Origin: Planctomycetota bacterium
GTDB lineage: Bacteria > Planctomycetota > Phycisphaerae > Phycisphaerales > SM1A02
Assembly (NCBI GenBank): GCA_022562915.1
Contig: JADFOJ010000003.1
Location: 32,863 to 96,862 of the forward strand
DNA: 64,000 nt
Direction of reading: 5' to 3'
Shown: piece after piece, positions 1 through 64,000 of the stretch
Numbering within the stretch: the stretch's first letter is position 1
How the letters are laid out: each line of letters begins with the position of its first letter
The notes under the pieces: generated by a model
Database searches by the model: none
What the model was told of the DNA's origin: nothing
The model's input: the letters and a program-made list of their open reading frames with translations, nothing else
Program-made: the position numbers and the translations under genes

Positions 1-1
1 T

Positions 2-241
2 CGACGCGTCGGCGGCGCCAACTACCAGGTGCCCATGTCGGTGACCAGCCGCAGGCGGCAGAGCCTGGCCTTCCGCTGGATTATCCAGGCAGCCCGCGGC
101 GAGAAGGGCAAGGCCATGTACCTGAGGCTTGCCCGCGAGCTCTACGATGCCGCCAACAACGAGGGCAAGGCCATCTCCACGCGCGAGAACACGCACCGAA
201 TGGCCGACGCGAACAAGGCGTTCGCTCACTTTGCCTGGTAG
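2..241 (+). CDS. rpsG: 30S ribosomal protein S7, C-terminal part (5' end outside window)
   Basis: This is the last 79 codons of ribosomal protein S7, the small-subunit head protein that nucleates 16S rRNA folding. The reading frame is open from base 2 and begins GGANYQVP. It continues with [15 protein letters not shown] and ends [15 protein letters not shown], which closely follows the conserved S7 C-terminus. The gene would normally lie in the str operon (rpsL-rpsG-fusA). Here the next gene is a ThiF/MoeB-like enzyme 8 bases downstream, so fusA does not follow. Only the tail is visible, so nothing can be said about its start or promoter. Confidence 0.95.
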
Positions 242-249
242 ACCGGGCT

Positions 250-1365
250 TTGTCCGAACTCGATCGCTATCACCGCCAGATCCTCCTGCCGCGCATCGGC
301 GAAGAGGGGCAACGCCGCCTGCTGGCGTCGCACGCGCTGGTCGTCGGCTGCGGAGCGCTGGGCACGGTGCTCGCCGACGCCCTGGCCCGGGCAGGCGTCG
401 GCACGCTGACCATCGTCGATCGGGACACGGTGGAGCTGACCAACCTTCAGCGCCAGGTTCTGTTCGACGAGTCGGACGTCCGCGAGACAATCCCGAAGGC
501 GACCGCTGCAGGTGCCAAGCTCCGCCGGATCAACTCCGCGATCACCGTGCACGCGCACGTCGACGACTTCAACCACCGCAACGCCGAACGCTACGCCCAG
601 GGCGCCGACGTTCTCCTGGACGGCCTGGACAACTTCGAGACGCGCTACCTGCTGAACGATCTCGCCGTCAGGGACGGCATCCCCTACGTGTACGGCGGCG
701 CCGTCGCCACCGGCGGCATGTCGATGGTGATCCTGCCCCATCCCGACCGCCGGGCATCACCCGAGCCGCGTTCGAGGGTCCGGTGGACCGCGGAGCAGTC
801 CACGCCGTGCCTGCGCTGCATTTTCCCCGACGCGCCGCCCGCAGGAAGCATGGCCACCTGTGACACCGCCGGCGTGCTGGGGCCCGCCGTCCTCACCATC
901 GCCGCCCACCAGGCGACGCAGGCGATCAAGTTACTGACCGGCAACGTGGACGCGCTGGACCGATCGCTGTACTCGATCGACGTGTGGGAGAACACGACAC
1001 GGCGTCTGGACGTCTCCGGCGCACGCGACGCCGGCACGTGCCCCTGCTGCGTGTCGGGCCGCTTCGAGTTCCTCGCCGGTGAGGCGTCGAGCGCGACCAC
1101 CTCGCTGTGCGGGCGCAACGCCGTGCAGATCACGCCTGCGTCGGGCGAGGCGAGCCCGCTGGATCTCGCGTCGATCGCGACGAAGCTGTCCGCCCACGGC
1201 ACCTTCACGCACAACGGCTACCTGCTGCACGGCCGATTCAGCGACGTGCAAGGCGACAGCGGCCCGGTCGAACTGACCCTCTTCCCCGACGGCCGGGCGA
1301 TCATCAAGGGCACGACCGAGCCCGAAAGGGCGCGAACGATCTACGCGAAGTACGTTGGAAGCTAG
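250..1365 (+). CDS. ThiF/MoeB/HesA-family adenylyltransferase (E1-like)
   Basis: The 371-residue product belongs to the ThiF/MoeB family, which adenylates the C-terminus of a ubiquitin-like sulfur carrier (ThiS or MoaD). Visible are the nucleotide-binding loop GCGALGT (residues 33-39), the conserved TNLQRQ at 64-69, DGLDNFETRYLLND at 124-137, and two CxxC pairs for zinc (CLRC at 187-190 and a CPCC near 265). CDTAGVLGP near 204-212 matches the conserved cysteine segment of the family. After the catalytic fold there is an extra domain of about 100 residues containing LCGRNAVQI and FPDGRAIIKG; such a tail occurs in some MoeB-like proteins. The start is TTG, 8 bases after the rpsG stop, so translation is probably coupled to the ribosomal transcript. 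No carrier protein or thi/moa gene is nearby, so the partner is unknown. Confidence 0.85.
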   Translation: MSELDRYHRQILLPRIGEEGQRRLLASHALVVGCGALGTVLADALARAGVGTLTIVDRDTVELTNLQRQVLFDESDVRETIPKATAAGAKLRRINSAITVHAHVDDFNHRNAERYAQGADVLLDGLDNFETRYLLNDLAVRDGIPYVYGGAVATGGMSMVILPHPDRRASPEPRSRVRWTAEQSTPCLRCIFPDAPPAGSMATCDTAGVLGPAVLTIAAHQATQAIKLLTGNVDALDRSLYSIDVWENTTRRLDVSGARDAGTCPCCVSGRFEFLAGEASSATTSLCGRNAVQITPASGEASPLDLASIATKLSAHGTFTHNGYLLHGRFSDVQGDSGPVELTLFPDGRAIIKGTTEPERARTIYAKYVGS

Positions 1366-1372
1366 AATGCTC

Positions 1373-1396
1373 AACTGACGAAGATTTTCGTCAGTT
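1373..1396. terminator. Perfect 10-bp hairpin after the ThiF-like gene
   Basis: AACTGACGAA and its reverse complement TTCGTCAGTT flank the loop GATT, only 7 bases after the stop codon of the ThiF-like gene. The position suits a terminator. The stem is AT-rich and only three T follow it, so its strength as an intrinsic terminator is uncertain. Confidence 0.45.
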
Positions 1397-1458
1397 TGGG
1401 GATCCCGCGGCTTGCCCCGCCGTCCAACTGCCCGAATACTTGCCCAAGGAGACTCCCC

Positions 1459-4023
1459 ATGAGGCTGAACCGTCGCGTCCTGTTGTGCTGCACGCTCGCG
1501 GTGCTCGCCACGGCTGCCCCCGGTCACAGGGCGCTCGCCCAGGGTACCAGCGGCATCCTGCCGAGCCCGATCTCGGGCCGCGACCTCGACCTGTACGGCG
1601 AGGCCCTCGACTTGACCAGCGAGCAACGGCAGGCCGTCGATGCCTTCCACGACCAGTACCGCGAGGACTTCCGCGTCCTGCGCGAGGCCGAGATCGCCCG
1701 GTACATGGAGCAGGTCGGCGGCATGTTCGGCCGCGGACTGCGCTCCATGGACCGCAAGGCGATCGAGGAGTCGATCCGTACCCTCGACCGGCTCATGGGC
1801 AGGATCCGGCTGATCGATGACCGGCTCTTCGACGGGATCCAGTCCGTGCTCACCGACGAACAGGCCGCCCGCCTCTCACGCGCCATGCAGTCGCGCGACA
1901 GGCAGCGCTACCGGACCGGCGGGTCGAGAATGGTCGGCGCCGTGAACCGGGCAGCTCGAATCGACCTCGCCCGGCTGCACGCCGGGCTCGACCTCAGCGA
2001 GCAGGAGCGCCAGAGCACCGACCCGTTCATCATCCAGTACGAAAGCCGGCTCACCGCCGCCACCAAGGCGTTGTACCAGGCGTCGACGCGGATGTTTCTC
2101 GACGTCGTGGAGTCGCTCGAGGAGCAGGGCCTCAGCGTTGACGACCCCGCCGCGATGATGCGAAACGGCCGCCGTATGCGGGGCGCGATGCGAACCGCGT
2201 TCGCGGAGGCCGTCAAGAAACCGCGAGAGAAGGCGTCGGCGATCAGCGATCTGAACCGCCGGACACTGCGCCAGGTCAGCGAGCTGCTGGAGACGGGATC
2301 CGCCATGACGTTCCGCGACAGGTACCTGCGCCGGGCGTACCCGGAAGTTCCCCGGACCGGCGCCAGCGCCGCCTATCGAAGTTACCAGGCGGCGTTGAAC
2401 CGCCGAGATCTTCGGGAGTCGGTGCGGTCGGACGTCGTGACGGCCGCGGCACTGTTCCGCGCCGGCCGCGTGGTCGTCGTCGAACAGATGATCGACGCCG
2501 TCGACGCGTTCAGGGACACCTGGTCGCCCATGAGTGGCGGGCGCAGGGGGCGCGACGGCCGCGACGGCGAACGTACCCGGCGGCAGGAACACGAGGCGAC
2601 GCTCGATGAGTTCCGTCAGCGGCTCGACGCGATCGACAAGGCCGGGCTCGAGGCGTTGTACGCACTGGTGGACGACGACCTCGCCGACACGATCCGGTCC
2701 GCCGTGGCCTCCGGCAGCTTCGACAGTCTCGACGCCGGCGGTGCCAGGGGCGCTGCGACCGCGGCGAACGGCCCGGGCGGCCCCGCGGTGCCGGGCCTCG
2801 GGCCCGATCCCTACCTGCCGACGCCGATCACGCGCCGGGACATCGCGTTGTACCGCGACCGGCTCGGGCTCGGCGACACGGACTGGTACGTCCTGCAATC
2901 GCTGCACGAGGAGTACGTCGGCAACTTCACCCGGGTCAGGCAGACGGATATCGCCGAGCTGCGACGTGCCGAGGCCGAGGCCAAGGCCGAACCACCGACG
3001 CCCGAACGGATCGACACCGTGTACGAGCTGCGCGCCCGCGCGCTCACGTCGATCCAGCACGTCGACGCGATGCTCTTTGACGACATAGAGACGCTGATCG
3101 CCACGGACGAGCAACAGCCCGCCGCGCGGCGACTGCGCCTGGCCCGCACCCGGTTCGTCTACAACCGGGGGCTCGGCGAGAACTCACTCAGCATGATCTT
3201 CGGCGGGCGCAACCGCCGCGGCGGGCCCGGCCGCGGGCAGGGCAACAACATCCGTTCGCTGGAAGCCGGCGTCGACGTGGGGAGGCTGGTGGACGAGATG
3301 GACCTCACCGGCGAGCAGCGCACCGAGACGAACACGCTGCTGGTCGAGTACGAGACCGCGGCGACCGACGGCTTCCGACGGCAGTACGAGAGCGAGATGC
3401 GGCTGCGACGCAAGTCGGAGAAACTGCGAATCCAGATGCAGCGCAGCCCCGGCGATGGCGAGCAGGAGCGCCGCCGTCAGCGCAACCGCTGGCAGGGGTA
3501 CCGCGACCTGATGGAGGGCGACGGCCGCACCGCGGGCGAGGATCGCCGGTTCATGGTCGAGCTCAACAGAGCGACGCTCAGCACGATCGCCGACGCCCTT
3601 CCGGAGGATCTCGCCGAGACGCTCCGCGATGCGTACAACCGGAGTGCGTTCCCCGGCCTCTATGACAACCCGCGCGCCGCGGGGCGCTATCTCGTCGCGG
3701 CACTGGAGCTCACCGACCTCGAGAGCGCCCAGCGAGCCGGCATCGAGAGGCTCCACGCCGAGTACGCGCCCGAGCAGCGCCGGATCGCCGAACGGATGCG
3801 CGAGTTCTACGCCGACTCAAGCCAGGTCACCGGCGCCGACCGGCAGCAGTGGCGCGCCCGCCGGCAACGCCGCAACAGGCTCGAGGTCCTGGAGTTCGAC
3901 CGGCGCGAGGTGAATTCCAGGGCGCTCCGCCGGCTCCGCGACATCCTGACCGACATCCAGGAGGCGCGTCTGCGCCTGCCCGACGGGGCGGCCCCCGGCG
4001 GCGACGACGACCGGTCGTTCTGA
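1459..4023 (+). CDS. Exported helical repeat protein with LTxxQ-like motifs
   Basis: Function unknown. The ATG at 1459 is preceded by AAGGAG at 1446-1451, so this start is preferred over an upstream in-frame one; the product is 854 residues. It opens with a Sec signal peptide (RRVLLCCTLAVLATAA, cleavage near ALAQ). The mature part is charged and predicted helical. It is built from repeated segments that start with an L-[DE]-L-[ST]-x-x-[EQ]-x-[QR] signature: LDLTSEQRQAV, LDLSEQERQST, MDLTGEQRTET and LELTDLESAQ. Two sections share the opening SPISGRDLDLYGEAL / TPITRRDIALYRDRL. LTxxQ signatures are characteristic of Spy/CpxP-type periplasmic chaperones and metal sensors, but those have one such unit and about 150 residues. 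The resemblance may therefore be structural only. Confidence 0.75.
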   Translation: MRLNRRVLLCCTLAVLATAAPGHRALAQGTSGILPSPISGRDLDLYGEALDLTSEQRQAVDAFHDQYREDFRVLREAEIARYMEQVGGMFGRGLRSMDRKAIEESIRTLDRLMGRIRLIDDRLFDGIQSVLTDEQAARLSRAMQSRDRQRYRTGGSRMVGAVNRAARIDLARLHAGLDLSEQERQSTDPFIIQYESRLTAATKALYQASTRMFLDVVESLEEQGLSVDDPAAMMRNGRRMRGAMRTAFAEAVKKPREKASAISDLNRRTLRQVSELLETGSAMTFRDRYLRRAYPEVPRTGASAAYRSYQAALNRRDLRESVRSDVVTAAALFRAGRVVVVEQMIDAVDAFRDTWSPMSGGRRGRDGRDGERTRRQEHEATLDEFRQRLDAIDKAGLEALYALVDDDLADTIRSAVASGSFDSLDAGGARGAATAANGPGGPAVPGLGPDPYLPTPITRRDIALYRDRLGLGDTDWYVLQSLHEEYVGNFTRVRQTDIAELRRAEAEAKAEPPTPERIDTVYELRARALTSIQHVDAMLFDDIETLIATDEQQPAARRLRLARTRFVYNRGLGENSLSMIFGGRNRRGGPGRGQGNNIRSLEAGVDVGRLVDEMDLTGEQRTETNTLLVEYETAATDGFRRQYESEMRLRRKSEKLRIQMQRSPGDGEQERRRQRNRWQGYRDLMEGDGRTAGEDRRFMVELNRATLSTIADALPEDLAETLRDAYNRSAFPGLYDNPRAAGRYLVAALELTDLESAQRAGIERLHAEYAPEQRRIAERMREFYADSSQVTGADRQQWRARRQRRNRLEVLEFDRREVNSRALRRLRDILTDIQEARLRLPDGAAPGGDDDRSF

Positions 4024-4068
4024 ATCTGCCCGCGCTGATCACGCTCACTTCAGCAACGAAAATACAGC

Positions 4069-4173
4069 GGGTGGCACGGTCGAGCGAGCGAAGCGAGCTC
4101 GCCCGTGGAGCAACGCCCAAAGACACGGGCGACGTCGTCCGCCTGCGGCGGACTCCGTCGACCGTGCCACCCC
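4069..4173. repeat. Dispersed GGTGGCACGG inverted-repeat element, copy A
   Basis: A perfect 15-bp terminal inverted repeat (GGGTGGCACGGTCGA and TCGACCGTGCCACCC) encloses smaller palindromes: GAGCGAAGCGAGCTC and GTCCGCCTGCGGCGGAC. The element lies between convergent genes and is followed by CCTTTTCTT, so it may terminate transcription. Related copies occur at 13843, 21264, 27931, 38907 and 54098. Confidence 0.85.
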
Positions 4174-4178
4174 TTTTC

Positions 4179-5492
4179 TTAGACACACGGCCCCCAGTTC
4201 GCCAGCAGCGCCAGGAAGTCGACGAGCCCGACGTCCCCGTCGCCGTCGAAATCAGGCGGCCCGCCCGGGTCGGTGCCCCACTGCGCCAGCAGGTCGAGAA
4301 AATCGACGATCCCGACCGCACCGTCGCCGTCGAGGTCCCACACGCACCCGCACGTGGCGTCGAACAACTGGTTGTTCATCGTGCCCCGGCCGAGCGTGCC
4401 GAAGTTGAAGTCCGTCATGTGCTGCTCGAGGATGGCGACCGCTTTCTCCAGGTCGACCGGCGACGGCGGGTCGCCGGGCTGGTGGATCATGACCCACGCG
4501 GCACGAAAGCTCTTCTGGGAGTCGACCGAATCGGGCACGCGCGGCCCCGCCGAAGCGATGATCTCGGCGGACGTAATGGGCGTGATCGACCCGAAGTAGT
4601 CCGACTCGCAGTCGCTGTCGTCCATGTACCGGAACTCGCTCGGCTCGGTGTCGAGCTCCTGCGGCGAGACCATGCCCATCAGGTAGAGATCCGGGTAGCT
4701 GAACACGCCCCCGATATCGGTGTTCAAGCTGTTGTCAAGAGCCACCGGCACGGCGGGGTTGACGCCGACCCACTCGGAGATCTCCATGCCGGAACCCTGG
4801 CCGTCCACCTTCCAGTTCCAGTGCGACCCGCGCCCGCACCCGGCGCCGTCACCCTGGAGCCGGCGTCCATCGAGCAGGTCCGGAAGGAACATCCCCCAGC
4901 GATGCTCGAACTCCTGCCCGAGCACGGTGCGCGTGAAGTCCGCGTCGGGGCCGGCCCCGGGCTGCCAGGCCGAGTTGGCGATTCGCCACATCATCACGAA
5001 CCCCTCGATGTTGTCGCCGGCGATGCCCATGTTGGCGCGGTTGTTGAAGAGATTGTGGCCGAGCCCGCTGACGGTGTTCTCGATCCCCGCGTAGAACGCC
5101 GAGCCGATCTGGTGGTCGGGCACGAAGTTGACCCAGAAGCCGACGAAATCGAAGTTGTCGCCGTGCGCGGCCATGACGTCGTTGGCCGCAACGGCCATGA
5201 GGTCGAGGAGCTGGCCCGTCGAAAAGTTCGTCAAGAGCAAGCCGCCGGTGTCCTCGAACGGAAAGATCTGCTCGGGCGTCAGGCACAGAGGGCTGCCGGC
5301 GGCCCGTCGGGCATTCCCCGGCGCGACGACCGGTATCGATCGCGTCAGCGGATCGTCGATCTCGCCACGCGCGACCGCGTCGCGAAGCTGCTGCATCCAG
5401 TATTCGGGCGGGTGATACCCGCAGTCAAACCGGCCCAGGGCCGGGGTCGCCGATACACCGACCAGGAGACAAACACAGACGCTGGATTTCAT
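4179..5492 (-). CDS. Exported protein with two dockerin-like C-terminal repeats
   Basis: A 437-residue exported protein of unknown function. The ATG at 5492 has AAGGAGG 8 bases upstream, so it is preferred to an in-frame TTG at 5510 that contains this ribosome site. A signal peptide (VCVCLLVGVSATPALG) is followed by a 330-residue domain rich in W, N and G. The segment GQEFEHRWGMF resembles an HExxH zinc-protease site but lacks the first histidine, so a peptidase function is not supported. The C-terminus carries two dockerin-like calcium loops: DLDGDGAVGIVDFLDLLAQW and DFDGDGDVGLVDFLALLANW. Such tails are thought to attach or sort exported proteins in planctomycetes (family knowledge). The gene converges on the 1459 gene across repeat copy A. 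Confidence 0.75.
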   Translation of the reverse strand: MKSSVCVCLLVGVSATPALGRFDCGYHPPEYWMQQLRDAVARGEIDDPLTRSIPVVAPGNARRAAGSPLCLTPEQIFPFEDTGGLLLTNFSTGQLLDLMAVAANDVMAAHGDNFDFVGFWVNFVPDHQIGSAFYAGIENTVSGLGHNLFNNRANMGIAGDNIEGFVMMWRIANSAWQPGAGPDADFTRTVLGQEFEHRWGMFLPDLLDGRRLQGDGAGCGRGSHWNWKVDGQGSGMEISEWVGVNPAVPVALDNSLNTDIGGVFSYPDLYLMGMVSPQELDTEPSEFRYMDDSDCESDYFGSITPITSAEIIASAGPRVPDSVDSQKSFRAAWVMIHQPGDPPSPVDLEKAVAILEQHMTDFNFGTLGRGTMNNQLFDATCGCVWDLDGDGAVGIVDFLDLLAQWGTDPGGPPDFDGDGDVGLVDFLALLANWGPCV

Positions 5493-5638
5493 CTTCGATC
5501 CCTCCTTCAACGCTCCGGTGAAGCGTAGCCGTCAGGGGAGAAAGGGGCCACCCGGGAAATCAAGAGATTGGCGCGCAGGATCCGACCCTCAAGCGCATAT
5601 AGACCCTATGGAGGACATACCACCACAGGAGGTCCCGG

Positions 5639-7789
5639 ATGAAGAAGCTGAGTTGCCTCGTGAGCGTGGTCGCCATCTCGGCGGTTGCCGAGGCCGGAAC
5701 CATCCGCTTCGTCGATGACGATGCCGCGGCCGGCGGCAACGGGTTGAGCTGGGACACGGCGTACCGGTTCCTGCAGGATGCACTGGCAGAAGCATCGTCC
5801 TCCGGGACTCTCTCGCTGATCCACATCGCACAGGGCGCATACCAGCCTGACCAGGATGAGGGCGGCACCGTCACGCCCGGAGACCGGCACGCGACGTTTC
5901 AGCTCGTCAACGGTGTGGCGCTCCTTGGCGGCTTTGCCGGGCCTGGGACGGCCGACCCCGATGCCCGTGACGTTGCCCTGTTCGAGACGACGCTGACCGG
6001 CGACCTGTCGGGCAACGACGGGCCGGACTTCTTGAACAACGACGAGAACAGCTATCACGTCGTGACCGGCACGGGCGTGGACCCCACGGCGATCATTGAT
6101 GGGTTTACCGTCACCGCAGGCAACGCCGATGATGAGATCAGCACATTCGGCAAGAGCGGCGGCGGCATGATCAACACGCCGGGCAGTCCAACTGTCAATG
6201 CGTGTGTCTTCAGGGAAAATGCCGCCCTTTCACGAGGTGGAGGAGTCGCCAACGGCTCCGGGTGCGACGTCCATGTGTCGAACACAACCTTTGATCGCAA
6301 CAAGGCCGGCGGCACCGGCGGCGGAATGTTCAATTCCCTTGCGATATCGACCCTCGTTCAGGATTGCACGTTCATCGAGAACGACTCAGGCTTTAGCGGC
6401 GGTGGACTGTGGCACCGAACCTCTGCCGTGGGTGATCCGGCCACGATCCAACGATGTGAATTCGTCGGGAACACGGCTCTGTTCTCAGGCGGTGGCGCCG
6501 ATGTTGGCAGTTCTGCCAACAGCACTATCACGAACGTATCCGAGTGCGCCTTTACAGGTAATACTGCGCTGGGCCCGGGAGGATTGTTTGCGAATGCAAG
6601 GACCCTGGTCGTTGGCACCGACTTTGTCGACAACACTCCCACACACGTGATTGGAGAGTGGATTGACGGCGGGGGCAATTCATTCTCTCCCCCTGTGTGC
6701 GACCGCGGCGCCGGCAACAGTGTGGCGGTTCCCTCGGACTTCCCGACAATCCAGCAGGCAATAGACGCCGTATGCGACGGAGCGACGATCACCGTGGCAC
6801 CGGGTCTCTACACCGAATCAATGAACCTGGCGGGCAAGGCCATTGTTGTCCGAAGCTCAGGCGGCCCGGACGTCACCACCATCGATTCCCAGGAAGCTGG
6901 ATACGCCGTCGTCACGGCCAACCTTGAGCCAATGACCGCAAGAATCGAGGGCTTCACCATCACCGGCGGCGGAATGCTCGTCTTCGTGAGTGATCCGACA
7001 GTCATCAATTGTCGGTTCACCGGCAATGTGAATGACCAGGGTGGCGCAGTGCGCATCTTAGCGGCTCGTCCGCATTTCATCGGATGCGAATTCTCAAACA
7101 ACACTGCGAACGAGGGAGGGGCGATCTTTATCAATACGTTTGCCTCAATTGCCGCGAGATTCACGAACTGTACGGTTGTCAACAACACCGCACTGATATC
7201 CGGAGGTGGCATCTGGAACAAGGGTTCCGGCGGAACATTCCACAACTGCATTATCTGGAACAACTCCCCTGGCCAGGTCTTCCTTTCCGGTGGGGGGACT
7301 CTTGGTATCGCGTATTCAAACGTGCAGGGAGGCTGGCCGGGTGTGGGCAATATTGACAGCGACCCGCTGTTCGTGAATCCGTCGAAGGGCGACTATCGAA
7401 TCGCCGCGGGATCGTCGTCCATTGACGCGGGCGATACCACCCGCGTCCCACTCGATGAATCCGACCAGGATGGTGACGGCAACACGATGGAGCGGCTGCC
7501 GTTGGATCTCGACGGGAACCCCCGGTTCGTGAACGATCCCAGGACGCCCGACACCGGCTGCGGTACCGGCGCGATCGTGGACATGGGCAGCTACGAGTTC
7601 CAGGCGGGCATCGCGTTCGAAGCCAACCTCGGTGACATCGACGGGGATGGGGTCGTCGGGATCATCGACTTCCTCGCTCTCCTGGCCGCCTGGGGCGGGT
7701 GCGCCGGTGAATGCTGCCTTGAGGACCTGGACAACGATACAGTCGTCGGCCCCGCCGACTTCCAGATCCTGCTGGGCAACTGGGGTTGA
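5639..7789 (+). CDS. Exported parallel beta-helix protein with dockerin-like tail
   Basis: The 716-residue product has a short signal peptide (MKKLSCLVSVVAISAVAEA) and starts at an ATG with AGGAGG at 5628-5633. The body shows right-handed beta-helix repeats of the polymorphic-outer-membrane/pectate-lyase type, for example GGGMINTPGSPTVNACVF, GGGVANGSGCDVHVSNTTF and GGGLW. Each rung pairs a GG(G/A) turn with an N-C-x-F segment. The N-terminal FVDDDAAAGGNGLSWDTAY is typical of planctomycete choice-of-anchor beta-helix proteins. The C-terminus is dockerin-like: DIDGDGVVGIIDFLALLAAW, then a weaker second loop (DLDNDTVVGPADFQILLGNW). It is probably a cell-surface or secreted carbohydrate-interacting protein, but no catalytic residues are evident. 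Transcription is divergent from the 4179-5492 gene. Confidence 0.8.
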   Translation: MKKLSCLVSVVAISAVAEAGTIRFVDDDAAAGGNGLSWDTAYRFLQDALAEASSSGTLSLIHIAQGAYQPDQDEGGTVTPGDRHATFQLVNGVALLGGFAGPGTADPDARDVALFETTLTGDLSGNDGPDFLNNDENSYHVVTGTGVDPTAIIDGFTVTAGNADDEISTFGKSGGGMINTPGSPTVNACVFRENAALSRGGGVANGSGCDVHVSNTTFDRNKAGGTGGGMFNSLAISTLVQDCTFIENDSGFSGGGLWHRTSAVGDPATIQRCEFVGNTALFSGGGADVGSSANSTITNVSECAFTGNTALGPGGLFANARTLVVGTDFVDNTPTHVIGEWIDGGGNSFSPPVCDRGAGNSVAVPSDFPTIQQAIDAVCDGATITVAPGLYTESMNLAGKAIVVRSSGGPDVTTIDSQEAGYAVVTANLEPMTARIEGFTITGGGMLVFVSDPTVINCRFTGNVNDQGGAVRILAARPHFIGCEFSNNTANEGGAIFINTFASIAARFTNCTVVNNTALISGGGIWNKGSGGTFHNCIIWNNSPGQVFLSGGGTLGIAYSNVQGGWPGVGNIDSDPLFVNPSKGDYRIAAGSSSIDAGDTTRVPLDESDQDGDGNTMERLPLDLDGNPRFVNDPRTPDTGCGTGAIVDMGSYEFQAGIAFEANLGDIDGDGVVGIIDFLALLAAWGGCAGECCLEDLDNDTVVGPADFQILLGNWG

Positions 7790-7800
7790 TGGGGACGGAT

Positions 7801-9183
7801 CTATTCCCCGTCGGGCCCCATCGTGCCCTGGACTGACTCGAGCAGCCGTGCCGTGTCGTAGGCGACACCCGCCTTGATGACGGTGTGCACGGTGCGGGTG
7901 TTGCGGATGTCCCGCAGGGGGTTGCCCTTGATGATCAGCAGGTCCGCGAACTTGCCGACCTCGATCGTGCCGAGCTTGTCCGAGACGTTCAGCGCCCGCG
8001 CGCCGTTGATCGTGGCGATTTTCAGTGCGTCCGCCGGCCGGATCCCGGCCCGCACCATCGCGTGCAGCTCGCGGTGCGCCGCGAAGCCGGCGAGGTATTC
8101 CCCGCCGCTGACGTGATCGGTGCCCAGCGTGATGACGCCGCCCGCATCGTAGAACCGCTTGAGCGTCTTGTGCTTGACGCGGTAGATCCTGTCGAACTGT
8201 TCCAAAAACGGTGGCGTCCGGGCCTCGGCCCACCGGCGGACGTAGGGCGTGAAGTACTTCGATTCGTCATGCCATCGCTCGTACACCTCGTCATGCTGCC
8301 CGAAGTAACCGTACGCCGTGAGCGTCGCGTCGAAGACCACGCCGCGGTCGATGAAGAGCGTCACGATCTCCCGGAACTCGGCGCTGTCGAGGTTCTCGTC
8401 GGTGAGGGTTTCCAATGACGCATATGCCGAGCGGGTGGGCCCGAGCAGATCGCCGCCGAGGAAGTGCTCGATCCGATCGATGCCCATGGCAATGGCATCC
8501 TTGGGATTGACCGTGTTGCGATAGCCCGAATCGAGGTGTGCCGTGACGGTCAGCCCGTGCAGGTGAGCGCGGTCGATGAGCGCCCGGAGTTGCCCGGGCG
8601 TGATGCGCTTGGCCTTGAATCCCCTGGCGCCGAGGGCTGCCCACTTGTCGACCTGGGCGATGACGTCCTCGGCAGTAGCGTCGCGCGGCATGCCCTGGCC
8701 GAAGTACGGCCCGGAGTTGTACACGCGTGGGCCGACCTGTTCGGCCCGGTCGATGCGCCGGCGCATCTCGAGCATGGCCTGGGGGTTGTATTCACCGGCG
8801 GGGAACGTCGAGGTCACGCCGTTGGCGAGATAGATCACCGAGTAGTGTTCGGTTTCATCGATTCGTCCGAGGCCCGCCACCCTGATGTTGTAGTGCGCGT
8901 GAAGGTCGAAGATGCCGGGCAGGATGTAGTCGTCGTCGCCGAGGGTGATCACCGGGAACCCGCCGAGATCGCCGGGGGCCGCGGGGTCATGATCTCCGCC
9001 GATCTGCGCGAACGCACCACCCCGGATAACGATCGTGCCCGACCGCTGAACCTCGTCGCCGACGGCGTCGAAGAGCCATCCGCCGTTGATGACCAGGTCC
9101 TGGGCGGTCGCGCTCGACGGGGCGACGACCAGGCATGCCAGGGACAGGGCGGTCGCGAACCGGGTGCCGGCGCATCTGGACAT
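7801..9183 (-). CDS. Exported amidohydrolase (imidazolonepropionase-like)
   Basis: A 460-residue metal-dependent hydrolase of the amidohydrolase superfamily with a signal peptide (LSLACLVVAPSSATAQ). Metal and catalytic residues are visible in the right order: DLHAH (H95, H97), a lysine in FKAKR, histidines in TAHLD and RIEHFLG, and the aspartate in LGTDH. The C-terminal ADLLIIKGNPLRDIRNTR is the usual closing beta-sandwich of the family. Substrates of exported members include cyclic imides and dipeptides; the sequence does not decide which. The gene ends 11 bases from the stop of the convergent beta-helix gene. The gap and both stops overlap a short GGGGACGGATCTATTCCCC palindrome-like remnant of the GGGGAC repeat family. 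Confidence 0.85.
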   Translation of the reverse strand: MSRCAGTRFATALSLACLVVAPSSATAQDLVINGGWLFDAVGDEVQRSGTIVIRGGAFAQIGGDHDPAAPGDLGGFPVITLGDDDYILPGIFDLHAHYNIRVAGLGRIDETEHYSVIYLANGVTSTFPAGEYNPQAMLEMRRRIDRAEQVGPRVYNSGPYFGQGMPRDATAEDVIAQVDKWAALGARGFKAKRITPGQLRALIDRAHLHGLTVTAHLDSGYRNTVNPKDAIAMGIDRIEHFLGGDLLGPTRSAYASLETLTDENLDSAEFREIVTLFIDRGVVFDATLTAYGYFGQHDEVYERWHDESKYFTPYVRRWAEARTPPFLEQFDRIYRVKHKTLKRFYDAGGVITLGTDHVSGGEYLAGFAAHRELHAMVRAGIRPADALKIATINGARALNVSDKLGTIEVGKFADLLIIKGNPLRDIRNTRTVHTVIKAGVAYDTARLLESVQGTMGPDGE

Positions 9184-9249
9184 CGTTGGTTCTCCCGGGT
9201 CTCACTATACCGGGCGATTCGCCCGCAGTAGCTCTCCCCGGTAGTCGAT

Positions 9250-10167
9250 ATGGCGATTGGCATGGCCGGCAGGAGCACGAAGAAAAAGAAGAGTCGCCAG
9301 AACGTCAAGCGCCACTGGAAACCGTCGCTCGGCCGTTTCGTCGAGCATTACGACCGCAGGGGCGAGCACGCGCGACGCAAGCAAGAGAGGGCCGCGCGCC
9401 GGAGCATCGAGGCACTCTCGAAGACGACCCGCCGTCCGCGGATGGGCCGCCGGCTGGTGATCTCGGCGTGCGTCTTTGTCGCCATGCTCGCGGTCATCGG
9501 CGGTTTCCGCCTCGCCCGCCATGGGTCCGGCGTCGTCGAGTACGACGTGCTCCAGGCGAGGAAGCCTGCCATCGTCAAGCTCGATCACGGCCCGGTGACG
9601 CGGGTGGTGACCGCAACGGCCGCCGAGGTCGACGCGATGGTCCGCGCGGCGGTCGCCTCGGTGCGCTCGACCGGCGTGGAGCACCCGGACCGGTTGATCG
9701 TGATCGACCCGGTCGCGCCGGCCATCAGCTTCGGCTCGCTGGCCAGGATTGACCAGCGCGTGTTGCGGCGGCACGCCGGGCCCGACGCGGCGCACGTCTA
9801 CGAGACGGCCGTCGCGCGGTTCCTGGAGCGGGTCGTCGATGGCCTGGCCAATCGCCGCGTCAGCGTCCTGGGGCTGCCCGTTGAGCCGGGGGCGGCCGGG
9901 ATCGAAGCGGCGCGACGCACCAACCGCAGGTATGGCAACGTCATCGAACGGCTCGACCACCTCGTGACGGCGCACGTCTTCTTCCGCACCGAGTCGTGGG
10001 TCACCGAGCAGCGCATGGTCGAAGAAGCTATCCCGGAGGCACTGCACCACGCCGGCACCCGCCCGATCGTCTTCCGGCTCAACCTCGAGTGGCGCGTGCT
10101 CATCGACCGGGCCGAAGTCGCCCGGTACCGCCGCGCGGAGTGGAACACGTTGGCCCCCGGTGGATAA
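9250..10167 (+). CDS. Single-pass membrane protein of unknown function
   Basis: A 305-residue protein not recognised as a known family. Residues 1-68 are very basic (STKKKKSRQNVKRHWK, RRKQERAARRS) and should stay in the cytoplasm. One membrane segment follows at about 69-86 (LVISACVFVAMLAVIGGF), then an outer domain of about 215 residues with no cysteine motif or repeat. The gene is divergent from the amidohydrolase with 66 bases between starts. Its stop codon (TAA at 10165-10167) lies inside the left arm of an inverted repeat shared with the convergent methyltransferase gene. Confidence 0.6.
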   Translation: MAIGMAGRSTKKKKSRQNVKRHWKPSLGRFVEHYDRRGEHARRKQERAARRSIEALSKTTRRPRMGRRLVISACVFVAMLAVIGGFRLARHGSGVVEYDVLQARKPAIVKLDHGPVTRVVTATAAEVDAMVRAAVASVRSTGVEHPDRLIVIDPVAPAISFGSLARIDQRVLRRHAGPDAAHVYETAVARFLERVVDGLANRRVSVLGLPVEPGAAGIEAARRTNRRYGNVIERLDHLVTAHVFFRTESWVTEQRMVEEAIPEALHHAGTRPIVFRLNLEWRVLIDRAEVARYRRAEWNTLAPGG

Positions 10168-10223
10168 AGGGGACTGATTTATGTACCGGCGGCCGGTAAA
10201 TGAATCAGTCCCCTTTATCCACC
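10159..10223. terminator. GGGGACTGATTTAT inverted repeat between convergent genes
   Basis: Two 31-bp arms (10159-10189 and 10193-10223) are complementary except for two positions and are separated by 3 bases. Each arm contains GGATAAAGGGGACTGA. The TAA inside each arm is the stop codon of the gene running into it, so both convergent genes end within the palindrome. The predicted hairpin could terminate transcription from both sides. The sequence belongs to the same AAAGGGGAC family as the element at 59540. Confidence 0.75.
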
Positions 10224-10931
10224 CCCCTTCGTGCTGACCAGGGTGAACCGCCCGAACAGGTGCCGCCGGTACCGGACATTCGGCAGTCCCACCCGTCTGG
10301 CCAGGTCCAGCGCCTCGTGCCGCTTGAAGCCGGCGGCCACGCTGACGATCCCGTCGTGACGGGCCATCGCGGGCGCGCCGAGGGTGAGCAGCCGGACGCC
10401 GACCGCCTCGACCGGGCCGCGCAGCAGGTCGTTCCAGATCAGCCCGCGCGTGGTCAGGCGGTCCATCACCCGCAGGACCGTCATGACCTCGATGTCGTCG
10501 AGGTGATGCAGGAACATGCCCGCGTGGGCGTAGTCGAACTCCCCAGGCCGGAATCGGTCCATCAGTCTCCGGGCGTCGGCACGGACAAGCTCGATGTCCG
10601 GGTCCCCCCCCACGTGCTCCCGCGCCAGCTCCAGCGTTGTCCGATGCGCGTCGATCGCCGTCACCCGGACACGCCGGCCCCGGTCCCTCGCCCACCGGAC
10701 GATCGCCAGCGGAATGTCCGCCGAGCCCGTGCCCAGGTCCACGATCCGCACGACCTCGCCGGGCGGCCGGCCGGCCAGCCATCGCTTCAGGTGCCCCAGG
10801 GCCGCCCGGGTACCGCCCAGGCGACGATTGACGGCCCGGATGAACCGCAGGGAGGCGTCGAGGCCGCCGCGATCGACCGCGGGATCGTCCATCAGCTCGG
10901 GTTCATGGCGGCGCCCGGTGAGCATGGGCAT
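10215..10931 (-). CDS. Class I SAM-dependent methyltransferase
   Basis: The 238-residue product has the SAM-binding glycine motif VDLGTGSADIPLAI, the acidic end of strand 2 (VTAIDAHRTTLELA), and motif III-like FDYAHAGMFLHHLDD. These mark a UbiE-like class I methyltransferase. The acceptor is unknown; small-molecule and quinone methylases share this layout. It ends in a TKGGG tail whose stop codon lies in the inverted repeat at 10159-10223. It is divergent from panB, with 39 bases between starts. Confidence 0.8.
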   Translation of the reverse strand: MPMLTGRRHEPELMDDPAVDRGGLDASLRFIRAVNRRLGGTRAALGHLKRWLAGRPPGEVVRIVDLGTGSADIPLAIVRWARDRGRRVRVTAIDAHRTTLELAREHVGGDPDIELVRADARRLMDRFRPGEFDYAHAGMFLHHLDDIEVMTVLRVMDRLTTRGLIWNDLLRGPVEAVGVRLLTLGAPAMARHDGIVSVAAGFKRHEALDLARRVGLPNVRYRRHLFGRFTLVSTKGGG

Positions 10932-10970
10932 GCACGGTACCGCGATGACCGGGGCCGATACACTACTGGC

Positions 10971-11849
10971 ATGACGAAAGTCGCCTCCGGGCCGGGGCTT
11001 GCCACCAAGGCCATCGCCGGCGCCGAGCCGGGCAAGCCGGTCACCCTCAGGACGATCCGTCGCTTCGTGGCCGAGGGCCGGAAGTTCGCCTGTCTAACCT
11101 GCTACGACGCCACGACCGCGCGCTGGCTTCAACGGGCCGGTATCCCCGTCTTACTCGTGGGCGACACGGCCGCGGAGATGATCCTGGGGTACCCCGGCAC
11201 GATCCACGCGCCGCTGGACTTTCTCATCACGCTCACCGCGGCGGTGCGGCGCGGTGCGCCGGACACGTTCGTCATGGGCGACATGCCCTTCATGAGCTAC
11301 CAGGCCGACGATGCGGAGGCGCTGCGCAATGCAGGCCGCTTTCTGACCGACGGACACGCCGACGCGGTCAAGCTCGAGGTGGACCGCTCCTGGGCGGGGC
11401 TCGTCGAAAAGATGGCCCGCGCCGGCATCCCGGTGGTCGCGCACATCGGGGCGCGGCCGCAGCTCTCCAAGCGCCGCGGCGGCTACGGTTCGACGGGGCG
11501 CACTGCATCGCAGGGCAGACAGCTCGTCGCCGATGCCGTGGCCCTCGAAGCGGCCGGCGCGACGATGATCCTGATCGAAGCGACGCCGGTCGAGATCTCC
11601 CAGCGGATCGTCGAGAAGACGACGGTCCCGGTGATCGGCTGCGGCGCGGGGCCCGCCTGCCACGGGCAGATCGTCGTCACCCAGGACCTGCTGGGGCTCA
11701 CCGACTGGCAGCCCGGCTTCGCGCGGCCGATCACGCGGCTCGGTGACCAGCTCGTCGACGCCGCCACGCGATGGGCGGGCATGGTGCATGCATCCGAACT
11801 GGGTGAGCACCCGTACAGCATGTCAGATGGAGAGGCGGAGAAGCTCTAG
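10971..11849 (+). CDS. panB: 3-methyl-2-oxobutanoate hydroxymethyltransferase (ketopantoate hydroxymethyltransferase)
   Basis: PanB transfers the hydroxymethyl group of methylene-THF to alpha-ketoisovalerate, the first committed step to pantothenate and CoA. The 292-residue product shows TLRTIRRF, LTCYDATTARWLQRAGI, VGDTAAEMILGY, PFMSYQ, KLEVD, VVAHIGARPQ, IEATP and IGCGAGP, which together form the PanB signature set. The start is the ATG at 10971; an upstream extension of the frame overlaps the divergent methyltransferase and is not coding. The stop TAG at 11847 is inside the terminal inverted repeat of the 165-bp element that follows. No other pan genes are in the window. Confidence 0.95.
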   Translation: MTKVASGPGLATKAIAGAEPGKPVTLRTIRRFVAEGRKFACLTCYDATTARWLQRAGIPVLLVGDTAAEMILGYPGTIHAPLDFLITLTAAVRRGAPDTFVMGDMPFMSYQADDAEALRNAGRFLTDGHADAVKLEVDRSWAGLVEKMARAGIPVVAHIGARPQLSKRRGGYGSTGRTASQGRQLVADAVALEAAGATMILIEATPVEISQRIVEKTTVPVIGCGAGPACHGQIVVTQDLLGLTDWQPGFARPITRLGDQLVDAATRWAGMVHASELGEHPYSMSDGEAEKL

Positions 11850-12010
11850 TGCTCTGTCACGGCCGAATCTTGGCGTTGGACCGGACCTCATTCCGTCTGG
11901 CGGCGTTGCCGCTCCTCGCCGTATCTTTGGATATGCCTTCGTCGCGTCGCCTTGCCAGACGAAACGATCTCGCGCCCCAACCCCAATATTCGACCGTGAC
12001 AGAGCACTAG
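11846..12010. mobile_element. 165-bp MITE-like element with CTAGTGCTCTGTCACGG termini
   Basis: The termini CTAGTGCTCTGTCACGG and CCGTGACAGAGCACTAG are perfect 17-bp inverted repeats. Similarity extends inward (CGAAT on both sides, CTTGGCGTTGG against ATTGGGGTTGG), and an inner pair built on TTCCGTCTGGC / GCCAGACGAAA makes the whole element an imperfect palindrome. It encodes no protein. It supplies the stop codon of panB at one end and ends 1 base before the ATG of the HtrA gene. This fits a small non-autonomous mobile or REP-type element; its mobilising enzyme is not in the window. Confidence 0.7.
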
Positions 12011-12011
12011 C

Positions 12012-13832
12012 ATGCGAAGGTTCAACAGCTACGGGCCGAGCCTGATCGTGCTCGGCACCGCCATCGTCATCCTGCTTGCCGGACCCAGCGCCGTCTGGCG
12101 ACTGACCTACGAGCAGACCAGGGCCCGCATCATCCAGGCGAGCGAGGCGCTTGACGACAACCCGATTCTTCAGCAACTCAGCCAGGCGTATCGCGACATC
12201 GCCACGCTCGTCGAGCCGTCCGTCGTGCACATCTCCACCGAGCGGCCGATGACCGTCCGGCTCGGCGAACGGCGGTACGTCGGTTCGTCGGGATCGGGCT
12301 GGATCTACGATGAGGCGGGTCACGTGGTCACGAACTACCACGTCATCCAGGATGCCCAGCGCATCGAAGTGCAATTGCACAACGGCATCATTCGCGCAGC
12401 CGAGGTCGTCGGCTACGACCAGTCCACGGACATCGCCGTGATCAAGATCGAGCCGGGCCGCCTCTTTCCTGCGCTGATCGCCAAGACCGACGACAACGGC
12501 GCCGCAGCGGTCAAACAGGGCGACCTCGTGTTCGCGTTCGGCTCGCCCTTCGACTTTCGCTTCTCGATGTCCTCCGGCGTCGTCTCCGGCATCGGCCGCT
12601 CCGTCGGCGTGATCCGGGACGAACGAGGCGTGCCCATGGGCTACGAGAACTTCATCCAGGTGGACGCCGCCATTAATCCAGGCAATTCCGGCGGCCCGCT
12701 GACCAACGCGCGGGGACGGGTCATCGGCATGAACACGGCGATCGCGACCGGCCGGGGCAGTCGCCTCGACGAGGGACAGTTCGCGGGGATCGGCCTGGCG
12801 ATTCCGATCGACATGATCGAGCCGGTCGTCGAGCAGATCATCGACTCGGGCTCCGTGCAGAAGGGCTTCCTGGGCGTCAGCGTCCGGGACCTCCAGGACA
12901 CCATCGCCATGGAGTTGTCTCTGATCGACTTCAGCGGCTACGGGTTGACGGTCGGGCGGGTCGACGTGAACAATCCCGCGTTCGAAGCCGGGCTGGAACT
13001 CGGTGACGTGATCACCGCCATCAACGACCAACAGGTGAGAACGCAGCGGGACCTTGACAGGGCCACGGCCGGTGTCGGCTCCGGTGAGACCGTCGAGCTG
13101 GCGGTGTGGCGGTACGACCCGCGGACCGACCGCGCCGAGCGGGTCCAGATCAGCCTCCCCGGGGTCGTCGCCGCCAACGGGTTCCGCGGCGTGTGGCTGC
13201 TCGAGCTCGACGACCACATTGCGGACTGGCTGGCGCTGCTGGGATTCACCGGCCGCGGCGTACGTATCTCGCGGCTGGAACTCGACAAGCCGGCCCGGCG
13301 GGCGGGGCTGCGCTACCGCGACATCGTCACACAGATCAACGGCGTGCCCGTGAGATCGGTACCTCAACTGCGATCGAAGATATCCTCCATGCGGCCGGGC
13401 GAGGTCGTCCAGGTAAAGCTCTGGCGGTACGAGCCCGAGCGCGGTCACGGCCGCGAGATGGTCTTCGACGTCGAGCTGGGCCGGCTGGACATGGTCCGTA
13501 TGACCGGTGTGATCCCTCCCGATCAGCCGGACAACTCCCTCGCAGGCCTGGGACTGGCCCGCATCGCGACCAACACGCCGGAACTGTCCGCCCGGTACGG
13601 TACGAGGTACCTCGCCGGCGTTCTCGTCGAGGAGGTCGTCAAAGGATCGTCGCTCGAGGGCCGGATCGAGCCCGGGTCGGTCATCGTCGCCGTCATGGAT
13701 CGCATGGTGACCGACGTCGACGACTTCTTCGACCTGCTGCGCCGGTACGATCTCCGCCGGCCGCGCGGTGTGCGGGTGACCTTCGTCGCGACCGACGGCT
13801 CGCGGAACACCACGTACCTCGTGATCGAGTAA
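12012..13832 (+). CDS. Membrane-anchored HtrA/DegP-family serine protease with three PDZ domains
   Basis: The 606-residue protein has an N-terminal membrane anchor (residues 10-24) and a trypsin-like S1C protease domain at about 65-275. The catalytic triad is visible: H110 in TNYHVI, D140 in STDIAVIKI, S226 in NPGNSGGPL. Three PDZ-like domains follow, starting near GFLGVSV (280), GFRGVWL (390) and LGLARIA (515); each has a GD/RD-I-[IV]-x-x-[IMV]-[ND] loop or a close variant. It should act in periplasmic protein quality control. Canonical DegP has two PDZ domains and DegS one, so three is uncommon. No clear ribosome site precedes the ATG, because the 165-bp repeat element ends 1 base before it; initiation may be weak, or rely on readthrough from panB. 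Confidence 0.9.
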   Translation: MRRFNSYGPSLIVLGTAIVILLAGPSAVWRLTYEQTRARIIQASEALDDNPILQQLSQAYRDIATLVEPSVVHISTERPMTVRLGERRYVGSSGSGWIYDEAGHVVTNYHVIQDAQRIEVQLHNGIIRAAEVVGYDQSTDIAVIKIEPGRLFPALIAKTDDNGAAAVKQGDLVFAFGSPFDFRFSMSSGVVSGIGRSVGVIRDERGVPMGYENFIQVDAAINPGNSGGPLTNARGRVIGMNTAIATGRGSRLDEGQFAGIGLAIPIDMIEPVVEQIIDSGSVQKGFLGVSVRDLQDTIAMELSLIDFSGYGLTVGRVDVNNPAFEAGLELGDVITAINDQQVRTQRDLDRATAGVGSGETVELAVWRYDPRTDRAERVQISLPGVVAANGFRGVWLLELDDHIADWLALLGFTGRGVRISRLELDKPARRAGLRYRDIVTQINGVPVRSVPQLRSKISSMRPGEVVQVKLWRYEPERGHGREMVFDVELGRLDMVRMTGVIPPDQPDNSLAGLGLARIATNTPELSARYGTRYLAGVLVEEVVKGSSLEGRIEPGSVIVAVMDRMVTDVDDFFDLLRRYDLRRPRGVRVTFVATDGSRNTTYLVIE

Positions 13833-13842
13833 GAACTAGTCA

Positions 13843-13931
13843 GTGGCACGGTCGTGGCCGACGGCGAAGCCGGCGGACTCGCCCGTGGTTCGACGTCGCT
13901 CCACGGGCGAGCAAGCTCGACCGTGCCACCC
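13843..13931. repeat. Dispersed GGTGGCACGG inverted-repeat element, copy B
   Basis: The ends are GTGGCACGGTCG and CTCGACCGTGCCACCC. The inner core CCCGTGG-TTCGACGTCGCT-CCACGGG is itself a palindrome. The element lies in the short gap between the HtrA gene and the ABC ATPase gene on the same strand. Confidence 0.8.
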
Positions 13932-13951
13932 AGAGCGCGCCAAGAGGTACC

Positions 13952-14791
13952 ATGACCGCGATGCCGCTGCTCAAGGTCGAGAACCTGCGCACGTACTTTC
14001 CTGTCCGCACCGGTGTCCTGCAGCGTGTCACGAGCCACGTCAAGGCAGTGGACGATGTGAGCTTCGAGATCCGCGAAGGCGAGACGCTCGGGCTCGTCGG
14101 CGAATCCGGGTGCGGCAAGACGACGGTCGGCCGGACGATCCTGCGACTGATCCGGGCCACCGGTGGGCGTGTCCTGTACAAGAACCGCAATATCTTCGAG
14201 CTGTCGGCCTCCCGGATGCGCCGCCTGCGCCGCGAAATGCAGATCATATTCCAGGACCCGGTCGGCTCGCTCAATCCGCGCATGCGGGTGGGGCGGATCG
14301 TCGGCGAGCCACTGAAGGTGCACGGCATCAGTTCGGGCGATGAGCTGCGCGCCCGTGTCGGGGACCTGCTGCAGCGGTGCGGCCTCCGGCCGGACGCGGC
14401 GGGCCGCTACCCGCACGAATTCTCCGGCGGTCAGCGTCAGCGGATCGGGATCGCCCGGGCGCTCGCGCTTCAACCGCGACTGGTCATCTGCGACGAGCCT
14501 ACGAGTGCGCTGGACGTCTCCGTCCAGTCACAGATCCTCAACCTGCTCAAGGACCTCCAGGAGAGCTCCGGCATGTCGTATCTCTTCATCAGCCACGACA
14601 TGGCGGTGATCCATCACGTCTGCGACCGCATCGCGGTCATGCTCGACGGCCGGATCGTGGAGATCGGCGATCGCGACCAGATCATCAACGATCCGCAGCA
14701 CGACTACACCAGGGCGCTGCTCTCGGCGGTGCCGGAGCCCGATCCGCGGCGCCGCAGGACGCGAATCCGGTACGAACGGACACCGACGTAG
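13952..14791 (+). CDS. Oligopeptide/dipeptide-type ABC transporter ATP-binding protein (OppF/DppF-like)
   Basis: The 279-residue product is a complete ABC ATPase: Walker A GESGCGKTT (50-58), Q-loop IIFQDPVGSLNPRM, signature FSGGQRQRIGIARAL, Walker B LVICDEPTSALD and H-switch ISHD. FQDPxxSLNPRM and the spacing match OppF/DppF, the second ATPase of peptide importers. The first ATPase, two permeases and binding protein are all absent nearby, so it is an orphan in this window. The C-terminal oligopeptide-transporter tail is short. The ATG at 13952 follows AGAGG at about 13944. It is followed with no gap by the MFS gene. Confidence 0.85.
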   Translation: MTAMPLLKVENLRTYFPVRTGVLQRVTSHVKAVDDVSFEIREGETLGLVGESGCGKTTVGRTILRLIRATGGRVLYKNRNIFELSASRMRRLRREMQIIFQDPVGSLNPRMRVGRIVGEPLKVHGISSGDELRARVGDLLQRCGLRPDAAGRYPHEFSGGQRQRIGIARALALQPRLVICDEPTSALDVSVQSQILNLLKDLQESSGMSYLFISHDMAVIHHVCDRIAVMLDGRIVEIGDRDQIINDPQHDYTRALLSAVPEPDPRRRRTRIRYERTPT

Positions 14792-16045
14792 GTGCGGTCG
14801 GTCGCGCGCAACGTCAGGCTGTATCCCCTCTACCAGGCATTCTTCAACGCCTACTTCTGGCTGCCGGTCTTCTTTCTGTACTTCAGCGAGCAACTACCAT
14901 TGCGCCGGGTGCTGCAACTGGAGGCGATCTACTACCTCACGGTGGTCGTGGTGGAGGTGCCCTCGGGGTACTTCTCCGACACGGTCGGCCGGCGGCGGAC
15001 GCTGATGGTGGCGGCCGCGGCGTTGGTCGTGTCCTATGCGCTGTTCTTCTTCGGCACCGGGTTCGCCGTCTTCGCGCTGGCACAGGTGTTCCTGGCCATC
15101 GGGATGGCGTTCAACTCCGGAACGGACACGGCGCTGCACTTCGACTCGCTCAGCGGCATCGACCGCGCCGGCGAATACGCCGACCGCGAGGCCTCCGTCC
15201 ATCGGCTGGCGTTGCTCGCCGGGGCAGTGGCCGCACTCGTGGGCGGGCTCGCCGGGGCGTGGCAGCTTCGGATCGCCTACGGGCTGTCGCTGCTGGCGGC
15301 GCTGGGTGCTCTGGTCACGGTCTGGCTCATGGTCGAGCCCCCGCTTCGGGCGGTGCCCGGCGAGGAGACGGTCGCCCGGCGGGGGTTCGCGCGGCAACTG
15401 GCCGCATGCGCGGGACACCTGCGCGACCGAACGCTCGCCTGGCTGCTGGGCTTCGCGATCCTGATGATCGTGATCAACCACGTGCCGTATGAGCTCTACC
15501 AGCCCTACCTGGACCTGCTCTTGAGCGAACGCGAGATCGACTTACCCGGCCGTGGCACGCCGCTGGTCACCGGCGTGATCACGGCGTTGACGATGCTGAT
15601 CGCCTCGTGGGCCACGGCTCGCAGCATCCGCTTGCGTAACCGCATTGGTCTCGGTGCGACGCTCCTGCTCTGCACGACGATCCAGGTGGTGATCATGGCC
15701 GCGATGGGTCTCGTGCTGCACGAGGCCATACTGATACTGATCCTCCTGCGGAGCGTGTCTTCGGCAATCATGCAGCCCCCGATGCGGGCGGCGATCACGC
15801 CGCGGCTGCCGCAATCGCTGCGCGCGACCTACCTGTCGATCCAGAGCCTCGCCGGGCGGCTCGCGTTCGCCGGGACGCTGTGGCTGCTGTCGAGGGCCGC
15901 GGAGCCGGGCGCCGCAGCGGACTGGCCGAGCCTCTCGTCGATGAGCCTCACCTGCGCGGTGGTCGGCTTCGCCGGTTTCTTCGTACTCGCCGCCGCGGCC
16001 GGACCGTGTCTGGGCGGCGAGCCTCTAGAATCAAGCGACCGATGA
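14792..16045 (+). CDS. Major facilitator superfamily transporter
   Basis: The 417-residue hydrophobic protein has about 12 predicted membrane segments and the MFS motif A between TM2 and TM3 ([13 protein letters not shown]). The substrate cannot be told from sequence. The GTG start directly follows the stop of the ABC ATPase gene. The stop TGA overlaps the ATG of thyA in an ATGA junction. This gene is therefore probably co-translated with thyA and folA. Confidence 0.85.
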
Positions 16046-16836
16046 AGCAGTACCTCGACCTGTTGCGCCACATCCTCGAAAACGGGGCCGTCAAGGCCGA
16101 CCGGACCGGCACCGGCACCAGGAGCGTCTTCGGCTACCAGATGCGTTTCGACCTGGACCGCGGCTTCCCGTTGCTCACGACCAAGAAGCTCCATCTGCGG
16201 TCGATCATCCACGAGCTGTTGTGGTTCCTTGCCGGCGACACCAACGTCGCCGCGCTCAATGCGCACGGCGTCAAGATCTGGGACGACTGGGCCGACGACA
16301 GCGGCGACCTCGGGCCGATCTACGGGCGGCAATGGCGATCCTGGCCCGACGGGCACGGCGGCTGCATCGACCAGGTCGACCGCGTCGTTCAGACCATCCG
16401 CGACGACCCTTTCTCGCGCCGTCTCATCGTCAGCGCGTGGAACGTCGCGGACCTGGACCGGATGGCGCTGCCGCCCTGCCACGTGCTGTTCCAGTTCTAC
16501 GTCGCCGGCGGGCGGCTCTCGTGCCAACTCTACCAGCGAAGCGCCGACGTGTTCCTGGGGGTGCCGTTCAACATCGCGTCGTACGCCCTGCTGACCATGA
16601 TGATGGCGCAGGTCACCGGCCTGGAGCCTGGCGAGTTCATCCATACGTTCGGCGACGCGCACCTGTACTGCAATCACCTGGAGCAGGCCGAGTTGCAACT
16701 GCAGCGCGCCCCCCGGGCACTGCCGGCGATGCGGATCAACTCGCGATCGCAGACGATCGTCGGCTTCGAGTTCTCCGACTTCGAACTCGTCGGGTACGAA
16801 CCGCACCCGCACATCCCGGCGCCGATCGCGGTATGA
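16042..16836 (+). CDS. thyA: Thymidylate synthase
   Basis: ThyA converts dUMP and methylene-THF to dTMP and dihydrofolate. The 264-residue product is full length and aligns in numbering with the E. coli enzyme: catalytic C146 in [12 protein letters not shown], with [51 protein letters not shown] and the closing YEPHP. The ATG overlaps the upstream MFS stop (ATGA). Its own TGA overlaps the folA ATG (ATGA), so synthesis of the two folate-linked enzymes is probably coupled. Confidence 0.97.
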
Positions 16837-17342
16837 AGATCACACTGATCGCCGCCATGGCCGAGAACCGCGTGATCGGCCGCGCCGGGGCACTGCCGTG
16901 GCACCTGCCCCAGGACATACGCCGTTTCAAACGCCGCACCGTGGGGCATGCCGTCATCATGGGGCGACGGACGTTCGAATCGCTGGGTGGGCCCCTGCCC
17001 GACCGCCGCGCGATCGTGATCACGCGCCGCCGCGATTTCACCGCGGGCGGCGCGACGGTAGCGCACAGCCTCGAGGAGGCGATCGACATCGCCCGCGGCT
17101 GGAACGAGCGGGAAGTGTTCATTCTCGGCGGCGCAGAAATATACTCCTTGGCGCTGCCGCTGGCGGATCGCCTGGAACTGACGGTGGTCCACGCCGAGAT
17201 CGAGGGCGATACGTTCTTCCCGGAGTTTGACATGGCGGCGTGGGTGCTGATCGATGACGACCGCCGCGAGGCGGACCAGCGTCACCGGCACGCGTTCAGC
17301 TTTCGATGTTACGAGCGCGCGGAGAGCGGTCACCGAACGTAG
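16833..17342 (+). CDS. folA: Dihydrofolate reductase
   Basis: This enzyme reduces the dihydrofolate made by ThyA back to THF with NADPH. The 169-residue product shows [24 protein letters not shown] (catalytic acid D28), [21 protein letters not shown] and ILGGAEIY for cofactor binding, in the usual order and at typical DHFR length. It overlaps thyA by four bases. Its 3' end overlaps by 13 bases the 3' end of the convergent lipoprotein gene. Confidence 0.96.
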
Positions 17343-17749
17343 ATCGTGACCAGGCCGATCAGCGGCTCGTCCTCGCCGACCTGCAGTTCGACGAGCCGCA
17401 CCGGGGTCGGCTCCTGGACTCGCCAGAATCCGCCGGCGGCAAGCCGATCGCCGCGCACGTCCCAGAAATCCCAGAGCGACACCCGGACCGTCGCGCCGGC
17501 GGGCAGCGTCTCCAGGCGCCGCATGAACCGCTGGTTGATCCAGATCGCGACGTCCCGGTAGGTGGTCGCCGTCGAGTTGACGATTTCCAGCTCGGGTCCC
17601 TCGCGGAAGACCTGGATATCCACGGAGGTCGACCGGTGCAGCTCCTGTGGATACGCGGGACTCGCGTGAGCGGGATCGTACATCGTGTGGGCGCACCCGC
17701 CGGCCGGCAACAGTGCACACAGAGCAATCCAGCGCCATCGGATCATCAC
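17330..17749 (-). CDS. Small lipoprotein of unknown function
   Basis: The 139-residue product has a lipoprotein signal (ALCALLPAGGC, lipid-modified cysteine at residue 19). A short beta-rich domain follows (ELEIVNSTATTYRDVAIWIN, VRVSLWDFWDVRGDRL). The fold resembles a small immunoglobulin-like domain, but no family is recognised. It converges on folA with a 13-base overlap and lies 29 bases downstream of the first PH-domain gene on the same strand, so it may be the last gene of that unit. Confidence 0.6.
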   Translation of the reverse strand: MMIRWRWIALCALLPAGGCAHTMYDPAHASPAYPQELHRSTSVDIQVFREGPELEIVNSTATTYRDVAIWINQRFMRRLETLPAGATVRVSLWDFWDVRGDRLAAGGFWRVQEPTPVRLVELQVGEDEPLIGLVTIYVR

Positions 17750-17778
17750 GGCAGCGAATGGTAGCTGAAAGGACTCTC

Positions 17779-18510
17779 CTACGAACGCCCGACGGCTTCG
17801 CCCAGGTGACGGACCTCGGCGAGAACCTCGCCCAGACGCTCGATCGCCGCCGGCGAGAAACCGGCTCGCGCAGTGTGCGGCACCGCGCGGGCGACGTCTT
17901 CCGGATCACCGAGACCGGCATCGCGATACCGCCGCATGAGCAGCAGGATCTGGTCGCGGACCTCCCTGGCGTTGGCGATCCCCCGCAGGTTGCCCTCGTG
18001 CCCGCCGCCGAACGGGCGCTTGCCGTGGGTGTCGCCCCCGGACGGCCCCCCGCCGGCGGACTCGACGATGAGGTTCGCCAGCCCCAGGTACCGCTCCAGC
18101 GGCCCCTGGGTCACGCTGAGGTTCTGAATGTTGGCGAACGTATAGGTGGACTCGTGGATGAGCAGGGCGCCCTCGCGGATTCTCAAGCTCCGGTCCGTCA
18201 CGACGTAGTAGCGCATGTCGTAGTCGATCCGGATCAGGAAGTACTTGCCGATCGCGCCGATGATCGTCAGCGCCAGCAGCAGCCACCCGATCAGCCCGCC
18301 CTCGTCGCCGTGCATGAAGATGATCATGAGCACCTCCGCGAGGATGCCCATGGCGAAGCCGCCGCCCCAGACGATCAGTCGGAGCTTCAGGAAGTTCGGG
18401 TCGGCCCGGAACGTCTGTACGGATCCGTGCGAGCCCGCGGGCGGGTCGGGTGGGTGCGTCGGCGCCTTGAGCAGCGGCAGAAGTCTGCCCTTGACGGCCT
18501 CGTAGATCAT
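17779..18510 (-). CDS. Bacterial PH-domain (bPH2/YdbS-type) membrane protein
   Basis: A 243-residue protein with two adjacent membrane segments (about 50-90) followed by a bacterial pleckstrin-homology segment: RYYVVTDRSLRIREGALL, STYTFANIQNLSVTQGPLERYLGLANLIVESA. This is the pattern of the DUF304/bPH2 family. A C-terminal helical tail follows a glycine-rich linker (GGGPSGGDTHGKRPFGGGHE). The start overlaps the stop of the upstream PH gene by four bases (ATGA), so the pair is coupled like ydbS/ydbT. Family members are membrane-associated and linked to envelope stress in other bacteria; the role here is unknown. Confidence 0.8.
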   Translation of the reverse strand: MIYEAVKGRLLPLLKAPTHPPDPPAGSHGSVQTFRADPNFLKLRLIVWGGGFAMGILAEVLMIIFMHGDEGGLIGWLLLALTIIGAIGKYFLIRIDYDMRYYVVTDRSLRIREGALLIHESTYTFANIQNLSVTQGPLERYLGLANLIVESAGGGPSGGDTHGKRPFGGGHEGNLRGIANAREVRDQILLLMRRYRDAGLGDPEDVARAVPHTARAGFSPAAIERLGEVLAEVRHLGEAVGRS

Positions 18511-19034
18511 GGCCGGCCGCCCTGGAGCCGCTCCCGCACGGCGCGGAGTTCGTCGCGAATATCGGTCAGCAGGGCGACGGCGATGTCGCCATCAGGTGCC
18601 GGCGCGGCCGGCGCCTGCCCGGGCTCGCCGGGCTCGTCGAACCGCGCGCCGCGCATGCGCGAGTAGAGAAAGTCGCGGACCTGCTCGTAATCGATCAGCC
18701 CCACGATCGACATCTCCGACGAGCTGCTGCCGGCGGCCGTCTGGATGTTGATGGTGGCAAGTCCCAGCCACCGCTCGATGATCCCGCGCGACAGGTGGAT
18801 GTCCTGGATGCGGGCGTAGGTCAGGAAGATCTCGCGCCTCCACAAGAGCCCCCACGCCATGGTGATCCCCTCGTCATCGAAGCGGTACTTGAGCGTCTCG
18901 TACTTGAAGAAACTCGGAACGAACACGAACGGGAACGCGGGTCCGGTCAGGGCCGCCCGCACGATGTACTGCGTCAGAAGCTTGCGGTCCGGACGGGTGA
19001 TCTCGTGTACGCGCGTGAAATCGGTTTCGGTCAT
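18507..19034 (-). CDS. Bacterial PH-domain (bPH2-type) protein
   Basis: The 175-residue product starts at the ATG at 19034; the frame is open further upstream, but that part lies antisense to the MOSC gene and is not coding. It has a hydrophobic segment (ALTGPAFPFVFVPSFF) and a bPH2 core: YRFDDEGITMAWGLLWRREI, TYARIQDIHLSRGIIERWLGL, ATINIQTAAGSSSSEMSI. A proline/alanine-rich linker leads to a C-terminal amphipathic helix (DIRDELRAVRERL). It is the first gene of a two-gene PH unit, divergent from the MOSC gene with 63 bases between starts. Confidence 0.78.
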   Translation of the reverse strand: MTETDFTRVHEITRPDRKLLTQYIVRAALTGPAFPFVFVPSFFKYETLKYRFDDEGITMAWGLLWRREIFLTYARIQDIHLSRGIIERWLGLATINIQTAAGSSSSEMSIVGLIDYEQVRDFLYSRMRGARFDEPGEPGQAPAAPAPDGDIAVALLTDIRDELRAVRERLQGGRP

Positions 19035-19097
19035 GGGTCGTCCCTGCACCGGAACATACCAGAATCCCGGCTCGCAAAAGCAGGTACACTGCCGACG

Positions 19098-19784
19098 ATG
19101 ACGCCGGAGCATTCCGCAAAGCTCGTCTCGGTCAACGTGGGTGCGCCCCGTGACGTCCAGTGGAAGGGCCGGACCGTGTCCACCGGCATCTACAAGGAGC
19201 CGGTCGACGGCCGCGTGACGGTGAACACGCTGAACCTCGAGGGTGACACCCAGGCTGATCTCTCCGTTCACGGCGGGCCGAGCAAGGCGATCTACGCCTA
19301 CCCGGCGGAACACTATTCGTATTGGCGGCAGGAGTTCCCGGACATGGAGCTGCCGTGGGGCATGTTCGGCGAGAACCTCACCACCGAGGGCCTGCTGGAA
19401 GACACCGTGCGCATCGGCGATCGGTTCTCCATCGGGACCACGACGATGCAGGTCACCGAGCCGCGCACGCCGTGCTACAAGCTGGCCGTCCGGTTCGAGC
19501 GGGTCGACATCGTGCGGTTGTTCAAGAACAGCGGCCGGACCGGCTTTTACCTGCGCGTCCTGGAGGAGGGGTTCGTGGAAGCGGGCGACGAGATCGACCT
19601 GCTCGCACAGGACCCCGCGGAAGTCACCGTCGCGGACATCACCCGCTTGCACACCCAGGACAAGGCCGCCAACGCCGAGTTACTGCGGCAGGCGATCACC
19701 GTCGGGGCACTCGGCGAAAACTGGCGCGAGTACTTCCGGCACGAGCTGAAGAAACTCGAAGCGTCCGCCGCGGCGGACGGCTGA
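19098..19784 (+). CDS. MOSC-domain protein (YiiM-like)
   Basis: The 228-residue protein carries the MOSC core: TGIYKEPVDGRV, NLEGDTQADLSVHGGPSKAI, YPAEHYSYW, GMFGENLTT, and the conserved cysteine in EPRTPCYKL. It ends with the small C-terminal helical domain seen in YiiM. MOSC domains bind molybdenum cofactor. YiiM and YcbX detoxify N-hydroxylated bases such as 6-hydroxylaminopurine in E. coli (family knowledge). The last 38 codons and about 55 bases beyond are duplicated 1,397 bases downstream, on the far side of a two-gene insertion. Confidence 0.88.
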   Translation: MTPEHSAKLVSVNVGAPRDVQWKGRTVSTGIYKEPVDGRVTVNTLNLEGDTQADLSVHGGPSKAIYAYPAEHYSYWRQEFPDMELPWGMFGENLTTEGLLEDTVRIGDRFSIGTTTMQVTEPRTPCYKLAVRFERVDIVRLFKNSGRTGFYLRVLEEGFVEAGDEIDLLAQDPAEVTVADITRLHTQDKAANAELLRQAITVGALGENWREYFRHELKKLEASAAADG

Positions 19785-19840
19785 CCACGGCGGCGACCAA
19801 GGGAACACGCGCTGCAACCAAGGAACAGGCGGCGCATCCA
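19669..19840 (+). repeat. Direct repeat, copy 1 (3' end of the MOSC gene and following bases)
   Basis: About 172 bases covering the MOSC C-terminal codons, its TGA and 56 bases downstream. They match 21066-21237 with scattered substitutions, many at third codon positions, and appear collinear without gaps. The copies bracket the nucleotidyltransferase-like/Xre pair. Confidence 0.85.
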
Positions 19841-20049
19841 GGGCACACGTGGGTGTCCCGCGACGCCGGCGCCCGAAGGACCACTGCCTGCCAGGCCAAC
19901 CCAACCCCACCGAGTGCGCGCCAGGTCATGGCTTCCGGACGTCGAAGGTGAGTCGCCCCTGGGCGATCGTCCATGGTCGGTAGGCCCCGTGGTCCAGTTA
20001 CTGTCATCGCCGGGCACCTCGTCGCCCTCGTACTGTACGGGAGTCATCG

Positions 20050-20583
20050 TTGGTGTCTCAGTCATGTTGGCACAGAGGGTACGACCTCTCGGTCGAGGAA
20101 CTCAAGTCGTCAGCGCTGGTTCCTGGGCCGGGCGAACCGCGGGTATGCCCGAGTTGGGACGCTCCTTGGCGAGAGGCTCTCGTTGGCAACCTCGAGATCC
20201 TCGTGGGGCAGCTCTGGCAAGTCGGGATCACAGAGATCTTCGTGGATGGGTCGTTCGCAGAGGAGAAGGACCATCCAAACGATATTGACGGATACTTCGA
20301 TTGTGAGCTACAGCGACTGAGCAGCGGGGAACTTCAAACGGAACTGAATCTCCTGGATCCGCACAAGATCTGGACATGAGATCCCAACTCGCGTCGCCCG
20401 TACCAAGGGTATCCGAAGCAACAGCTCCCGATGTGGCATCAGTATCGCGTGGAGTTGTATCCGCATTGCGGGCTGCCTTCAGGAATAGTGGATGCCTACG
20501 GCCATCAACTCGAGTTCCCATCGGCATTCAGGCAGTCGCGTCGGGATAGTAAGCCGCGAGGCATTGTCAAGATTCGGAGGTAA
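20050..20583 (+). pseudogene. Nucleotidyltransferase-like gene (DUF6932-like) interrupted by an in-frame TGA
   Basis: The frame starts at TTG 20050 or GTG 20053. It encodes FVDGSFAEEKDHPNDIDGY, a GS-x(n)-DxD pattern typical of minimal nucleotidyltransferases, and is stopped by TGA at 20377-20379. The same frame then continues for 67 codons with clear protein character (QQLPMWHQYRVELYPHCG, HQLEFPSAFRQSRRD, PRGIVKIRR) to a TAA at 20581. The combination recalls proteins often labelled DUF6932 (from memory). The TGA sits in IWT-stop-DPN, where a tryptophan would fit, so a TGG to TGA mutation is the simplest reading. The stop lies 3 bases before the Xre-type gene, so the two formed one operon resembling a toxin-antitoxin or MNT-regulator pair. 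Confidence 0.65.
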
Positions 20584-20586
20584 GCC

Positions 20587-21033
20587 ATGATTCGCAACGA
20601 GACCGAATATGGGGAAGCGGTGGCGCGCCTCAAGGTGGAGCGGGTTCGGTTTGCCGAACATGAGCGGAACCTGGAGGAGACGGGCCTGTCGAAAGAGGAA
20701 ATCAAGCGTGTGCTCGACCCCATGGTATCGTTCCATCTGCAACTTGCGGAGGAGGTGGAAAGCTACGAGAGGTTGAGGCGTGGTGAGTTTGCGGAGATCC
20801 GAAACCTTCGCGCCATTGGGCAGCTGCTGATTGGCGTTCGCATTGCTCACGGCCTCAGCCAGCGAGACCTGGCGGAACGTCTTGGGGTGCACGAGTCGCA
20901 GGTATCGCGCGATGAGCGGAACGAGTATTTCAACGTTACGCTTGAGCGTGCGGCTAAGATATTCGACGCGCTCGACGTTGAACTTCTGACAACTGTTCAG
21001 TCCGCTGGTACCGGACCGACTGTGTCCGCGTAG
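20587..21033 (+). CDS. Xre-family helix-turn-helix regulator (antitoxin-like)
   Basis: The 148-residue product has an N-terminal coiled region of about 75 residues (EYGEAVARLKVERVRFAEHE) and a C-terminal HTH: IGQLLIGVRIAHGLSQRDLA, RLGVHESQVSRDE, ALDVELLTTVQ. This arrangement is common in antitoxin-like regulators paired with an upstream gene. It begins 3 bases after the interrupted nucleotidyltransferase-like gene. It probably binds its own promoter region. Base and codon usage looks less GC-biased than that of neighbouring genes, which supports acquisition by transfer. Confidence 0.8.
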   Translation: MIRNETEYGEAVARLKVERVRFAEHERNLEETGLSKEEIKRVLDPMVSFHLQLAEEVESYERLRRGEFAEIRNLRAIGQLLIGVRIAHGLSQRDLAERLGVHESQVSRDERNEYFNVTLERAAKIFDALDVELLTTVQSAGTGPTVSA

Positions 21034-21065
21034 CAGCCTGTATCTCTGCGGGCGATCGGAGTGCG

Positions 21066-21237
21066 GCAACGCCAAACTGCTGCGGCAGGCGATCACGGTC
21101 GGGGCGCTCGGCGAGGAATGGCGCGAGTACGTCCGGCACGAGCTGAAGAAACTCGAAGCGGCCGCCGCGCCGGACGGCTGACCACGGCGGCGACCGAGGG
21201 AACACGCGCTGCAACCAAGGAACAGGCGGCGCATCCA
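21066..21237 (+). repeat. Direct repeat, copy 2 (diverged duplicate of the MOSC 3' end)
   Basis: It matches 19669-19840 without evident gaps. It still encodes LLRQAITVGALGEEWREYV and HELKKLEAAAAPDG followed by TGA at 21179, in a frame with no start. Differences between copies are mostly silent or conservative. This suggests that the second copy derives from a diverged functional MOSC allele rather than from recent tandem duplication. Confidence 0.82.
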
Positions 21238-21263
21238 AGGAACAGGTGGGACTGCCCTGCAGG

Positions 21264-21356
21264 GGGTGGCACGGTTGAACTCGCGAAGCGAGTTCGGCCG
21301 TGGTTGGGCGTCGCACCACGGGCGACCTCGCTATCGCTCGGTCGACCGTGCCACCC
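21264..21356. repeat. Dispersed GGTGGCACGG inverted-repeat element, copy C
   Basis: The ends are GGGTGGCACGGTTGAA and TCGACCGTGCCACCC, with inner palindromes CTCGCGAAGCGAG and CCGTGGTTGGGCGTCGCACCACGG-like. It stops 4 bases before the zwf stop codon. The whole gap 21034-21360 is filled by direct repeat copy 2 and this element; no gene is visible there. Confidence 0.83.
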
Positions 21357-21360
21357 GGAG

Positions 21361-22965
21361 TCAGGCAGGTGTTCCCACGGGATTGTGCCACCCGTGGCCG
21401 TGGCCGTGGGCGCTGAGCAGGCGGTCGGCGCTGGAGGGTCCCCAGCTTCCCGCGGGATAGTTCGCGTGCAGGTTCCGGCGGATCTTCTCTGACTCCGGGC
21501 CCAGCAGCGGCATCACCGCCCGCCACGCGCCTTCGACCTCGTAGCGGTGCTGGAAGAGCGTCTGGTCGCCGCGCATCGCGTCGATGATGAGCGGGCCGTA
21601 CGCCTCCACGGGATCGGCACCGAAGCGCTGCGAGTAATCGAAGTCCATCGCCACCGTGTCGAGGCGCATGCCGAGACCGGGAACCTTGCCGTCGAAACGC
21701 AGGCTCACCCCGCTGTTCGGTGCGATCTCGATGATGATCCGGTTGGCCGGCCGGATCGTGGACGCCTTGTCGAGGTGCCCGAAAATCCGCGCCGGTGGAT
21801 GCTTGAACTGGATGACGATCTCGGTGCGCTTGGCGGCCATGCGCTTGCCGGTGCGCAGCAGGAACGGCGTGCCCGCCCAGCGCCAGTTGTCGAAGGTCAG
21901 TCTCACGGCGGCGAACGTCTCAGTAACGGTCGTGTCGGGCACACCGGCGTTCAGGTGGTATGCCGGCTCACGGTCGTCGCCGCCGTACTGCCCCAGCGCC
22001 GCGTGCTGCTCCAGCCGGTCGAGCGGCAGCGGCTCGATGGCATCGATGATCTTGATCTTCTCCTGCCGGATGTGGTGGTTCGTGAAGCTGGTCGGCGGCT
22101 CCATCGCCACCAGGGCCATGACCTGGAGCAGGTGCGACTGGATCATGTCGCGGATCGCTCCGACCCCGTCATAGAACGCCGCGCGGTCGCCCGCGCCGAC
22201 GGTCTCCGCCGCGGTGATCTGGACGTGATCGATGTACTGCTGGTTCCACAGGGGCTCGAAGATCGTGTTGGCGAACCGGAACACCAGCAGGTTCTGCACG
22301 ATCTCCTTGCCGAGGTAATGATCGATCCGGTAGATCGCGTCCTCCTCGAACGCGCGCCCCAGCGTCCGGTTGAGCCCCTTGGCCGAATCGATGTCGTGGC
22401 CGAAGGGCTTTTCCACGATGATCCGCTGCCAGGGCATGACGTCGCGATCGAGGCTGCACCAGCGCCGCCCCTCCAGGATCAACCCGCCGGAGTCGAGGCA
22501 TTCGATGATGGGTTCGTACAGTTTCGGGGCAACCGCCAGGTGGAACAGGATGTTGCCGCCTCCGCCGCGCTCAGCGGTCAGCGCGGCGATCCGCTCGCTG
22601 AGTTTCGGGTAGATTTCCGGTTCCGTCGCGCTGCCGGAGAAGTAGTGAATACGCCGGGCAAACACGTCCCACGCGGATTTCTCGAAGCGGCCGGCATGTT
22701 CCCTGACCCGCGGCGCAAGGCGATCCCGCCACTGGTCGTCGGTCATCGGCGTCCGGCTCACACCCAGGATAGACGTCTCGGCCGGCAGATCGCCGCTGAC
22801 GGACATGTCGTACACGGCGGGAATGATCTTGCGCGACGTGAGGTCACCGGAGGCCCCGAAGATCACCAGCACGCATGGGTCCGCTCCGCGAGGCACGGCT
22901 GCATCATAAGGGGCCCTGATAGAATGAGCCGTCGCACCGAGCCTGGCGAGGATCGTCGCGAGCAA
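21361..22965 (-). CDS. zwf: Glucose-6-phosphate 1-dehydrogenase
   Basis: Zwf oxidises glucose-6-phosphate to 6-phosphogluconolactone with NADP, the entry to the oxidative pentose phosphate and Entner-Doudoroff routes. Visible are the nucleotide-binding [18 protein letters not shown], substrate motif EKPFGHD, active-site [19 protein letters not shown] and GKRMAAK. Length and order fit the family. The longest frame starts at TTG 22965 (534 aa). The GTG at 22896, which begins [17 protein letters not shown], may be the true start (511 aa). The C-terminus is histidine-rich (HGHGHGWHN). No gnd, pgl or edd is adjacent. Confidence 0.93.
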
Positions 22966-23070
22966 GAAGGCCGAATCAGGCGGCTTCCCATGCCGTTGAT
23001 GGAGGCCGACGCCGCACGCGACGATTCTCGTCGGGCGAATGCAGGCTCATTCCGTCAGCCGGCTGGACTT

Positions 23071-23988
23071 TCACGGTCGGGGGTGATATTTCCGGATGAC
23101 TTCCTTGAGCTGTGACCGGTCGACGTGGGTGTAGATCTGGGTCGTGGCGATGTCCGCGTGACCGAGCAGTTCCTGGACGACGCGGAGATCCGCCCCGCCG
23201 GCCAGCAGGTGGGTCGCAAAGCTGTGGCGAAGCTGATGCGGGTGGATGTCTCCGAGCCCGGCAAGCACGGCGTTGCGCCGCACGATCTGCCACACCGCGA
23301 CGCGCTCCAGGGGCCGTCCGGTGTGTGACAGAAGCAGTCGCTCGGCATCGCGGCCGTCCTCCCAGCGGCACAGGTGCGGGCGGGTCTCCTGGAGGTAGCG
23401 GTCGGTCCATTGCCCGGCGGGTCGGCCCACGGGCACCAGCCGCTGCTTATTGCCCTTGCCGGAGACCATGAGAACCAGCACCGTCGGGTTGTACTCCCGG
23501 ACGTGCAGTGCGGCGACCTCCGACGCTCGCAGGCCCGCGGCGTACATGAGTTCAAGCATCGCCTTGTCGCGCAGCCACAGGCGGCCGTGCTCCGGAGCGG
23601 GTGCCTCCAGCAGCGTCTTCATTTTTCCCGGCGAGAGTACGCCCGGCAGCCGCTTCCACCTCGTCGGCGACTCCAGCAGCCGGGTCGGATCCTCGCCGAT
23701 GAGCCGGTTCGCCAGCAGGAACCGGTAGAACACGCGCAGCGTGGCCAGGTGCCGGGCGATCGACGACGCCTGGAGGCGGCGCGTCGCGTGCAATCTCCGC
23801 AGGTGATCGGCGAGGTGCTCCGGCAAGGTCGCGTCGACGCCGGGGACCCCCTGCTCGCGCAGATCATCGACCATGTCGCGCAGATCACGGCCGTATGCCT
23901 CCAGCGTGGCGGGCGCGAGCCCGGCCTCGACCCGCAGCCAGGTGAGGAACTCGCCGACGGGGCCGGCAAAAGAAGTAACGGTCGGCAC
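23071..23988 (-). CDS. Tyrosine recombinase of the XerC/XerD type
   Basis: The 305-residue product has the SAM-like N-terminal domain (GPVGEFLTWLRVEAGLAPAT) and the full catalytic set: R154 in AAGLRASEV, K178 in SGKGNKQR, H251 and R254 in HPHQLRHSFATHLL, H277 in LLGHADIATT and the nucleophile Y286 in QIYTHV. Length and lack of extra domains indicate a chromosomal Xer recombinase, which resolves chromosome dimers at dif, rather than a phage integrase. The GTG at 23988 is chosen because CGGAG lies 7 bases upstream and it matches the usual Xer N-terminus. No dif site was recognised in the window. Confidence 0.9.
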   Translation of the reverse strand: MPTVTSFAGPVGEFLTWLRVEAGLAPATLEAYGRDLRDMVDDLREQGVPGVDATLPEHLADHLRRLHATRRLQASSIARHLATLRVFYRFLLANRLIGEDPTRLLESPTRWKRLPGVLSPGKMKTLLEAPAPEHGRLWLRDKAMLELMYAAGLRASEVAALHVREYNPTVLVLMVSGKGNKQRLVPVGRPAGQWTDRYLQETRPHLCRWEDGRDAERLLLSHTGRPLERVAVWQIVRRNAVLAGLGDIHPHQLRHSFATHLLAGGADLRVVQELLGHADIATTQIYTHVDRSQLKEVIRKYHPRP

Positions 23989-24033
23989 GAGGAAGCTCCG
24001 CAACGGGAGATCTCTTCGACCGCAGCCGTGGTC

Positions 24034-24054
24034 GGGGGGCACAAAACACCCCCC
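24034..24054. other. G6/C6 hairpin in the divergent Xer-flagellar gap
   Basis: GGGGGG and CCCCCC flank CACAAAACA, giving a 6-bp GC stem with a 9-base loop. A second small palindrome, CTTGCG-CCTC-CGCAAG, follows at about 24063. The gap 23989-24182 should hold the promoters of both the recombinase and the flagellar operon, but no sigma-28 or sigma-54 site could be identified with confidence. Confidence 0.35.
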
Positions 24055-24182
24055 AGGGGCAGGTCTTGCGCCTCCGCAAGCGCGACGAGGCCGCGACGGG
24101 GCCGCCCCGCGGCGCATTCGGGCAGTGGTACGCGGATTGCCATGAGACGGGCTGACGAACCACCTGCGGCAAGGAGTGCCCG

Positions 24183-24398
24183 GTGCGTGCCCACATACGC
24201 AAGCTGATCGACCAAGCACAACGACCCGTGGACCCCATCGCGCTGGAGTGCACACGGGGCACGGCACTGCGCCTGGCGTCCGAGACGATCCGGCTCGCGC
24301 GCCTCGCCGCCTCCACCCACATGATTCTCTCTGCCAGGATGACGGTCACCGGTATCGACCGCGTCGGGACCGGGGGATTCGGGAAGGATTCGGCATGA
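24183..24398 (+). CDS. Small basic protein leading the flagellar operon
   Basis: A 71-residue protein of unknown function. It is likely real: GTG 24183 is preceded at 6 bases by AAGGAG, and its TGA overlaps the ATG of the FlgF-like gene (ATGA at 24395-24398), giving translational coupling. The sequence is basic and helical (RAHIRKLIDQAQRPVDP, ALRLASETIRLARLAAST). It has no signal peptide or membrane segment. A link to flagellar assembly is inferred only from position. Confidence 0.6.
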   Translation: MRAHIRKLIDQAQRPVDPIALECTRGTALRLASETIRLARLAASTHMILSARMTVTGIDRVGTGGFGKDSA

Positions 24399-25168
24399 AC
24401 TACGGTCTGTACCTCGCCGCCGCCGGCGCGCTGAGCGCGTCGCACCGGCAGGACGTGCTCACGAACAACCTGGTGAACTCGGAGACCGTCGGCTTCAAGC
24501 CCGACATGGTCTTCGGGCGACAACGGCTGCCGGCCCGGCTGGATTCCCACGGCTACGGCGCCGGGATCGACCCGCAGCTGATGCTGGAGCGGCTCGGCGG
24601 CTCGCCGACGCTCGACCCCACACGCATCGATCTCACGCAGGGCGGCCTCTCCGAGACGGGCAACAACCTGGACCTGGCCATCAACGGCAAGGGGTTCTTC
24701 GTGGTCCAGGACGGTAACCAGGCGCTTCACCTGACACGGGACGGCCGGTTCGCGATCAACGGCGAGGGCCGGCTGGTCATGGCCAACAACGGCATGGCCG
24801 TCCTGGATTCGCGCAACCGGCCCATTCGCATCGACCGGAACGTGCCGGTAGAGATCAACTCGCGCGGCGACATCGAGCAGGAGGGAACCGTCGTCGCGAC
24901 GATCCGGGTCGTCATGCCCGCCGATCCGGGCGACCTGGTCAAGGTCGGCGGCAACCTGCTGCGCTCGGATTCGATTCCGGAGCCGTCGAACCGCGGGTTC
25001 GACGGTCGGATCCTTCAGGGGCACGTCGAGAACAGCTCCGTGGACCCGATCTCCCTGCTCAAGGATCTCGTCGGGGCCGCCAAGAGTTTCGGGAGCAACA
25101 TCAAGATGATGCAATTCCAGGACCACATCATGGGACAGGCCATCAACACGTTCGGACGAGTCGCCTGA
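24395..25168 (+). CDS. flgF: Flagellar basal-body rod protein (FlgF-like)
   Basis: The 257-residue product is a proximal-rod protein of the axial family. The N-terminal flagellar rod motif DVLTNNLVNSETVGFKPD pairs with the C-terminal ENSSVDPISLLKDLVGAAKS and an IMGQAINTFGRVA-type end; the two termini form the coiled-coil rod core. The middle has LDLAINGKGFFVV and LTRDGRFAIN of the FlgE/F/G domain. It is assigned FlgF because a canonical FlgG follows directly. The ATG at 24395 has GGGAAGGA upstream and overlaps the small leader gene. Confidence 0.88.
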   Translation: MNYGLYLAAAGALSASHRQDVLTNNLVNSETVGFKPDMVFGRQRLPARLDSHGYGAGIDPQLMLERLGGSPTLDPTRIDLTQGGLSETGNNLDLAINGKGFFVVQDGNQALHLTRDGRFAINGEGRLVMANNGMAVLDSRNRPIRIDRNVPVEINSRGDIEQEGTVVATIRVVMPADPGDLVKVGGNLLRSDSIPEPSNRGFDGRILQGHVENSSVDPISLLKDLVGAAKSFGSNIKMMQFQDHIMGQAINTFGRVA

Positions 25169-25193
25169 TCCCGCACACCAAGGAAAACAACCC

Positions 25194-26003
25194 ATGGCCG
25201 TCATTGCCCTCAGTACTGCCGCGACCGGGCTCTCCGCCCAGGCGACGAACCTGGATGTGATCGCCAACAACCTGGCCAACAGCAACACCCCCGGTTTCAA
25301 GGCGAGCCGCGTCAACTTCCAGGACCTCATCTACCAGGAGCGGAAGCTGCCCGGCGTCGAGAACAGGCAGGGACTTCGCCGGCCGATCGGGCTCTACGTC
25401 GGCCTGGGCGTCAAGGTCGCCGGGACGCAACTGGACTTCCGCCAGGGCTCCGCGGAGGAGACGGGGCGCAAACTCGATCTCCTCATCGACGGCCAGGGCT
25501 TCTTCCAGGTCGAGATCGAGGACGATATCGGCGAAGGCATCGGCTACACGCGCGCCGGCAACTTCACGCTCAACGAAGACGGTGAAATCGTCCTCGCGAC
25601 GGACCAGGGACGCAGGCTGATCCCGTCCATCGTCATTCCCGACGATGCCACCACGATCGAGATCAGCAGCGACGGCATCGTGAGCATCCAGCTCCCGGGC
25701 CAGATCGATCCGACCGTCGTGGCCACCATCGAGCTGGCGACGTTCATCAACAACGCCGGGATGCGCCAGATCGGCGAGAACCTCTTCATACCCTCCGCGG
25801 CCTCGGGCGACCCGGCGATCGGCGACCCCGGCGAGAACGGGCGAGGGCTGGTCCGGCAGGGATTCCTGGAGGGTTCCAACGTGGACCCCGTCACCGAGCT
25901 GGTCGCGCTGATCCGCACACAGCGGGCCTTCGAGTTCAACAGCCAGGCGCTGCAGGCCGCCGACGAGGCGCTGCAGCAGATCAGTAATCTCAGACGGTTC
26001 TAA
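25194..26003 (+). CDS. flgG: Flagellar distal rod protein FlgG
   Basis: FlgG forms the distal rod through the periplasm and outer membrane rings. The 269-residue length is typical. N-terminal STAATGLSAQATNLDVIANN and NLANSNTPGFKASRV, central LDLLIDGQGFFQV and YTRAGNFTLNEDGEIV, and C-terminal QGFLEGSNVDPVTELVALI and RTQRAFEFNSQALQAADEAL are the family signatures. It follows the FlgF-like gene after 25 bases. Confidence 0.96.
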   Translation: MAVIALSTAATGLSAQATNLDVIANNLANSNTPGFKASRVNFQDLIYQERKLPGVENRQGLRRPIGLYVGLGVKVAGTQLDFRQGSAEETGRKLDLLIDGQGFFQVEIEDDIGEGIGYTRAGNFTLNEDGEIVLATDQGRRLIPSIVIPDDATTIEISSDGIVSIQLPGQIDPTVVATIELATFINNAGMRQIGENLFIPSAASGDPAIGDPGENGRGLVRQGFLEGSNVDPVTELVALIRTQRAFEFNSQALQAADEALQQISNLRRF

Positions 26004-26013
26004 GGGATACTCC

Positions 26014-27144
26014 ATGAGCAATACTCCTCGTAGAAAACGACGCGTCCCCCGTTGGCGACGGCGGGCTGCCCGGGTGCAATGGATCCTCGCGGCCGTCGGC
26101 GCTGCCGTGCTCGCGCATGTGACTGCCGCGGATGAGATTGCCCTCAAGCGGTCGGTGCGGCTCGCGACCGGTTCCGGCAACGTGCGGCTCGCCGACATTG
26201 CCGAACTGACCGGTCCGAGGGCCCGGCAGTACGCCGACATGGTCGTCGCGCAGGTCCATGACAGTACCAGCGCGATGGAGATCTCCGTTGGCGAGGTCCG
26301 CGCCGCGCTGACCGACGCGGGTGTGCACTGGGGCAAGGTCAACCTCAACGGCACCACCGTCATCGTTCGTCCCGGCGAACCCGGTCACGCCGTGGCGCCG
26401 ATGTTCATGACCCCTGCCAGCATCGAGCCGGTGAACGGGCCCCTGCCCCTGCCGAGCGCCGGCCCCGGCCCCGGCCGGGGCGCCTTCGAGCAGGCCGACA
26501 CGGTGACCGAACTTCAGACGCTACGCGGTGAAGTGGCCCGGATCATCGTCGCCGGGCTCGGCATGGCTCCCGAGGCCGTGCGACTGACCTTCGACGATCG
26601 CGATGCGTCGTTGCTCGACCGGGACCTGGACACCAACCGGTTCGAGATTCAGCCGTTGAGCAACCTCGACAGCGATCGGGTCCAGCTGAGCGTCCGGGTG
26701 TGGTCGCAGGGCCGCATCGTGCACCGCCAGTCGATCTCGGTTCGCCTGATGATCAGGACCGGCGTCGTCGTGCTCCATCGCGACGTCAATCGCGGTGACG
26801 TCTTGCACGAAGAGAACTTCCTCACCGAGCTGCGCTGGATCACACCGATCCAGGCATCCACGCTCTGCGGCTTCGTCGAGGCGGTGGGCCGTGTGGCGGG
26901 CATGCCGCTCAAGGCAGGCGACGTCCTCAAGAAGAAGCATGTGAAGCGCGACGTGCTCGTGCGACGCGGAGACCGGGTGATCGTCCGCTGCCTCGTCGGC
27001 GGGGTCGTGATCAGCCTCGACGCCGAGGCACGCAGCAACGGCGCCGAGGGTGATCCCGTCGAGCTGCGCAAGCTCGGCGAACGCACCACGTTCATGGCCA
27101 CCGTGTCGGGACCCGGCGCTGCGATCCTCGATCTTGCCCACTAG
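26014..27144 (+). CDS. flgA: Flagellar P-ring assembly chaperone FlgA
   Basis: FlgA is the periplasmic chaperone for P-ring (FlgI) assembly. The 376-residue product has a basic N-terminus and an export/anchor segment (VQWILAAVGAAVLAHVTAAD). After a long N-terminal part comes the SAF-type C-terminal domain: RTGVVVLHRDVNRGDVLHEE, AVGRVAGMPLKAGDVL and VRRGDRVIVRCLVGGVVIS. It is longer than the E. coli protein (about 220 residues), mainly N-terminally. It lies 10 bases after flgG. Confidence 0.88.
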   Translation: MSNTPRRKRRVPRWRRRAARVQWILAAVGAAVLAHVTAADEIALKRSVRLATGSGNVRLADIAELTGPRARQYADMVVAQVHDSTSAMEISVGEVRAALTDAGVHWGKVNLNGTTVIVRPGEPGHAVAPMFMTPASIEPVNGPLPLPSAGPGPGRGAFEQADTVTELQTLRGEVARIIVAGLGMAPEAVRLTFDDRDASLLDRDLDTNRFEIQPLSNLDSDRVQLSVRVWSQGRIVHRQSISVRLMIRTGVVVLHRDVNRGDVLHEENFLTELRWITPIQASTLCGFVEAVGRVAGMPLKAGDVLKKKHVKRDVLVRRGDRVIVRCLVGGVVISLDAEARSNGAEGDPVELRKLGERTTFMATVSGPGAAILDLAH

Positions 27145-27162
27145 TCAACGGAAGGAACTCCT

Positions 27163-27930
27163 ATGCACCGCGGCCCGAAACACACCAAGGCCGGAGTCCC
27201 GACGCTGGCGGCGATCGCCGCGGCCGGGTGCGCATGGCAGGGTATCGCGCTCGCCCAGGACCAGGCGCCAACCACCCGACCGGCCGTGGTCACGGCCGCG
27301 TCGAGCTCACTGCTGGTCCAGGTCCAGGCAAACCCGATGTACGGCGCGGCGGACGACGAGCCGAACGCCCTGCGGCGCATGAGCATGATCGCAATCGCCC
27401 CGGCGGAGTCGCGGCTCTACCACGAGCACGATCTGATCCAGATCATCGTCCGCGAGTCCTCGGCGGCCAAGAGCACGCACGAACTGGAGACCGAGAAGGA
27501 GGTCAATTTCAAAGGCGCCGTCAACCAGTGGCCCGACCTGCAACTGTCCAACCTGCTCGACGGCTTCCTCCGGGCAGGTCAGACCGGGATGCTGCCGAAG
27601 GTTGACCTCAAGTTCACCAAGGAGTTCGAGGGCGAGGGTGAGTACAAGCGCCGCGACGACTTCACGGCGAGGCTCACCGCCGAGGTGCTTCAGATCCTGC
27701 CCAACGGCAACCTGATCCTCGAGAGCCGTACCCGCATGAAGCAGGACAACGAGGAGTTCATCCTGAAGGTGACGGGCATCTGCCGGCCGGAAGACGTGAC
27801 GCCCGCCAACACGATCCTCTCCAGCCAGTTGTACGACCTGATGGTCGAGAAGATCAACGACGGCGAGCTCAAGAAGGCCAATGAGAAGGGCCTGTTCACG
27901 CAGATCCTGGATCTTCTGTTCGCGTTCTGA
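27163..27930 (+). CDS. flgH: Flagellar L-ring protein FlgH
   Basis: FlgH forms the outer-membrane L-ring. The 255-residue protein shows LYHEHDLIQIIVRESSAAKS, KFTKEFEGEGEYKRRDDFTA, LTAEVLQILPNGNLILES and IRPEDVTPANTILSSQ-like signatures (here CRPEDVTPANTILSSQ). FlgH is usually a lipoprotein; here a possible lipobox AAAGC ends at C23, but ALAQ near 29-32 could be a Sec cleavage site instead, so lipidation is uncertain. The P-ring gene flgI, which commonly follows flgH, is not next: the strand switches to trpS. Confidence 0.93.
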   Translation: MHRGPKHTKAGVPTLAAIAAAGCAWQGIALAQDQAPTTRPAVVTAASSSLLVQVQANPMYGAADDEPNALRRMSMIAIAPAESRLYHEHDLIQIIVRESSAAKSTHELETEKEVNFKGAVNQWPDLQLSNLLDGFLRAGQTGMLPKVDLKFTKEFEGEGEYKRRDDFTARLTAEVLQILPNGNLILESRTRMKQDNEEFILKVTGICRPEDVTPANTILSSQLYDLMVEKINDGELKKANEKGLFTQILDLLFAF

Positions 27931-27999
27931 GGCTGCGGGCGACGCCCGCACACGGGCGAGCTCGTCCGCCTGCGGCGGACGCACTCGACCGTGCCACCC
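27931..27999. repeat. Dispersed GGTGGCACGG element, partial copy D
   Basis: The right end (CACTCGACCGTGCCACC) and the inner palindrome GTCCGCCTGCGGCGGAC are intact. The left end is replaced by a short palindrome GCGGGCGACGCCCGC. It lies between the convergent flgH and trpS genes and starts right after the flgH stop. Confidence 0.75.
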
Positions 28000-28004
28000 T
28001 GCGG

Positions 28005-29078
28005 CTATGTCAGCTTCAATTCGCGATCGAAGAACTTCAGGTGTGCCGCGCGCCGGGCGAGGTCGAGCGTCTCCTCCGCGGCCTCGTTGGCCTTGATCGA
28101 GCCCGCCCGGAGGATGTCCATGATCGCGTCGTCGTCGCCCTCGTACACGGCACGGCGCTCGCGCATCGGTTCGAGCAGGGCGTTGACGGACTGGGCGATC
28201 TCCTGCTTGATGTGCCCGTCACCGATGTTGTCGCCGCGCGTGTAGCGATCGCGCAGCTCGGCGACGCGGGCCGGGTCCTCGATGAACGTATCGACGTACT
28301 GAAACAGCGCGTTGCCTGCGTCACCGGGATCGGTCGGGCTCTGGCGGCCCGTGAAGATCCGGCCGATTTTCTTCTTGACCTCTTTCGGGCTGTCCTTGAT
28401 GAAGATCGCGTTGTTGAGCGACTTGCTCATCTTCAGCCTGCCGTCGGTGCCCACGAGGCGGCTGACGGTGCCGACGTCGGCGACCGGGATCGGGAACACG
28501 CCTCCCAGGCTCACGTGGTCGGAATCAGGAGCCTGGTCGGAGACGCCGCAGTAGTACTGGTTGAACCGCCGGGCGACCTCGCGGGTGAGCTCGATGTGCG
28601 GCACCTGGTCCTCGCCGACCGGCACGGCGTGCGCGCGGAACGTGAGAATGTCCGCCGTCTGGCCCACCGCGTACAGCGGGAACCCGAAGCTGTAATGATC
28701 CCCCATGCCACGGTCCCGGATCTCATCCTTGAGCGTCGGGTTGCGCATGACCCGGTTGAACGGCACCAGCATCGCGAACAGGTACGTCAGCTCGGCGATC
28801 GCGGGCACCTCGGTCTGCAGGAAGATCGTCGATCGGTCCGGGTCGATCCCCATCGCGAGGTAGTCGCGCACGATCTCCAGGCAGTCCCGGCGGATCTCCC
28901 GGGCCTGGTCGGCGCGGGTGGTGAACGCATGCAGGTTGGCGATGATGAAGTAGCAGTCCGAGGTCTCCTGGAGCTCGACGCGGCGTTTTACCGAGCCGAC
29001 CCAGTGGCCAAGGTGCAGGGGCCCGGTCGGCGTGTCGCCGGTGAGAATGCGCTGCTTTGTCGAGGCCGCCGTCGTCAT
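28005..29078 (-). CDS. trpS: Tryptophanyl-tRNA synthetase
   Basis: The 357-residue class Ic aminoacyl-tRNA synthetase charges tRNA-Trp. It shows TGDTPTGPLHLGHWVGS (HIGH motif as HLGH), NLHAFTTRAD, VPVGEDQVPHIELTREVARR, the KMSKS loop as GRLKMSKSLNNAIF, and a C-terminal helical domain. All are in the expected order and length. It converges on flgH across repeat copy D. Confidence 0.96.
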   Translation of the reverse strand: MTTAASTKQRILTGDTPTGPLHLGHWVGSVKRRVELQETSDCYFIIANLHAFTTRADQAREIRRDCLEIVRDYLAMGIDPDRSTIFLQTEVPAIAELTYLFAMLVPFNRVMRNPTLKDEIRDRGMGDHYSFGFPLYAVGQTADILTFRAHAVPVGEDQVPHIELTREVARRFNQYYCGVSDQAPDSDHVSLGGVFPIPVADVGTVSRLVGTDGRLKMSKSLNNAIFIKDSPKEVKKKIGRIFTGRQSPTDPGDAGNALFQYVDTFIEDPARVAELRDRYTRGDNIGDGHIKQEIAQSVNALLEPMRERRAVYEGDDDAIMDILRAGSIKANEAAEETLDLARRAAHLKFFDRELKLT

Positions 29079-29098
29079 GAGGTGCTACTGTAGCGGCT

Positions 29099-30055
29099 TC
29101 AATCGGCAACGGTCCACCAGGCGAGCCCGAGGTTCAACGCGTTGAACAGGACGTGCATGGCGATCGGCGCGGCGAGGCGGCCCGTCCGCTCGTACACCCA
29201 GCCGAACCCCAGCGACAGCACGAACAGCGCCGGCAGCGCGTGCCAGCGGGCCACCCCCACGTGCATGGAGACGAAGACGCCGCTGGTGATGAGAATCGCC
29301 GTCCATCTGCCGAGGTCGAGCCCGATGATCGTCCGTTGGAGGATGCCCCGGTACATCACCTCTTCCAGTACGGGTGCGGCGAAGACCACCACCAGCGCCA
29401 TCACGACGAGCCATGCGTCAGCGGGACTCTCCACAAGCTGCCGAAGGGTGTCGTGCGCGATTCGTGCGACGGGCTCCTGCTGGATGGCGCGGGCGAGAGC
29501 CCCCAGGACAAACGACGCGCCCTGCATGACGGGCCAGAGGGCAACCAGCGTCACCGCCCCCATCACCGCCGAGAGCCCCAACCCCACACGCCCCAGCGGG
29601 CGTGATCGGCCCGCGCACAGCCACAGGTATGCCGCCACCACCACGGCCTGGCCGATCGAATGGCCGATGAGGATCCGGGCATGGTCGGCAAGCGCCGCGT
29701 CGGCGATCGAGTCCTCCGGCGCGTCTCCCAGGGCCACCCGGCGCACCACCGCCACGCCTGCCGCACCGAGCACGAACATCATGATGAACAGGCCCAGCCC
29801 GACCGGGGGCGAGAACGGCGGCACCGGCGGCACGCCGCGCAACCGGTACCACCGACGCCACACGATGGCGCCGATCACCAGCGGCGCCGTGGCAGCCACC
29901 AGCAGCGTAAGGAAACCGAGCTGCGGTGTTGCCACGGACGTGTCGGCCGTCGGTGTACCGGCCAACGCGTCTCCCGCCAGGACCGCCGCGAGTAGGATAC
30001 CGCCACCGACACACGTGCCCCACCCCGGCCGACGAGCCGGACACCGCCGTGCCAT
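29099..30055 (-). CDS. CPBP-family intramembrane metalloprotease
   Basis: The 318-residue protein has about eight hydrophobic segments and the CPBP/Abi motifs: EEVMYRGIL (glutamate pair and arginine), FVSMHVG and AMHVLFNALN for zinc binding. Members are Rce1-like membrane proteases; bacterial substrates are mostly unknown. The ATG at 30055 lies in a CATG palindrome that also contains the trpC start on the other strand, so the two 5' ends overlap by two bases. The frame extends upstream, but that part is antisense to trpC. Confidence 0.85.
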   Translation of the reverse strand: MARRCPARRPGWGTCVGGGILLAAVLAGDALAGTPTADTSVATPQLGFLTLLVAATAPLVIGAIVWRRWYRLRGVPPVPPFSPPVGLGLFIMMFVLGAAGVAVVRRVALGDAPEDSIADAALADHARILIGHSIGQAVVVAAYLWLCAGRSRPLGRVGLGLSAVMGAVTLVALWPVMQGASFVLGALARAIQQEPVARIAHDTLRQLVESPADAWLVVMALVVVFAAPVLEEVMYRGILQRTIIGLDLGRWTAILITSGVFVSMHVGVARWHALPALFVLSLGFGWVYERTGRLAAPIAMHVLFNALNLGLAWWTVAD

Positions 30056-30881
30056 GACCACGATCCTGGACACCATCGTTGCCCGGAAGCGCGTCGAGGT
30101 CGAGAAGGCCAAGGCGAACACGTCGATCGATCTGCTCAAGCAACGCGTCAGTGAAATGGGCCGCCCGCGCAACTTCTTCGCCGCCGTGGTCACCGAGGGC
30201 GCTCGCCGCCAGACACGCGTGATCGCGGAGATCAAGCACCGCAGCCCCTCCGCCGGCATCATCAGGAACGACTTCGACCCGGTTCGCATCGCCAGAAGTT
30301 ATCACGACGCGGGCGCGGCGGCGATCTCGTGCCTCACCGACGAGAAGGATTTCGGGGGTCACCTCGGCTACATCGGCCGGATCCGGGATGCCGTGCCGCT
30401 GCCGGTACTGCGAAAGGATTTCATCGTCGAGGAGTACCAGGTCTGGGAATCGCGGGCCGCGGGCGCCGATGCGATCCTGCTCATCGCCGAAATCCTGGAG
30501 GAGGGCCGGATCCTGGACATGATGATCCTCGCGCGCGAGCTCAACATGACGACCCTCGTCGAGGCGCACGAACTCGACCGCCTGCTCACGATCCGCGACC
30601 ACATCGGCTTCCCGCACGCGGGCTACTCGCTGCTGGGTATCAACAACCGCAACCTCAAGACCATGGAGACGGACCTCACGCACACGTTCCGGCAGCTGGA
30701 GTTCGTCAAGGATCGCAGGGTGGTCGTGTGCGAATCGGGGATCACCTCGGCCGGCGACCTGGCCCGACTGCGCCAGCGCGGCGTGAACATCGTCCTCGTG
30801 GGCGAACACCTCCTGCGGCAGCCGGATCCCGGCGAGGCCCTTCGCGAGTTGATCGGCGGCCCGCGGAACGATGAAGGCTAG
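30054..30881 (+). CDS. trpC: Indole-3-glycerol phosphate synthase
   Basis: TrpC closes the indole ring in tryptophan synthesis. The 275-residue TIM-barrel protein shows VIAEIKHRSPSAG, SCLTDEKDFGG, PVLRKDFIVEEYQVWESRAA, LVEAHELD, LLGINNRNLKT, CESGITSAGDL and VLVGEHLLR. These contain the catalytic lysines and glutamates. No other trp biosynthesis gene is adjacent. The start codon shares the CATG with the divergent CPBP protease gene. The next gene starts 3 bases after its stop. Confidence 0.96.
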   Translation: MTTILDTIVARKRVEVEKAKANTSIDLLKQRVSEMGRPRNFFAAVVTEGARRQTRVIAEIKHRSPSAGIIRNDFDPVRIARSYHDAGAAAISCLTDEKDFGGHLGYIGRIRDAVPLPVLRKDFIVEEYQVWESRAAGADAILLIAEILEEGRILDMMILARELNMTTLVEAHELDRLLTIRDHIGFPHAGYSLLGINNRNLKTMETDLTHTFRQLEFVKDRRVVVCESGITSAGDLARLRQRGVNIVLVGEHLLRQPDPGEALRELIGGPRNDEG

Positions 30882-30884
30882 CCG

Positions 30885-31610
30885 TTGCCCGTGCGGTGCG
30901 ACCTGATCATCCCCGCCGTCGACGAGGTCGCCAACATCGATCCGCTCTTCGATGCGCTCGAACCGCTGCGCGGCGGCGTGCTGAGACACGTCGTGCTGGC
31001 CGACAACGGGTCGACGGACGGGACACCCGAGGCCGCCGCCCGGCGCGGCGCGGTCGTGGTGCGTGAACCGAAGCGCGGCTACGGCGCCGCCTGCCTCAAG
31101 GCACTGAAGTGGATCGGCGACCTCGACGAGCCCCCGGAGATCGTCGCCTTTCTCGACGCGGATCTTTCCGACGATCCCGGGGCGTTGCCAGCGGTGCTCG
31201 CCCCGATCGAACAGGGGCGGGCGGAGCTGGTCATCGGCTCGCGCGTGAAGCGCGCCGAGCCCGGGGCGCTGAACTTCGTGCAGCGGTTCGGCAACGGCCT
31301 GGCGTGCCTGCTCATCCAGGTGACCACCGGCAGACGCTACCACGACCTGGGCCCGCTGCGGGCGGTGCGGTTCGACACGCTGCAACGGCTGCAGATGGCC
31401 GATCGCACCTGGGGCTGGACGGTCGAGATGCAGGTCAAGGCGGCGCTGGCCGGTGTCCCGACCGTCGAAGTGGACGTCCCCTACCGCAGACGCGTTCGCG
31501 GACGGTCCAAGATCTCCGGCACCGTCCGCGGCGTCGTCGCCGCCGGAACAAGGATCATCTACACGATCATCGCGCTGTGGTGGCGGCACCGGCGCAAGAG
31601 TCAGGCCTGA
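30885..31610 (+). CDS. Family 2 glycosyltransferase (dolichyl-phosphate-sugar synthase type)
   Basis: The 241-residue product has the GT-A fold signature of GT2 enzymes: DLIIPAVDEVANI, VVLADNGSTDGTPE, KRGYGAACLKAL, FLDADLSDDP (DxD metal site) and LVIGSRVKRAEPG. The C-terminus has YRRRVRGRSKISGT, characteristic of polyprenyl-phosphate sugar transferases. The start is TTG, 3 bases after trpC. Its 3' end overlaps the convergent purE by 10 bases. The likely role is sugar transfer to a lipid carrier for envelope glycans. Confidence 0.87.
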   Translation: MPVRCDLIIPAVDEVANIDPLFDALEPLRGGVLRHVVLADNGSTDGTPEAAARRGAVVVREPKRGYGAACLKALKWIGDLDEPPEIVAFLDADLSDDPGALPAVLAPIEQGRAELVIGSRVKRAEPGALNFVQRFGNGLACLLIQVTTGRRYHDLGPLRAVRFDTLQRLQMADRTWGWTVEMQVKAALAGVPTVEVDVPYRRRVRGRSKISGTVRGVVAAGTRIIYTIIALWWRHRRKSQA

Positions 31611-32107
31611 GGCACCTTGTCCACCCGCTCGGACTGCTCGCGGCGGTACGCCAGGAGCCGCTCGCGAACACCGCCGTCGGACAGCGCGAGAATCGACGCG
31701 GCCAGTAACCCGGCGTTGATCGCACCCGCCTTGCCGATGGCGAGCGTGGCGACCGGGATGCCCTTGGGCATCTGGACCATCGACAGCAGCGAGTCCAGAC
31801 CGTCCAGCGACCAGCCCTTCATCGGGCAACCCAGCACGGGCAGATGGGTCTGGGCGGCGACGACGCCCGCCAGGTGGGCGGCCCCGCCGGCGGCGCAGAT
31901 CAGGACCTTGATGCCGCGCCGGGCGGCCGAGTCGCAGTACGCGGTTAACCTCGCCGGAGCGCGGTGTGCCGAGATCACGTTGCATTCGTGCGCGACGCCC
32001 AGGGCGGTCAACGTCTCGGACGTCGCCCCCATCGTGGGCCAATCCGAGGTGCTGCCCATGAGCACGCCGACCTGCGCCCCTTCAACCGTCGTGTATTGCT
32101 CGGCCAT
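31601..32107 (-). CDS. purE: N5-carboxyaminoimidazole ribonucleotide mutase
   Basis: PurE makes CAIR in purine synthesis. The 168-residue product has the class I signature: VGVLMGSTSDWPTM, SAHRAPARLTAY, IKVLICAAGGAAHLAGVVAA, PVLGCPMKGWSLDGLDSLLS, MVQMPKGIPVATLAIGKAGA. The ATG at 32107 is chosen because GGAG lies about 6 bases upstream and it fits the family N-terminus; the frame is open further. purK is not adjacent. Confidence 0.95.
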   Translation of the reverse strand: MAEQYTTVEGAQVGVLMGSTSDWPTMGATSETLTALGVAHECNVISAHRAPARLTAYCDSAARRGIKVLICAAGGAAHLAGVVAAQTHLPVLGCPMKGWSLDGLDSLLSMVQMPKGIPVATLAIGKAGAINAGLLAASILALSDGGVRERLLAYRREQSERVDKVPQA

Positions 32108-32194
32108 CTGCGTCTCCAGAACACGCCCGGTACACCTCCGGAACACCCCCGGAACAATCTACCGGGGACGGATGTTACACTTTCCGGCTCAGTC

Positions 32195-33256
32195 ATGACC
32201 GATGCTCAGGAACATCCCACTGTGGCGATCGTCGGCGCAACCGGGCTGGTCGGCCGCGAACTGCTGGCGATCCTGTCCTGCAGCCCGCTGGGCCGCGGTC
32301 CCGTGCGGCTCTTCGCCGGCGCCCGGTCCGCCGGAACGACGCTGCCCTGGCGGGGCGCGACGGCCCCGGTCATGGCGGCGGGCCCCGATGTCTTCAGGGG
32401 TGTCGACCTCGCGTTCTTCTGTGCCGGCGGCGAGGTGAGCCGCGAACTCGCCGATGCAGCCGTGGCGGCCGGCGCGGTCGTGATCGACAACACCAGCGCT
32501 TTCCGAATGCAGCCGGATGTGCCGCTGGTCGTGCCCGAAGTGAACGGCGACGCGCTTGACGATTTCGAGAGTCCGGGGATCATCGCCAACCCCAATTGCT
32601 CGACGATCATCGCCCTGATGGCCGTCACGCCGCTGCACCGCGCCGCCGGCGTCACGCGCATGGTGGTCTGCACGTACCAGGCAGCCTCCGGAGCGGGCCA
32701 TGCCTTCGTGCGCGAGCTGCAACAACAGGCCGAGGACCACGTCGCCGGGCGCCCCTACACACAGGACATCATCGGGCGCCCGTACCTGTTCAACCTCTTC
32801 AGCCACGACTCGCCCATCGGCCCCGACGGGTACAACGAGGAAGAACGCAAGCTCGTCCGCGAGACGCACAAGATCTGGGACGACGACACGCCAAGGATCA
32901 CCGCCACGTGTGTGCGCGTGCCCGTCCTGCGAGCCCACTCCGAGGCAATTAACCTCACCTTCAACGAGCCGCTGTCCGAGGCGGACGCCCGCGAGCTGCT
33001 CGCGGCGGCGCCGGGCATAAGGGTCGTCGATGACCGCAAGGCGAACCGTTTCCCCGAGCCCGCCGAAGCCACCGGCCTCGACGAGGTCCTCGTCGGCAGG
33101 ATACGCGCCGACATCAGCCAACCAATGGGCATGGGGCTGGACCTCTTCGTCTGCGGAGACCAGCTTCGCAAGGGCGCGGCACTGAACGCCGTTCAGATCG
33201 CCGAGCGGATCTTCGCGACGTCCGCGACCGAAGCCAGCGCCTCCACGGCCCGCTGA
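32195..33256 (+). CDS. asd: Aspartate-semialdehyde dehydrogenase
   Basis: Asd reduces aspartyl phosphate to aspartate semialdehyde, the branch point for lysine/diaminopimelate, threonine and methionine. The 353-residue protein shows AIVGATGLVGRELL, FFCAGGEVSREL, DNTSAFRM, VVPEVN, catalytic C135 in ANPNCSTII, TYQAASGAG, ETHKIW, and the catalytic histidine in VPVLRAHSE. The 3' end overlaps the convergent ACT-domain gene by 64 bases, a long overlap for this window. Confidence 0.95.
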   Translation: MTDAQEHPTVAIVGATGLVGRELLAILSCSPLGRGPVRLFAGARSAGTTLPWRGATAPVMAAGPDVFRGVDLAFFCAGGEVSRELADAAVAAGAVVIDNTSAFRMQPDVPLVVPEVNGDALDDFESPGIIANPNCSTIIALMAVTPLHRAAGVTRMVVCTYQAASGAGHAFVRELQQQAEDHVAGRPYTQDIIGRPYLFNLFSHDSPIGPDGYNEEERKLVRETHKIWDDDTPRITATCVRVPVLRAHSEAINLTFNEPLSEADARELLAAAPGIRVVDDRKANRFPEPAEATGLDEVLVGRIRADISQPMGMGLDLFVCGDQLRKGAALNAVQIAERIFATSATEASASTAR

Positions 33257-33603
33257 GCATCACTGGACTTCACCAGCAGGATGTCCGTCTCATACGTCGA
33301 GACGACGAAGACCGGCACGGACGCAGCGGCCAGCGCTCCGGTGAGCCCCGAAAGCACGCCGACAAGACCGAAGTCGAGCGTGCCCGCGACGCGCAGAGCC
33401 ACCCAGCCCCGTTCGGCCCGCACACCGTCGGGCACCACTGCTGACGGCGCGACGATCGACAGCTCCCGGTCCGTGCGGGTGATACACAGCAAGGCCGGCT
33501 CGCAGGACTCCGACGCCCAGCCGGGCACGGCGTCACCCGGATCCAGCCGGCACACGGCAAACGAACCGGGAATCCATTCAAGACTCAGCGTCACCGCACT
33601 CAC
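33193..33603 (-). CDS. ACT-domain protein (CASTOR/ACT_7-like)
   Basis: The 136-residue protein has the two-part ACT-like pattern of a small regulatory family: GSFAVCRLDPGDAVPGWA, LCITRTDRELSIVAPSAVVP, LDFGLVGVLSGLTGALAAAS and PVFVVSTYETDILLVK. The latter resembles the amino-acid-binding ACT fold of CASTOR-type proteins. It may sense an amino acid; convergence with asd, whose pathway is controlled by ACT domains in aspartokinase, is suggestive only. The last 21 codons are antisense to the end of asd. Confidence 0.8.
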   Translation of the reverse strand: MSAVTLSLEWIPGSFAVCRLDPGDAVPGWASESCEPALLCITRTDRELSIVAPSAVVPDGVRAERGWVALRVAGTLDFGLVGVLSGLTGALAAASVPVFVVSTYETDILLVKSSDAQRAVEALASVADVAKIRSAI

Positions 33604-33679
33604 GTCAAAGGCCCCTTCCGCCGATGCCGGGCATGGCCCGACCCGCCCCGGCGATATACAATCGCGTCGTCCCGACCAA

Positions 33680-33750
33680 TGGGGATTGGTGTAACGGTAG
33701 CACGGCTGACTCTGGATCAGTTAGTCAAGGTTCGAATCCTTGATCCCCAG
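33680..33750 (+). tRNA. tRNA-Gln (anticodon CTG)
   Basis: A complete 71-base cloverleaf. Acceptor stem TGGGGAT pairs with ATCCCCA, followed by discriminator G. The anticodon stem GCTGA/TCAGT encloses loop CTCTGGA (anticodon CTG at positions 3-5), and the T arm is CAAGG-TTCGAAT-CCTTG. The U1-A72 start is typical of bacterial tRNA-Gln. The 3' CCA is not encoded. Confidence 0.93.
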
Positions 33751-33821
33751 TTATCGCGAAACGCCGCTTCCGGTTTCGAGAGTGACCTGTCCCGGAATCT
33801 CGGCCCGGCCGATCTCCTCGG

Positions 33822-34190
33822 CTACCGGAGGATGAGGGGCGTCTTCTTCACCTTCTTGAAGGCCTCGCGGGCGCTCTGGACGTCGGGATAGATCTTGAAC
33901 AGCCTGGCCAGTCCCGTCCGGCGGAGGATGGTGACGATCGAACCCGTGGCTGACGCGAGCTTGATCTCGCCGAGTTTCTCGTCCATCTGCTTGTGCAGGC
34001 GCACCAGCACGCCGAGCCCGTACAGAGAAAGGTGATCGAGTTCACTGCAGTCAACGATGATGTTCCAGAGGCGAATGTCGACCATCTTCCCGATCGACTC
34101 GCGGAACTCGGCGGCCGACCCCGAGTTCAGTGCGCCGCTGGCCTTGATGATCAGGACGTTGTCCTGGACATCGTCGAAGCAGATTTCCAT
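33822..34190 (-). CDS. STAS-domain protein, anti-sigma factor antagonist-like
   Basis: The 122-residue product is a single STAS domain (VLIIKASGALNSGSAAEF, LWNIIVDCSELDHL, YGLGVLVRLHKQM, IKLASATGSIVTILRRTGL). STAS proteins bind anti-sigma kinases and are switched by serine phosphorylation. The usual DSSGLG segment is replaced here by SLYGLG, so the normal phosphoserine is missing. It may be a constitutively active or structural STAS protein. It has no anti-sigma partner beside it. Confidence 0.8.
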   Translation of the reverse strand: MEICFDDVQDNVLIIKASGALNSGSAAEFRESIGKMVDIRLWNIIVDCSELDHLSLYGLGVLVRLHKQMDEKLGEIKLASATGSIVTILRRTGLARLFKIYPDVQSAREAFKKVKKTPLILR

Positions 34191-34259
34191 TTCGTCACTC
34201 CGTGATCACCGTCACGGCAATCAGGTCTGCACGTTCATGAACGCAAGCGTGCAGTGTAG

Positions 34260-35261
34260 CTACCCGCCCGCCAGTCGTCGCTGCTGCGCGGCGAGCAGGT
34301 CCGGCGACAACCGGTAGTAGCCGGCGTCTTCGGCCGTGCGCTGTCCCTGACGGGAGTTGACGAACCGCAGGAACTCCGCGGTCAGCGGATTGAGCTCGCT
34401 GCCGGGGGTTCTGTTGACGTAGATGTAGGTGAACCGGCACAGCGGGTAACTGCCGTCGAGGCAGGTCTTGCGGGTCATCGCGACGTACGGACCGTTTCGG
34501 TCGCCGTTGCTTGATGACAGCGGTAGCGCTCGCACGCGAGGGCCCCTGGGATAGAGACTGCTGGCAAATCCGATTGCTCCCGGGTCAAGTCCGACGCCCT
34601 GTACGACCGACGACGACGTTCGCTGCTGCCGGACGTCGGATCTGAACCGGCTGCCCTTGAGCACGATCGACTGGAACAGCGCGCGTTCACCGGCGGCCGG
34701 GCCGGGGCTCATGGGGACGACCGGCGTGTCAGCCCAGTCACCTGTCACGCCGATATCGCCCCAGGTCTCGATGACCGGGCCGCCGCGCAACGTGGCGGCT
34801 GAGAAGATCCCGTCGAGCTGCCGCAGTGTGAGCCCGCTCCCGATGGGGTTGTCCTTCTTGACGATGACCGCGATCCCGTCGGCCGCGACACTGAAACTCT
34901 CCGGCGCGTGTCCGAAACGCGTCCGGAACGAGGCTTCCTCGCCGTCGGTGATCCGGCGGCCCATCGCCGCGAGATCGCACGTCCCGGCCAGCAGCGCCGA
35001 CGGCACCGACGACGACTCCACGCGCACGACCTTCAGGCTCACCGCGGGATACATTCTCTGGAAGTCTTTCTTCCAGCGGTCCACGAGGGTCCTGACCGCC
35101 GGCGACACTGCGCAGGTGAACTGACCGGTCAATCCGCGGACACGCTGGTACTCCGGCGCGGCGGCACCTCGCGACGGTTGCCCCTGGCCCGCAGGCACGA
35201 ACAACAGGACCAAGGTCACCGCCGCCGCACTGCACGTGTGTCTGTGAATCGTCGTCACCAT
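34260..35261 (-). CDS. PstS-like periplasmic phosphate-type substrate-binding protein
   Basis: The 333-residue exported protein has a signal peptide (CSAAAVTLVLLFVPAGQG). It follows the PstS-like fold: LAGTCDLAAMGRRITDGEE, IAVIVKKDNPI, LTLRQLDGIFSA, and a serine-rich segment RTSSSVVQGVGLDPGAIGFA near the phosphate site. The C-terminal PLCRFTYIYVNRTPG and LTAEFLRFVNSRQGQ are also typical. No Pst permease or ATPase is nearby, so it may serve signalling or scavenging. The ATG at 35261 overlaps by one base the TAA of the upstream lipoprotein gene. GTG at 35258 is better spaced from GGAGG and may be the true start. Confidence 0.8.
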   Translation of the reverse strand: MVTTIHRHTCSAAAVTLVLLFVPAGQGQPSRGAAAPEYQRVRGLTGQFTCAVSPAVRTLVDRWKKDFQRMYPAVSLKVVRVESSSVPSALLAGTCDLAAMGRRITDGEEASFRTRFGHAPESFSVAADGIAVIVKKDNPIGSGLTLRQLDGIFSAATLRGGPVIETWGDIGVTGDWADTPVVPMSPGPAAGERALFQSIVLKGSRFRSDVRQQRTSSSVVQGVGLDPGAIGFASSLYPRGPRVRALPLSSSNGDRNGPYVAMTRKTCLDGSYPLCRFTYIYVNRTPGSELNPLTAEFLRFVNSRQGQRTAEDAGYYRLSPDLLAAQQRRLAGG

Positions 35262-36700
35262 TACCTCCGCGTGAGGGCCGCCCGGCCCAACCACGTCGCA
35301 TAGCCGCGATACGCGACGAGCAGTACAAAGAAGATCAGGACGATGTACACCGCCCGCTGGAACAACCGGTCGATCACCCGTTCGCTTCCCTCGGTCGCCT
35401 GCGTGACGCGCTGGGCCGCGGCGGCGTTGATCTCGCCCAGGCGATCGGTCCACGACGCCGAGCCTAACAGTGTGTCGGTCGAGGCAATCACGGCGTTCAG
35501 CTCGCGCAACGTCAAGGTAAGCTCCGACGCGGCCAGGCGGTAGGTGTCGATATCGAATCCCCCGGCACCCCCGGAGTCCCCGGCACCGCTCTCGCCGCCA
35601 TGGCTGTCCTGCTCGCCATACCGCGCCGCCAGGCGGTCGGCGGCCAGGATCGTCTGCGTCAACGCCTCGCTGGTCGCCTGTATCTCCGCGGCGACGCGCT
35701 CGCCGCCGGCCAGGGCGCTGTTGACCGAGTCGACGAGCCCCTGCGCGTCGGCGATCGTCCGCCGGATGTTGCCCGTGACGTCGTTCATCGAGTCCATGCG
35801 GCGATCCAGTTCCTCGAAGATCGCCTTGCGCTCCGCGGTGATCCGTTCGGGAATCTCCTCGGTGACCCTGGCAATAGCCTGGTACCCCTCCATCGTGGCC
35901 ACGACATCCGGGTTCAGCAGCAGTTCGTAGGCGAGCGCTTCGACGTACCACTGCAACAGGATCGGCGCCCGCTTCGAGACGTAGAACACCCGCTCGGCGA
36001 AGAGCCGGGCCTCGTCGACTGCCTTGGTGGCCTCGTTGACGGGGGCGAGGAAACCGCCGCCGGTGCGGATCTCGGCGATCATCGACTTGCCGCGATTGGC
36101 GGCGAAGTCGTCGAAACGGACGAAGCCGACGAAGGTCACGTCCGGATGATCGCGCCGCCAATCCCAGATCAGTTGATCCAGCTCCTGCTCGACTTCGGGC
36201 TCCATCGCACGCGCGGCGAGATCCCAGATCTCCACGCGGGCGTCGCGCAGCGCCCGGATCAGCACATCGGCGCTGTCGCCGAAGACCTCCTCCGCCACGT
36301 TCTCGTCGATCCAGACCTGGCTGTACAACGTGACGACCAGCACCAGATCGAACAGTTGCGTCAGCGGATCCGGGTTCGTCACGATGTCGAAGACCGACGT
36401 CGTCATCGCCAGCTTGAGCTGATGAGCTGCGCGCCGCTGCTCCGCGGTGTCAACGGTCTGCTCGACCTCATCGCACGCCGAGGCGATGAGCGTCATCAGC
36501 CGGTCGGCGAAGGCGTTGGTGAGTTCGTTCAGCTCCGGCATCGTGATCCCCTGGCCATCACCGACGGGCTGGGCCCGGATCATCGTCGTCGCCGGAGGCG
36601 TGACGCCCATGATCGCGCAACCGGCGACCGTGCCGACGAGCAGGAAACAGGCGGCCATGGCAGCCAATCGCAGCATCGAACATCCACGAAGAGGGTTCAT
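35261..36700 (-). CDS. Lipoprotein with C-terminal membrane segment, partner of the PstS-like protein
   Basis: The 479-residue product has a lipoprotein signal (MAACFLLVGTVAGC) after one of two possible ATG starts (36700 or 36676). It has a long helical middle (AIFEELDRRMDSMNDVTGNI, TRLAAS-type coiled segments), a glycine/serine-rich linker (GGESGAGDSGGAGG) and a membrane segment near the C-terminus (AVYIVLIFFVLLVAYRGYA). A lipid anchor at one end and a membrane helix at the other is odd: it could bridge the two membranes if the helix is in the inner membrane. Family not recognised. Its stop overlaps the next start by one base, so it is coupled to the PstS-like gene. Confidence 0.65.
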   Translation of the reverse strand: MNPLRGCSMLRLAAMAACFLLVGTVAGCAIMGVTPPATTMIRAQPVGDGQGITMPELNELTNAFADRLMTLIASACDEVEQTVDTAEQRRAAHQLKLAMTTSVFDIVTNPDPLTQLFDLVLVVTLYSQVWIDENVAEEVFGDSADVLIRALRDARVEIWDLAARAMEPEVEQELDQLIWDWRRDHPDVTFVGFVRFDDFAANRGKSMIAEIRTGGGFLAPVNEATKAVDEARLFAERVFYVSKRAPILLQWYVEALAYELLLNPDVVATMEGYQAIARVTEEIPERITAERKAIFEELDRRMDSMNDVTGNIRRTIADAQGLVDSVNSALAGGERVAAEIQATSEALTQTILAADRLAARYGEQDSHGGESGAGDSGGAGGFDIDTYRLAASELTLTLRELNAVIASTDTLLGSASWTDRLGEINAAAAQRVTQATEGSERVIDRLFQRAVYIVLIFFVLLVAYRGYATWLGRAALTRR

Positions 36701-36776
36701 TGAATAGACCCCGGCACAACGGCAGACATTCCCGGCAAAGACTGCAACCGTTAATTGTACGTGAGCCGTACATACG

Positions 36777-37216
36777 ATGGCGGCGGGCAACGCGGGCCAC
36801 GACGCCGACCCGGCCACGTCGAGCCTCCTGCCACCCGCTGATGCGTTCCAGGCGGTCACCTGCGGCGCCGTGGACGACACCGGGGCGAGCGCCTCCTTCA
36901 CGTCCGACGGACCGAGCGCCGACGGGCGGACGAAGCCGGAAGTGCTCGCGCGCGGCGTGGCGGCGTGTACGGTGAGCCCGACCTTTGACCAGGTGGGTCA
37001 GACCGTCAACGGGACGTCCTTCGCAACCCCGATTACGGCCGGGGCGGTTGCGTGCGTGGTGCAGGCGCACCCGGAGTGGACCGTCGACCAGATGCGCTCG
37101 GTGCGTCGCACGCCGCACCGCCGGCTCCCGGGGATCTCAACGAGGACGGCGACGTGGACGCCGACTGCACCGTCGGCATCACCGATCTGCTGGCGCTGCT
37201 GGTGCATTGGGGCTGA
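36777..37216 (+). pseudogene. Subtilisin-family (S8) peptidase remnant with frameshifted dockerin-like tail
   Basis: The fragment begins MAAGNAGHDADP, the oxyanion-hole region of an S8 peptidase, and includes the nucleophile motif NGTSFATPITAGAVAC. The upstream half with the catalytic aspartate and histidine is missing. Near 37090-37120 the reading frame is lost; in the frame two bases on, the sequence continues PGDLNEDGDVDADCTVGITD and LLALLVHWG to a TGA at 37214. That is a dockerin-like tail. So this is a 5'-deleted, frameshifted remnant of an exported dockerin-tailed subtilase. Confidence 0.8.
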
Positions 37217-37220
37217 CTGA

Positions 37221-37356
37221 AAGAAAATAGACCGGGACTCTTTTTCGGCGGCTGCGCGGCGGCAAGAAAATAGACCGGGACTCTTTTTCGGCGGCTGCGC
37301 GGTCGGAGAAACCCGACAATCACTCCCGCCGAAAAAGACTCCCGGTCTATTTTCTT
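37221..37356. repeat. AAAATAGACCGGGA inverted/direct repeat cluster
   Basis: Two 42-bp direct copies (37221-37262 and 37264-37305) begin AAGAAAATAGACCGGGACTC. An inverted arm (37326-37356) ends CCCGGTCTATTTTCTT. The arms should form a long hairpin with TTTTTCGGCGG / CCGCCGAAAAA inside. A relative with a different inner sequence is at 54160-54243. The rest of the 257-base gap up to 37473 shows no gene. Confidence 0.8.
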
Positions 37357-37473
37357 CCCGGTTCGTATTCTTCCCCGTCGCGCCACTTTGACGCCGAAGA
37401 AAACCCCCAGGTTCCCTTTCCTGCCTACCGTAACGGGTCGGCAGGGTTCTTCTTGGGGTCCGGGAAGGCGCGG

Positions 37474-38487
37474 GTGGCTGCAACCAGATCGATCGTGGCG
37501 TTTTTGTCTGTAATTACAGGGGCAACAGCCTCTGTCGTTGCGGGTCCACTTCCGCCGGCCAACACCGGCCACTTCTACGTCGGCAACTACCAGGGCGACG
37601 ACGTCGTCGTCTTCGACGGTTCCGGCGCAGTCACCCGGCACTTCTCCGATCCCGACCTCGACGGCCCGCGCGGTATCGTTATCGGACCGCGCGGACGGAT
37701 CTTCGTCGCGGCGCAGAAGAGCGACTCGATCGTCGTCTTCGATGCCGACGAGAACTGCGTCGACACGTTCACCGACCCGGAACTTGTCGCGCCGACCGGC
37801 CTGGCATTCGGTCGCGGCGGCGTGCTCTACGCGTGCAGTTCCGGAAACGACCGGATCGTCGCGTTCGCTCCGGACGGCACACTGGTCGGTTCCTTCACGG
37901 CCCGCGGGTTGAAGAAGCCCGCCTGCATAGCCACCGACGGACGTACCGTCTTCGTCGCCGGCGCGGGCTCGCCGTGGATCTTCCGGTTCTCAGCCGACGG
38001 GACACCCCGAGGTTGGTTCACCGGCGGCGGGCTGGTGAGCCCCGCGGGGATCGCGCTCGCCGGAGGATTACTGTACGTGTCCGACCGGGGCAGTGGGCGC
38101 GTCGTGGTGCTCGATCGGGACGGAACGGTCCAGGCCGAGCTGTCGCATCGTGATCTCGCCGGACCCCGCGGCCTCGCGTTCGACGACCGCAGGCACCGGT
38201 TCGTCTCGTGCTGCTTCCGGAACTGGATCGTGGAGTTCGACCCGTCCGGCCGCTACGTGCGCACCATCGCCGGCGGGCAACTCTCGTTTCCCGGCGGGGT
38301 CGCATTCTCCTCGATGCCGATCGGCGACGTCGATGACGACGGCAGCGTCGGGCTCCTGGACTTCGGCAAGCTGCTGGCGGGCTGGGGCACCTGCCCGGCG
38401 CCGCCGGAGAGGTGCCGCGCCGACGCCAACCGCGACGGCACCGTTGACGTCGGCGATCTGTTCATCGTGCTGGCCAACTGGGATTGA
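37474..38487 (+). CDS. Exported NHL-type beta-propeller protein with dockerin-like tail
   Basis: The GTG at 37474 has GGAAGG 5 bases upstream and gives a 337-residue protein with a signal peptide (SIVAFLSVITGATASVVAG). About six NHL/SMP-30-like blades follow, each with a [GP]-x-G-[IL]-A-[FIL] element and a V-[VA]-F-D-x-[DS]-G turn, for example GPRGIVIGPRGRIFVA, APTGLAFGRGGVLYAC and GPRGLAFDD. The C-terminus is a dockerin-like pair: DVDDDGSVGLLDFGKLLAGW and DANRDGTVDVGDLFIVLANW. It probably acts as a binding scaffold on the cell surface; no enzyme residues are evident. Confidence 0.8.
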   Translation: MAATRSIVAFLSVITGATASVVAGPLPPANTGHFYVGNYQGDDVVVFDGSGAVTRHFSDPDLDGPRGIVIGPRGRIFVAAQKSDSIVVFDADENCVDTFTDPELVAPTGLAFGRGGVLYACSSGNDRIVAFAPDGTLVGSFTARGLKKPACIATDGRTVFVAGAGSPWIFRFSADGTPRGWFTGGGLVSPAGIALAGGLLYVSDRGSGRVVVLDRDGTVQAELSHRDLAGPRGLAFDDRRHRFVSCCFRNWIVEFDPSGRYVRTIAGGQLSFPGGVAFSSMPIGDVDDDGSVGLLDFGKLLAGWGTCPAPPERCRADANRDGTVDVGDLFIVLANWD

Positions 38488-38510
38488 GCGTTGCCCGAAT
38501 CTGTTATGAT
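38484..38510 (+). promoter_or_regulatory. Possible extended -10 promoter before the second STAS gene
   Basis: TGTTATGAT at 38502-38510 is a good extended -10 (TGnTATGAT), with a weak TTGAGC 15 bases upstream of the hexamer. If used, transcription would start near 38517, just before the GTG at 38521 that could start the STAS gene. The candidate overlaps the ATG at 38506, so promoter and ATG start are mutually exclusive readings. Confidence 0.3.
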
Positions 38511-38889
38511 CGCCCCTGCGGTGCCTGATCCAAACGCCGAGTACGTGGATGTGACGACCGACGGCGGCGTCGTGACCGCACGGATCACGGAAGCCCACGT
38601 CGAGGAGCAGGCGGCGTCGATCATTCTCAACACCGTCCGAAAGGCGATGAACCACCCCGGCCTCGACCTGCGGGCGGTGGTTCTGGATTTCGGTGAGGTC
38701 GTGTTCATCAATAGTTCCGGCCTCGCGGCCTGCATCGAGCTGCGCAACGCAGCGGCGGCGAAGGACGCGCGCACCATCGTCTACCGCCCCAGGAACAACG
38801 TCAGCGATCTCTTCCGGCTGGTCAAGGTCGATCGGTTGTACTCATTCGCGCACGACGCGAAGGAGCTCGAGGAACTCGTCTCAGGTTGA
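38506..38889 (+). CDS. STAS-domain anti-sigma factor antagonist
   Basis: The roughly 127-residue protein is a single STAS domain: VTTDGGVVTARIT, LDLRAVVLDFGEVVFINSSG, LAACIELRNAAAAKDART and DLFRLVKVDRLYSFAHDAKE. The phosphorylation loop INSSGL keeps the serines, with asparagine for the usual aspartate, so it can be a normal SpoIIAA/RsbV-type switch that binds an anti-sigma kinase. Start uncertain: TTG 38491, ATG 38506 or GTG 38521 are in frame, none with a clear ribosome site. No kinase gene is adjacent. Confidence 0.82.
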   Translation: MIAPAVPDPNAEYVDVTTDGGVVTARITEAHVEEQAASIILNTVRKAMNHPGLDLRAVVLDFGEVVFINSSGLAACIELRNAAAAKDARTIVYRPRNNVSDLFRLVKVDRLYSFAHDAKELEELVSG

Positions 38890-38906
38890 GTCGCGCCCTC
38901 AAGATC

Positions 38907-38999
38907 GGGTGGCACGGTTGAGTCCGCCGCAGGCGGATTCGGCCGTGGAGCGACGTTCGAAGACACGGCCGACGGCGGACGCCGTCAACCGTGCCACCC
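38907..38999. repeat. Dispersed GGTGGCACGG inverted-repeat element, copy E
   Basis: Complete copy. The ends are GGGTGGCACGGTTGA and TCAACCGTGCCACCC; the inner palindrome TCCGCCGCAGGCGGA and core CGACGTTCGAAGACACGG lie inside. Compensating changes (GGTTGA / TCAACC here, GGTCGA / TCGACC in copies A and B) keep the ends paired, which supports a structured RNA or DNA hairpin. Confidence 0.85.
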
Positions 39000-39055
39000 A
39001 GAGTCAGAGTCTGCTCCGGACGCACAAGGAGGAAGCCGCCACCCTCCGTGCTCAG

Positions 39056-39805
39056 CTATCCCCAGTTGGCCAGCAGGATGAGCAGGTCGGTGATCCCGAC
39101 CTCGCAGTCGCCGTCGAGATCGACCGGGCAGTCGGCGCAGAGATCGCACGGGCCCCACTGCTTCAGCAGGATCAGGAAATCAACCATGCCGACGGTGCCG
39201 TCTCCGGTGAGATCGCCAGGCACCGGCGGGGGCGCGCACGCGCTGCACAGATCGGCGGCCGTGGCGGCGCAGATGTTGTCCCACAACGACACGCAGCAGA
39301 ACGAATCCACGGCGCAGACGGCAACGCAACACCTGGCATCATCGCACGCGGGCGTGGGGTTGGGACTGCAGCAGTCGCCGCCGCCGGGGCACACCGGTGG
39401 CGGCGTGCACAGGGCGCACAGGACGTTCGCCTGCTGGGCACACAGCGCGTCCCACGCCGTGTCGCAGCAGAACGGGTTACCCGTACAGACGGTGCTGCAG
39501 CAGAAGAAGTCGTCGCAGCCCGGCGAGGGATTGGCCGAGCAGCAATTGCCGGTGCCGGGGCAGCCGGCACCGCACACGGCGCAGAGGCTGTTCCCCAGGC
39601 TCGCGCAGAGCGAGTCCCACTGGACGTCGCAGCAGAACGGATCGTTCAGGCATACCTCGACGCAGCATGGAAGATCGTCGCAGCCCGGCGAGCCGTTGGC
39701 GATGCAGCAGTCACCGGCGCCGGGACATTGGGCAATCGCCGGCTCGGCGAGAATGAACAGGGCAGCGGCGATCGCGCAGCCCCCAGCGCCGCGTAACCGG
39801 CTCAC
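39056..39805 (-). CDS. Exported cysteine-rich repeat protein with dockerin-like tail
   Basis: The 249-residue protein starts at a GTG that overlaps the TGA of the upstream lipoprotein gene (GTGA). It has a signal peptide (CAIAAALFILAEPAIAQ). Three cysteine-rich repeats of about 55 residues follow, each of the form CPGxGxCCxxNxxPxCDDxx, then CCxxVC, FCCxxxWDxxCA and LCxxC, with about eleven cysteines each. Two dockerin-like loops close the protein (DLTGDGTVGMVDFLILLKQW and DLDGDCEVGITDLLILLANW). The many paired cysteines suggest a disulfide-stabilised extracellular protein. Function unknown. Confidence 0.78.
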   Translation of the reverse strand: MSRLRGAGGCAIAAALFILAEPAIAQCPGAGDCCIANGSPGCDDLPCCVEVCLNDPFCCDVQWDSLCASLGNSLCAVCGAGCPGTGNCCSANPSPGCDDFFCCSTVCTGNPFCCDTAWDALCAQQANVLCALCTPPPVCPGGGDCCSPNPTPACDDARCCVAVCAVDSFCCVSLWDNICAATAADLCSACAPPPVPGDLTGDGTVGMVDFLILLKQWGPCDLCADCPVDLDGDCEVGITDLLILLANWG

Positions 39806-40440
39806 GGCCAGGCGCCGAGGTCCGTGGATGGGTCGCGTTCTACCTGCCAATGGAATCTCGGCACGCGCACGCGCCGTCCGATCTGGATCGTGGCCACCTC
39901 GCCCGACCAGGTGGGCTCGCCGCGGTCGGCCGGTTCGAACACGCACACGATGTCCGCCACCGGCAGGGCCACCTCGTCGGTGCCGCCATTGTCCAGCATG
40001 CTCAGACGAAAGCGGTAGCACTGGCCGAAGGCGGACCGGCCGCGAGCCCGCTGGAACTGCTCGTTGTCGATTCGCCACTCGTGCAGCGGCTCGGCGCCGG
40101 GGCGCGAGACGTCGCCGGGGGCGAACATCGCGAAGATGAAGGCGCCGTCCTGGTAGATGGCCGGCGGGTACCGGCGATCAAACAGGTGTGCCGTCGCGTT
40201 AATGAGATCGGGATAGCCGTTGCCGTCGGTGTCCTGCGGCGCCGGCGAGACGTTGAGCACCAGCGCATCGGCACGGGCGTCCGGCGGAGCGGGCTGCAGC
40301 GGACGCGGCTTTGGCGGCAACGGCCGGTAATAGCCTGACAACCTGGTCGTCTCGCATCCCCAGAGCATCGCCGTGCACGCGCCCAGGACAGCCGCGGCCG
40401 CCGCGAACCGGATCATCGAGATGAATGTCGAGCAGATCAT
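39802..40440 (-). CDS. Lipoprotein downstream of the giant secretin (pilotin candidate)
   Basis: A 212-residue product (ATG 40440; 40416 is an alternative) with a lipoprotein signal ending TAMLWGCE. A proline-rich stretch (YYRPLPPKPRPLQPAPPDAR) leads to a domain with DTDGNGYPDLINATAHLFDR and GGTDEVALPVADIVCVFEPA. The family is not recognised. It is encoded on the same strand about 120 bases after the giant secretin gene and is translationally linked to the Cys-rich gene (GTGA overlap). Secretins often need a small lipoprotein pilotin for outer-membrane targeting, so position makes this a candidate. That is inference. Confidence 0.65.
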   Translation of the reverse strand: MICSTFISMIRFAAAAAVLGACTAMLWGCETTRLSGYYRPLPPKPRPLQPAPPDARADALVLNVSPAPQDTDGNGYPDLINATAHLFDRRYPPAIYQDGAFIFAMFAPGDVSRPGAEPLHEWRIDNEQFQRARGRSAFGQCYRFRLSMLDNGGTDEVALPVADIVCVFEPADRGEPTWSGEVATIQIGRRVRVPRFHWQVERDPSTDLGAWP

Positions 40441-40559
40441 GCGTGGGCCGCCGGCGGACCGTGGATTGCGAGTCGCACCGTAGGTTCGTATCGGACTCGT
40501 TTCCAGATCCGTCGGAAACATTTGCTCCCGAATTGCCGATGGTTCGATAAAAGCATGCA

Positions 40560-43500
40560 TCAGTCTTCAGCCTCACGGTTCTGGTCCACCTCGAAGGTCG
40601 TCAACGGCTCGGCATCCTGCGACTGTTCGGACTCTGTCCGGAGTTCCACGGTGATCTTGTCATCGTCGGAGCGTTTCCACCGTGCCTCCATGTCCGCCTT
40701 GATCCGTTGCTTCCAGGTGCGCTTCTCCGGGATCAGACGACCGTCGCGGAGACCCTGCTTCACCTGGGGCGACACGGACATGCGATCGATCTCGCGGCGG
40801 GTCAACTGATTGATGCGCTCGTAGTCCGCCGGGCTCGTGATGACGTGTGGGGTCAGCACGATGAGCAGCTCGATCTTGCGAGACTCCTCGCTCTCGCTCC
40901 GGAAGAGCCAGCCGATCAGCGGGATGTCGCCAAGGATGGGCACCTTGCTCTTGCGCAGCTCGTACATATCCTGGATCAGCCCACCGATGACGATCGTCTG
41001 CCCGTCGCGCACGGTGACGGTCGTCGAGGCGGTGCGCTTCGTGAGGATGGGCACCGCGAGGTCCTCACTGACCTGGATCGTCTCGTTGGTGAGATCGGTG
41101 ATCTCCGGCTCGATCAGCATCCTCACGAAGCCGTCGGGGTTGATCGACGGCGTCACGTTGAGAATCACGCCGATGTCGATGAACTCGACGGTCGTCTGCT
41201 GTGTGCCCCCGCCCGCCAGGCTGCTGCTGCTGGCGCGGCCGATGTTCTCACCGATCTGGATGCGGGCCGGCTGGTTGTTCGCGGCCATCACCGATGGATT
41301 GCTCAGCACCTGGATCCGCCCCTGTGCCTCCAGTGCTTTGAGCAGGAGCGAGAAGTTGTCGCCGGAGACCGAGAAGGTCGGCAGGCCAAGCGTCGGCAGG
41401 AACGCGCTGGCCAGGCTCGATGAGGCGCCGAAGATCACGTTCTGGCTGCCCTGTGAGTTGCTCTGGAACCGGGCGTCGACGCCCCACTCCAGGGCCCCGG
41501 TCAGCGAGATCTCCGCCAGCAGCACCTGGATGAGCACCTGCGGCGGGTCGACGTCCAGCTCGAGGATCATCTGCCGGACACGGTCCATGTAGCGTGGGCT
41601 CGCGCTGACGAGCACGGTGTTGGACTTCTCGTCACCGACGATGGTGACCTCGCGCTCCAGCAGCCGGCTCGCCGAGCCGAGTTGGCCCGGGCTCAGCGTG
41701 CTCAGGAGTTTCCGCTGCTCCTGGTCGACGAACTGGGTCAGCACGGACGCCACCTCGGTCGCCACGGCGTTGCGCAGCGGGTACGCGAAGACCTCGCGCT
41801 CGTTCGCCTCCAGCGCGTCGAGGTTCTGAACGACCTCCGCGACCAGGTCGAGGTACAGCGGTGTCCCCGATACCAGCAGGCTGTTGGTCCGGTTGTCCAC
41901 CGTGATGCTGAGGTCCCGGCGATCATCGGGCACCGCGGTCAGCTCGGCGCCGAGAAGCTGTGCGTAGGGGCCGGCGGGTCCGCCCGTCGCGTCCCGCACG
42001 GCGCCTGCCGGGGCAATGTCGGTCTGCTGCCGCTCGCGCGGCTTGAGGACGTAGAGATTGCCGCGGCGCCGTAAGTTAAACAGGTCCGTGAGAATCTCCG
42101 CCATCGCCAGGGCGTCGGCGTTCACGAGCTTGAAGATCCGGACGTTCTGCGCACCGACACTCGACTCGTCGAGATCGCGGACCATCCGCTCGATCATGGC
42201 CATCGCCGCCTGCGGCGCGGAGACGATGATGGTGTTGGTGCGAAAGTCCGGCGTCAACGTGATCGACTCGCGGATCGCGGTGCTCACCTCCATCTCGGAG
42301 ATCCGCGGCTCGCCGTTGCCCATGCTCCCTGCGTACTGGTGGAAATACTTCAGCACGATGGCCTGCCGTGATGCTCTGCGCGTCCCCATGCCGCGGCCGC
42401 TCAGGACGTCCTCGATGAGACCGACCGTCTCCAGGGCGTTGGCGGACATAAGCGGGATGTACCTGATCTCGACGACCTGGGCGGGCCTGGCCCCGTCGAG
42501 CTGGGCGACGAGCCGCTTGATCGCGCGCACGTCATCGACGGGCGCACTGATCAGCACGGCGTTGAGACGTTCGTCGGCGGTCACGCGAACCGTGTCGCGG
42601 CCGCGGCGACGGTTGGCGTCGTCAACGTAGAGGTCGCCGAGCAGGGCGACGACGTCCGAGGCGGTGCTGCTGACGAGCTGGACGATCTCGACCTCCGAGC
42701 CCGGATTCCGCCCGGCCAGGCCGCCGGTGAGCGCGTCGATCAGGTCGTGGATGACCTGGAGGTTCTCATCGCTGGCGGCGACGATGAGGCTGTTGGTCGC
42801 GGTGTCCGGCTCCACGCTGACGCGGTCCGAGGGCTGCGCCGCCGTGCCGAGGGATTGCTGGCGCTGCCGCATGAGCGATTGAATCCTCGGCGCGAGGCGG
42901 TCCGCTGCCGAGGACTCCAGCGGGATCACCGCCAGGCGAATCGCCGGATTGCTCGGCGTGGCTTCCAGCTTCCGGACGAGCTGGGTGATGGCGGCGAGGT
43001 CATCGGGGCCGGCCGCGACCATCAGGCTGTTGGAACGCGGGTCCGTGAGCACCAGCGGCTGCTGGCTCCGGCGCAGCTCCGGCGGCATGTCCGCATAGCG
43101 CCGTTCCATGATGAGCTTGACCGTCTCGGCAATGCGTTCGACGTTGCCGCGGCTCACCGGGATCACGCTGATCAGCGCATCCTCGTCGATCGCCGCACGA
43201 TCGAGGTCCTCCACCAGCGCCCGCACGACCTCGAACGACTCGCGCCCCGCGGCGATGACGAGGCTGTTGGTCCGGGTGTCCGGGACGATCGTCGCCCGCT
43301 GGAGTTCGGCGGTCTCAGGCTCCGTGCGGCGAAGGCGCTCCAGGCGGGCCTCCATGAGCTGCCGGACCATCGCCGCGACCCGCGTCGCGGACGCGTTGAC
43401 CAGATCAAGCCGCTGCAGCGCCGCCAGCTCGGGGGGAACAGCCGTGTCCAGCGTTTCCAACAAGCCCTCGACGACCGCAAAGCTGCTCCTGCTCGTCGAC

Positions 43501-46500
43501 ACCACCAGTGAATTGGTGCGATCGTCGGCCTGGATGATGACGAGGTCGTCGCGCCGGATCATCCCCGCCTGCTCCTGCTGGGCGAACAGACGGGTGACCG
43601 TGGCGGCCACCCGCCCCGCCGAGGCGTGCTCCAGCGGATAGATCCGTACGGACGCTCCCGGCGCCGCGGATTCGATGTCCATCATCCTGATCAGTTCCGA
43701 GACGACCTCGAGGTTCATCGGCGTCCCCACGAGCACCAGCGCGTTGATCTTCGGCTCCGCCCGGATGACAAGACGGGTCATCGGGCTGAACACGTCGGAT
43801 TCCAGCACCCGCCCCCCATTGTTCGAGACCCTGGCGAGCCGCAGCCGCGCCACCTGCCGCTGCATGGGGTTCGCCTGACGGCCGTCCATGACGCCGTCGA
43901 CGAGGATCGCGTTGAGCGTCTCGGCGAGGTCCTGGGCGTCGGCGAAACGCAACGGAACGATCCGCGGCTCGATCCATCCGTTGGAGACCTCCCGGTCGAT
44001 TCTCAGGTACAGCACCTCGACCAGCGCCACCGCATCGATCTTGCCGGCCACGATCACGGTGTTCGTCCGCTCATCGACGCTCAAGGCAATCGTGTCCAGC
44101 AGGGCCTTGCCGACGTGCCCCTCGGGCACGCCGGAGACGCGGGAGCCCGGCACGCGCCCAAGCTGCTTGCCCTGGGCGAACAGCTCGCGCACGATCCGCG
44201 CGAAGTCCGCCGCGGCGATGTTCGAAAGCGGGAAGAGCTTCACCTCGACCGCGTCGGTGATGGGCAGCCGGTCGAAGGTGGCCACGACCTCGGCCATTGC
44301 CTCGACGTTGCCGGGCGTCGAGCTGATCACGATCGCGTTGAGCCCTGCATCCGCGATGACCCGGATCGGCTTGGTGAGGTCGAGCGTGACGGTGCTCTCG
44401 CCGAGCCCGACACGGCTGATCGCCAGCCGCCGCACCTGCTCCTGGACCGCGCGGGCCAGCGGGGTCCGGGACTGCTGCGAGCCGGGGTTCAGGATCTCCT
44501 GGAGGATCCGCGCCATCGCCGGCGCCTCGGCGTTGCGCAGCATGATGACGCGCATCTGCGACTCCGCGAGGATCGGCTCGCTGTCGATCGCCTTGAACAC
44601 GCCGATGATCGTCTCGCGGTCGGCGGGGTTGGCGACGACGATGACGGCGTTGCGACCCGTCAGCGGCACGACCCGGATAGGCTCGGTGACCAGCCGCGAC
44701 ACCGTGTCGTCGCTCGGCGGCTTGTCCAGGCCGATCGTCTCGACGATCTTGCGGGCCGCGTCGGGTGAGATGTTCTCGAGTTCGATGATGAAGATGCCGT
44801 GCCCGGCCGGCGGGGAGAGCTCGTCCAACTGCCGGACGGTCTCGCGTATCTCGTCGAACATCGCGGCGGTACACGCCACGACCAGTGTGTTGCCCGCCAC
44901 GTCCACCTCGATCGCCAGCGGCTGGCCCGCCTGGGTCGCCTTGGCGCGGTACGCCTGGGAGATCGCCGCGGAGACGCGACGGACCGGGGCTGCATTGAGC
45001 TTGAGGACGTAGACGGACAGGCCCTGCTCCGACGCCTCGCTCTGAAGGGCCTCGGCAAGGGCCCGGATCTGCCGGAACTCCTCTTCCTCGGCGCGGACGA
45101 TGATCGAGTTGGACGCCGTGTCCCCGACGATGCGCAGCGCCCTGCGACCCCGAGTGTCACCGGACTGCTCGTACAGGCGGCGCAGGGCCTCGGCGAGCTT
45201 CGTCGGGCTGCCGCTGCGCACGGGAATAATCTGCGGCGGCGGCAGCTTCGCGTAGTCGGCGACGTCGAGCTGCGTCACGATCTGCTCGATCTTCCGCATG
45301 TTCTGCCGGCTCGCCGAGATGATCACCGAGTTGGTCAGCGGCTCGGCGGCGGCGCGCACCCACTCCTGCGCCTCGACGAGCACCGTGGGGTAGTCGCGTT
45401 CGTCACGTCGGGACCGGTCCGCGTCCGACGGCCGCCCGCCGCGATCGGTCTGGCGGCGGCCGCGCGAGATCTCCGTGGAGAACGCCCCGTTGATCGCCCC
45501 GGCCACGGACCGCGCGTCGGCGTACGTCAGCGGCAGCACCTTGAGCTGCAGCGATGTGTCGTACTCCTCGCTGTCGAGCTTGGCCAGCAGCGCCCGGATG
45601 TTGGTCCACTCGCTCTGGTCGGCGGTGATCACGAGACTGTTGGAGGCGGGGTCGGCGACGATTCGCGCGTTGAACTTGCCGGGCGTGTCCGCTTCGAAGG
45701 AGAACGGCCCGTAAAAGACCGACAGCGCCTCCTGGACCTGCTCGGCCCGGGCGAAGCGCAGCGGAACGAAGTCGGTGATGCGCTGGTTCTGCGATGGCTG
45801 GTCGAGCTCGGCGATGATCCGCCGGATCTGTTCGAACTGGTCGCTCGTCGCCGCGATGATGAGCTGGTTCTCCAGCCGGTTGATGTCGATCTTCGGCTCG
45901 ACCTCGCCGCCCGGTCCATCGTCGCGCCCGCGCAGGAACGTGCGCAGCGTAAAGGCGACGTCCACCGCCAGCGCGTGCTCCAGCGGGATGATGCGGTACT
46001 CCAGCGGGCTCGCCGCGGGCACGTCGTCGATCTTGGCGATGAGCGCCTCGATGACCGGGAACGACTCCTCGGTCGCCGTCACGATGATGCTGTTGGAACG
46101 CCGGTCGTCGACGATCTTCGCCTTCACCTCGACCGCGGGCCCGTCCCCGCCCTCGAGCCTGATCGAGATGCCCTTGGTCTCGCCGCGGGAGTCGAGCTCC
46201 AGGGTCTCGCGCAGGATCCGCACGACCTCCCGGGCCCGCGCACCCTTGAGCGCGTAGGTCCGGATGATCGTCTCGTCGCTCGCCGAGGGCGCGTCGAGAC
46301 GCTCGATCAGCGCGACGGCCTGGACGAACTGGGCGCGGGGGGCGTTGACGACCAGACTGTTGGTCCGGGCATCCGGCGTCACGATCACGCCGGCCCCGCC
46401 ACCGCCACCTCCGGAACGGCGGCCGAACTGCTGGGTGACGATCCGGGCGATCTCCTGCGCGTCGCCGTCGGTGAGCGCAATGATCTCGATGCGGCGTTCG

Positions 46501-49500
46501 CCGGAGACGTCCGGCTGATCCATCCTGGTCAGCAGGTCGCGGATCATGGCGAGGTCGTCCGCCTCGGCAGAGACGATCAGCGTGTTGGTGGACGCGCTGG
46601 CGGTGATCGTGGTCGTGGACGCCGGCGCGCCGACGGCCCGGTCGCGGTCGCGCAGGAACCGGGTGAGCGTGTCGGCGAGCTCGCGGGCCTGCGCGAACTC
46701 GACGGGCAGCACCGCCATGTGCTGCTCGCCACGGTCGGACTGGTCGTCGATGTTCGTGATGAACTCGGCGATCTCCTGCTGCTGCTTCCTGGTGCCGTAG
46801 ACGATGATGACCTTGTTGCGTATGTCGGTGCGGATCCTGGCATCCGTCGGGTCCGCTGCCTGCCACCAGCGGCGGTTGCGGGAGGAGTACGCGAACGCCT
46901 CGGTGAGCACGTCGGCGACCACGTTGACGTCGGCGTGTTGCAGCGGGTAGAGCTTGACGACCCGTTGCTCGCCGGAGCCCTCGGGTGCATCGAGGAGCTC
47001 GATCAACTGCTCCACGACCTCGAACTTGTCGCCTTCTCCAGTGACGATCAGCGCGTTGAGCCGCAGGTCGGCCTGCACCGCGAGCGAGCCGCGGCGGGAG
47101 CGGCCCCTGTCACCCTGGTTGCCGAAGAACCACCATGGGCCTTCCTCGGCCAGGCTGATCTGGTTGGCAAGGTTCTGAACGGTCCGGGCGATGTCGGCTG
47201 CCTTGGCGTGCCGCAGTTCAAAGATGCGGAACCCCAGCGCCTGGCTCGCCTGCCGCGTGTCAAAATGCTCGACGAGCTTCTCGATCTCGTCGAAGTCCTC
47301 ATCGTTGGCCGCCACGAGCAGCGTGTTGCTGTTGCGGTCACCGATGATCGACACCTGCCGTGACCGCGCCCGGCGGCCGCGGCCCGCGGAGGCGATCTGC
47401 GCGCGGTCGTCGAACAGACGTTGAAGGGCCGCCGCCACGGTCGAGGCGTCGGCCCGTTCGAGAACGATGGTCCGCACCTTGAACTGGCGGGTGGGCGGGC
47501 GGTCTATCTCCTTGAGCACGGCCTCGATCTCGGCCATGATCTCTTCGCTGGCGCGCACCAGCAGCGTCCCGGTCGCGTCGTCGGCGACGATCATCGTCGA
47601 TGCCCGCCGCGCCTGGTCCGTTCCCAGGACGACCTTCTCCAGCATCCGGGCCGCCTGCTGCGGCTGCGCCGCGGTCAGCTCGATGATCTTCAAGGGATAC
47701 CGGTCCTCGCCGAGCTTGCGGTCAAGCTGCTCCATCAGGGCGTCCACTTCCTGGAGCTGCTCGCGCGAGGCGGTCACCAGAAGCGTGTTGGTGCGCCGGT
47801 CGGCGGAGAACTCCGGCTGGATGGCGCCCTGGCCCAACTGGGCCCGCATGTTCTCGAACCGCACGCGAAAGATACTGCGCAGCGTGTTCTGGAGGTCCCG
47901 GGCCTCGGCGTACTGCAACGGGTAGAGCTTGAGCGTCGTCTGCACGTTGATCGGCGTCTGGTCGAGCAGCTCGATGAACTGATCGATGAAGCCGATCGCC
48001 TCCGGCGGGCCCATGACCACCAGGGCATTGTTCTGCGGATCGACGTTGACCTTGACCCGGTCGGGGTTGAAGACCGCCTCGATGGTCGTGTCCCCGGCCA
48101 GCAGCGTCACCGCGAGGTCGCGCATGCGCTGCGCCTGGCGGCCGCGCCGCCGCAGCGCGGCGTCCGGCTGGAGCAGTTGCCGGACGCTCTCGGCCGCGCG
48201 CTGGGCGGTGATCGTCTCCAGCGGGTACACCTTGACGACCATCTGCTGCACCATCGCCGGCTGGCTCAACGCGGCGATGAGGTCGCCGACGACCTCGAAG
48301 TCGAAGTCGTTGCATGTCACGATCAGCGCGTTGTTGGCCGTGTCGGCGATCACCGCCACGCGGCGGCGCAGGTCGCCGCGCCGCCCGCCCGGGGGCGTCA
48401 TCGCGTTGATCGTCTGCTGGATGAGCCGCGAGGTCGTCAACGCGCTCAACTCTTCGGGAAGCCCGATGTAGTGAACCTGTCCCGGCGCCGCGGGGAGCTG
48501 TTCGACGAGCTGCTTTGCGAGGTCCGCGACACGCTTGACGGCCCGGGGCGAACCCACCACCACGAGACTGTTCGTGGCGGGATCGATCGCGATGGTGATC
48601 TCGCTGCCGGCGACGTCGTCGTCGTCGTCGGATTGGAACGCGGCGAACACCGTCGCGACGACGGCCGCTTGAAGGTTCATCGGCAGCGCCGCGCCGGGTT
48701 CGCCATCCTCGTCGTCAGCGTCGCCCGCGGACGTCTCGCGCGACGCGCCGGACCTCTCACGCCCACGGCGGCGTTCCATCAGCTCGTCGAGGGAGATCAC
48801 CCGCACGTTGCTGCCGCGGCCGGTACGCAGCATTCGTTTGAGCGTCCGGGCCAGCTCCGCCGCCGAGGCACGCCCGGGGTCGATCGGAATCATCCGCATC
48901 TCGCGCGACGAGGCGATCGTGGCCCGATCGAGGTCGCCGACGATCTGCTCGATCATGGCAAACTGCTCGTCCGTGGCGAGGATCAGCAGGCTGTTGCTCG
49001 CGGCGTCCACGCGGATCGTCGGCGCCGGCTCGGCCGCACTGGGATCGTCGAAGATCGCCGCCAGGTTCACCGACAACTCCCGTGCGTCGGCGTTGCGAAC
49101 GGTCATCACGCGGACGCGGCGGGTCGACGAGGCGATCACGTCGCGGGGATCGACGTCCAGTTGCATGACCATCTGCTCGGCGACGGCCAGCAGCGACGGC
49201 GGCGCCGAGATCACCACGGCGTTGAGCCGCGTGTCGGCGGCGACGCGGATCGTCGGCTCACCGCGTCGCCGCTGTATCTCGGCGTACTGCATCAGCGCCC
49301 ACGACGGCAACCGCCCGGTGTCCACCAGTTCGTCTCGACCCAACAACTGGGAGACGATCGGGGCCACGCGCTCGGCCCGGGCGTATTTCAGGAACACCGT
49401 CCGCACCTGGTGCTGGTCCGCCGGCGGCGCGCCGTCGAGCTCGGCGATCATCGCGGCGATCCGCTCGACCTGCGCCGGCTCCGCGGTCACGATGATCGAG

Positions 49501-52500
49501 TTGGTCGACGGCTCCGCGGCGACTGACACGGGCGCCGTGTCGCCCTCGGCGCGTGCCCGCGTCTGGACCGCCTGGGTCACTGCGCGAGCCACCTCCGGGG
49601 CCTTCGCCTGGGTGAGCTGGAAAATCCGGACGTCGACCGAGTCGACCGCGGACCGCGGATGATCGAGCTGGGCGACGAGGCTCTCCGCCACCTCCAGGAT
49701 CGACGGCGGCGCCGAGAGGATCAGCGTGTTGCTCTTGCGGTCCGCCGACAGGTGAAGCAGCGCCGCCGGGTCCGGCCCGGCGTCGGGGACGTCCTCGGCG
49801 ATGCGCTGCACCAGGATCGCCTGGAGCATCGGCACCAGTGTCTCGGCCCGGGCGTTGTCGAGGGTGAAGAACCGCAGCGCCGTGACGGGCCCCACGCGCC
49901 GCGCATCCAGCTCGGTGAGCACCTGCTCCACGCGGTCGAAGATGTCCGCGGGCCCGGAGACGATGAGCGTGCGGCTCCGCGGCTCGGTCGTGATCGAGGT
50001 CATGACGCGGCGATCGCGCCCCGACGGGCTGAGGTTCCCGTCCGCGGCGAGTTGGCGCAGCGTCGCACTCACCGCGTTGAGGTCGGCGTTCAAGACGTGA
50101 TAGGTGCGGACCTGGGTCTCGTCCGTCATCTGCTGGCGGTCGAGCTGCTCGACGAGCGCCTGGAAGCCGGCCATCCGCTGGATCGGCGCGTCCACGATCA
50201 GCGAGTTCGTCTGCGGGTCGCCCCGAACCACGATCTCGCGCGGCGGCTGGAGGTGGTACAGCAGGCGCCCGCGGCGGTCGCGCGGCACCGGCGGCTGCGG
50301 GAACATCTCGTCGATGGTGCGGGCGAGTTCCTCGGCGCGGGCGACGCGAAGCGGGAAGATCCGGATCTCGCGGCCCTCGGCGTCGAAGCGATCCGCGGTA
50401 TTGAGCTCCTCGACGAGCATCTGGATGTCCGGAAGCATGTCCGGGTGGGCGGCGACGATCAGCGCGTTGGTCTGGCTGTCGGAGTAGATCGTCACCGGCC
50501 GGTCGCGGCGCTCTTCGGGCGGGCGGCGGTCGTACTGGCGCATGAGCGCGCGAGCGAGGTTGTCCGCATCGGCGGTTCGCAACTGGAGGATGCGCAGCGG
50601 CGGCATGTCCTGCGGTTCGGGCTCGTCGAAGCTCGCCACCAGCGAACGGATGATCGCCTGTTGATCCCGCTGGGCGCCGATGAGCACGGAGTTCGTCCGC
50701 TGGATCGCGACGAAGACCGGCGGCGGGCCGCCGCGGCCGCGGAGCATGCCCAGCGCGCTGGAGGCGAGATCCTCCAGGAACTCGACGGTCGCCTCGGCGG
50801 TCTGGTTTTCCAGCGCGATGAGCTGGACGTCCGGCGGCGGCGCGATCGAGTCCTGCAGCTCGTTGAGGATCGCCATGAAGCGCAGCATCGCCTCGTCGTC
50901 GGCGACGACGAGCAGTGTCGAGTTGTCCGCGTCCACCTCGACGCTCACCGGCAGCGCGTCGGGAACCTCGGCGGTCTGCTCCTCGTAGAGCCGCAGCGCC
51001 TGGTCCGCCATCTGCCGGGGTTCCGTCCCCGTGACGTCGAAGACGCGCAGCGATCGGCGGATCGGTACGGCCTGGAGATCATGCAGCATCTGCTCGATCT
51101 TCTCGAACGTGACGTCGTCGCCCGCCACGATGAGCGTCCGGCTCACAGGCTCGGCCAGGATCGTCACCTCGACCGGCTTGCCGCCATCCTCCGGCAACTC
51201 GCTGAGCACCCCCTGGCGGGCGAGGCCCATCAGCGTCCGGGCGATCTGGGCCGGGTCCCCCCGCTCGATGTGATAGGTTCTCAGCTGGGCCCTCGGCGGC
51301 AACTGCACGCGGTCGAGCTGCTCGACGAGCGCCTCGAACTGGGCCCGCCGCTCGGACGGCGCTTCGACGATCAGCGTGTTGGTGGCCGCGTCCGCGGAGA
51401 CGTGGACTTCCTTGGGTTCCTGAAGGTGCGGCAGCGGGCGGCCGCGGCGATCGAGCGGCATCGGCGGCTGCGGGTAGAGCCGGTCCAGCGCCACGGCGAG
51501 GTCGACGGCCCTCGCCCGGTTGAGACTGAACAGCATCGTCTCGCGCTCGGCCTCCCCGGAGCGGTTGATCGAGTCCACGAACTGCTTGACCTCGTCGTAG
51601 ATCTCGGTGTGGGCGGTCACGATCAGCGTGTTGGTCCCGGCGTCGGCGTCGATGGTGACGGGCATCTCGCGTCGCTGCTCGGCGGGGCGGGCCTCGTAGC
51701 GGCGCCGCAGCATGCTCGAAATCTGCATGGCGTCCGCGGCCCGAACCTGGATCAGTTGCAGCGGCGGCAGCTCCGTCGGCTCGAAGCGGTCCAGGATGCG
51801 CACCGCCCGCTCGATCACCTGGTGCTGCACCGGCTCGGCGAGGACGTACAGGCTGTTGGTGCGCTCGAGGACCTCGATCGAGGGGTCGGGCACGGCCCGC
51901 GACGGGTCCACGGCAGCGGTGGTGGCGAGCAACGTGCGCAGCGGCTCGATGACGTCGGTGACCCGGGCGCTGTGCAGCTCGATGATCCGGCCGGTCCGCG
52001 CCGGCGGCAGGAGTTTGCGGGCCTCGGCCACCGCGGTCTCGTATGCCCGCACGCTCTCGACGGTACCGGATATGAGCAGGTTGCCCGTCAACGGATCGAA
52101 ATCAACCGAGGGAACCGGCCGCTCGTCGGGGTCGAGACCGCGGTTGAGCCTCTCGTAGACGAAGCCCGCCTTCTTCATGAGCGCCGTCGCATCGATGCCG
52201 CTCAGCGTGATCACGCGGAACTGGAAGTCACCGGGGACCGGCCGATCGAGCGTCGCCACGAGCCTCTCGATGACGCCGAACTGCTCCGGCCGGGCGGTGA
52301 TCACCAGCAGGTCCAGCGGATCGACGGCCTCGATGGTCGGCGGGTCGTAGCGCGACCCGTCGTGCGGTTGAAGCAGTTGCCGGGCGAGTACCAACACCGG
52401 CGCCACGAGCGTGCTCGGTTCGGCGCTGGTGACATGGACCTGGCGCGTCTCGCGCTCGATGACGGTGTTGTCCTGGACCATGCGCAGCACCTCGGCGAAA

Positions 52501-53948
52501 CGCTGCTGCGCCGCGACCGACCCGATGGCGGTCAGTTGCCGGCCCGATGCATCGAGGTTCAGCGCGAGCGCCCACGTGGGATCGCCGGCGTCGACCTGGC
52601 TGAGATACAGTTCGCGGCTCCGTTCAAGGACGGCCGCTGTATCGGCGGCGGTCAGCCGGTACAGCCGCACCGTGCGATCCAGGTGCGGCGGCTGGTCGAG
52701 CACGGGCACGAGCGCCTGGACCGCCTCCACGTCGGCGACCGGCCCGGCGATGATCAGTGAGCGGCGGTCGGGACCGGGGACCATCTTCGTGGTCACGAGT
52801 TGACGGCCGTTGAGCAGGCTCCTGAGGGCCGCCGCCACCGCAGCCGGGTCGGCGTGGTCCAGCGCGATGACCGTAATGGCCCGTTGCGTGGCACCGGTCG
52901 TGGTGATTGGCGGGCCGTCGATCTCGGCGAGAAGCGCCGCCGCCTCGTCGATGGACCCGGTCGAGCCGATGAGGGTGATCTTGGCGAGATCGTCCAGCGC
53001 GATGATCGTGGGTCGCTGCTCCTCGGGAAGCTTGGCGTAGAGCTGGGTGAGCTTCGCCGTGGCTGCCTCGGGGGCAAGCCGCGCCAGCGCGAAGGTCCGC
53101 ACGGTGCGGCCGGCGCCGATCGCCGGCACGTCCAGCAGTGCGATCGCTTCGCGCAGCTTGTCGATACGGCTCTGGACGCCCTTGGCGATGATCGAATTCG
53201 TACGCTCATCGGCGGAGATGCTCAGCCCCGGCATCGAGGTCTCCTCGGTCTTGACCTGCTTGCCCTTCTGATCGGTGACCCACTTCTCGATTCTGTGCGA
53301 CAGCAGCGCTTCCAGCGGCTCCATGAGCTCCTTTGCCTTGGCGTACCGGAGCGTGAAGAACTCGACGGCGCCCTCCGGGTCCTCGCGGTCAAGTTCGTCC
53401 ACGATCGTCAACAGGCGGCGGATCTGCCCGGCGGTCTCCGTGATCACCAGCGAGTTCTGCTGCTCCATCGCGGCGACCGAACCGTATTCCGCGACCATTG
53501 CCGCGAGCTGCTCCGCCAGCGGCTTGGCCATCGCGATCTCCAGCGGCCGGACCACCGTGACGATCTCGTGGGGGCTGACGCTCGACGGCACTTGACCGAT
53601 GAAGACGGGGATGTTCTCGCGCTGCATCTCGGTGAGCTTCTGGAGATAGAGCATCTCGTCGCTCACCCGAAGCGCCACGCCCTTGGACTGCAGGAGAATG
53701 TTCAGGACGACCAGCGCCTCGTCGAGCGTGTACTGCTCCGGCGCGAGGTAGTCCAGCGTGCCCTGCGGCACGTCCGTCTCGCGCACGACAGGAAGACCGG
53801 TCACCCGCGAGAAGTAGTCGAGGACCTGGTCGAACGAGGCACCCTTGAAGTTGAACCGGATCAGCTCCGGTTCGTCGGCATACGCCGTGGCCGGCACCGC
53901 ACATGCCACCGCCAGCACGAGTGCACCCAGATTGTCGAACCGCATCAC
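40560..53948 (-). CDS. Giant secretin: about 48 tandem secretin-N modules and one C-terminal secretin domain
   Basis: One uninterrupted frame of 4,462 codons. GTG 53948 or ATG 53945 follows TAAGGAG. Order: signal peptide (GALVLAVACAVPATAYA); N0/STN-like domain, about 28-105 (FNFKGASFDQVLDYFSRVTG); about 48 modules of 70-130 residues by hand count. Each module has an I-x-P-L-x-x-A-x-A-x-x-[LV]-A-x-x-L start, a D-x-[RA]-[TS]-N-[ST]-[LI]-[IV]-V core and a closing L-x-x-[LM]-D helix, the NolW/Secretin_N pattern. The last 330 residues (about 41546-40560) are a normal pore domain: QVLIQVLLAEISLTG, LSNPSVMAANNQPARIQIGE, VRDGQTIVIGGLIQD, VPILGDIPLIGWLFR, ELLIVLTPHVI. GspD and PilQ are about 650-750 residues with few modules. 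Modules are diverged in sequence, so recent slippage or an assembly artefact is unlikely. Probable role: outer-membrane export channel with a very long periplasmic stem. Confidence 0.93.
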   Translation of the reverse strand: MMRFDNLGALVLAVACAVPATAYADEPELIRFNFKGASFDQVLDYFSRVTGLPVVRETDVPQGTLDYLAPEQYTLDEALVVLNILLQSKGVALRVSDEMLYLQKLTEMQRENIPVFIGQVPSSVSPHEIVTVVRPLEIAMAKPLAEQLAAMVAEYGSVAAMEQQNSLVITETAGQIRRLLTIVDELDREDPEGAVEFFTLRYAKAKELMEPLEALLSHRIEKWVTDQKGKQVKTEETSMPGLSISADERTNSIIAKGVQSRIDKLREAIALLDVPAIGAGRTVRTFALARLAPEAATAKLTQLYAKLPEEQRPTIIALDDLAKITLIGSTGSIDEAAALLAEIDGPPITTTGATQRAITVIALDHADPAAVAAALRSLLNGRQLVTTKMVPGPDRRSLIIAGPVADVEAVQALVPVLDQPPHLDRTVRLYRLTAADTAAVLERSRELYLSQVDAGDPTWALALNLDASGRQLTAIGSVAAQQRFAEVLRMVQDNTVIERETRQVHVTSAEPSTLVAPVLVLARQLLQPHDGSRYDPPTIEAVDPLDLLVITARPEQFGVIERLVATLDRPVPGDFQFRVITLSGIDATALMKKAGFVYERLNRGLDPDERPVPSVDFDPLTGNLLISGTVESVRAYETAVAEARKLLPPARTGRIIELHSARVTDVIEPLRTLLATTAAVDPSRAVPDPSIEVLERTNSLYVLAEPVQHQVIERAVRILDRFEPTELPPLQLIQVRAADAMQISSMLRRRYEARPAEQRREMPVTIDADAGTNTLIVTAHTEIYDEVKQFVDSINRSGEAERETMLFSLNRARAVDLAVALDRLYPQPPMPLDRRGRPLPHLQEPKEVHVSADAATNTLIVEAPSERRAQFEALVEQLDRVQLPPRAQLRTYHIERGDPAQIARTLMGLARQGVLSELPEDGGKPVEVTILAEPVSRTLIVAGDDVTFEKIEQMLHDLQAVPIRRSLRVFDVTGTEPRQMADQALRLYEEQTAEVPDALPVSVEVDADNSTLLVVADDEAMLRFMAILNELQDSIAPPPDVQLIALENQTAEATVEFLEDLASSALGMLRGRGGPPPVFVAIQRTNSVLIGAQRDQQAIIRSLVASFDEPEPQDMPPLRILQLRTADADNLARALMRQYDRRPPEERRDRPVTIYSDSQTNALIVAAHPDMLPDIQMLVEELNTADRFDAEGREIRIFPLRVARAEELARTIDEMFPQPPVPRDRRGRLLYHLQPPREIVVRGDPQTNSLIVDAPIQRMAGFQALVEQLDRQQMTDETQVRTYHVLNADLNAVSATLRQLAADGNLSPSGRDRRVMTSITTEPRSRTLIVSGPADIFDRVEQVLTELDARRVGPVTALRFFTLDNARAETLVPMLQAILVQRIAEDVPDAGPDPAALLHLSADRKSNTLILSAPPSILEVAESLVAQLDHPRSAVDSVDVRIFQLTQAKAPEVARAVTQAVQTRARAEGDTAPVSVAAEPSTNSIIVTAEPAQVERIAAMIAELDGAPPADQHQVRTVFLKYARAERVAPIVSQLLGRDELVDTGRLPSWALMQYAEIQRRRGEPTIRVAADTRLNAVVISAPPSLLAVAEQMVMQLDVDPRDVIASSTRRVRVMTVRNADARELSVNLAAIFDDPSAAEPAPTIRVDAASNSLLILATDEQFAMIEQIVGDLDRATIASSREMRMIPIDPGRASAAELARTLKRMLRTGRGSNVRVISLDELMERRRGRERSGASRETSAGDADDEDGEPGAALPMNLQAAVVATVFAAFQSDDDDDVAGSEITIAIDPATNSLVVVGSPRAVKRVADLAKQLVEQLPAAPGQVHYIGLPEELSALTTSRLIQQTINAMTPPGGRRGDLRRRVAVIADTANNALIVTCNDFDFEVVGDLIAALSQPAMVQQMVVKVYPLETITAQRAAESVRQLLQPDAALRRRGRQAQRMRDLAVTLLAGDTTIEAVFNPDRVKVNVDPQNNALVVMGPPEAIGFIDQFIELLDQTPINVQTTLKLYPLQYAEARDLQNTLRSIFRVRFENMRAQLGQGAIQPEFSADRRTNTLLVTASREQLQEVDALMEQLDRKLGEDRYPLKIIELTAAQPQQAARMLEKVVLGTDQARRASTMIVADDATGTLLVRASEEIMAEIEAVLKEIDRPPTRQFKVRTIVLERADASTVAAALQRLFDDRAQIASAGRGRRARSRQVSIIGDRNSNTLLVAANDEDFDEIEKLVEHFDTRQASQALGFRIFELRHAKAADIARTVQNLANQISLAEEGPWWFFGNQGDRGRSRRGSLAVQADLRLNALIVTGEGDKFEVVEQLIELLDAPEGSGEQRVVKLYPLQHADVNVVADVLTEAFAYSSRNRRWWQAADPTDARIRTDIRNKVIIVYGTRKQQQEIAEFITNIDDQSDRGEQHMAVLPVEFAQARELADTLTRFLRDRDRAVGAPASTTTITASASTNTLIVSAEADDLAMIRDLLTRMDQPDVSGERRIEIIALTDGDAQEIARIVTQQFGRRSGGGGGGAGVIVTPDARTNSLVVNAPRAQFVQAVALIERLDAPSASDETIIRTYALKGARAREVVRILRETLELDSRGETKGISIRLEGGDGPAVEVKAKIVDDRRSNSIIVTATEESFPVIEALIAKIDDVPAASPLEYRIIPLEHALAVDVAFTLRTFLRGRDDGPGGEVEPKIDINRLENQLIIAATSDQFEQIRRIIAELDQPSQNQRITDFVPLRFARAEQVQEALSVFYGPFSFEADTPGKFNARIVADPASNSLVITADQSEWTNIRALLAKLDSEEYDTSLQLKVLPLTYADARSVAGAINGAFSTEISRGRRQTDRGGRPSDADRSRRDERDYPTVLVEAQEWVRAAAEPLTNSVIISASRQNMRKIEQIVTQLDVADYAKLPPPQIIPVRSGSPTKLAEALRRLYEQSGDTRGRRALRIVGDTASNSIIVRAEEEEFRQIRALAEALQSEASEQGLSVYVLKLNAAPVRRVSAAISQAYRAKATQAGQPLAIEVDVAGNTLVVACTAAMFDEIRETVRQLDELSPPAGHGIFIIELENISPDAARKIVETIGLDKPPSDDTVSRLVTEPIRVVPLTGRNAVIVVANPADRETIIGVFKAIDSEPILAESQMRVIMLRNAEAPAMARILQEILNPGSQQSRTPLARAVQEQVRRLAISRVGLGESTVTLDLTKPIRVIADAGLNAIVISSTPGNVEAMAEVVATFDRLPITDAVEVKLFPLSNIAAADFARIVRELFAQGKQLGRVPGSRVSGVPEGHVGKALLDTIALSVDERTNTVIVAGKIDAVALVEVLYLRIDREVSNGWIEPRIVPLRFADAQDLAETLNAILVDGVMDGRQANPMQRQVARLRLARVSNNGGRVLESDVFSPMTRLVIRAEPKINALVLVGTPMNLEVVSELIRMMDIESAAPGASVRIYPLEHASAGRVAATVTRLFAQQEQAGMIRRDDLVIIQADDRTNSLVVSTSRSSFAVVEGLLETLDTAVPPELAALQRLDLVNASATRVAAMVRQLMEARLERLRRTEPETAELQRATIVPDTRTNSLVIAAGRESFEVVRALVEDLDRAAIDEDALISVIPVSRGNVERIAETVKLIMERRYADMPPELRRSQQPLVLTDPRSNSLMVAAGPDDLAAITQLVRKLEATPSNPAIRLAVIPLESSAADRLAPRIQSLMRQRQQSLGTAAQPSDRVSVEPDTATNSLIVAASDENLQVIHDLIDALTGGLAGRNPGSEVEIVQLVSSTASDVVALLGDLYVDDANRRRGRDTVRVTADERLNAVLISAPVDDVRAIKRLVAQLDGARPAQVVEIRYIPLMSANALETVGLIEDVLSGRGMGTRRASRQAIVLKYFHQYAGSMGNGEPRISEMEVSTAIRESITLTPDFRTNTIIVSAPQAAMAMIERMVRDLDESSVGAQNVRIFKLVNADALAMAEILTDLFNLRRRGNLYVLKPRERQQTDIAPAGAVRDATGGPAGPYAQLLGAELTAVPDDRRDLSITVDNRTNSLLVSGTPLYLDLVAEVVQNLDALEANEREVFAYPLRNAVATEVASVLTQFVDQEQRKLLSTLSPGQLGSASRLLEREVTIVGDEKSNTVLVSASPRYMDRVRQMILELDVDPPQVLIQVLLAEISLTGALEWGVDARFQSNSQGSQNVIFGASSSLASAFLPTLGLPTFSVSGDNFSLLLKALEAQGRIQVLSNPSVMAANNQPARIQIGENIGRASSSSLAGGGTQQTTVEFIDIGVILNVTPSINPDGFVRMLIEPEITDLTNETIQVSEDLAVPILTKRTASTTVTVRDGQTIVIGGLIQDMYELRKSKVPILGDIPLIGWLFRSESEESRKIELLIVLTPHVITSPADYERINQLTRREIDRMSVSPQVKQGLRDGRLIPEKRTWKQRIKADMEARWKRSDDDKITVELRTESEQSQDAEPLTTFEVDQNREAED
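49900..50608 (-). repeat. Three-module block in the giant secretin, copy 2 of a higher-order repeat
   Basis: Protein-level repeat. The modules beginning MPPLRILQLRTADADNLARA, then FPQPPVPRDRRGRLLYHLQP, then QVRTYHVLNADLNAVSATLR correspond in order to the three modules at 51066-51771. The offset is about 1,165 bases (about 388 residues, five modules). Confidence 0.7.
51066..51771 (-). repeat. Three-module block in the giant secretin, copy 1 of a higher-order repeat
   Basis: Modules beginning LPPLQLIQVRAADAMQISSM, then YPQPPMPLDRRGRPLPHLQE, then QLRTYHIERGDPAQIARTLM. They match the block at 49900-50608 more closely than neighbouring modules match each other, which shows that the array grew partly by duplication of multi-module segments. 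Confidence 0.7.
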
Positions 53949-54097
53949 CCGTTTCTCCTTAGATTGCGACGGTCCTACCGCGCCCGGTGAGGTCGTCGCC
54001 GTACCAGTTCCTGCCTGGTTTGACCGGCCGCGGTGGGCCGGGATTCACCGAAATGGCGACAAAGCGGTTCCCGGGCTACAACAGCCCCAATCACAGC

Positions 54098-54155
54098 GGG
54101 TGGCACGGTCGAGCTTGCTCGCCCGTGTCTTCGAACGTCACACCACGGCCGAGCG
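54098..54155. repeat. Dispersed GGTGGCACGG element, partial copy F
   Basis: The left end GGGTGGCACGGTCGAG is intact and the core CGTGTCTTCGAACGT is the reverse complement of the core in copy E. The right end is cut by the AAAATAGACC element at 54160, so one element has inserted into or recombined with the other. Together they fill most of the 303-base gap between the giant secretin gene and the M28 peptidase gene; no gene is seen in it. Confidence 0.72.
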
Positions 54156-54159
54156 GGAG

Positions 54160-54243
54160 AAAATAGACCGGGAGTAATTTCCGGGCTGCCGTTACCGTGT
54201 GGCGGTAGGCCACCGGCCGGAAATTACTCCCGGTCTATTTTTT
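54160..54243. repeat. AAAATAGACCGGGAGTAATTT inverted repeat
   Basis: Arms of about 25 bp (AAAATAGACCGGGAGTAATT and AATTACTCCCGGTCTATTTT, plus CCGG on the inner side) flank a 30-base centre. The outer 15 bases match the cluster at 37221. It ends 8 bases before the M28 peptidase start, so the hairpin would lie in the 5' leader or just upstream of it. Confidence 0.8.
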
Positions 54244-54251
54244 CCCCGATC

Positions 54252-55292
54252 ATGAGCACCGGACAGAACATCCAGACCGACACCCGCGAGCTGTGCCTGC
54301 CGGAGGGCCGGCGGGTCGGTCAGCCCGGCCACGAGATCGCCAAGCGGTACCTGCTGACTCGGCTGGGCGAGATCGGGCTGCGCCCCTTCAGGGATGCGGC
54401 GATCGAGCTTCCGTACACCCGTCCGCACCCGGAGACCGGTGCCGCCACCGGGTTCGTCAACCTCGTCGGCGTCATCCCCGGACGCGACCGCGACGCCGCG
54501 CCGCTGCTGGTCGGGGCTCACTACGACAGTGTGATCGACTCACCGTGCGCCGACGACAACGCGACCGCGGTCGCCGTGACACTCGCGGTCGCGGAGGCAC
54601 TGGCAGGCACCGAACCCCGGCGCGACGTGGTCATCGCGATCTTCGACGCCGAGGAACCGCCGTTTTTCTGCACCGACGCCATGGGATCGACCCGCTTCTG
54701 GCTGGACCACTGCCGCGGGATCGACTTCGGGTGCGTGCTGATCATGGACCTCATCGGGCACGACGTGAAGCTCGGTCTCGGCGAGCTCGACGAGAAGCTG
54801 CCGCACCTGCGCGAGCTGCTGTTCGTGCTTGGCGCCGAGAGCCACGGCGAGTTGCCCGACCTCGTGCAGCGCGTCGCCCCCGAGGTCACCGGCCTGAGGG
54901 TCTTCCCGACCCTCAACAGCTACATCGGTGACCTGTCCGATCACCACGCCTTCCGCGAAGGCGGGCAGCCCTTCCTTTTCCTGACCTGCGGTCGGGGCCG
55001 GTATTACCACGATCCCGGCGACACGCCGGACGCGGATGACTGGATCAACTTCGACAAGGTCCACCGTGTCTGCGAGCTGGTCGAACGTCTCCTGCGCGAG
55101 TTGGACACGGCGGCATTGCCCGGCGGCGCCGCACCGGCCGACACCGTCTCGTTCGAGACAGCCATGATCGAGAGGGCAATCGGGCCGCAGCTGCCGCAGC
55201 TCCTGCAACTGAGCGGGCAGGACCGGCTCGAGACCAGGGCCCACATCGATCGGCTCGTGGCAGCACTGGCAGGGTCGTTGCTCAGCGGGTAG
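54252..55292 (+). CDS. M28-family zinc aminopeptidase
   Basis: The 346-residue protein has the M28 metal and catalytic set: H90 in LLVGAHYDSV, D101 in CADDNATAVA, the glutamate pair E134-E135 in IFDAEEPPFF, the aspartate in IMDLIGHD and the histidine in LSDHHAFREGG. This fits di-zinc aminopeptidases that trim peptides. No signal peptide is visible at the ATG start, so it is probably cytoplasmic. The ATG lies 8 bases after an inverted repeat with no clear ribosome site. Confidence 0.88.
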   Translation: MSTGQNIQTDTRELCLPEGRRVGQPGHEIAKRYLLTRLGEIGLRPFRDAAIELPYTRPHPETGAATGFVNLVGVIPGRDRDAAPLLVGAHYDSVIDSPCADDNATAVAVTLAVAEALAGTEPRRDVVIAIFDAEEPPFFCTDAMGSTRFWLDHCRGIDFGCVLIMDLIGHDVKLGLGELDEKLPHLRELLFVLGAESHGELPDLVQRVAPEVTGLRVFPTLNSYIGDLSDHHAFREGGQPFLFLTCGRGRYYHDPGDTPDADDWINFDKVHRVCELVERLLRELDTAALPGGAAPADTVSFETAMIERAIGPQLPQLLQLSGQDRLETRAHIDRLVAALAGSLLSG

Positions 55293-55393
55293 GGGTGACC
55301 GTTACAACTGGACCGTGGCCGACAAAGGACATGAATCCTGATTCCCTCCCTGCCTGACCGATAGGACGAGCAACGGCTCAGCCATACCCGGTT

Positions 55394-56104
55394 GTGCATG
55401 GAGGTTGCCATGAATTTGACCGTTCGTTGCGGGCGTGTCTCGTGGCGCTCGCACTCGGGTCGGCGGTCACCGCCGTCCGGGCCTCACCCGGCGAAGTCAT
55501 CGCCCACCAGAGGATCAGCGCCACTGAAGGCAACTTCGATGGCCCGTTGGACGCGGGCGATTTGTTCGGAGGGTCTGCGGCGATGATCGGAGACCTCGAC
55601 GGTGACGGGGTTCGTGACATTGCGGTCGGGGCGTCTCTCGATAACGACGAAACCAGTACTCCACTCCGAGCCGGCGCAGTCTGGATTCTGTGGCTCAACA
55701 CCGATGGGACGGTGCGGGCGCACCGGAAGATCAGTGATACCCAGGGTGGTTTCGACGGCGGGCTGGGAAATCTCGATCTCTTCGGTTTATCCGTGGCATC
55801 GCTTGCTGATCTCAACGGCGACGGCGCTGTAGACCTGGTCGTCGGGTCATTCGGAGGTGACGCGGACCCGCCCCGCTCCGGCGGTGTGTGGATCTTGTTT
55901 CTCGACGAAATCCCCGCGTGCATGTGGGATTGCGGAGACGGCGACGGCCACATCGGTATCGTTGATCTGTTGACACTGCTCGCGAGCTGGGGCGAGGCGG
56001 GCACGACGTGCGATCTCGACGGCACCGGGATCGGATTCTCGGATTTTCAGGAGTTGTTGGACAACTGGGGTCCGTGCCCGCAGCCGGAAGTGCCCGGCGG
56101 TTGA
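55394..56104 (+). CDS. Exported FG-GAP repeat protein with dockerin-like tail; start apparently frameshifted
   Basis: The main frame (up to 236 residues from GTG 55394) encodes a signal peptide (LRACLVALALGSAVTAVRA) and two FG-GAP calcium repeats (GDLDGDGVRDIAVGASLDND and ADLNGDGAVDLVVGS). It ends in a dockerin-like pair (CGDGDGHIGIVDLLTLLASW, DGTGIGFSDFQELLDNWG). A strong ribosome site GGAGG with ATG 55410 lies in another frame and reads MNLTVRCGR. The expected protein would join that ATG to the LRACLVALALG frame, so a one-base indel near 55413-55430 is likely. If so the gene may be inactive, or start weakly at GTG 55394 or TTG 55427. It has fewer repeats than most FG-GAP proteins. Confidence 0.65.
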   Translation: MHGGCHEFDRSLRACLVALALGSAVTAVRASPGEVIAHQRISATEGNFDGPLDAGDLFGGSAAMIGDLDGDGVRDIAVGASLDNDETSTPLRAGAVWILWLNTDGTVRAHRKISDTQGGFDGGLGNLDLFGLSVASLADLNGDGAVDLVVGSFGGDADPPRSGGVWILFLDEIPACMWDCGDGDGHIGIVDLLTLLASWGEAGTTCDLDGTGIGFSDFQELLDNWGPCPQPEVPGG

Positions 56105-56137
56105 CCCCGCCGGCCGATTCGCTTCTCATGGAGAACC

Positions 56138-59100
56138 GTGCCGGGTGTGCAGACAAAAAAAGGAATCTGCGGCGTGTGCCCCGCCGGGTGCTGGGTCCAG
56201 GTTGATCTCCAAGACGGCATCCTGAAGGACATCCGGCCGGACACGGGTCACCCCCTGGGAATGATCTGCCGCCGTGGGCAGCACGCCCCGGAGATCATCT
56301 ACTCCGAGAAGCGTCTGCGCTATCCCATGAGACGCGTGGGCCCCAAGGGAACCCACGAGTTCGAGCGCATCACCTGGGATGACGCATACGACGCCATCGT
56401 GGCGACGCTGCACCGGTTCCGTGAAGAGTCGGGACCGGAATCGGTCGCCATCTACACGGGGCGCGGCGCTTTCGAGACCTCGTTGTGCGACGTGTTCCAG
56501 CCGAAGGGCGTCGCGGTCTCCTCGGCGTCCAGCGTGCTGTTCCCCTTCGGCTCGCCGAACACCATGGGCGTGGGCGCGCTGTGCTACGTGTCGTTCGCCA
56601 TGATCGCGCCGCACGTCACGATGGGGCGCATGCTGGTGAACATGTACAACGACATCGAGAACGCGGAGCTGGTCGTGGTGTGGGGCGCCAACCCGGCCAC
56701 GGACTCGCCGCCGCTGGACATGCACAGGCTGGAAGCCGCGGCGGCGCGCGGCGCCGAGATCGTCGTCATCGACCCCCGCCGCACGGAGTCGGTCACGCGC
56801 ACCGGCGCCCGCTGGATCCCCATCCGGCCCGGCACCGACGGCGCGCTCGCCCTGAGCATGATCGAGGTGATGCTCGACGAGGAACTGTACGACGAGCCCT
56901 TCGCCGAGAACTGGTGCCACGGCTTCGACGAACTGGCGACCTACGTACAGCATTTTCGCCCGGAAGCGGCCGAGGCCATTACCGGTGTGCCGGCGGCGAC
57001 CATTCGCGAACTCGCCCGCCGCATCTGCAACGCCGGCGGCGCGTGCCCGATGATGTACACCGGCCTGGAGTACTCCAACAGCGGCGTCCAGGCGATACGC
57101 GCGGTGCTCACGCTGTTCGCGCTGGCGGGGCAACTCGACGTCCCCGGCGGCATCGGCCTGGCGATGCTGAACTCACACTTCCCGATCAACCGTGCAGGCA
57201 ACCAGGAGAACCCCGACCTGGACCGGGCGGTCGCGCGAACGAAGTTCCCGATCTACAGCGACTACCGCGGCGAGAGCCACGCCAGCGGACTGGTGACGAG
57301 CGTGCTCGAAGGAGATCCATACCGGATCAGGGGCCTGATCATCCACGGCGCGTCGCTCTTGACAAGCTGGCCGCAGACGCCGCGATGGCGGGAGACGCTC
57401 TCGAAGCTCGACTTCGTGGTGTGCATCGATCGGCAGCTCACCGCGGACTCTGCGTACGCGGACATCGTGCTGCCGGCGACCACCATGTTCGAGATCGATT
57501 CGTACATGGTGTACGGCCCGATCTTCCGGCTGCGCGAGAAGCTCATCGAGCCCGTCGGCGAGGCCCGCAACGACTACCTGATCATGGCCGAGCTGGCGAG
57601 CCGGCTGGGCTATGGCGACCGCTATCCGCAGACGGAGCAGGAGATGATCCGGGCGGCACTGGAGGGTTCCGGGTTCTCCCTGGAGGATGTCAAGGCGGCC
57701 GGAGGCTGGGTGAAGATCCCCACCCCGATGATGCAATACAAGAAGTGGGAGAAGGGCGGCCTGCGGCCGGACGGCGCGCCGGGCTTCGACACCCCCACGG
57801 GCAAGTTCGAGATCTGCTCCACGGTCCTGCAGGATCACGGCTACGAACCGTTGCCGAAGTACACCGAACCGAAGGAGGGACCGCTGGCGAGCCCCGGCGC
57901 GATCGAGGACTTTCCGCTGGTGTTCAATTCCGGCGCCCGGCCCCACACCGACTTCCGCTCGCAGCACCACGGGATCAAGGGCCTCGTGAAGGACAACCCC
58001 GAGCCGACCGTGGAACTCAACGAGCAGGACGCCGCCGAGCGCGGCATCCGGCCGGGCGACCTGGTCGAGGTCCGCACGAAGCGCGGCAGTGTGCCTTTCC
58101 GTGCGCGTGTCACCAACGACATCGTTCGGGGTGCAATCGAATGCAACATGGGCGGCGGCACGCCGGTCGGTCCCAAGTCCTGGCGCGAGTGGAACGTCAA
58201 CGAGCTGACGGACCTTGACAACTACGACGAGATCTCCGGCTTCCCGGTGTTCAAGTCACTGCTGTGCGAGGTGGTCAAGGTCCGCTCCGGCACACACGGT
58301 GCGGTGAAATCCAACGGCGGCGCCGCCGCGCGCTGCGGTCCGGTCCCCCTGTCCGTCACGGCCCGCAAGAAACCGGCCCGGCACATCTACCTCGACAACA
58401 ACGCCACGACCCGGGTGGCACACGCCGTCCGGGAAGCCATGCTGCCGCACCTCGACGCGGCGCACGGCAATCCCTCCAGTATCCATCGAGCCGGGCTGGG
58501 TGCCAGGGAGGCCGTCGAGCAGGCCCGCCGCCAGGTTGCCGGGCTCATCAATGCCCGGCCGCGCCGCATCGTGTTCACCGGCGGCGGCTCGGAGGCGGAC
58601 AACCTCGCGCTGAAGGGCGTCGCGTTCGCGCATCGCGGTACGGGCGGCCACATCGTCACCAGCGCCACCGAGCACCCGGCGGTCCTGGCTGCTTGCGGGT
58701 TTCTCGAACGGTCCGGGTACCGGGTGACCTGTTGCGAGGTGGACGGACAAGGCCTGGTGCACCCCGACACACTGCGGACCGCGATCACCGACGACACCAT
58801 TCTCGTCTCCATCATGATGGCCAACAACGAGACGGGCACCATCCAGCCCATCAAGGAGTTGTGCGCCATCGCGCACGAACGGGGCGTACTCTTTCACACC
58901 GACGCGGTGCAGGCCGTCGGCAAGATCCCCGTCGACGTGCAGGAGCTGGACGTGGACCTGCTGAGCCTCTCCGGCCACAAGTTCCACGGGCCCAAGGGCG
59001 TGGGGGCGCTCTACGTCAGAAAGGGCGTCGAACTGGAGCCGTTGATTCACGGCGGCAGGCAGGAGCGCGGGCTCCGCGGCGGCACCGAGAACGTCGCGGC

Positions 59101-59539
59101 AATCGTGGGCATGGGCACCGCCGCCGACTTGGCACGAACCGTCTCGTTGCGCAACGGCGAAGCCATGCCGCGACTCCGCGACAGGCTCGAAGCGGGTGTC
59201 CGCAGCCTGGTGCCCGCGGCAAAGCTCAACGGCCACCCCGATCGCCGCCTGCCCAACACGTTGAACCTCACGCTGCCCGGCCTGCGCGGTGAGTCGCTGG
59301 TCGTCGCCATGGACCAGCACGGCATCTCGTTGAGTTCCGGCTCGGCATGCAAGAGCGGCTCACCCGAACCGACGCACGTGCTCATCGCGATGGGCAAGCC
59401 CGAGCAGGACGTGCACTGCGCCGTACGGCTGTCGCTCTCACACGACACGACGGAGAAGGACATCGACGACACGCTCTCGGCACTGCGGCGCGTCCTGGAC
59501 GAGATGGAAACGACGGTCCGGTTCCTTCCGTGCAAGTAG
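56138..59539 (+). CDS. Molybdopterin oxidoreductase fused to an IscS/NifS-type cysteine desulfurase
   Basis: One 1,133-residue frame with two complete enzymes. Residues 1 to about 705 are a DMSO-reductase-family molybdoenzyme: [4Fe-4S] cysteines C11, C14, C18 and C44; TGRGAFE; a probable molybdenum-ligand C149 in VGALCYVSF; VVVWGANPATDSPP; VVIDPRRTESVTR; and the C-terminal cofactor domain with VFNSGARPHTDFRSQHHG. After a linker of about 40 residues, 749 onward is a group I cysteine desulfurase: HIYLDNNATT, FTGGGSEADNLALKG, ATEHPAV, NNETGTIQPI, PLP lysine K948 in LSGHKFHGPKG and catalytic C1071 in SGSACKSG. No Tat or Sec signal, so cytoplasmic. Start GTG 56138 with GGAG upstream. Sulfuration of formate-dehydrogenase-type Mo centres by IscS is known; the fusion suggests a built-in sulfur donor (inference). 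Substrate unknown. Confidence 0.9.
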   Translation: MPGVQTKKGICGVCPAGCWVQVDLQDGILKDIRPDTGHPLGMICRRGQHAPEIIYSEKRLRYPMRRVGPKGTHEFERITWDDAYDAIVATLHRFREESGPESVAIYTGRGAFETSLCDVFQPKGVAVSSASSVLFPFGSPNTMGVGALCYVSFAMIAPHVTMGRMLVNMYNDIENAELVVVWGANPATDSPPLDMHRLEAAAARGAEIVVIDPRRTESVTRTGARWIPIRPGTDGALALSMIEVMLDEELYDEPFAENWCHGFDELATYVQHFRPEAAEAITGVPAATIRELARRICNAGGACPMMYTGLEYSNSGVQAIRAVLTLFALAGQLDVPGGIGLAMLNSHFPINRAGNQENPDLDRAVARTKFPIYSDYRGESHASGLVTSVLEGDPYRIRGLIIHGASLLTSWPQTPRWRETLSKLDFVVCIDRQLTADSAYADIVLPATTMFEIDSYMVYGPIFRLREKLIEPVGEARNDYLIMAELASRLGYGDRYPQTEQEMIRAALEGSGFSLEDVKAAGGWVKIPTPMMQYKKWEKGGLRPDGAPGFDTPTGKFEICSTVLQDHGYEPLPKYTEPKEGPLASPGAIEDFPLVFNSGARPHTDFRSQHHGIKGLVKDNPEPTVELNEQDAAERGIRPGDLVEVRTKRGSVPFRARVTNDIVRGAIECNMGGGTPVGPKSWREWNVNELTDLDNYDEISGFPVFKSLLCEVVKVRSGTHGAVKSNGGAAARCGPVPLSVTARKKPARHIYLDNNATTRVAHAVREAMLPHLDAAHGNPSSIHRAGLGAREAVEQARRQVAGLINARPRRIVFTGGGSEADNLALKGVAFAHRGTGGHIVTSATEHPAVLAACGFLERSGYRVTCCEVDGQGLVHPDTLRTAITDDTILVSIMMANNETGTIQPIKELCAIAHERGVLFHTDAVQAVGKIPVDVQELDVDLLSLSGHKFHGPKGVGALYVRKGVELEPLIHGGRQERGLRGGTENVAAIVGMGTAADLARTVSLRNGEAMPRLRDRLEAGVRSLVPAAKLNGHPDRRLPNTLNLTLPGLRGESLVVAMDQHGISLSSGSACKSGSPEPTHVLIAMGKPEQDVHCAVRLSLSHDTTEKDIDDTLSALRRVLDEMETTVRFLPCK

Positions 59540-59649
59540 ACAGTAAAGGGGACAGATCTATTTGTTACAGGGGCGGTCACGTGTTCGCGCATCGACGCTC
59601 CTTCCCTGTAACAAATAGATCTGTCCCCTTTACTGTCTGTCCCCTTTAC
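59540..59649. terminator. 33-bp perfect inverted repeat of the AAAGGGGACAGATCTATTT family
   Basis: The arms at 59540-59572 and 59604-59636 are perfectly complementary over 33 bp (outer part ACAGTAAAGGGGACAGATCT). A partial third copy of the outer sequence, CTGTCCCCTTTAC, follows at 59637-59649. It begins at the stop of the fusion gene and ends inside the stop of the convergent membrane-protein gene, so it probably works as a bidirectional terminator. It is related to the element at 10159. Confidence 0.8.
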
Positions 59650-60029
59650 CGCCGGGTGCGGGCGGGGACCTGGAACATGACGGCCAGGAACATCAGTATG
59701 ACGCCGGCCTCGGTGATCGGACGAATGGCCCGGGCCTGGGGTCCCTCGACGATGAACGCCGTCAACAGGACCAGCGGCGCCGCGAGCATCAGCGCCGAGC
59801 CGGCCCGTTGCAGGCGGCGTCGCCAGGTGACGGCCGGCTCCGGCGGGTTCATGCCGACCGCGATGTTGACCAGGCCGGAGAACAGGATGTAAATGTGGTT
59901 GGCGCGCAGCGAGAAGCGGATCGCTTCGCCCTGATCGATGACGGCCTGCCCCGGAAATCACAGCCAGACGCCCGTCGCGACGAACATGAGAACGAATCCA
60001 AGACCGGCCAGTCGGTGAATGCGAGCCAC
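59646..60029 (-). pseudogene. Small four-helix membrane protein gene with an in-frame TGA
   Basis: From GTG 60029 the frame encodes VARIHRLAGLGFVLMFVATG and VWL, then TGA at 59960-59958. It continues in the same frame with FPGQAVIDQGEAIRFSLRAN, HIYILFSGLVNIAVG, two more hydrophobic stretches (AGSALMLAAPLVLLTAFIVE, EAGVILMFLAVMFQV) and the stop at 59646. The joined product would be about 127 residues with four membrane segments. A tryptophan at the TGA position (VWL-W-FPG) would be natural. So a TGG to TGA change probably disabled the gene, unless the stop is read through. An internal ATG at 59852 gives only the last 68 residues. Family not recognised. Confidence 0.55.
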
Positions 60030-60134
60030 GGACCGTGGATTCTACAGCAGAGACAATCCCGGCTGGTCGATACTCACCGGGCCTGAGCCCCCGGGCCTGC
60101 ATATCGACATTTCTCCAGGACAAGAGGGTGAGCC

Positions 60135-60713
60135 GTGAACGAGCGCGATCTGGTCGTCGAGCTTCTCAAAACGATTCCCACCAGACGCTGCTGCGACGCC
60201 TGCCTCTCCAGGCGAACCGGCATCCGGCCCCCCCGGCAGGTCAACCAGCTCTGCCGGCGGCTGGTCGAGCTGGGCAAGCTCGTCCGCGAGAAGGGCAAGT
60301 GCCCGCTGGGGAATCACACGAGGGTCCTGAACGCGCTCACGGCGCGCCGGAGCACCCGCACAAAATCGGCGGTCTCCCCCGGCTCGGCCGGCCTCGGTAT
60401 CGAGGAGGCGTGGCGCTACGTCGATCGCTTCTGCCGGGCGCTCTGGAACACACACCTGGATACCGGGTCGCCCGCCAGCCTGGCGGAAGCGATCACGGCG
60501 TTACGAGACGAGCAGATCGTTCCGGCTCACGAGGCCAACATGATGCACACCATCCGATCGCTTCGGAACATGGTGGTGCACGAGGACGTTGACTTCGGCG
60601 ACCACGAGACCGCCATCGCGCGGGCCGCGTGGGAAATCATCCGGGCCTGGGGCGAGCGTGACGAACGCGCGCTGTGGCGCGCTACCATGACGATGTGCGC
60701 CGGACACGCCTGA
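60135..60713 (+). CDS. Winged-helix plus HEPN/DUF4145-like protein
   Basis: The 192-residue protein starts at GTG 60135. Residues 1-65 resemble a DNA-binding winged helix with cysteines (RRCCDACLSRRTGI, RQVNQLCRRLVELGKLVREK, GKCPLGN). Residues 88-175 are all-helical and contain LRNMVVHED: R144-N145-x-x-x-H149 matches the R-x4-6-H (RNxxxH) motif of HEPN ribonucleases and DUF4145 proteins. This combination is common near defence and mobile genes, but here the neighbours are decayed genes and FG-GAP proteins. It may be a small nuclease-type effector or a regulator; no partner is visible. Confidence 0.65.
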   Translation: MNERDLVVELLKTIPTRRCCDACLSRRTGIRPPRQVNQLCRRLVELGKLVREKGKCPLGNHTRVLNALTARRSTRTKSAVSPGSAGLGIEEAWRYVDRFCRALWNTHLDTGSPASLAEAITALRDEQIVPAHEANMMHTIRSLRNMVVHEDVDFGDHETAIARAAWEIIRAWGERDERALWRATMTMCAGHA

Positions 60714-60737
60714 CGGACGCGCCATGGAGGTAGACCG

Positions 60738-61152
60738 ATGAGACGGGTCCTTGCGGCGATCGTCGTGGCCGTAGGTGCTCCCCTGGCAGCCGGATTCCCG
60801 AACTGCGACCAGGTCTCCGTCGGCTTGACGCCGCTGGGTGATCTCGGCCAGGGCCTGTATCTCGGCCAGTTCCAGGGGGGGTTGTACCCCGGCGGCGTCA
60901 ACACTCCCCCGGCGGCGCACGCGGCCGAGGGGCTCGCCCTTTACCGAGCCGTGGTTCCCGCCCGCGGGCGGCGCGGCGATTCCCGGCGACCTCGACGGCG
61001 ACGGCACGGTCGGCATCCTTGACTTCCTGGCGCTGCTGGGCGCGTGGGGCCCGTGCCCCGCTCCCTGCCCACCGGCATGCGCCGGCGACCTCAACGGCAA
61101 CTGCAACGTCGGGATCGCGGACTTTCTTGCACTGCTCGCCAACTGGGGCTGA
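60738..61152 (+). pseudogene. Exported GLYPGG-family protein, internally deleted and frameshifted, with dockerin-like tail
   Basis: GGAGGT precedes ATG 60738. The frame encodes a signal peptide (RRVLAAIVVAVGAPLAAG) and VGLTPLGDLGQGLYLGQFQG, GLYPGGVN, AHAAEGLALYRAVVP, the N-terminus of a planctomycete exported family that normally continues for several hundred residues. Here it runs within about 10 codons into a dockerin-like pair in another frame (DLDGDGTVGILDFLALLGAW, DLNGNCNVGIADFLALLANW, stop at 61152). The shift is near 60950-60975. The catalytic middle is absent, so the gene is a deletion remnant. Confidence 0.72.
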
Positions 61153-61177
61153 TCGACAGGTCTGTTCCCTTGCTCTC

Positions 61178-63508
61178 CTACGACCGGCACGGGCCCCAGC
61201 TGGCCAGGAGTTCAAGGAAATCGACGATGCCGACGTTGCCGTCGCCATCGAGGTCCGGTGGTCCGCCCGGGTCCGTTCCCCAGCTCAGGATCAGTGCCAG
61301 GGCGTCAATACCTCCGACGCTCCCGCTGCCGTCGAGATCGGCCGGGCAGGTTGCACACCGGTTCAGGTACACCGAGATATCGTCACTCTGACCGTTGACC
61401 ACCACGATGTCGAGGGCGCCATCGCCGTCAAGGTCGCCCCTCGCGACCGAGAATGGCTCCTCACCGACGGGGAGGTTCGCGGGGCTTGCAAAACTACCGG
61501 CGCCGTCGCCGAGGAGAATGGAGACGCTGTCGCTGAACCGATTCGACACGGCCAGGTCGACGTCCCCGTCATCGTCGAAGTCGCCGGTCGTCATACACCC
61601 CGGGCGATCACCCACCACGAAGTTCACCGGACTCCCGAAACCACCGGCGCCGTCACCGAGGAGAATTGAGACGGTATCGCCCAACCAATTCGACACGGCC
61701 AGGTCGAGATCACCATCACCGTCGAAATCGTCGGTCACCACGGCGGTCACGCTCTCCCCAGCAGCGAAGGTGGTGAGGTCGGTGAAGCCGCCGGCGCCGT
61801 CACCAAGCAGAATGGACAGGTCTGCGCTGGTGATGTTGGCCACGGCGAGGTCGAGATCCGTGTCTCCGTCGAAGTCACCCACCGCGAGCGAGCGGGCGCC
61901 GTCGCCGGCGGCGAAGCTGGTGCGGTTCGCGAAACCGCCGGCGCCGTCACCAAGCAGAATGGAGATGCTGTCAATGGTCCAGTTCGCTACGGCGAGGTCG
62001 AGGTTCGAGTCGGAGTTGAAGTCGCCTGTCACCACGGAGGCCGGGCCATCGCCGGCGGTAAAGCCGGCGAAGTTCGCGAAGCCGCCGGCGCCGTCACCAA
62101 GCAGGATGGAGACGGTGCCGATGTTGACGTTGGTCACGGCGAGGTCGAGGTCTCCGTCGCCGTCGAAGTCGCCTGCCGCGAGCGAGAAGGCGCCCTCGCC
62201 GGCGGCGAAGTTGGTGGGGTCCGCGAAACCGCCGGCGCCGTTGCCCAGGAGAATTGAGACGTTAGCGCTGTTGGCGTTCGCCACGGCGAGGTCGAGGTTG
62301 CCGTCGGCGTCGAAGTCGCCAATGGCAACCGAAAAGGGGCGTTCGCCGACGGCGAAGTCGGTGCGACCGGCGAATCCGCCGGCCCCGTCGCCGAAACAGA
62401 CTGAGATGTCGTCACTTAGGGAGTTCGCCACGGCGAGGTCGAGGTTGCCGTCACCGTCGAGGTCACCGACGACGATCGAGCTCGCGCCATCGCCGACAGA
62501 GAACCTGGTGGGGCTCCCGAACCCGCCGGTCCCGTCGCCGACGAGCACAACGAACTCATCATCACTGAAGAGCGTCACCGCCAGGTCGAGCTTCCCGTCG
62601 CCGTCGAGGTCGCCGATTGCCACCGAGCTCGGGTGACCGCCCGCAAGAAAGCTGATCGGGCTCCCGAATCCGCCGGTTCCGTCGCCGACGAGCACCGAGA
62701 CATGCCCGTGCCCAGTGAAGTTCGCCACCACGAGGTCGAGCGTCTCATCGCCGTCGAAGTCACACGTTGTGATCGAACCGGGATTAGGGCCGGAGGCGAA
62801 GTTCGTCGGGCCTGAGAAGCCGCCGGTTCCGTCGCCGATTAAGATGGAGATATCGTTGCCCAGGGCGTGCCCCACCGCGAGATCGAATGTCCCGTCACCG
62901 TCGAAATCCCCGCTCGTAATCTCCGTTGGCAAATCCCCCACGGCGAAGTTGACAGGGCCGGCGAACCCTCCGGCTCCGTCGCCCAGAAGGACGGAGACAT
63001 CGCCGCCCTGTCCGTTCACCACAGCGAGATCGAGAACGCCGTCGCCGTCGAAATCTCCGATCGTGATGGAGACCGGGAAATCACCCACGGCGAAGTTCAC
63101 CGGCCCCGCGAACCCGCCGGCCCCATCGCCGAGAAGGACGGAGACGTCGTCGCTCCCTCCGTTCGCCACCGCCAGATCGAGATCACCGTTGCCGTCAAGA
63201 TCGGCGACTAGAACGGTGACCGGAAAGTCGCCCGCGGCGAAGCTCACCGCGCTGCCGAAACCGCCGGTCCCGTCGCCAAGCACGACGGACACGCCGTTGC
63301 TCGATCCGTTCGTCGCTACGAGGTCGAGGTCCCCGTCCCCGTCGAAATCACCCATCGCCAACATCCGCAGCGAATCCCCCGCGGTAAGGCGTGCGCTGCC
63401 GAATACCGGCGCATTACAGCCTCCCGCCCGCGCGGGCTCCGACGACAGTGTGAGGGCCACCGAGGCGATGAACGCCCCCATCTGGACCACGGCTCGGGTT
63501 CTCATCAT
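61178..63508 (-). CDS. Exported VCBS/FG-GAP repeat protein (14 repeats) with dockerin-like tail
   Basis: The 776-residue protein starts at ATG 63508 after GAGAGGTG and has a signal peptide (GAFIASVALTLSSEPARAGG). Fourteen repeats of about 48 residues follow, each containing a calcium loop GDFDGDGDLDLAVAN and a turn VSVLLGDGAGGFA. This should fold as seven-bladed beta-propellers (two from 14 repeats). The tail has DLDGSGSVGGIDALALILSW and DLDGDGNVGIVDFLELLASW. At the DNA level the repeats give a period near 145 bases. Probably a calcium-dependent surface adhesin or scaffold. Confidence 0.88.
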   Translation of the reverse strand: MMRTRAVVQMGAFIASVALTLSSEPARAGGCNAPVFGSARLTAGDSLRMLAMGDFDGDGDLDLVATNGSSNGVSVVLGDGTGGFGSAVSFAAGDFPVTVLVADLDGNGDLDLAVANGGSDDVSVLLGDGAGGFAGPVNFAVGDFPVSITIGDFDGDGVLDLAVVNGQGGDVSVLLGDGAGGFAGPVNFAVGDLPTEITSGDFDGDGTFDLAVGHALGNDISILIGDGTGGFSGPTNFASGPNPGSITTCDFDGDETLDLVVANFTGHGHVSVLVGDGTGGFGSPISFLAGGHPSSVAIGDLDGDGKLDLAVTLFSDDEFVVLVGDGTGGFGSPTRFSVGDGASSIVVGDLDGDGNLDLAVANSLSDDISVCFGDGAGGFAGRTDFAVGERPFSVAIGDFDADGNLDLAVANANSANVSILLGNGAGGFADPTNFAAGEGAFSLAAGDFDGDGDLDLAVTNVNIGTVSILLGDGAGGFANFAGFTAGDGPASVVTGDFNSDSNLDLAVANWTIDSISILLGDGAGGFANRTSFAAGDGARSLAVGDFDGDTDLDLAVANITSADLSILLGDGAGGFTDLTTFAAGESVTAVVTDDFDGDGDLDLAVSNWLGDTVSILLGDGAGGFGSPVNFVVGDRPGCMTTGDFDDDGDVDLAVSNRFSDSVSILLGDGAGSFASPANLPVGEEPFSVARGDLDGDGALDIVVVNGQSDDISVYLNRCATCPADLDGSGSVGGIDALALILSWGTDPGGPPDLDGDGNVGIVDFLELLASWGPCRS

Positions 63509-63622
63509 GGCGACACCTCTCTATACAAATAGATATGCGCGTCGCTGCCGTTTCCTGCGCGCAAACCGTGTGGAAATACCGGGGAAATTCCCAAGGCTCA
63601 CCAAGCACGTCGCCCAGGAGGC

Positions 63623-64000
63623 CTATCGCGCCGACCTGATCGCCCGGCCTCGCCGTGTCCTTTCGATCAGCCCTCGACGGACCAGGAACGGTTCGTGCAC
63701 TGTGAGCAGCTCGGTGCGGGTCAGGCCAAGACAGTCCGCGAGCGTGCCGAGCCCCAGCGAGCCGTGCGATTCGCGGAGCGTCCGGAGGATCTCGCGCTGG
63801 ACCCGGTGCAATCCCTGCTCGTCGATTCCGAGGCTCCGCAGTACCTCGTGGGCCATCACGGCGTCGATGGAGGTCGCGCCGCCAAGCTGCGCCTCGTCGC
63901 GCGCGGCCGCCAGCAGGGCCAGCGCCTCTCGCGGCGTGTCGCGTGACGCCGTCGCCAGGACCAAGGCCGCGTCATCATCGATCGCCACCGCGAGCCGTGT
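63623..64000 (-). CDS. RuvB-like protein, C-terminal part (5' end outside window)
   Basis: The visible 125 codons match the C-terminus of the Holliday-junction helicase RuvB: a small helical domain, then the DNA-binding winged helix LGIDEQGLHRVQREILRTL, LGLGTLADCLGLTRTELLTV, HEPFLVRRGLIERTRRGRA. The usual end is EPYLIQxGFLxRTPRGR, so this copy is recognisable but diverged (RTRRGR for RTPRGR). The ATPase part lies outside the window. The frame is open to the window edge. Confidence 0.7.
   Translation of the reverse strand, partial: TRLAVAIDDDAALVLATASRDTPREALALLAAARDEAQLGGATSIDAVMAHEVLRSLGIDEQGLHRVQREILRTLRESHGSLGLGTLADCLGLTRTELLTVHEPFLVRRGLIERTRRGRAIRSAR

Follow-up and report, generated by a model that had tools for sequence, protein, structure and literature searches.

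The window analysed here is a stretch of 64,000 nucleotides whose minus strand carries, at 40560..53948, a gene for a protein of 4,462 amino acids (488.8 kDa). Judged by its sequence and by the operon in which its relatives stand, this protein is GspD, the outer-membrane secretin of a type II secretion system (T2SS), an identification that is new here. We put the probability at roughly 0.6 that its 48 periplasmic modules stack as rings, giving a tube, likely well over 100 nm in length, that joins the inner-membrane pump to the outer-membrane pore and by which enzymes would be exported.

The minus strand is a single open frame throughout 40560-53948, and the plus strand over the same stretch is interrupted by stops. 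Translation starts at GTG-ATG behind an AAGGAG ribosome-binding site, and the GC content by codon position is 0.70/0.44/0.91. Residues 1-24 (53877..53948, minus strand, as are all features of the gene given below) were read by eye as a signal peptide that ends in VPATAYA, with DEP following. Next comes an N0 domain of the GspD type at about residues 30-105 (53634..53861, borders approximate), the predicted docking site for the inner-membrane platform. It was recognised from profile matches: of 39 N-termini in an alignment, 30 match PF21305, the N0 of GspD, at E<=0.5 (best 2e-6), while that of the giant itself gives an E of 0.014, under the curated cut-off. When residues 24-445 and their relatives (39 N-termini) were compared with the PDB by profile search, T2SS GspD was the top match at 1.4e-25. 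The array of 48 secretin-N modules takes up residues 130-4136 (41541..53561) and is followed by the secretin pore domain at residues 4205-4370 (40839..41336; PF00263, 5e-52). The nearest PDB relative of the pore in a profile search is GspD (1.5e-61), with PilQ clearly weaker (9e-36), and the top NCBIfam match of the whole protein is gspD (TIGR02517). The domain order given in the preliminary description, namely a signal peptide, an N0-like start, about 48 modules and a GspD-type pore, is therefore borne out. The pairing typical of a PilQ, a pilus operon together with a PilQ-type pore, was not found for this gene, its PilQ score being far lower; a separate secretin of 713 amino acids adjoins pilus-type genes on another contig of the same genome (C41).

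The modules were counted in several ways. Pfam finds 42 stretches of Secretin_N (PF03958), each at E<=1 and with 1263.7 bits in total, far above the figure of about ten below which the preliminary description would have given up its array. A profile trained on the giant protein itself finds 46, and two further modules (about residues 284-345 and 428-494) were placed by eye in the remaining module-sized gaps, giving 48; with a broader profile the number is 45 (E<0.05). The gaps that separate profile matches are short and mostly uniform, with a median of 14 residues. Any two modules are identical at a median of 27% of positions, and a module and its best partner at 40%. Pairwise identity also reveals the duplication of a block of three modules, m09-m11 (51066..51752) having been copied as m14-m16 (49896..50591), with identities of 42% for m09/m14, 57% for m10/m15 and 39% for m11/m16. 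The canonical arrangement N0-N1-N2-N3, in which three ring-building modules follow N0, is replaced here by 48 modules. Since relatives in the same operon slot carry 3 to 61 of them, the number of modules does not define the GspD family.

The structure of a mid-array segment of six modules (residues 2484-2975; 45024..46499) was predicted as a monomer. In the model, which has a pLDDT of 85.5, there are six beta-alpha-beta-beta-alpha units, one of them with an additional strand. The third module fits GspD to 1.3-1.5 Å over 59-65 residues and the fourth fits PilQ to 1.9 Å over 68 residues; the remaining modules appear mainly in multi-module structure matches with fits of about 6-19 Å. The pTM of 0.43 means that the relative placement of neighbouring modules is not confident, and this value together with the poor multi-module fits led us to drop the geometry between modules as uninterpretable. 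Module m34 (residues 2806-2895; 45264..45533) has a charged loop of low confidence in the model and is approximately equivalent, to within one module either way, to the place at which the gene is cut in other families (see below).

The window's genome is a draft in 153 contigs, so that an array inflated by mis-assembly or by read-through in annotation had to be considered. Everything else speaks against such an artefact, which is rejected as having next to no likelihood. Within the giant gene there are no rows of tandem repeats at the DNA level at the default score and only nine short, low-scoring rows at a score of 30; because there is no tandem array in the DNA, the collapse or expansion of repeats during assembly is not a concern. 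The modules are divergent, they are collinear between relatives, and orthologues of similar length occur in single-contig genomes and in the chromosome record CP070772.1. The preliminary description had proposed that orthologues of like length be sought in other Phycisphaerae, and they are indeed present: 40 of 150 genomes sampled from the class have a related frame no shorter than 2,000 amino acids (counted from the listed rows), and the profile of the pore region matches 102 of the 150 at E<=1e-50. In a sample of 246 genomes from the phylum, the matches listed include six frames of at least 2,000 amino acids, all from the window's own order and with the window among them, and the longest secretin frame listed from outside the class has 1,413 amino acids. 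In the public databases related proteins stand under generic names such as "secretin N-terminal domain-containing protein" and "type II secretion system protein D".

The modules of close relatives correspond one to one. In L048 and L016 each of the 45 modules of the broader profile has its reciprocal best match in the same order, with a mean identity of 62%. Across 15 relatives compared, 30 to 45 modules were reciprocal best matches, and these were all collinear in 12 relatives and all but one collinear in the other 3. It is because of these collinear matches that the array is taken to be old and its modules to keep their places. What is missing from shorter relatives includes contiguous runs of modules, such as 7-15 in L019, 4-9 in L030 and 4-15 in L058 (45-module numbering).

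The operon context of the relatives identifies the system. Upstream of the giant lies gspL in all 40 relatives that have 2 kb of sequence on that side, and mostly gspF-K and a gspM-gspC fusion are also found there; the order is gspF-G-H-I-J-K-L-M/C, then the giant gspD and mostly then a lipoprotein gene. In the window's genome the T2SS operon is intact but lies on another contig than the giant gene. No T2SS operon was seen next to the secretin in the fetched stretches of G125 and G077, which both have giants (2.6 kb only being seen for G077), or of G010 and G455, and in that of G397 gspF was the sole operon gene detected. GspG scores above its curated cut-off and GspF under the NCBIfam GspF cut-off, while GspH, I and J were named from their place in the operon and weak matches. 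Among the 13 places in the window's genome that match PF00437, the family of candidate ATPases, none could be singled out as GspE. The model of the M/C protein contains a PilO/GspM-like domain and the fold of the GspC homology region, which is the fold that binds N0, so that a candidate inner-membrane partner for N0 is present as judged by modelled fold. This GspC fold is visible by structure only; by sequence the M/C protein has no relative in the PDB (best E 0.43), and Pfam on 25 M/C proteins gave weak matches alone, to T2SSM in two and to PilN in two. The preliminary description knew of no system with this architecture. The architecture is unusual and no description of it was found in the open-licence papers searched, but the working partners had been missed: since the T2SS operon stands beside the gene in relatives and is intact in the same genome, they are not unknown.

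A further candidate partner is the lipoprotein encoded at 39802..40560 on the minus strand (252 amino acids as listed), whose start overlaps the stop of the secretin gene (TGATG) and which is present as a single copy in the genome. Of 45 relatives whose sequence extends 700 bp or more downstream, 38 have a member of this family 3' of the giant, and at the other seven loci none was found. The lipobox cysteine is conserved in 37 of 37 aligned proteins from a family of 40 members. Compared by sequence with the PDB the lipoprotein has no relative (best E 0.87); it is a candidate for a pilotin, in the manner of GspS/AspS, or for another outer-membrane partner of the giant.

The same operon slot holds secretins of very different lengths. 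After the T2SS genes there are 3 modules in G063 and G143, 6 in G412, which is from another class, and, by the same profile, 22 to 52 in the 40 relatives with gspL upstream; the longest relative seen, in G044 (L107 1441-19938, minus strand), follows T2SS genes and has 61 modules in 6,165 amino acids. Secretins without an operon seen adjacent have 5 modules (G397), 9 (G455) and 20 (G010). It follows from the range of 3 to 61 in one slot that the length of the secretin changes while the rest of the T2SS stays. In much of the class 22 to 61 modules are found, and the slot holds three in other members, one of them from the same order. The proteins of G412, G397 and G455, from other planctomycete classes, resemble the giant in being enlarged GspD-like secretins, but they have 5 to 9 modules in 1,238 to 1,413 amino acids against the giant's 48. 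G412 has the genes from gspF to M/C before its secretin; in the fetched stretches G397 has gspF alone of these genes and G455 has none.

In three families (f16, f18 and f20) the array is split into two or three exported proteins, as seen in all 14 loci fetched. The first proteins have up to 31 modules and no pore, and the second have a hydrophobic leader of their own, 12 to 16 modules and the pore. A three-gene array is found in G031 (L135 6146-18664, plus strand), where consecutive genes encode 1,281, 1,243 and 1,600 amino acids. Three of the 14 loci lack part of the first gene, owing to a contig end or unknown bases. T2SS genes lie 5' of the first gene in 11 of the 14, and the remaining 3 have no sequence there. 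Among the 11 first proteins that are complete, eight have N0 at E below 1e-5; L129 gave 3.6e-4 and L128 0.74, and in L132 it was not found. All 11 pass a home-made rule for signal peptides, which 26 of 1,280 internal windows pass as background. The rule is passed by 8 of 15 downstream proteins, and a hydrophobic window with a value of 1.6 or more is present in every one of the 15.

From the sequences, the main cut appears to fall inside a module, so that the first half of the module ends protein one and the second half begins protein two. A partial profile match (positions 1-34) ends 7 of 15 upstream proteins and one from position 26 or later begins 10 of 15 downstream proteins, the rest having been read by eye; most of these half-module matches are weak taken alone (E above 0.01). 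The last 40 residues of the first protein have a net positive charge at 13 of 15 junctions, the values at the other two being 0 (L132) and -5 (first junction of L135). A pairing of the halves in which a basic tail meets an acidic head was considered and rejected as inconsistent, the head being negative at only 9 of 15 junctions.

Two families seem to record the reverse event. In f7 (4/4 loci) the array is one frame that has, at the place of the cut, a basic stretch, a signal-peptide-like segment with an AxA-type site at its end, and a linker. In f21, likewise with a single gene, the corresponding segment is degenerate, and the home-made rule is passed by 2 of 5. The signal-peptide-like relic is missing from this place in all 9 other rows, one of which, L136 of f21, lies at a contig end. 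In the tree of pore domains f7 and f21 group together (88/84) within one clade that also holds the split families (99/97). The simplest reading of these sequences is that the array would have undergone one fission and, later, re-fusion. The signal-peptide-like segment of the single-gene f7 giants (L141-L144) lies inside a module, and these proteins are possibly cleaved into two.

In the ring-stacked tube that we favour, N0 would bind at the inner membrane to the GspC domain of the M/C protein, and each module would make one ring, as in solved secretins, the rings stacking up to the pore. The pseudopilus (GspG-K) would move folded proteins up the tube, and the lipoprotein would carry the pore to, or anchor it in, the outer membrane. 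How long the tube is would depend on the number of modules, which in this operon slot ranges from 3 to 61. Extrapolation from Thermus thermophilus PilQ suggests, very roughly, 120-200 nm for 48 modules, and if there are 15 copies, as in solved GspDs (15 chains), the complex would have a mass of 7.3 MDa. The most far-reaching reading of the data, which we hold tentatively and would rate at somewhat under even odds, is that the class builds what would be the longest secretins known, as a sectional ring-stacked conduit of about 120-200 nm. Its length would evolve by the gain and loss of rings (3 to 61), each ring having a conserved position of its own, and it could be put together from a single exported protein or from two or three, joined in a ring to which each contributes half a module.

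Such a length has to be reconciled with the width of the envelope. Besides the giant, the window's genome encodes a TonB frame of 203 amino acids, TolC-like frames mostly of 461-644 amino acids (one of 273 and one of 1,533) and three secretins of 713-967 amino acids, lengths which imply an ordinary width for much of the envelope. The preliminary description had linked a long stem to a wide, invaginated periplasm; a uniformly wide periplasm as the sole reason is disfavoured by these lengths, and it is the version with locally wide zones that is favoured, because ordinary-length connectors coexist with the giant in one genome. The giant machine would then serve those stretches of the envelope where the membranes lie far apart, with the ordinary-length connectors working where they are close. 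If this is true, these cells equip each of two envelope zones with connectors of a different length. For another planctomycete class, a membrane that is kept near the wall at crateriform structures and is able to invaginate elsewhere is described in the part of the source consulted (PMC5394234).

The presence of connectors of ordinary width could also be accommodated by a T2SS secretin in which ring formation is confined to those modules next to the pore and N0. The rest of the array, in between, would serve as a tether or scaffold, flexible or folded back on itself, and would connect the two membranes over a gap of changing width. The great variability in module number and the lack of a confident prediction for the geometry between modules are also in keeping with this arrangement. 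Against it, each module has a sequence and a position that are conserved from genus to genus, and the modules are separated by the short, mostly uniform gaps described above; furthermore, a clade in which the chain is cut in two or three retains the system, and a simple tether would tolerate cuts poorly. Survival of the operon at loci where the chain is cut favours contacts of the stacking kind. The tether is considered unlikely, at perhaps one chance in several. Less probable still is a role other than protein secretion, for example in the planctomycete fibres or crater-like pits. Crateriform structures and pili-like fibres of 12 nm are described in Planctopirus and Gemmata in the part of the literature seen (PMC5394234), and in the window's genome and in G125 the giant gene and the operon are not neighbours. 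These crateriform data come from another class, however, where the longest secretin among the matches listed has 1,413 amino acids, and the constant presence of gspL upstream (40/40), a pore nearer to GspD than to PilQ and a GspG that passes its curated cut-off, albeit with a GspF under its own, all argue for a secretion system.

Described T2SS secretins have N0, N1, N2 and N3 (PMC10550240), and in described secretins generally the number of N domains, N0 counted, is three to six (PMC10550240, PMC5745081), as far as the parts of these sources consulted go. With the GspDs of solved structure (PDB 5wq7, 5wln, 6hcg, 3ezj) the giant shares N0, beta-alpha-beta-beta-alpha modules, the pore, the T2SS operon and a GspC-like partner; it differs in having 48 modules rather than three, 4,462 amino acids rather than chains of about 620-660, a block duplication and, in some families, a gene cut into two or three. 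The closest likeness in shape is T. thermophilus PilQ, a secretin of type IV pili and DNA uptake whose extended stack of six N rings, 350 Å long, spans a wide periplasm according to the part of the paper seen (PMC5745081); in the giant, N domains are about eightfold more numerous and the rings are predicted. Proteins of great length are common among Planctomycetota according to the portion consulted of a survey of the phylum's huge proteins, which covers those above 5,000 amino acids and in whose main text the word "secretin" does not occur (PMC11573180). No report of a giant secretin was found in a full-text search of part of the literature (open-licence papers, no preprints).

Comparison within one clade makes it possible to test what determines how long an envelope-spanning machine is, and giant secretins offer an independent molecular handle on the periplasm width of these cells. 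The clade also supplies natural split secretins, in which a module is apparently shared between two proteins.

Several other genes of the window are worth recording. A frame of 1,133 amino acids at 56138-59539 (plus strand) combines a molybdopterin oxidoreductase and its molydopterin-binding domain with a class-V aminotransferase, an unusual-looking fusion. At 39056-40078 (minus strand) a cysteine-rich frame of 340 amino acids has similar repeats and, by eye, a dockerin-like C-terminus, with no match in Pfam. Two small STAS-domain genes lie near the giant, at 33822-34190 (minus strand) and 38491-38889 (plus strand), and within 23071-27930 a tyrosine integrase adjoins flagellar genes of the FlgF/FlgG, FlgA and FlgH families.
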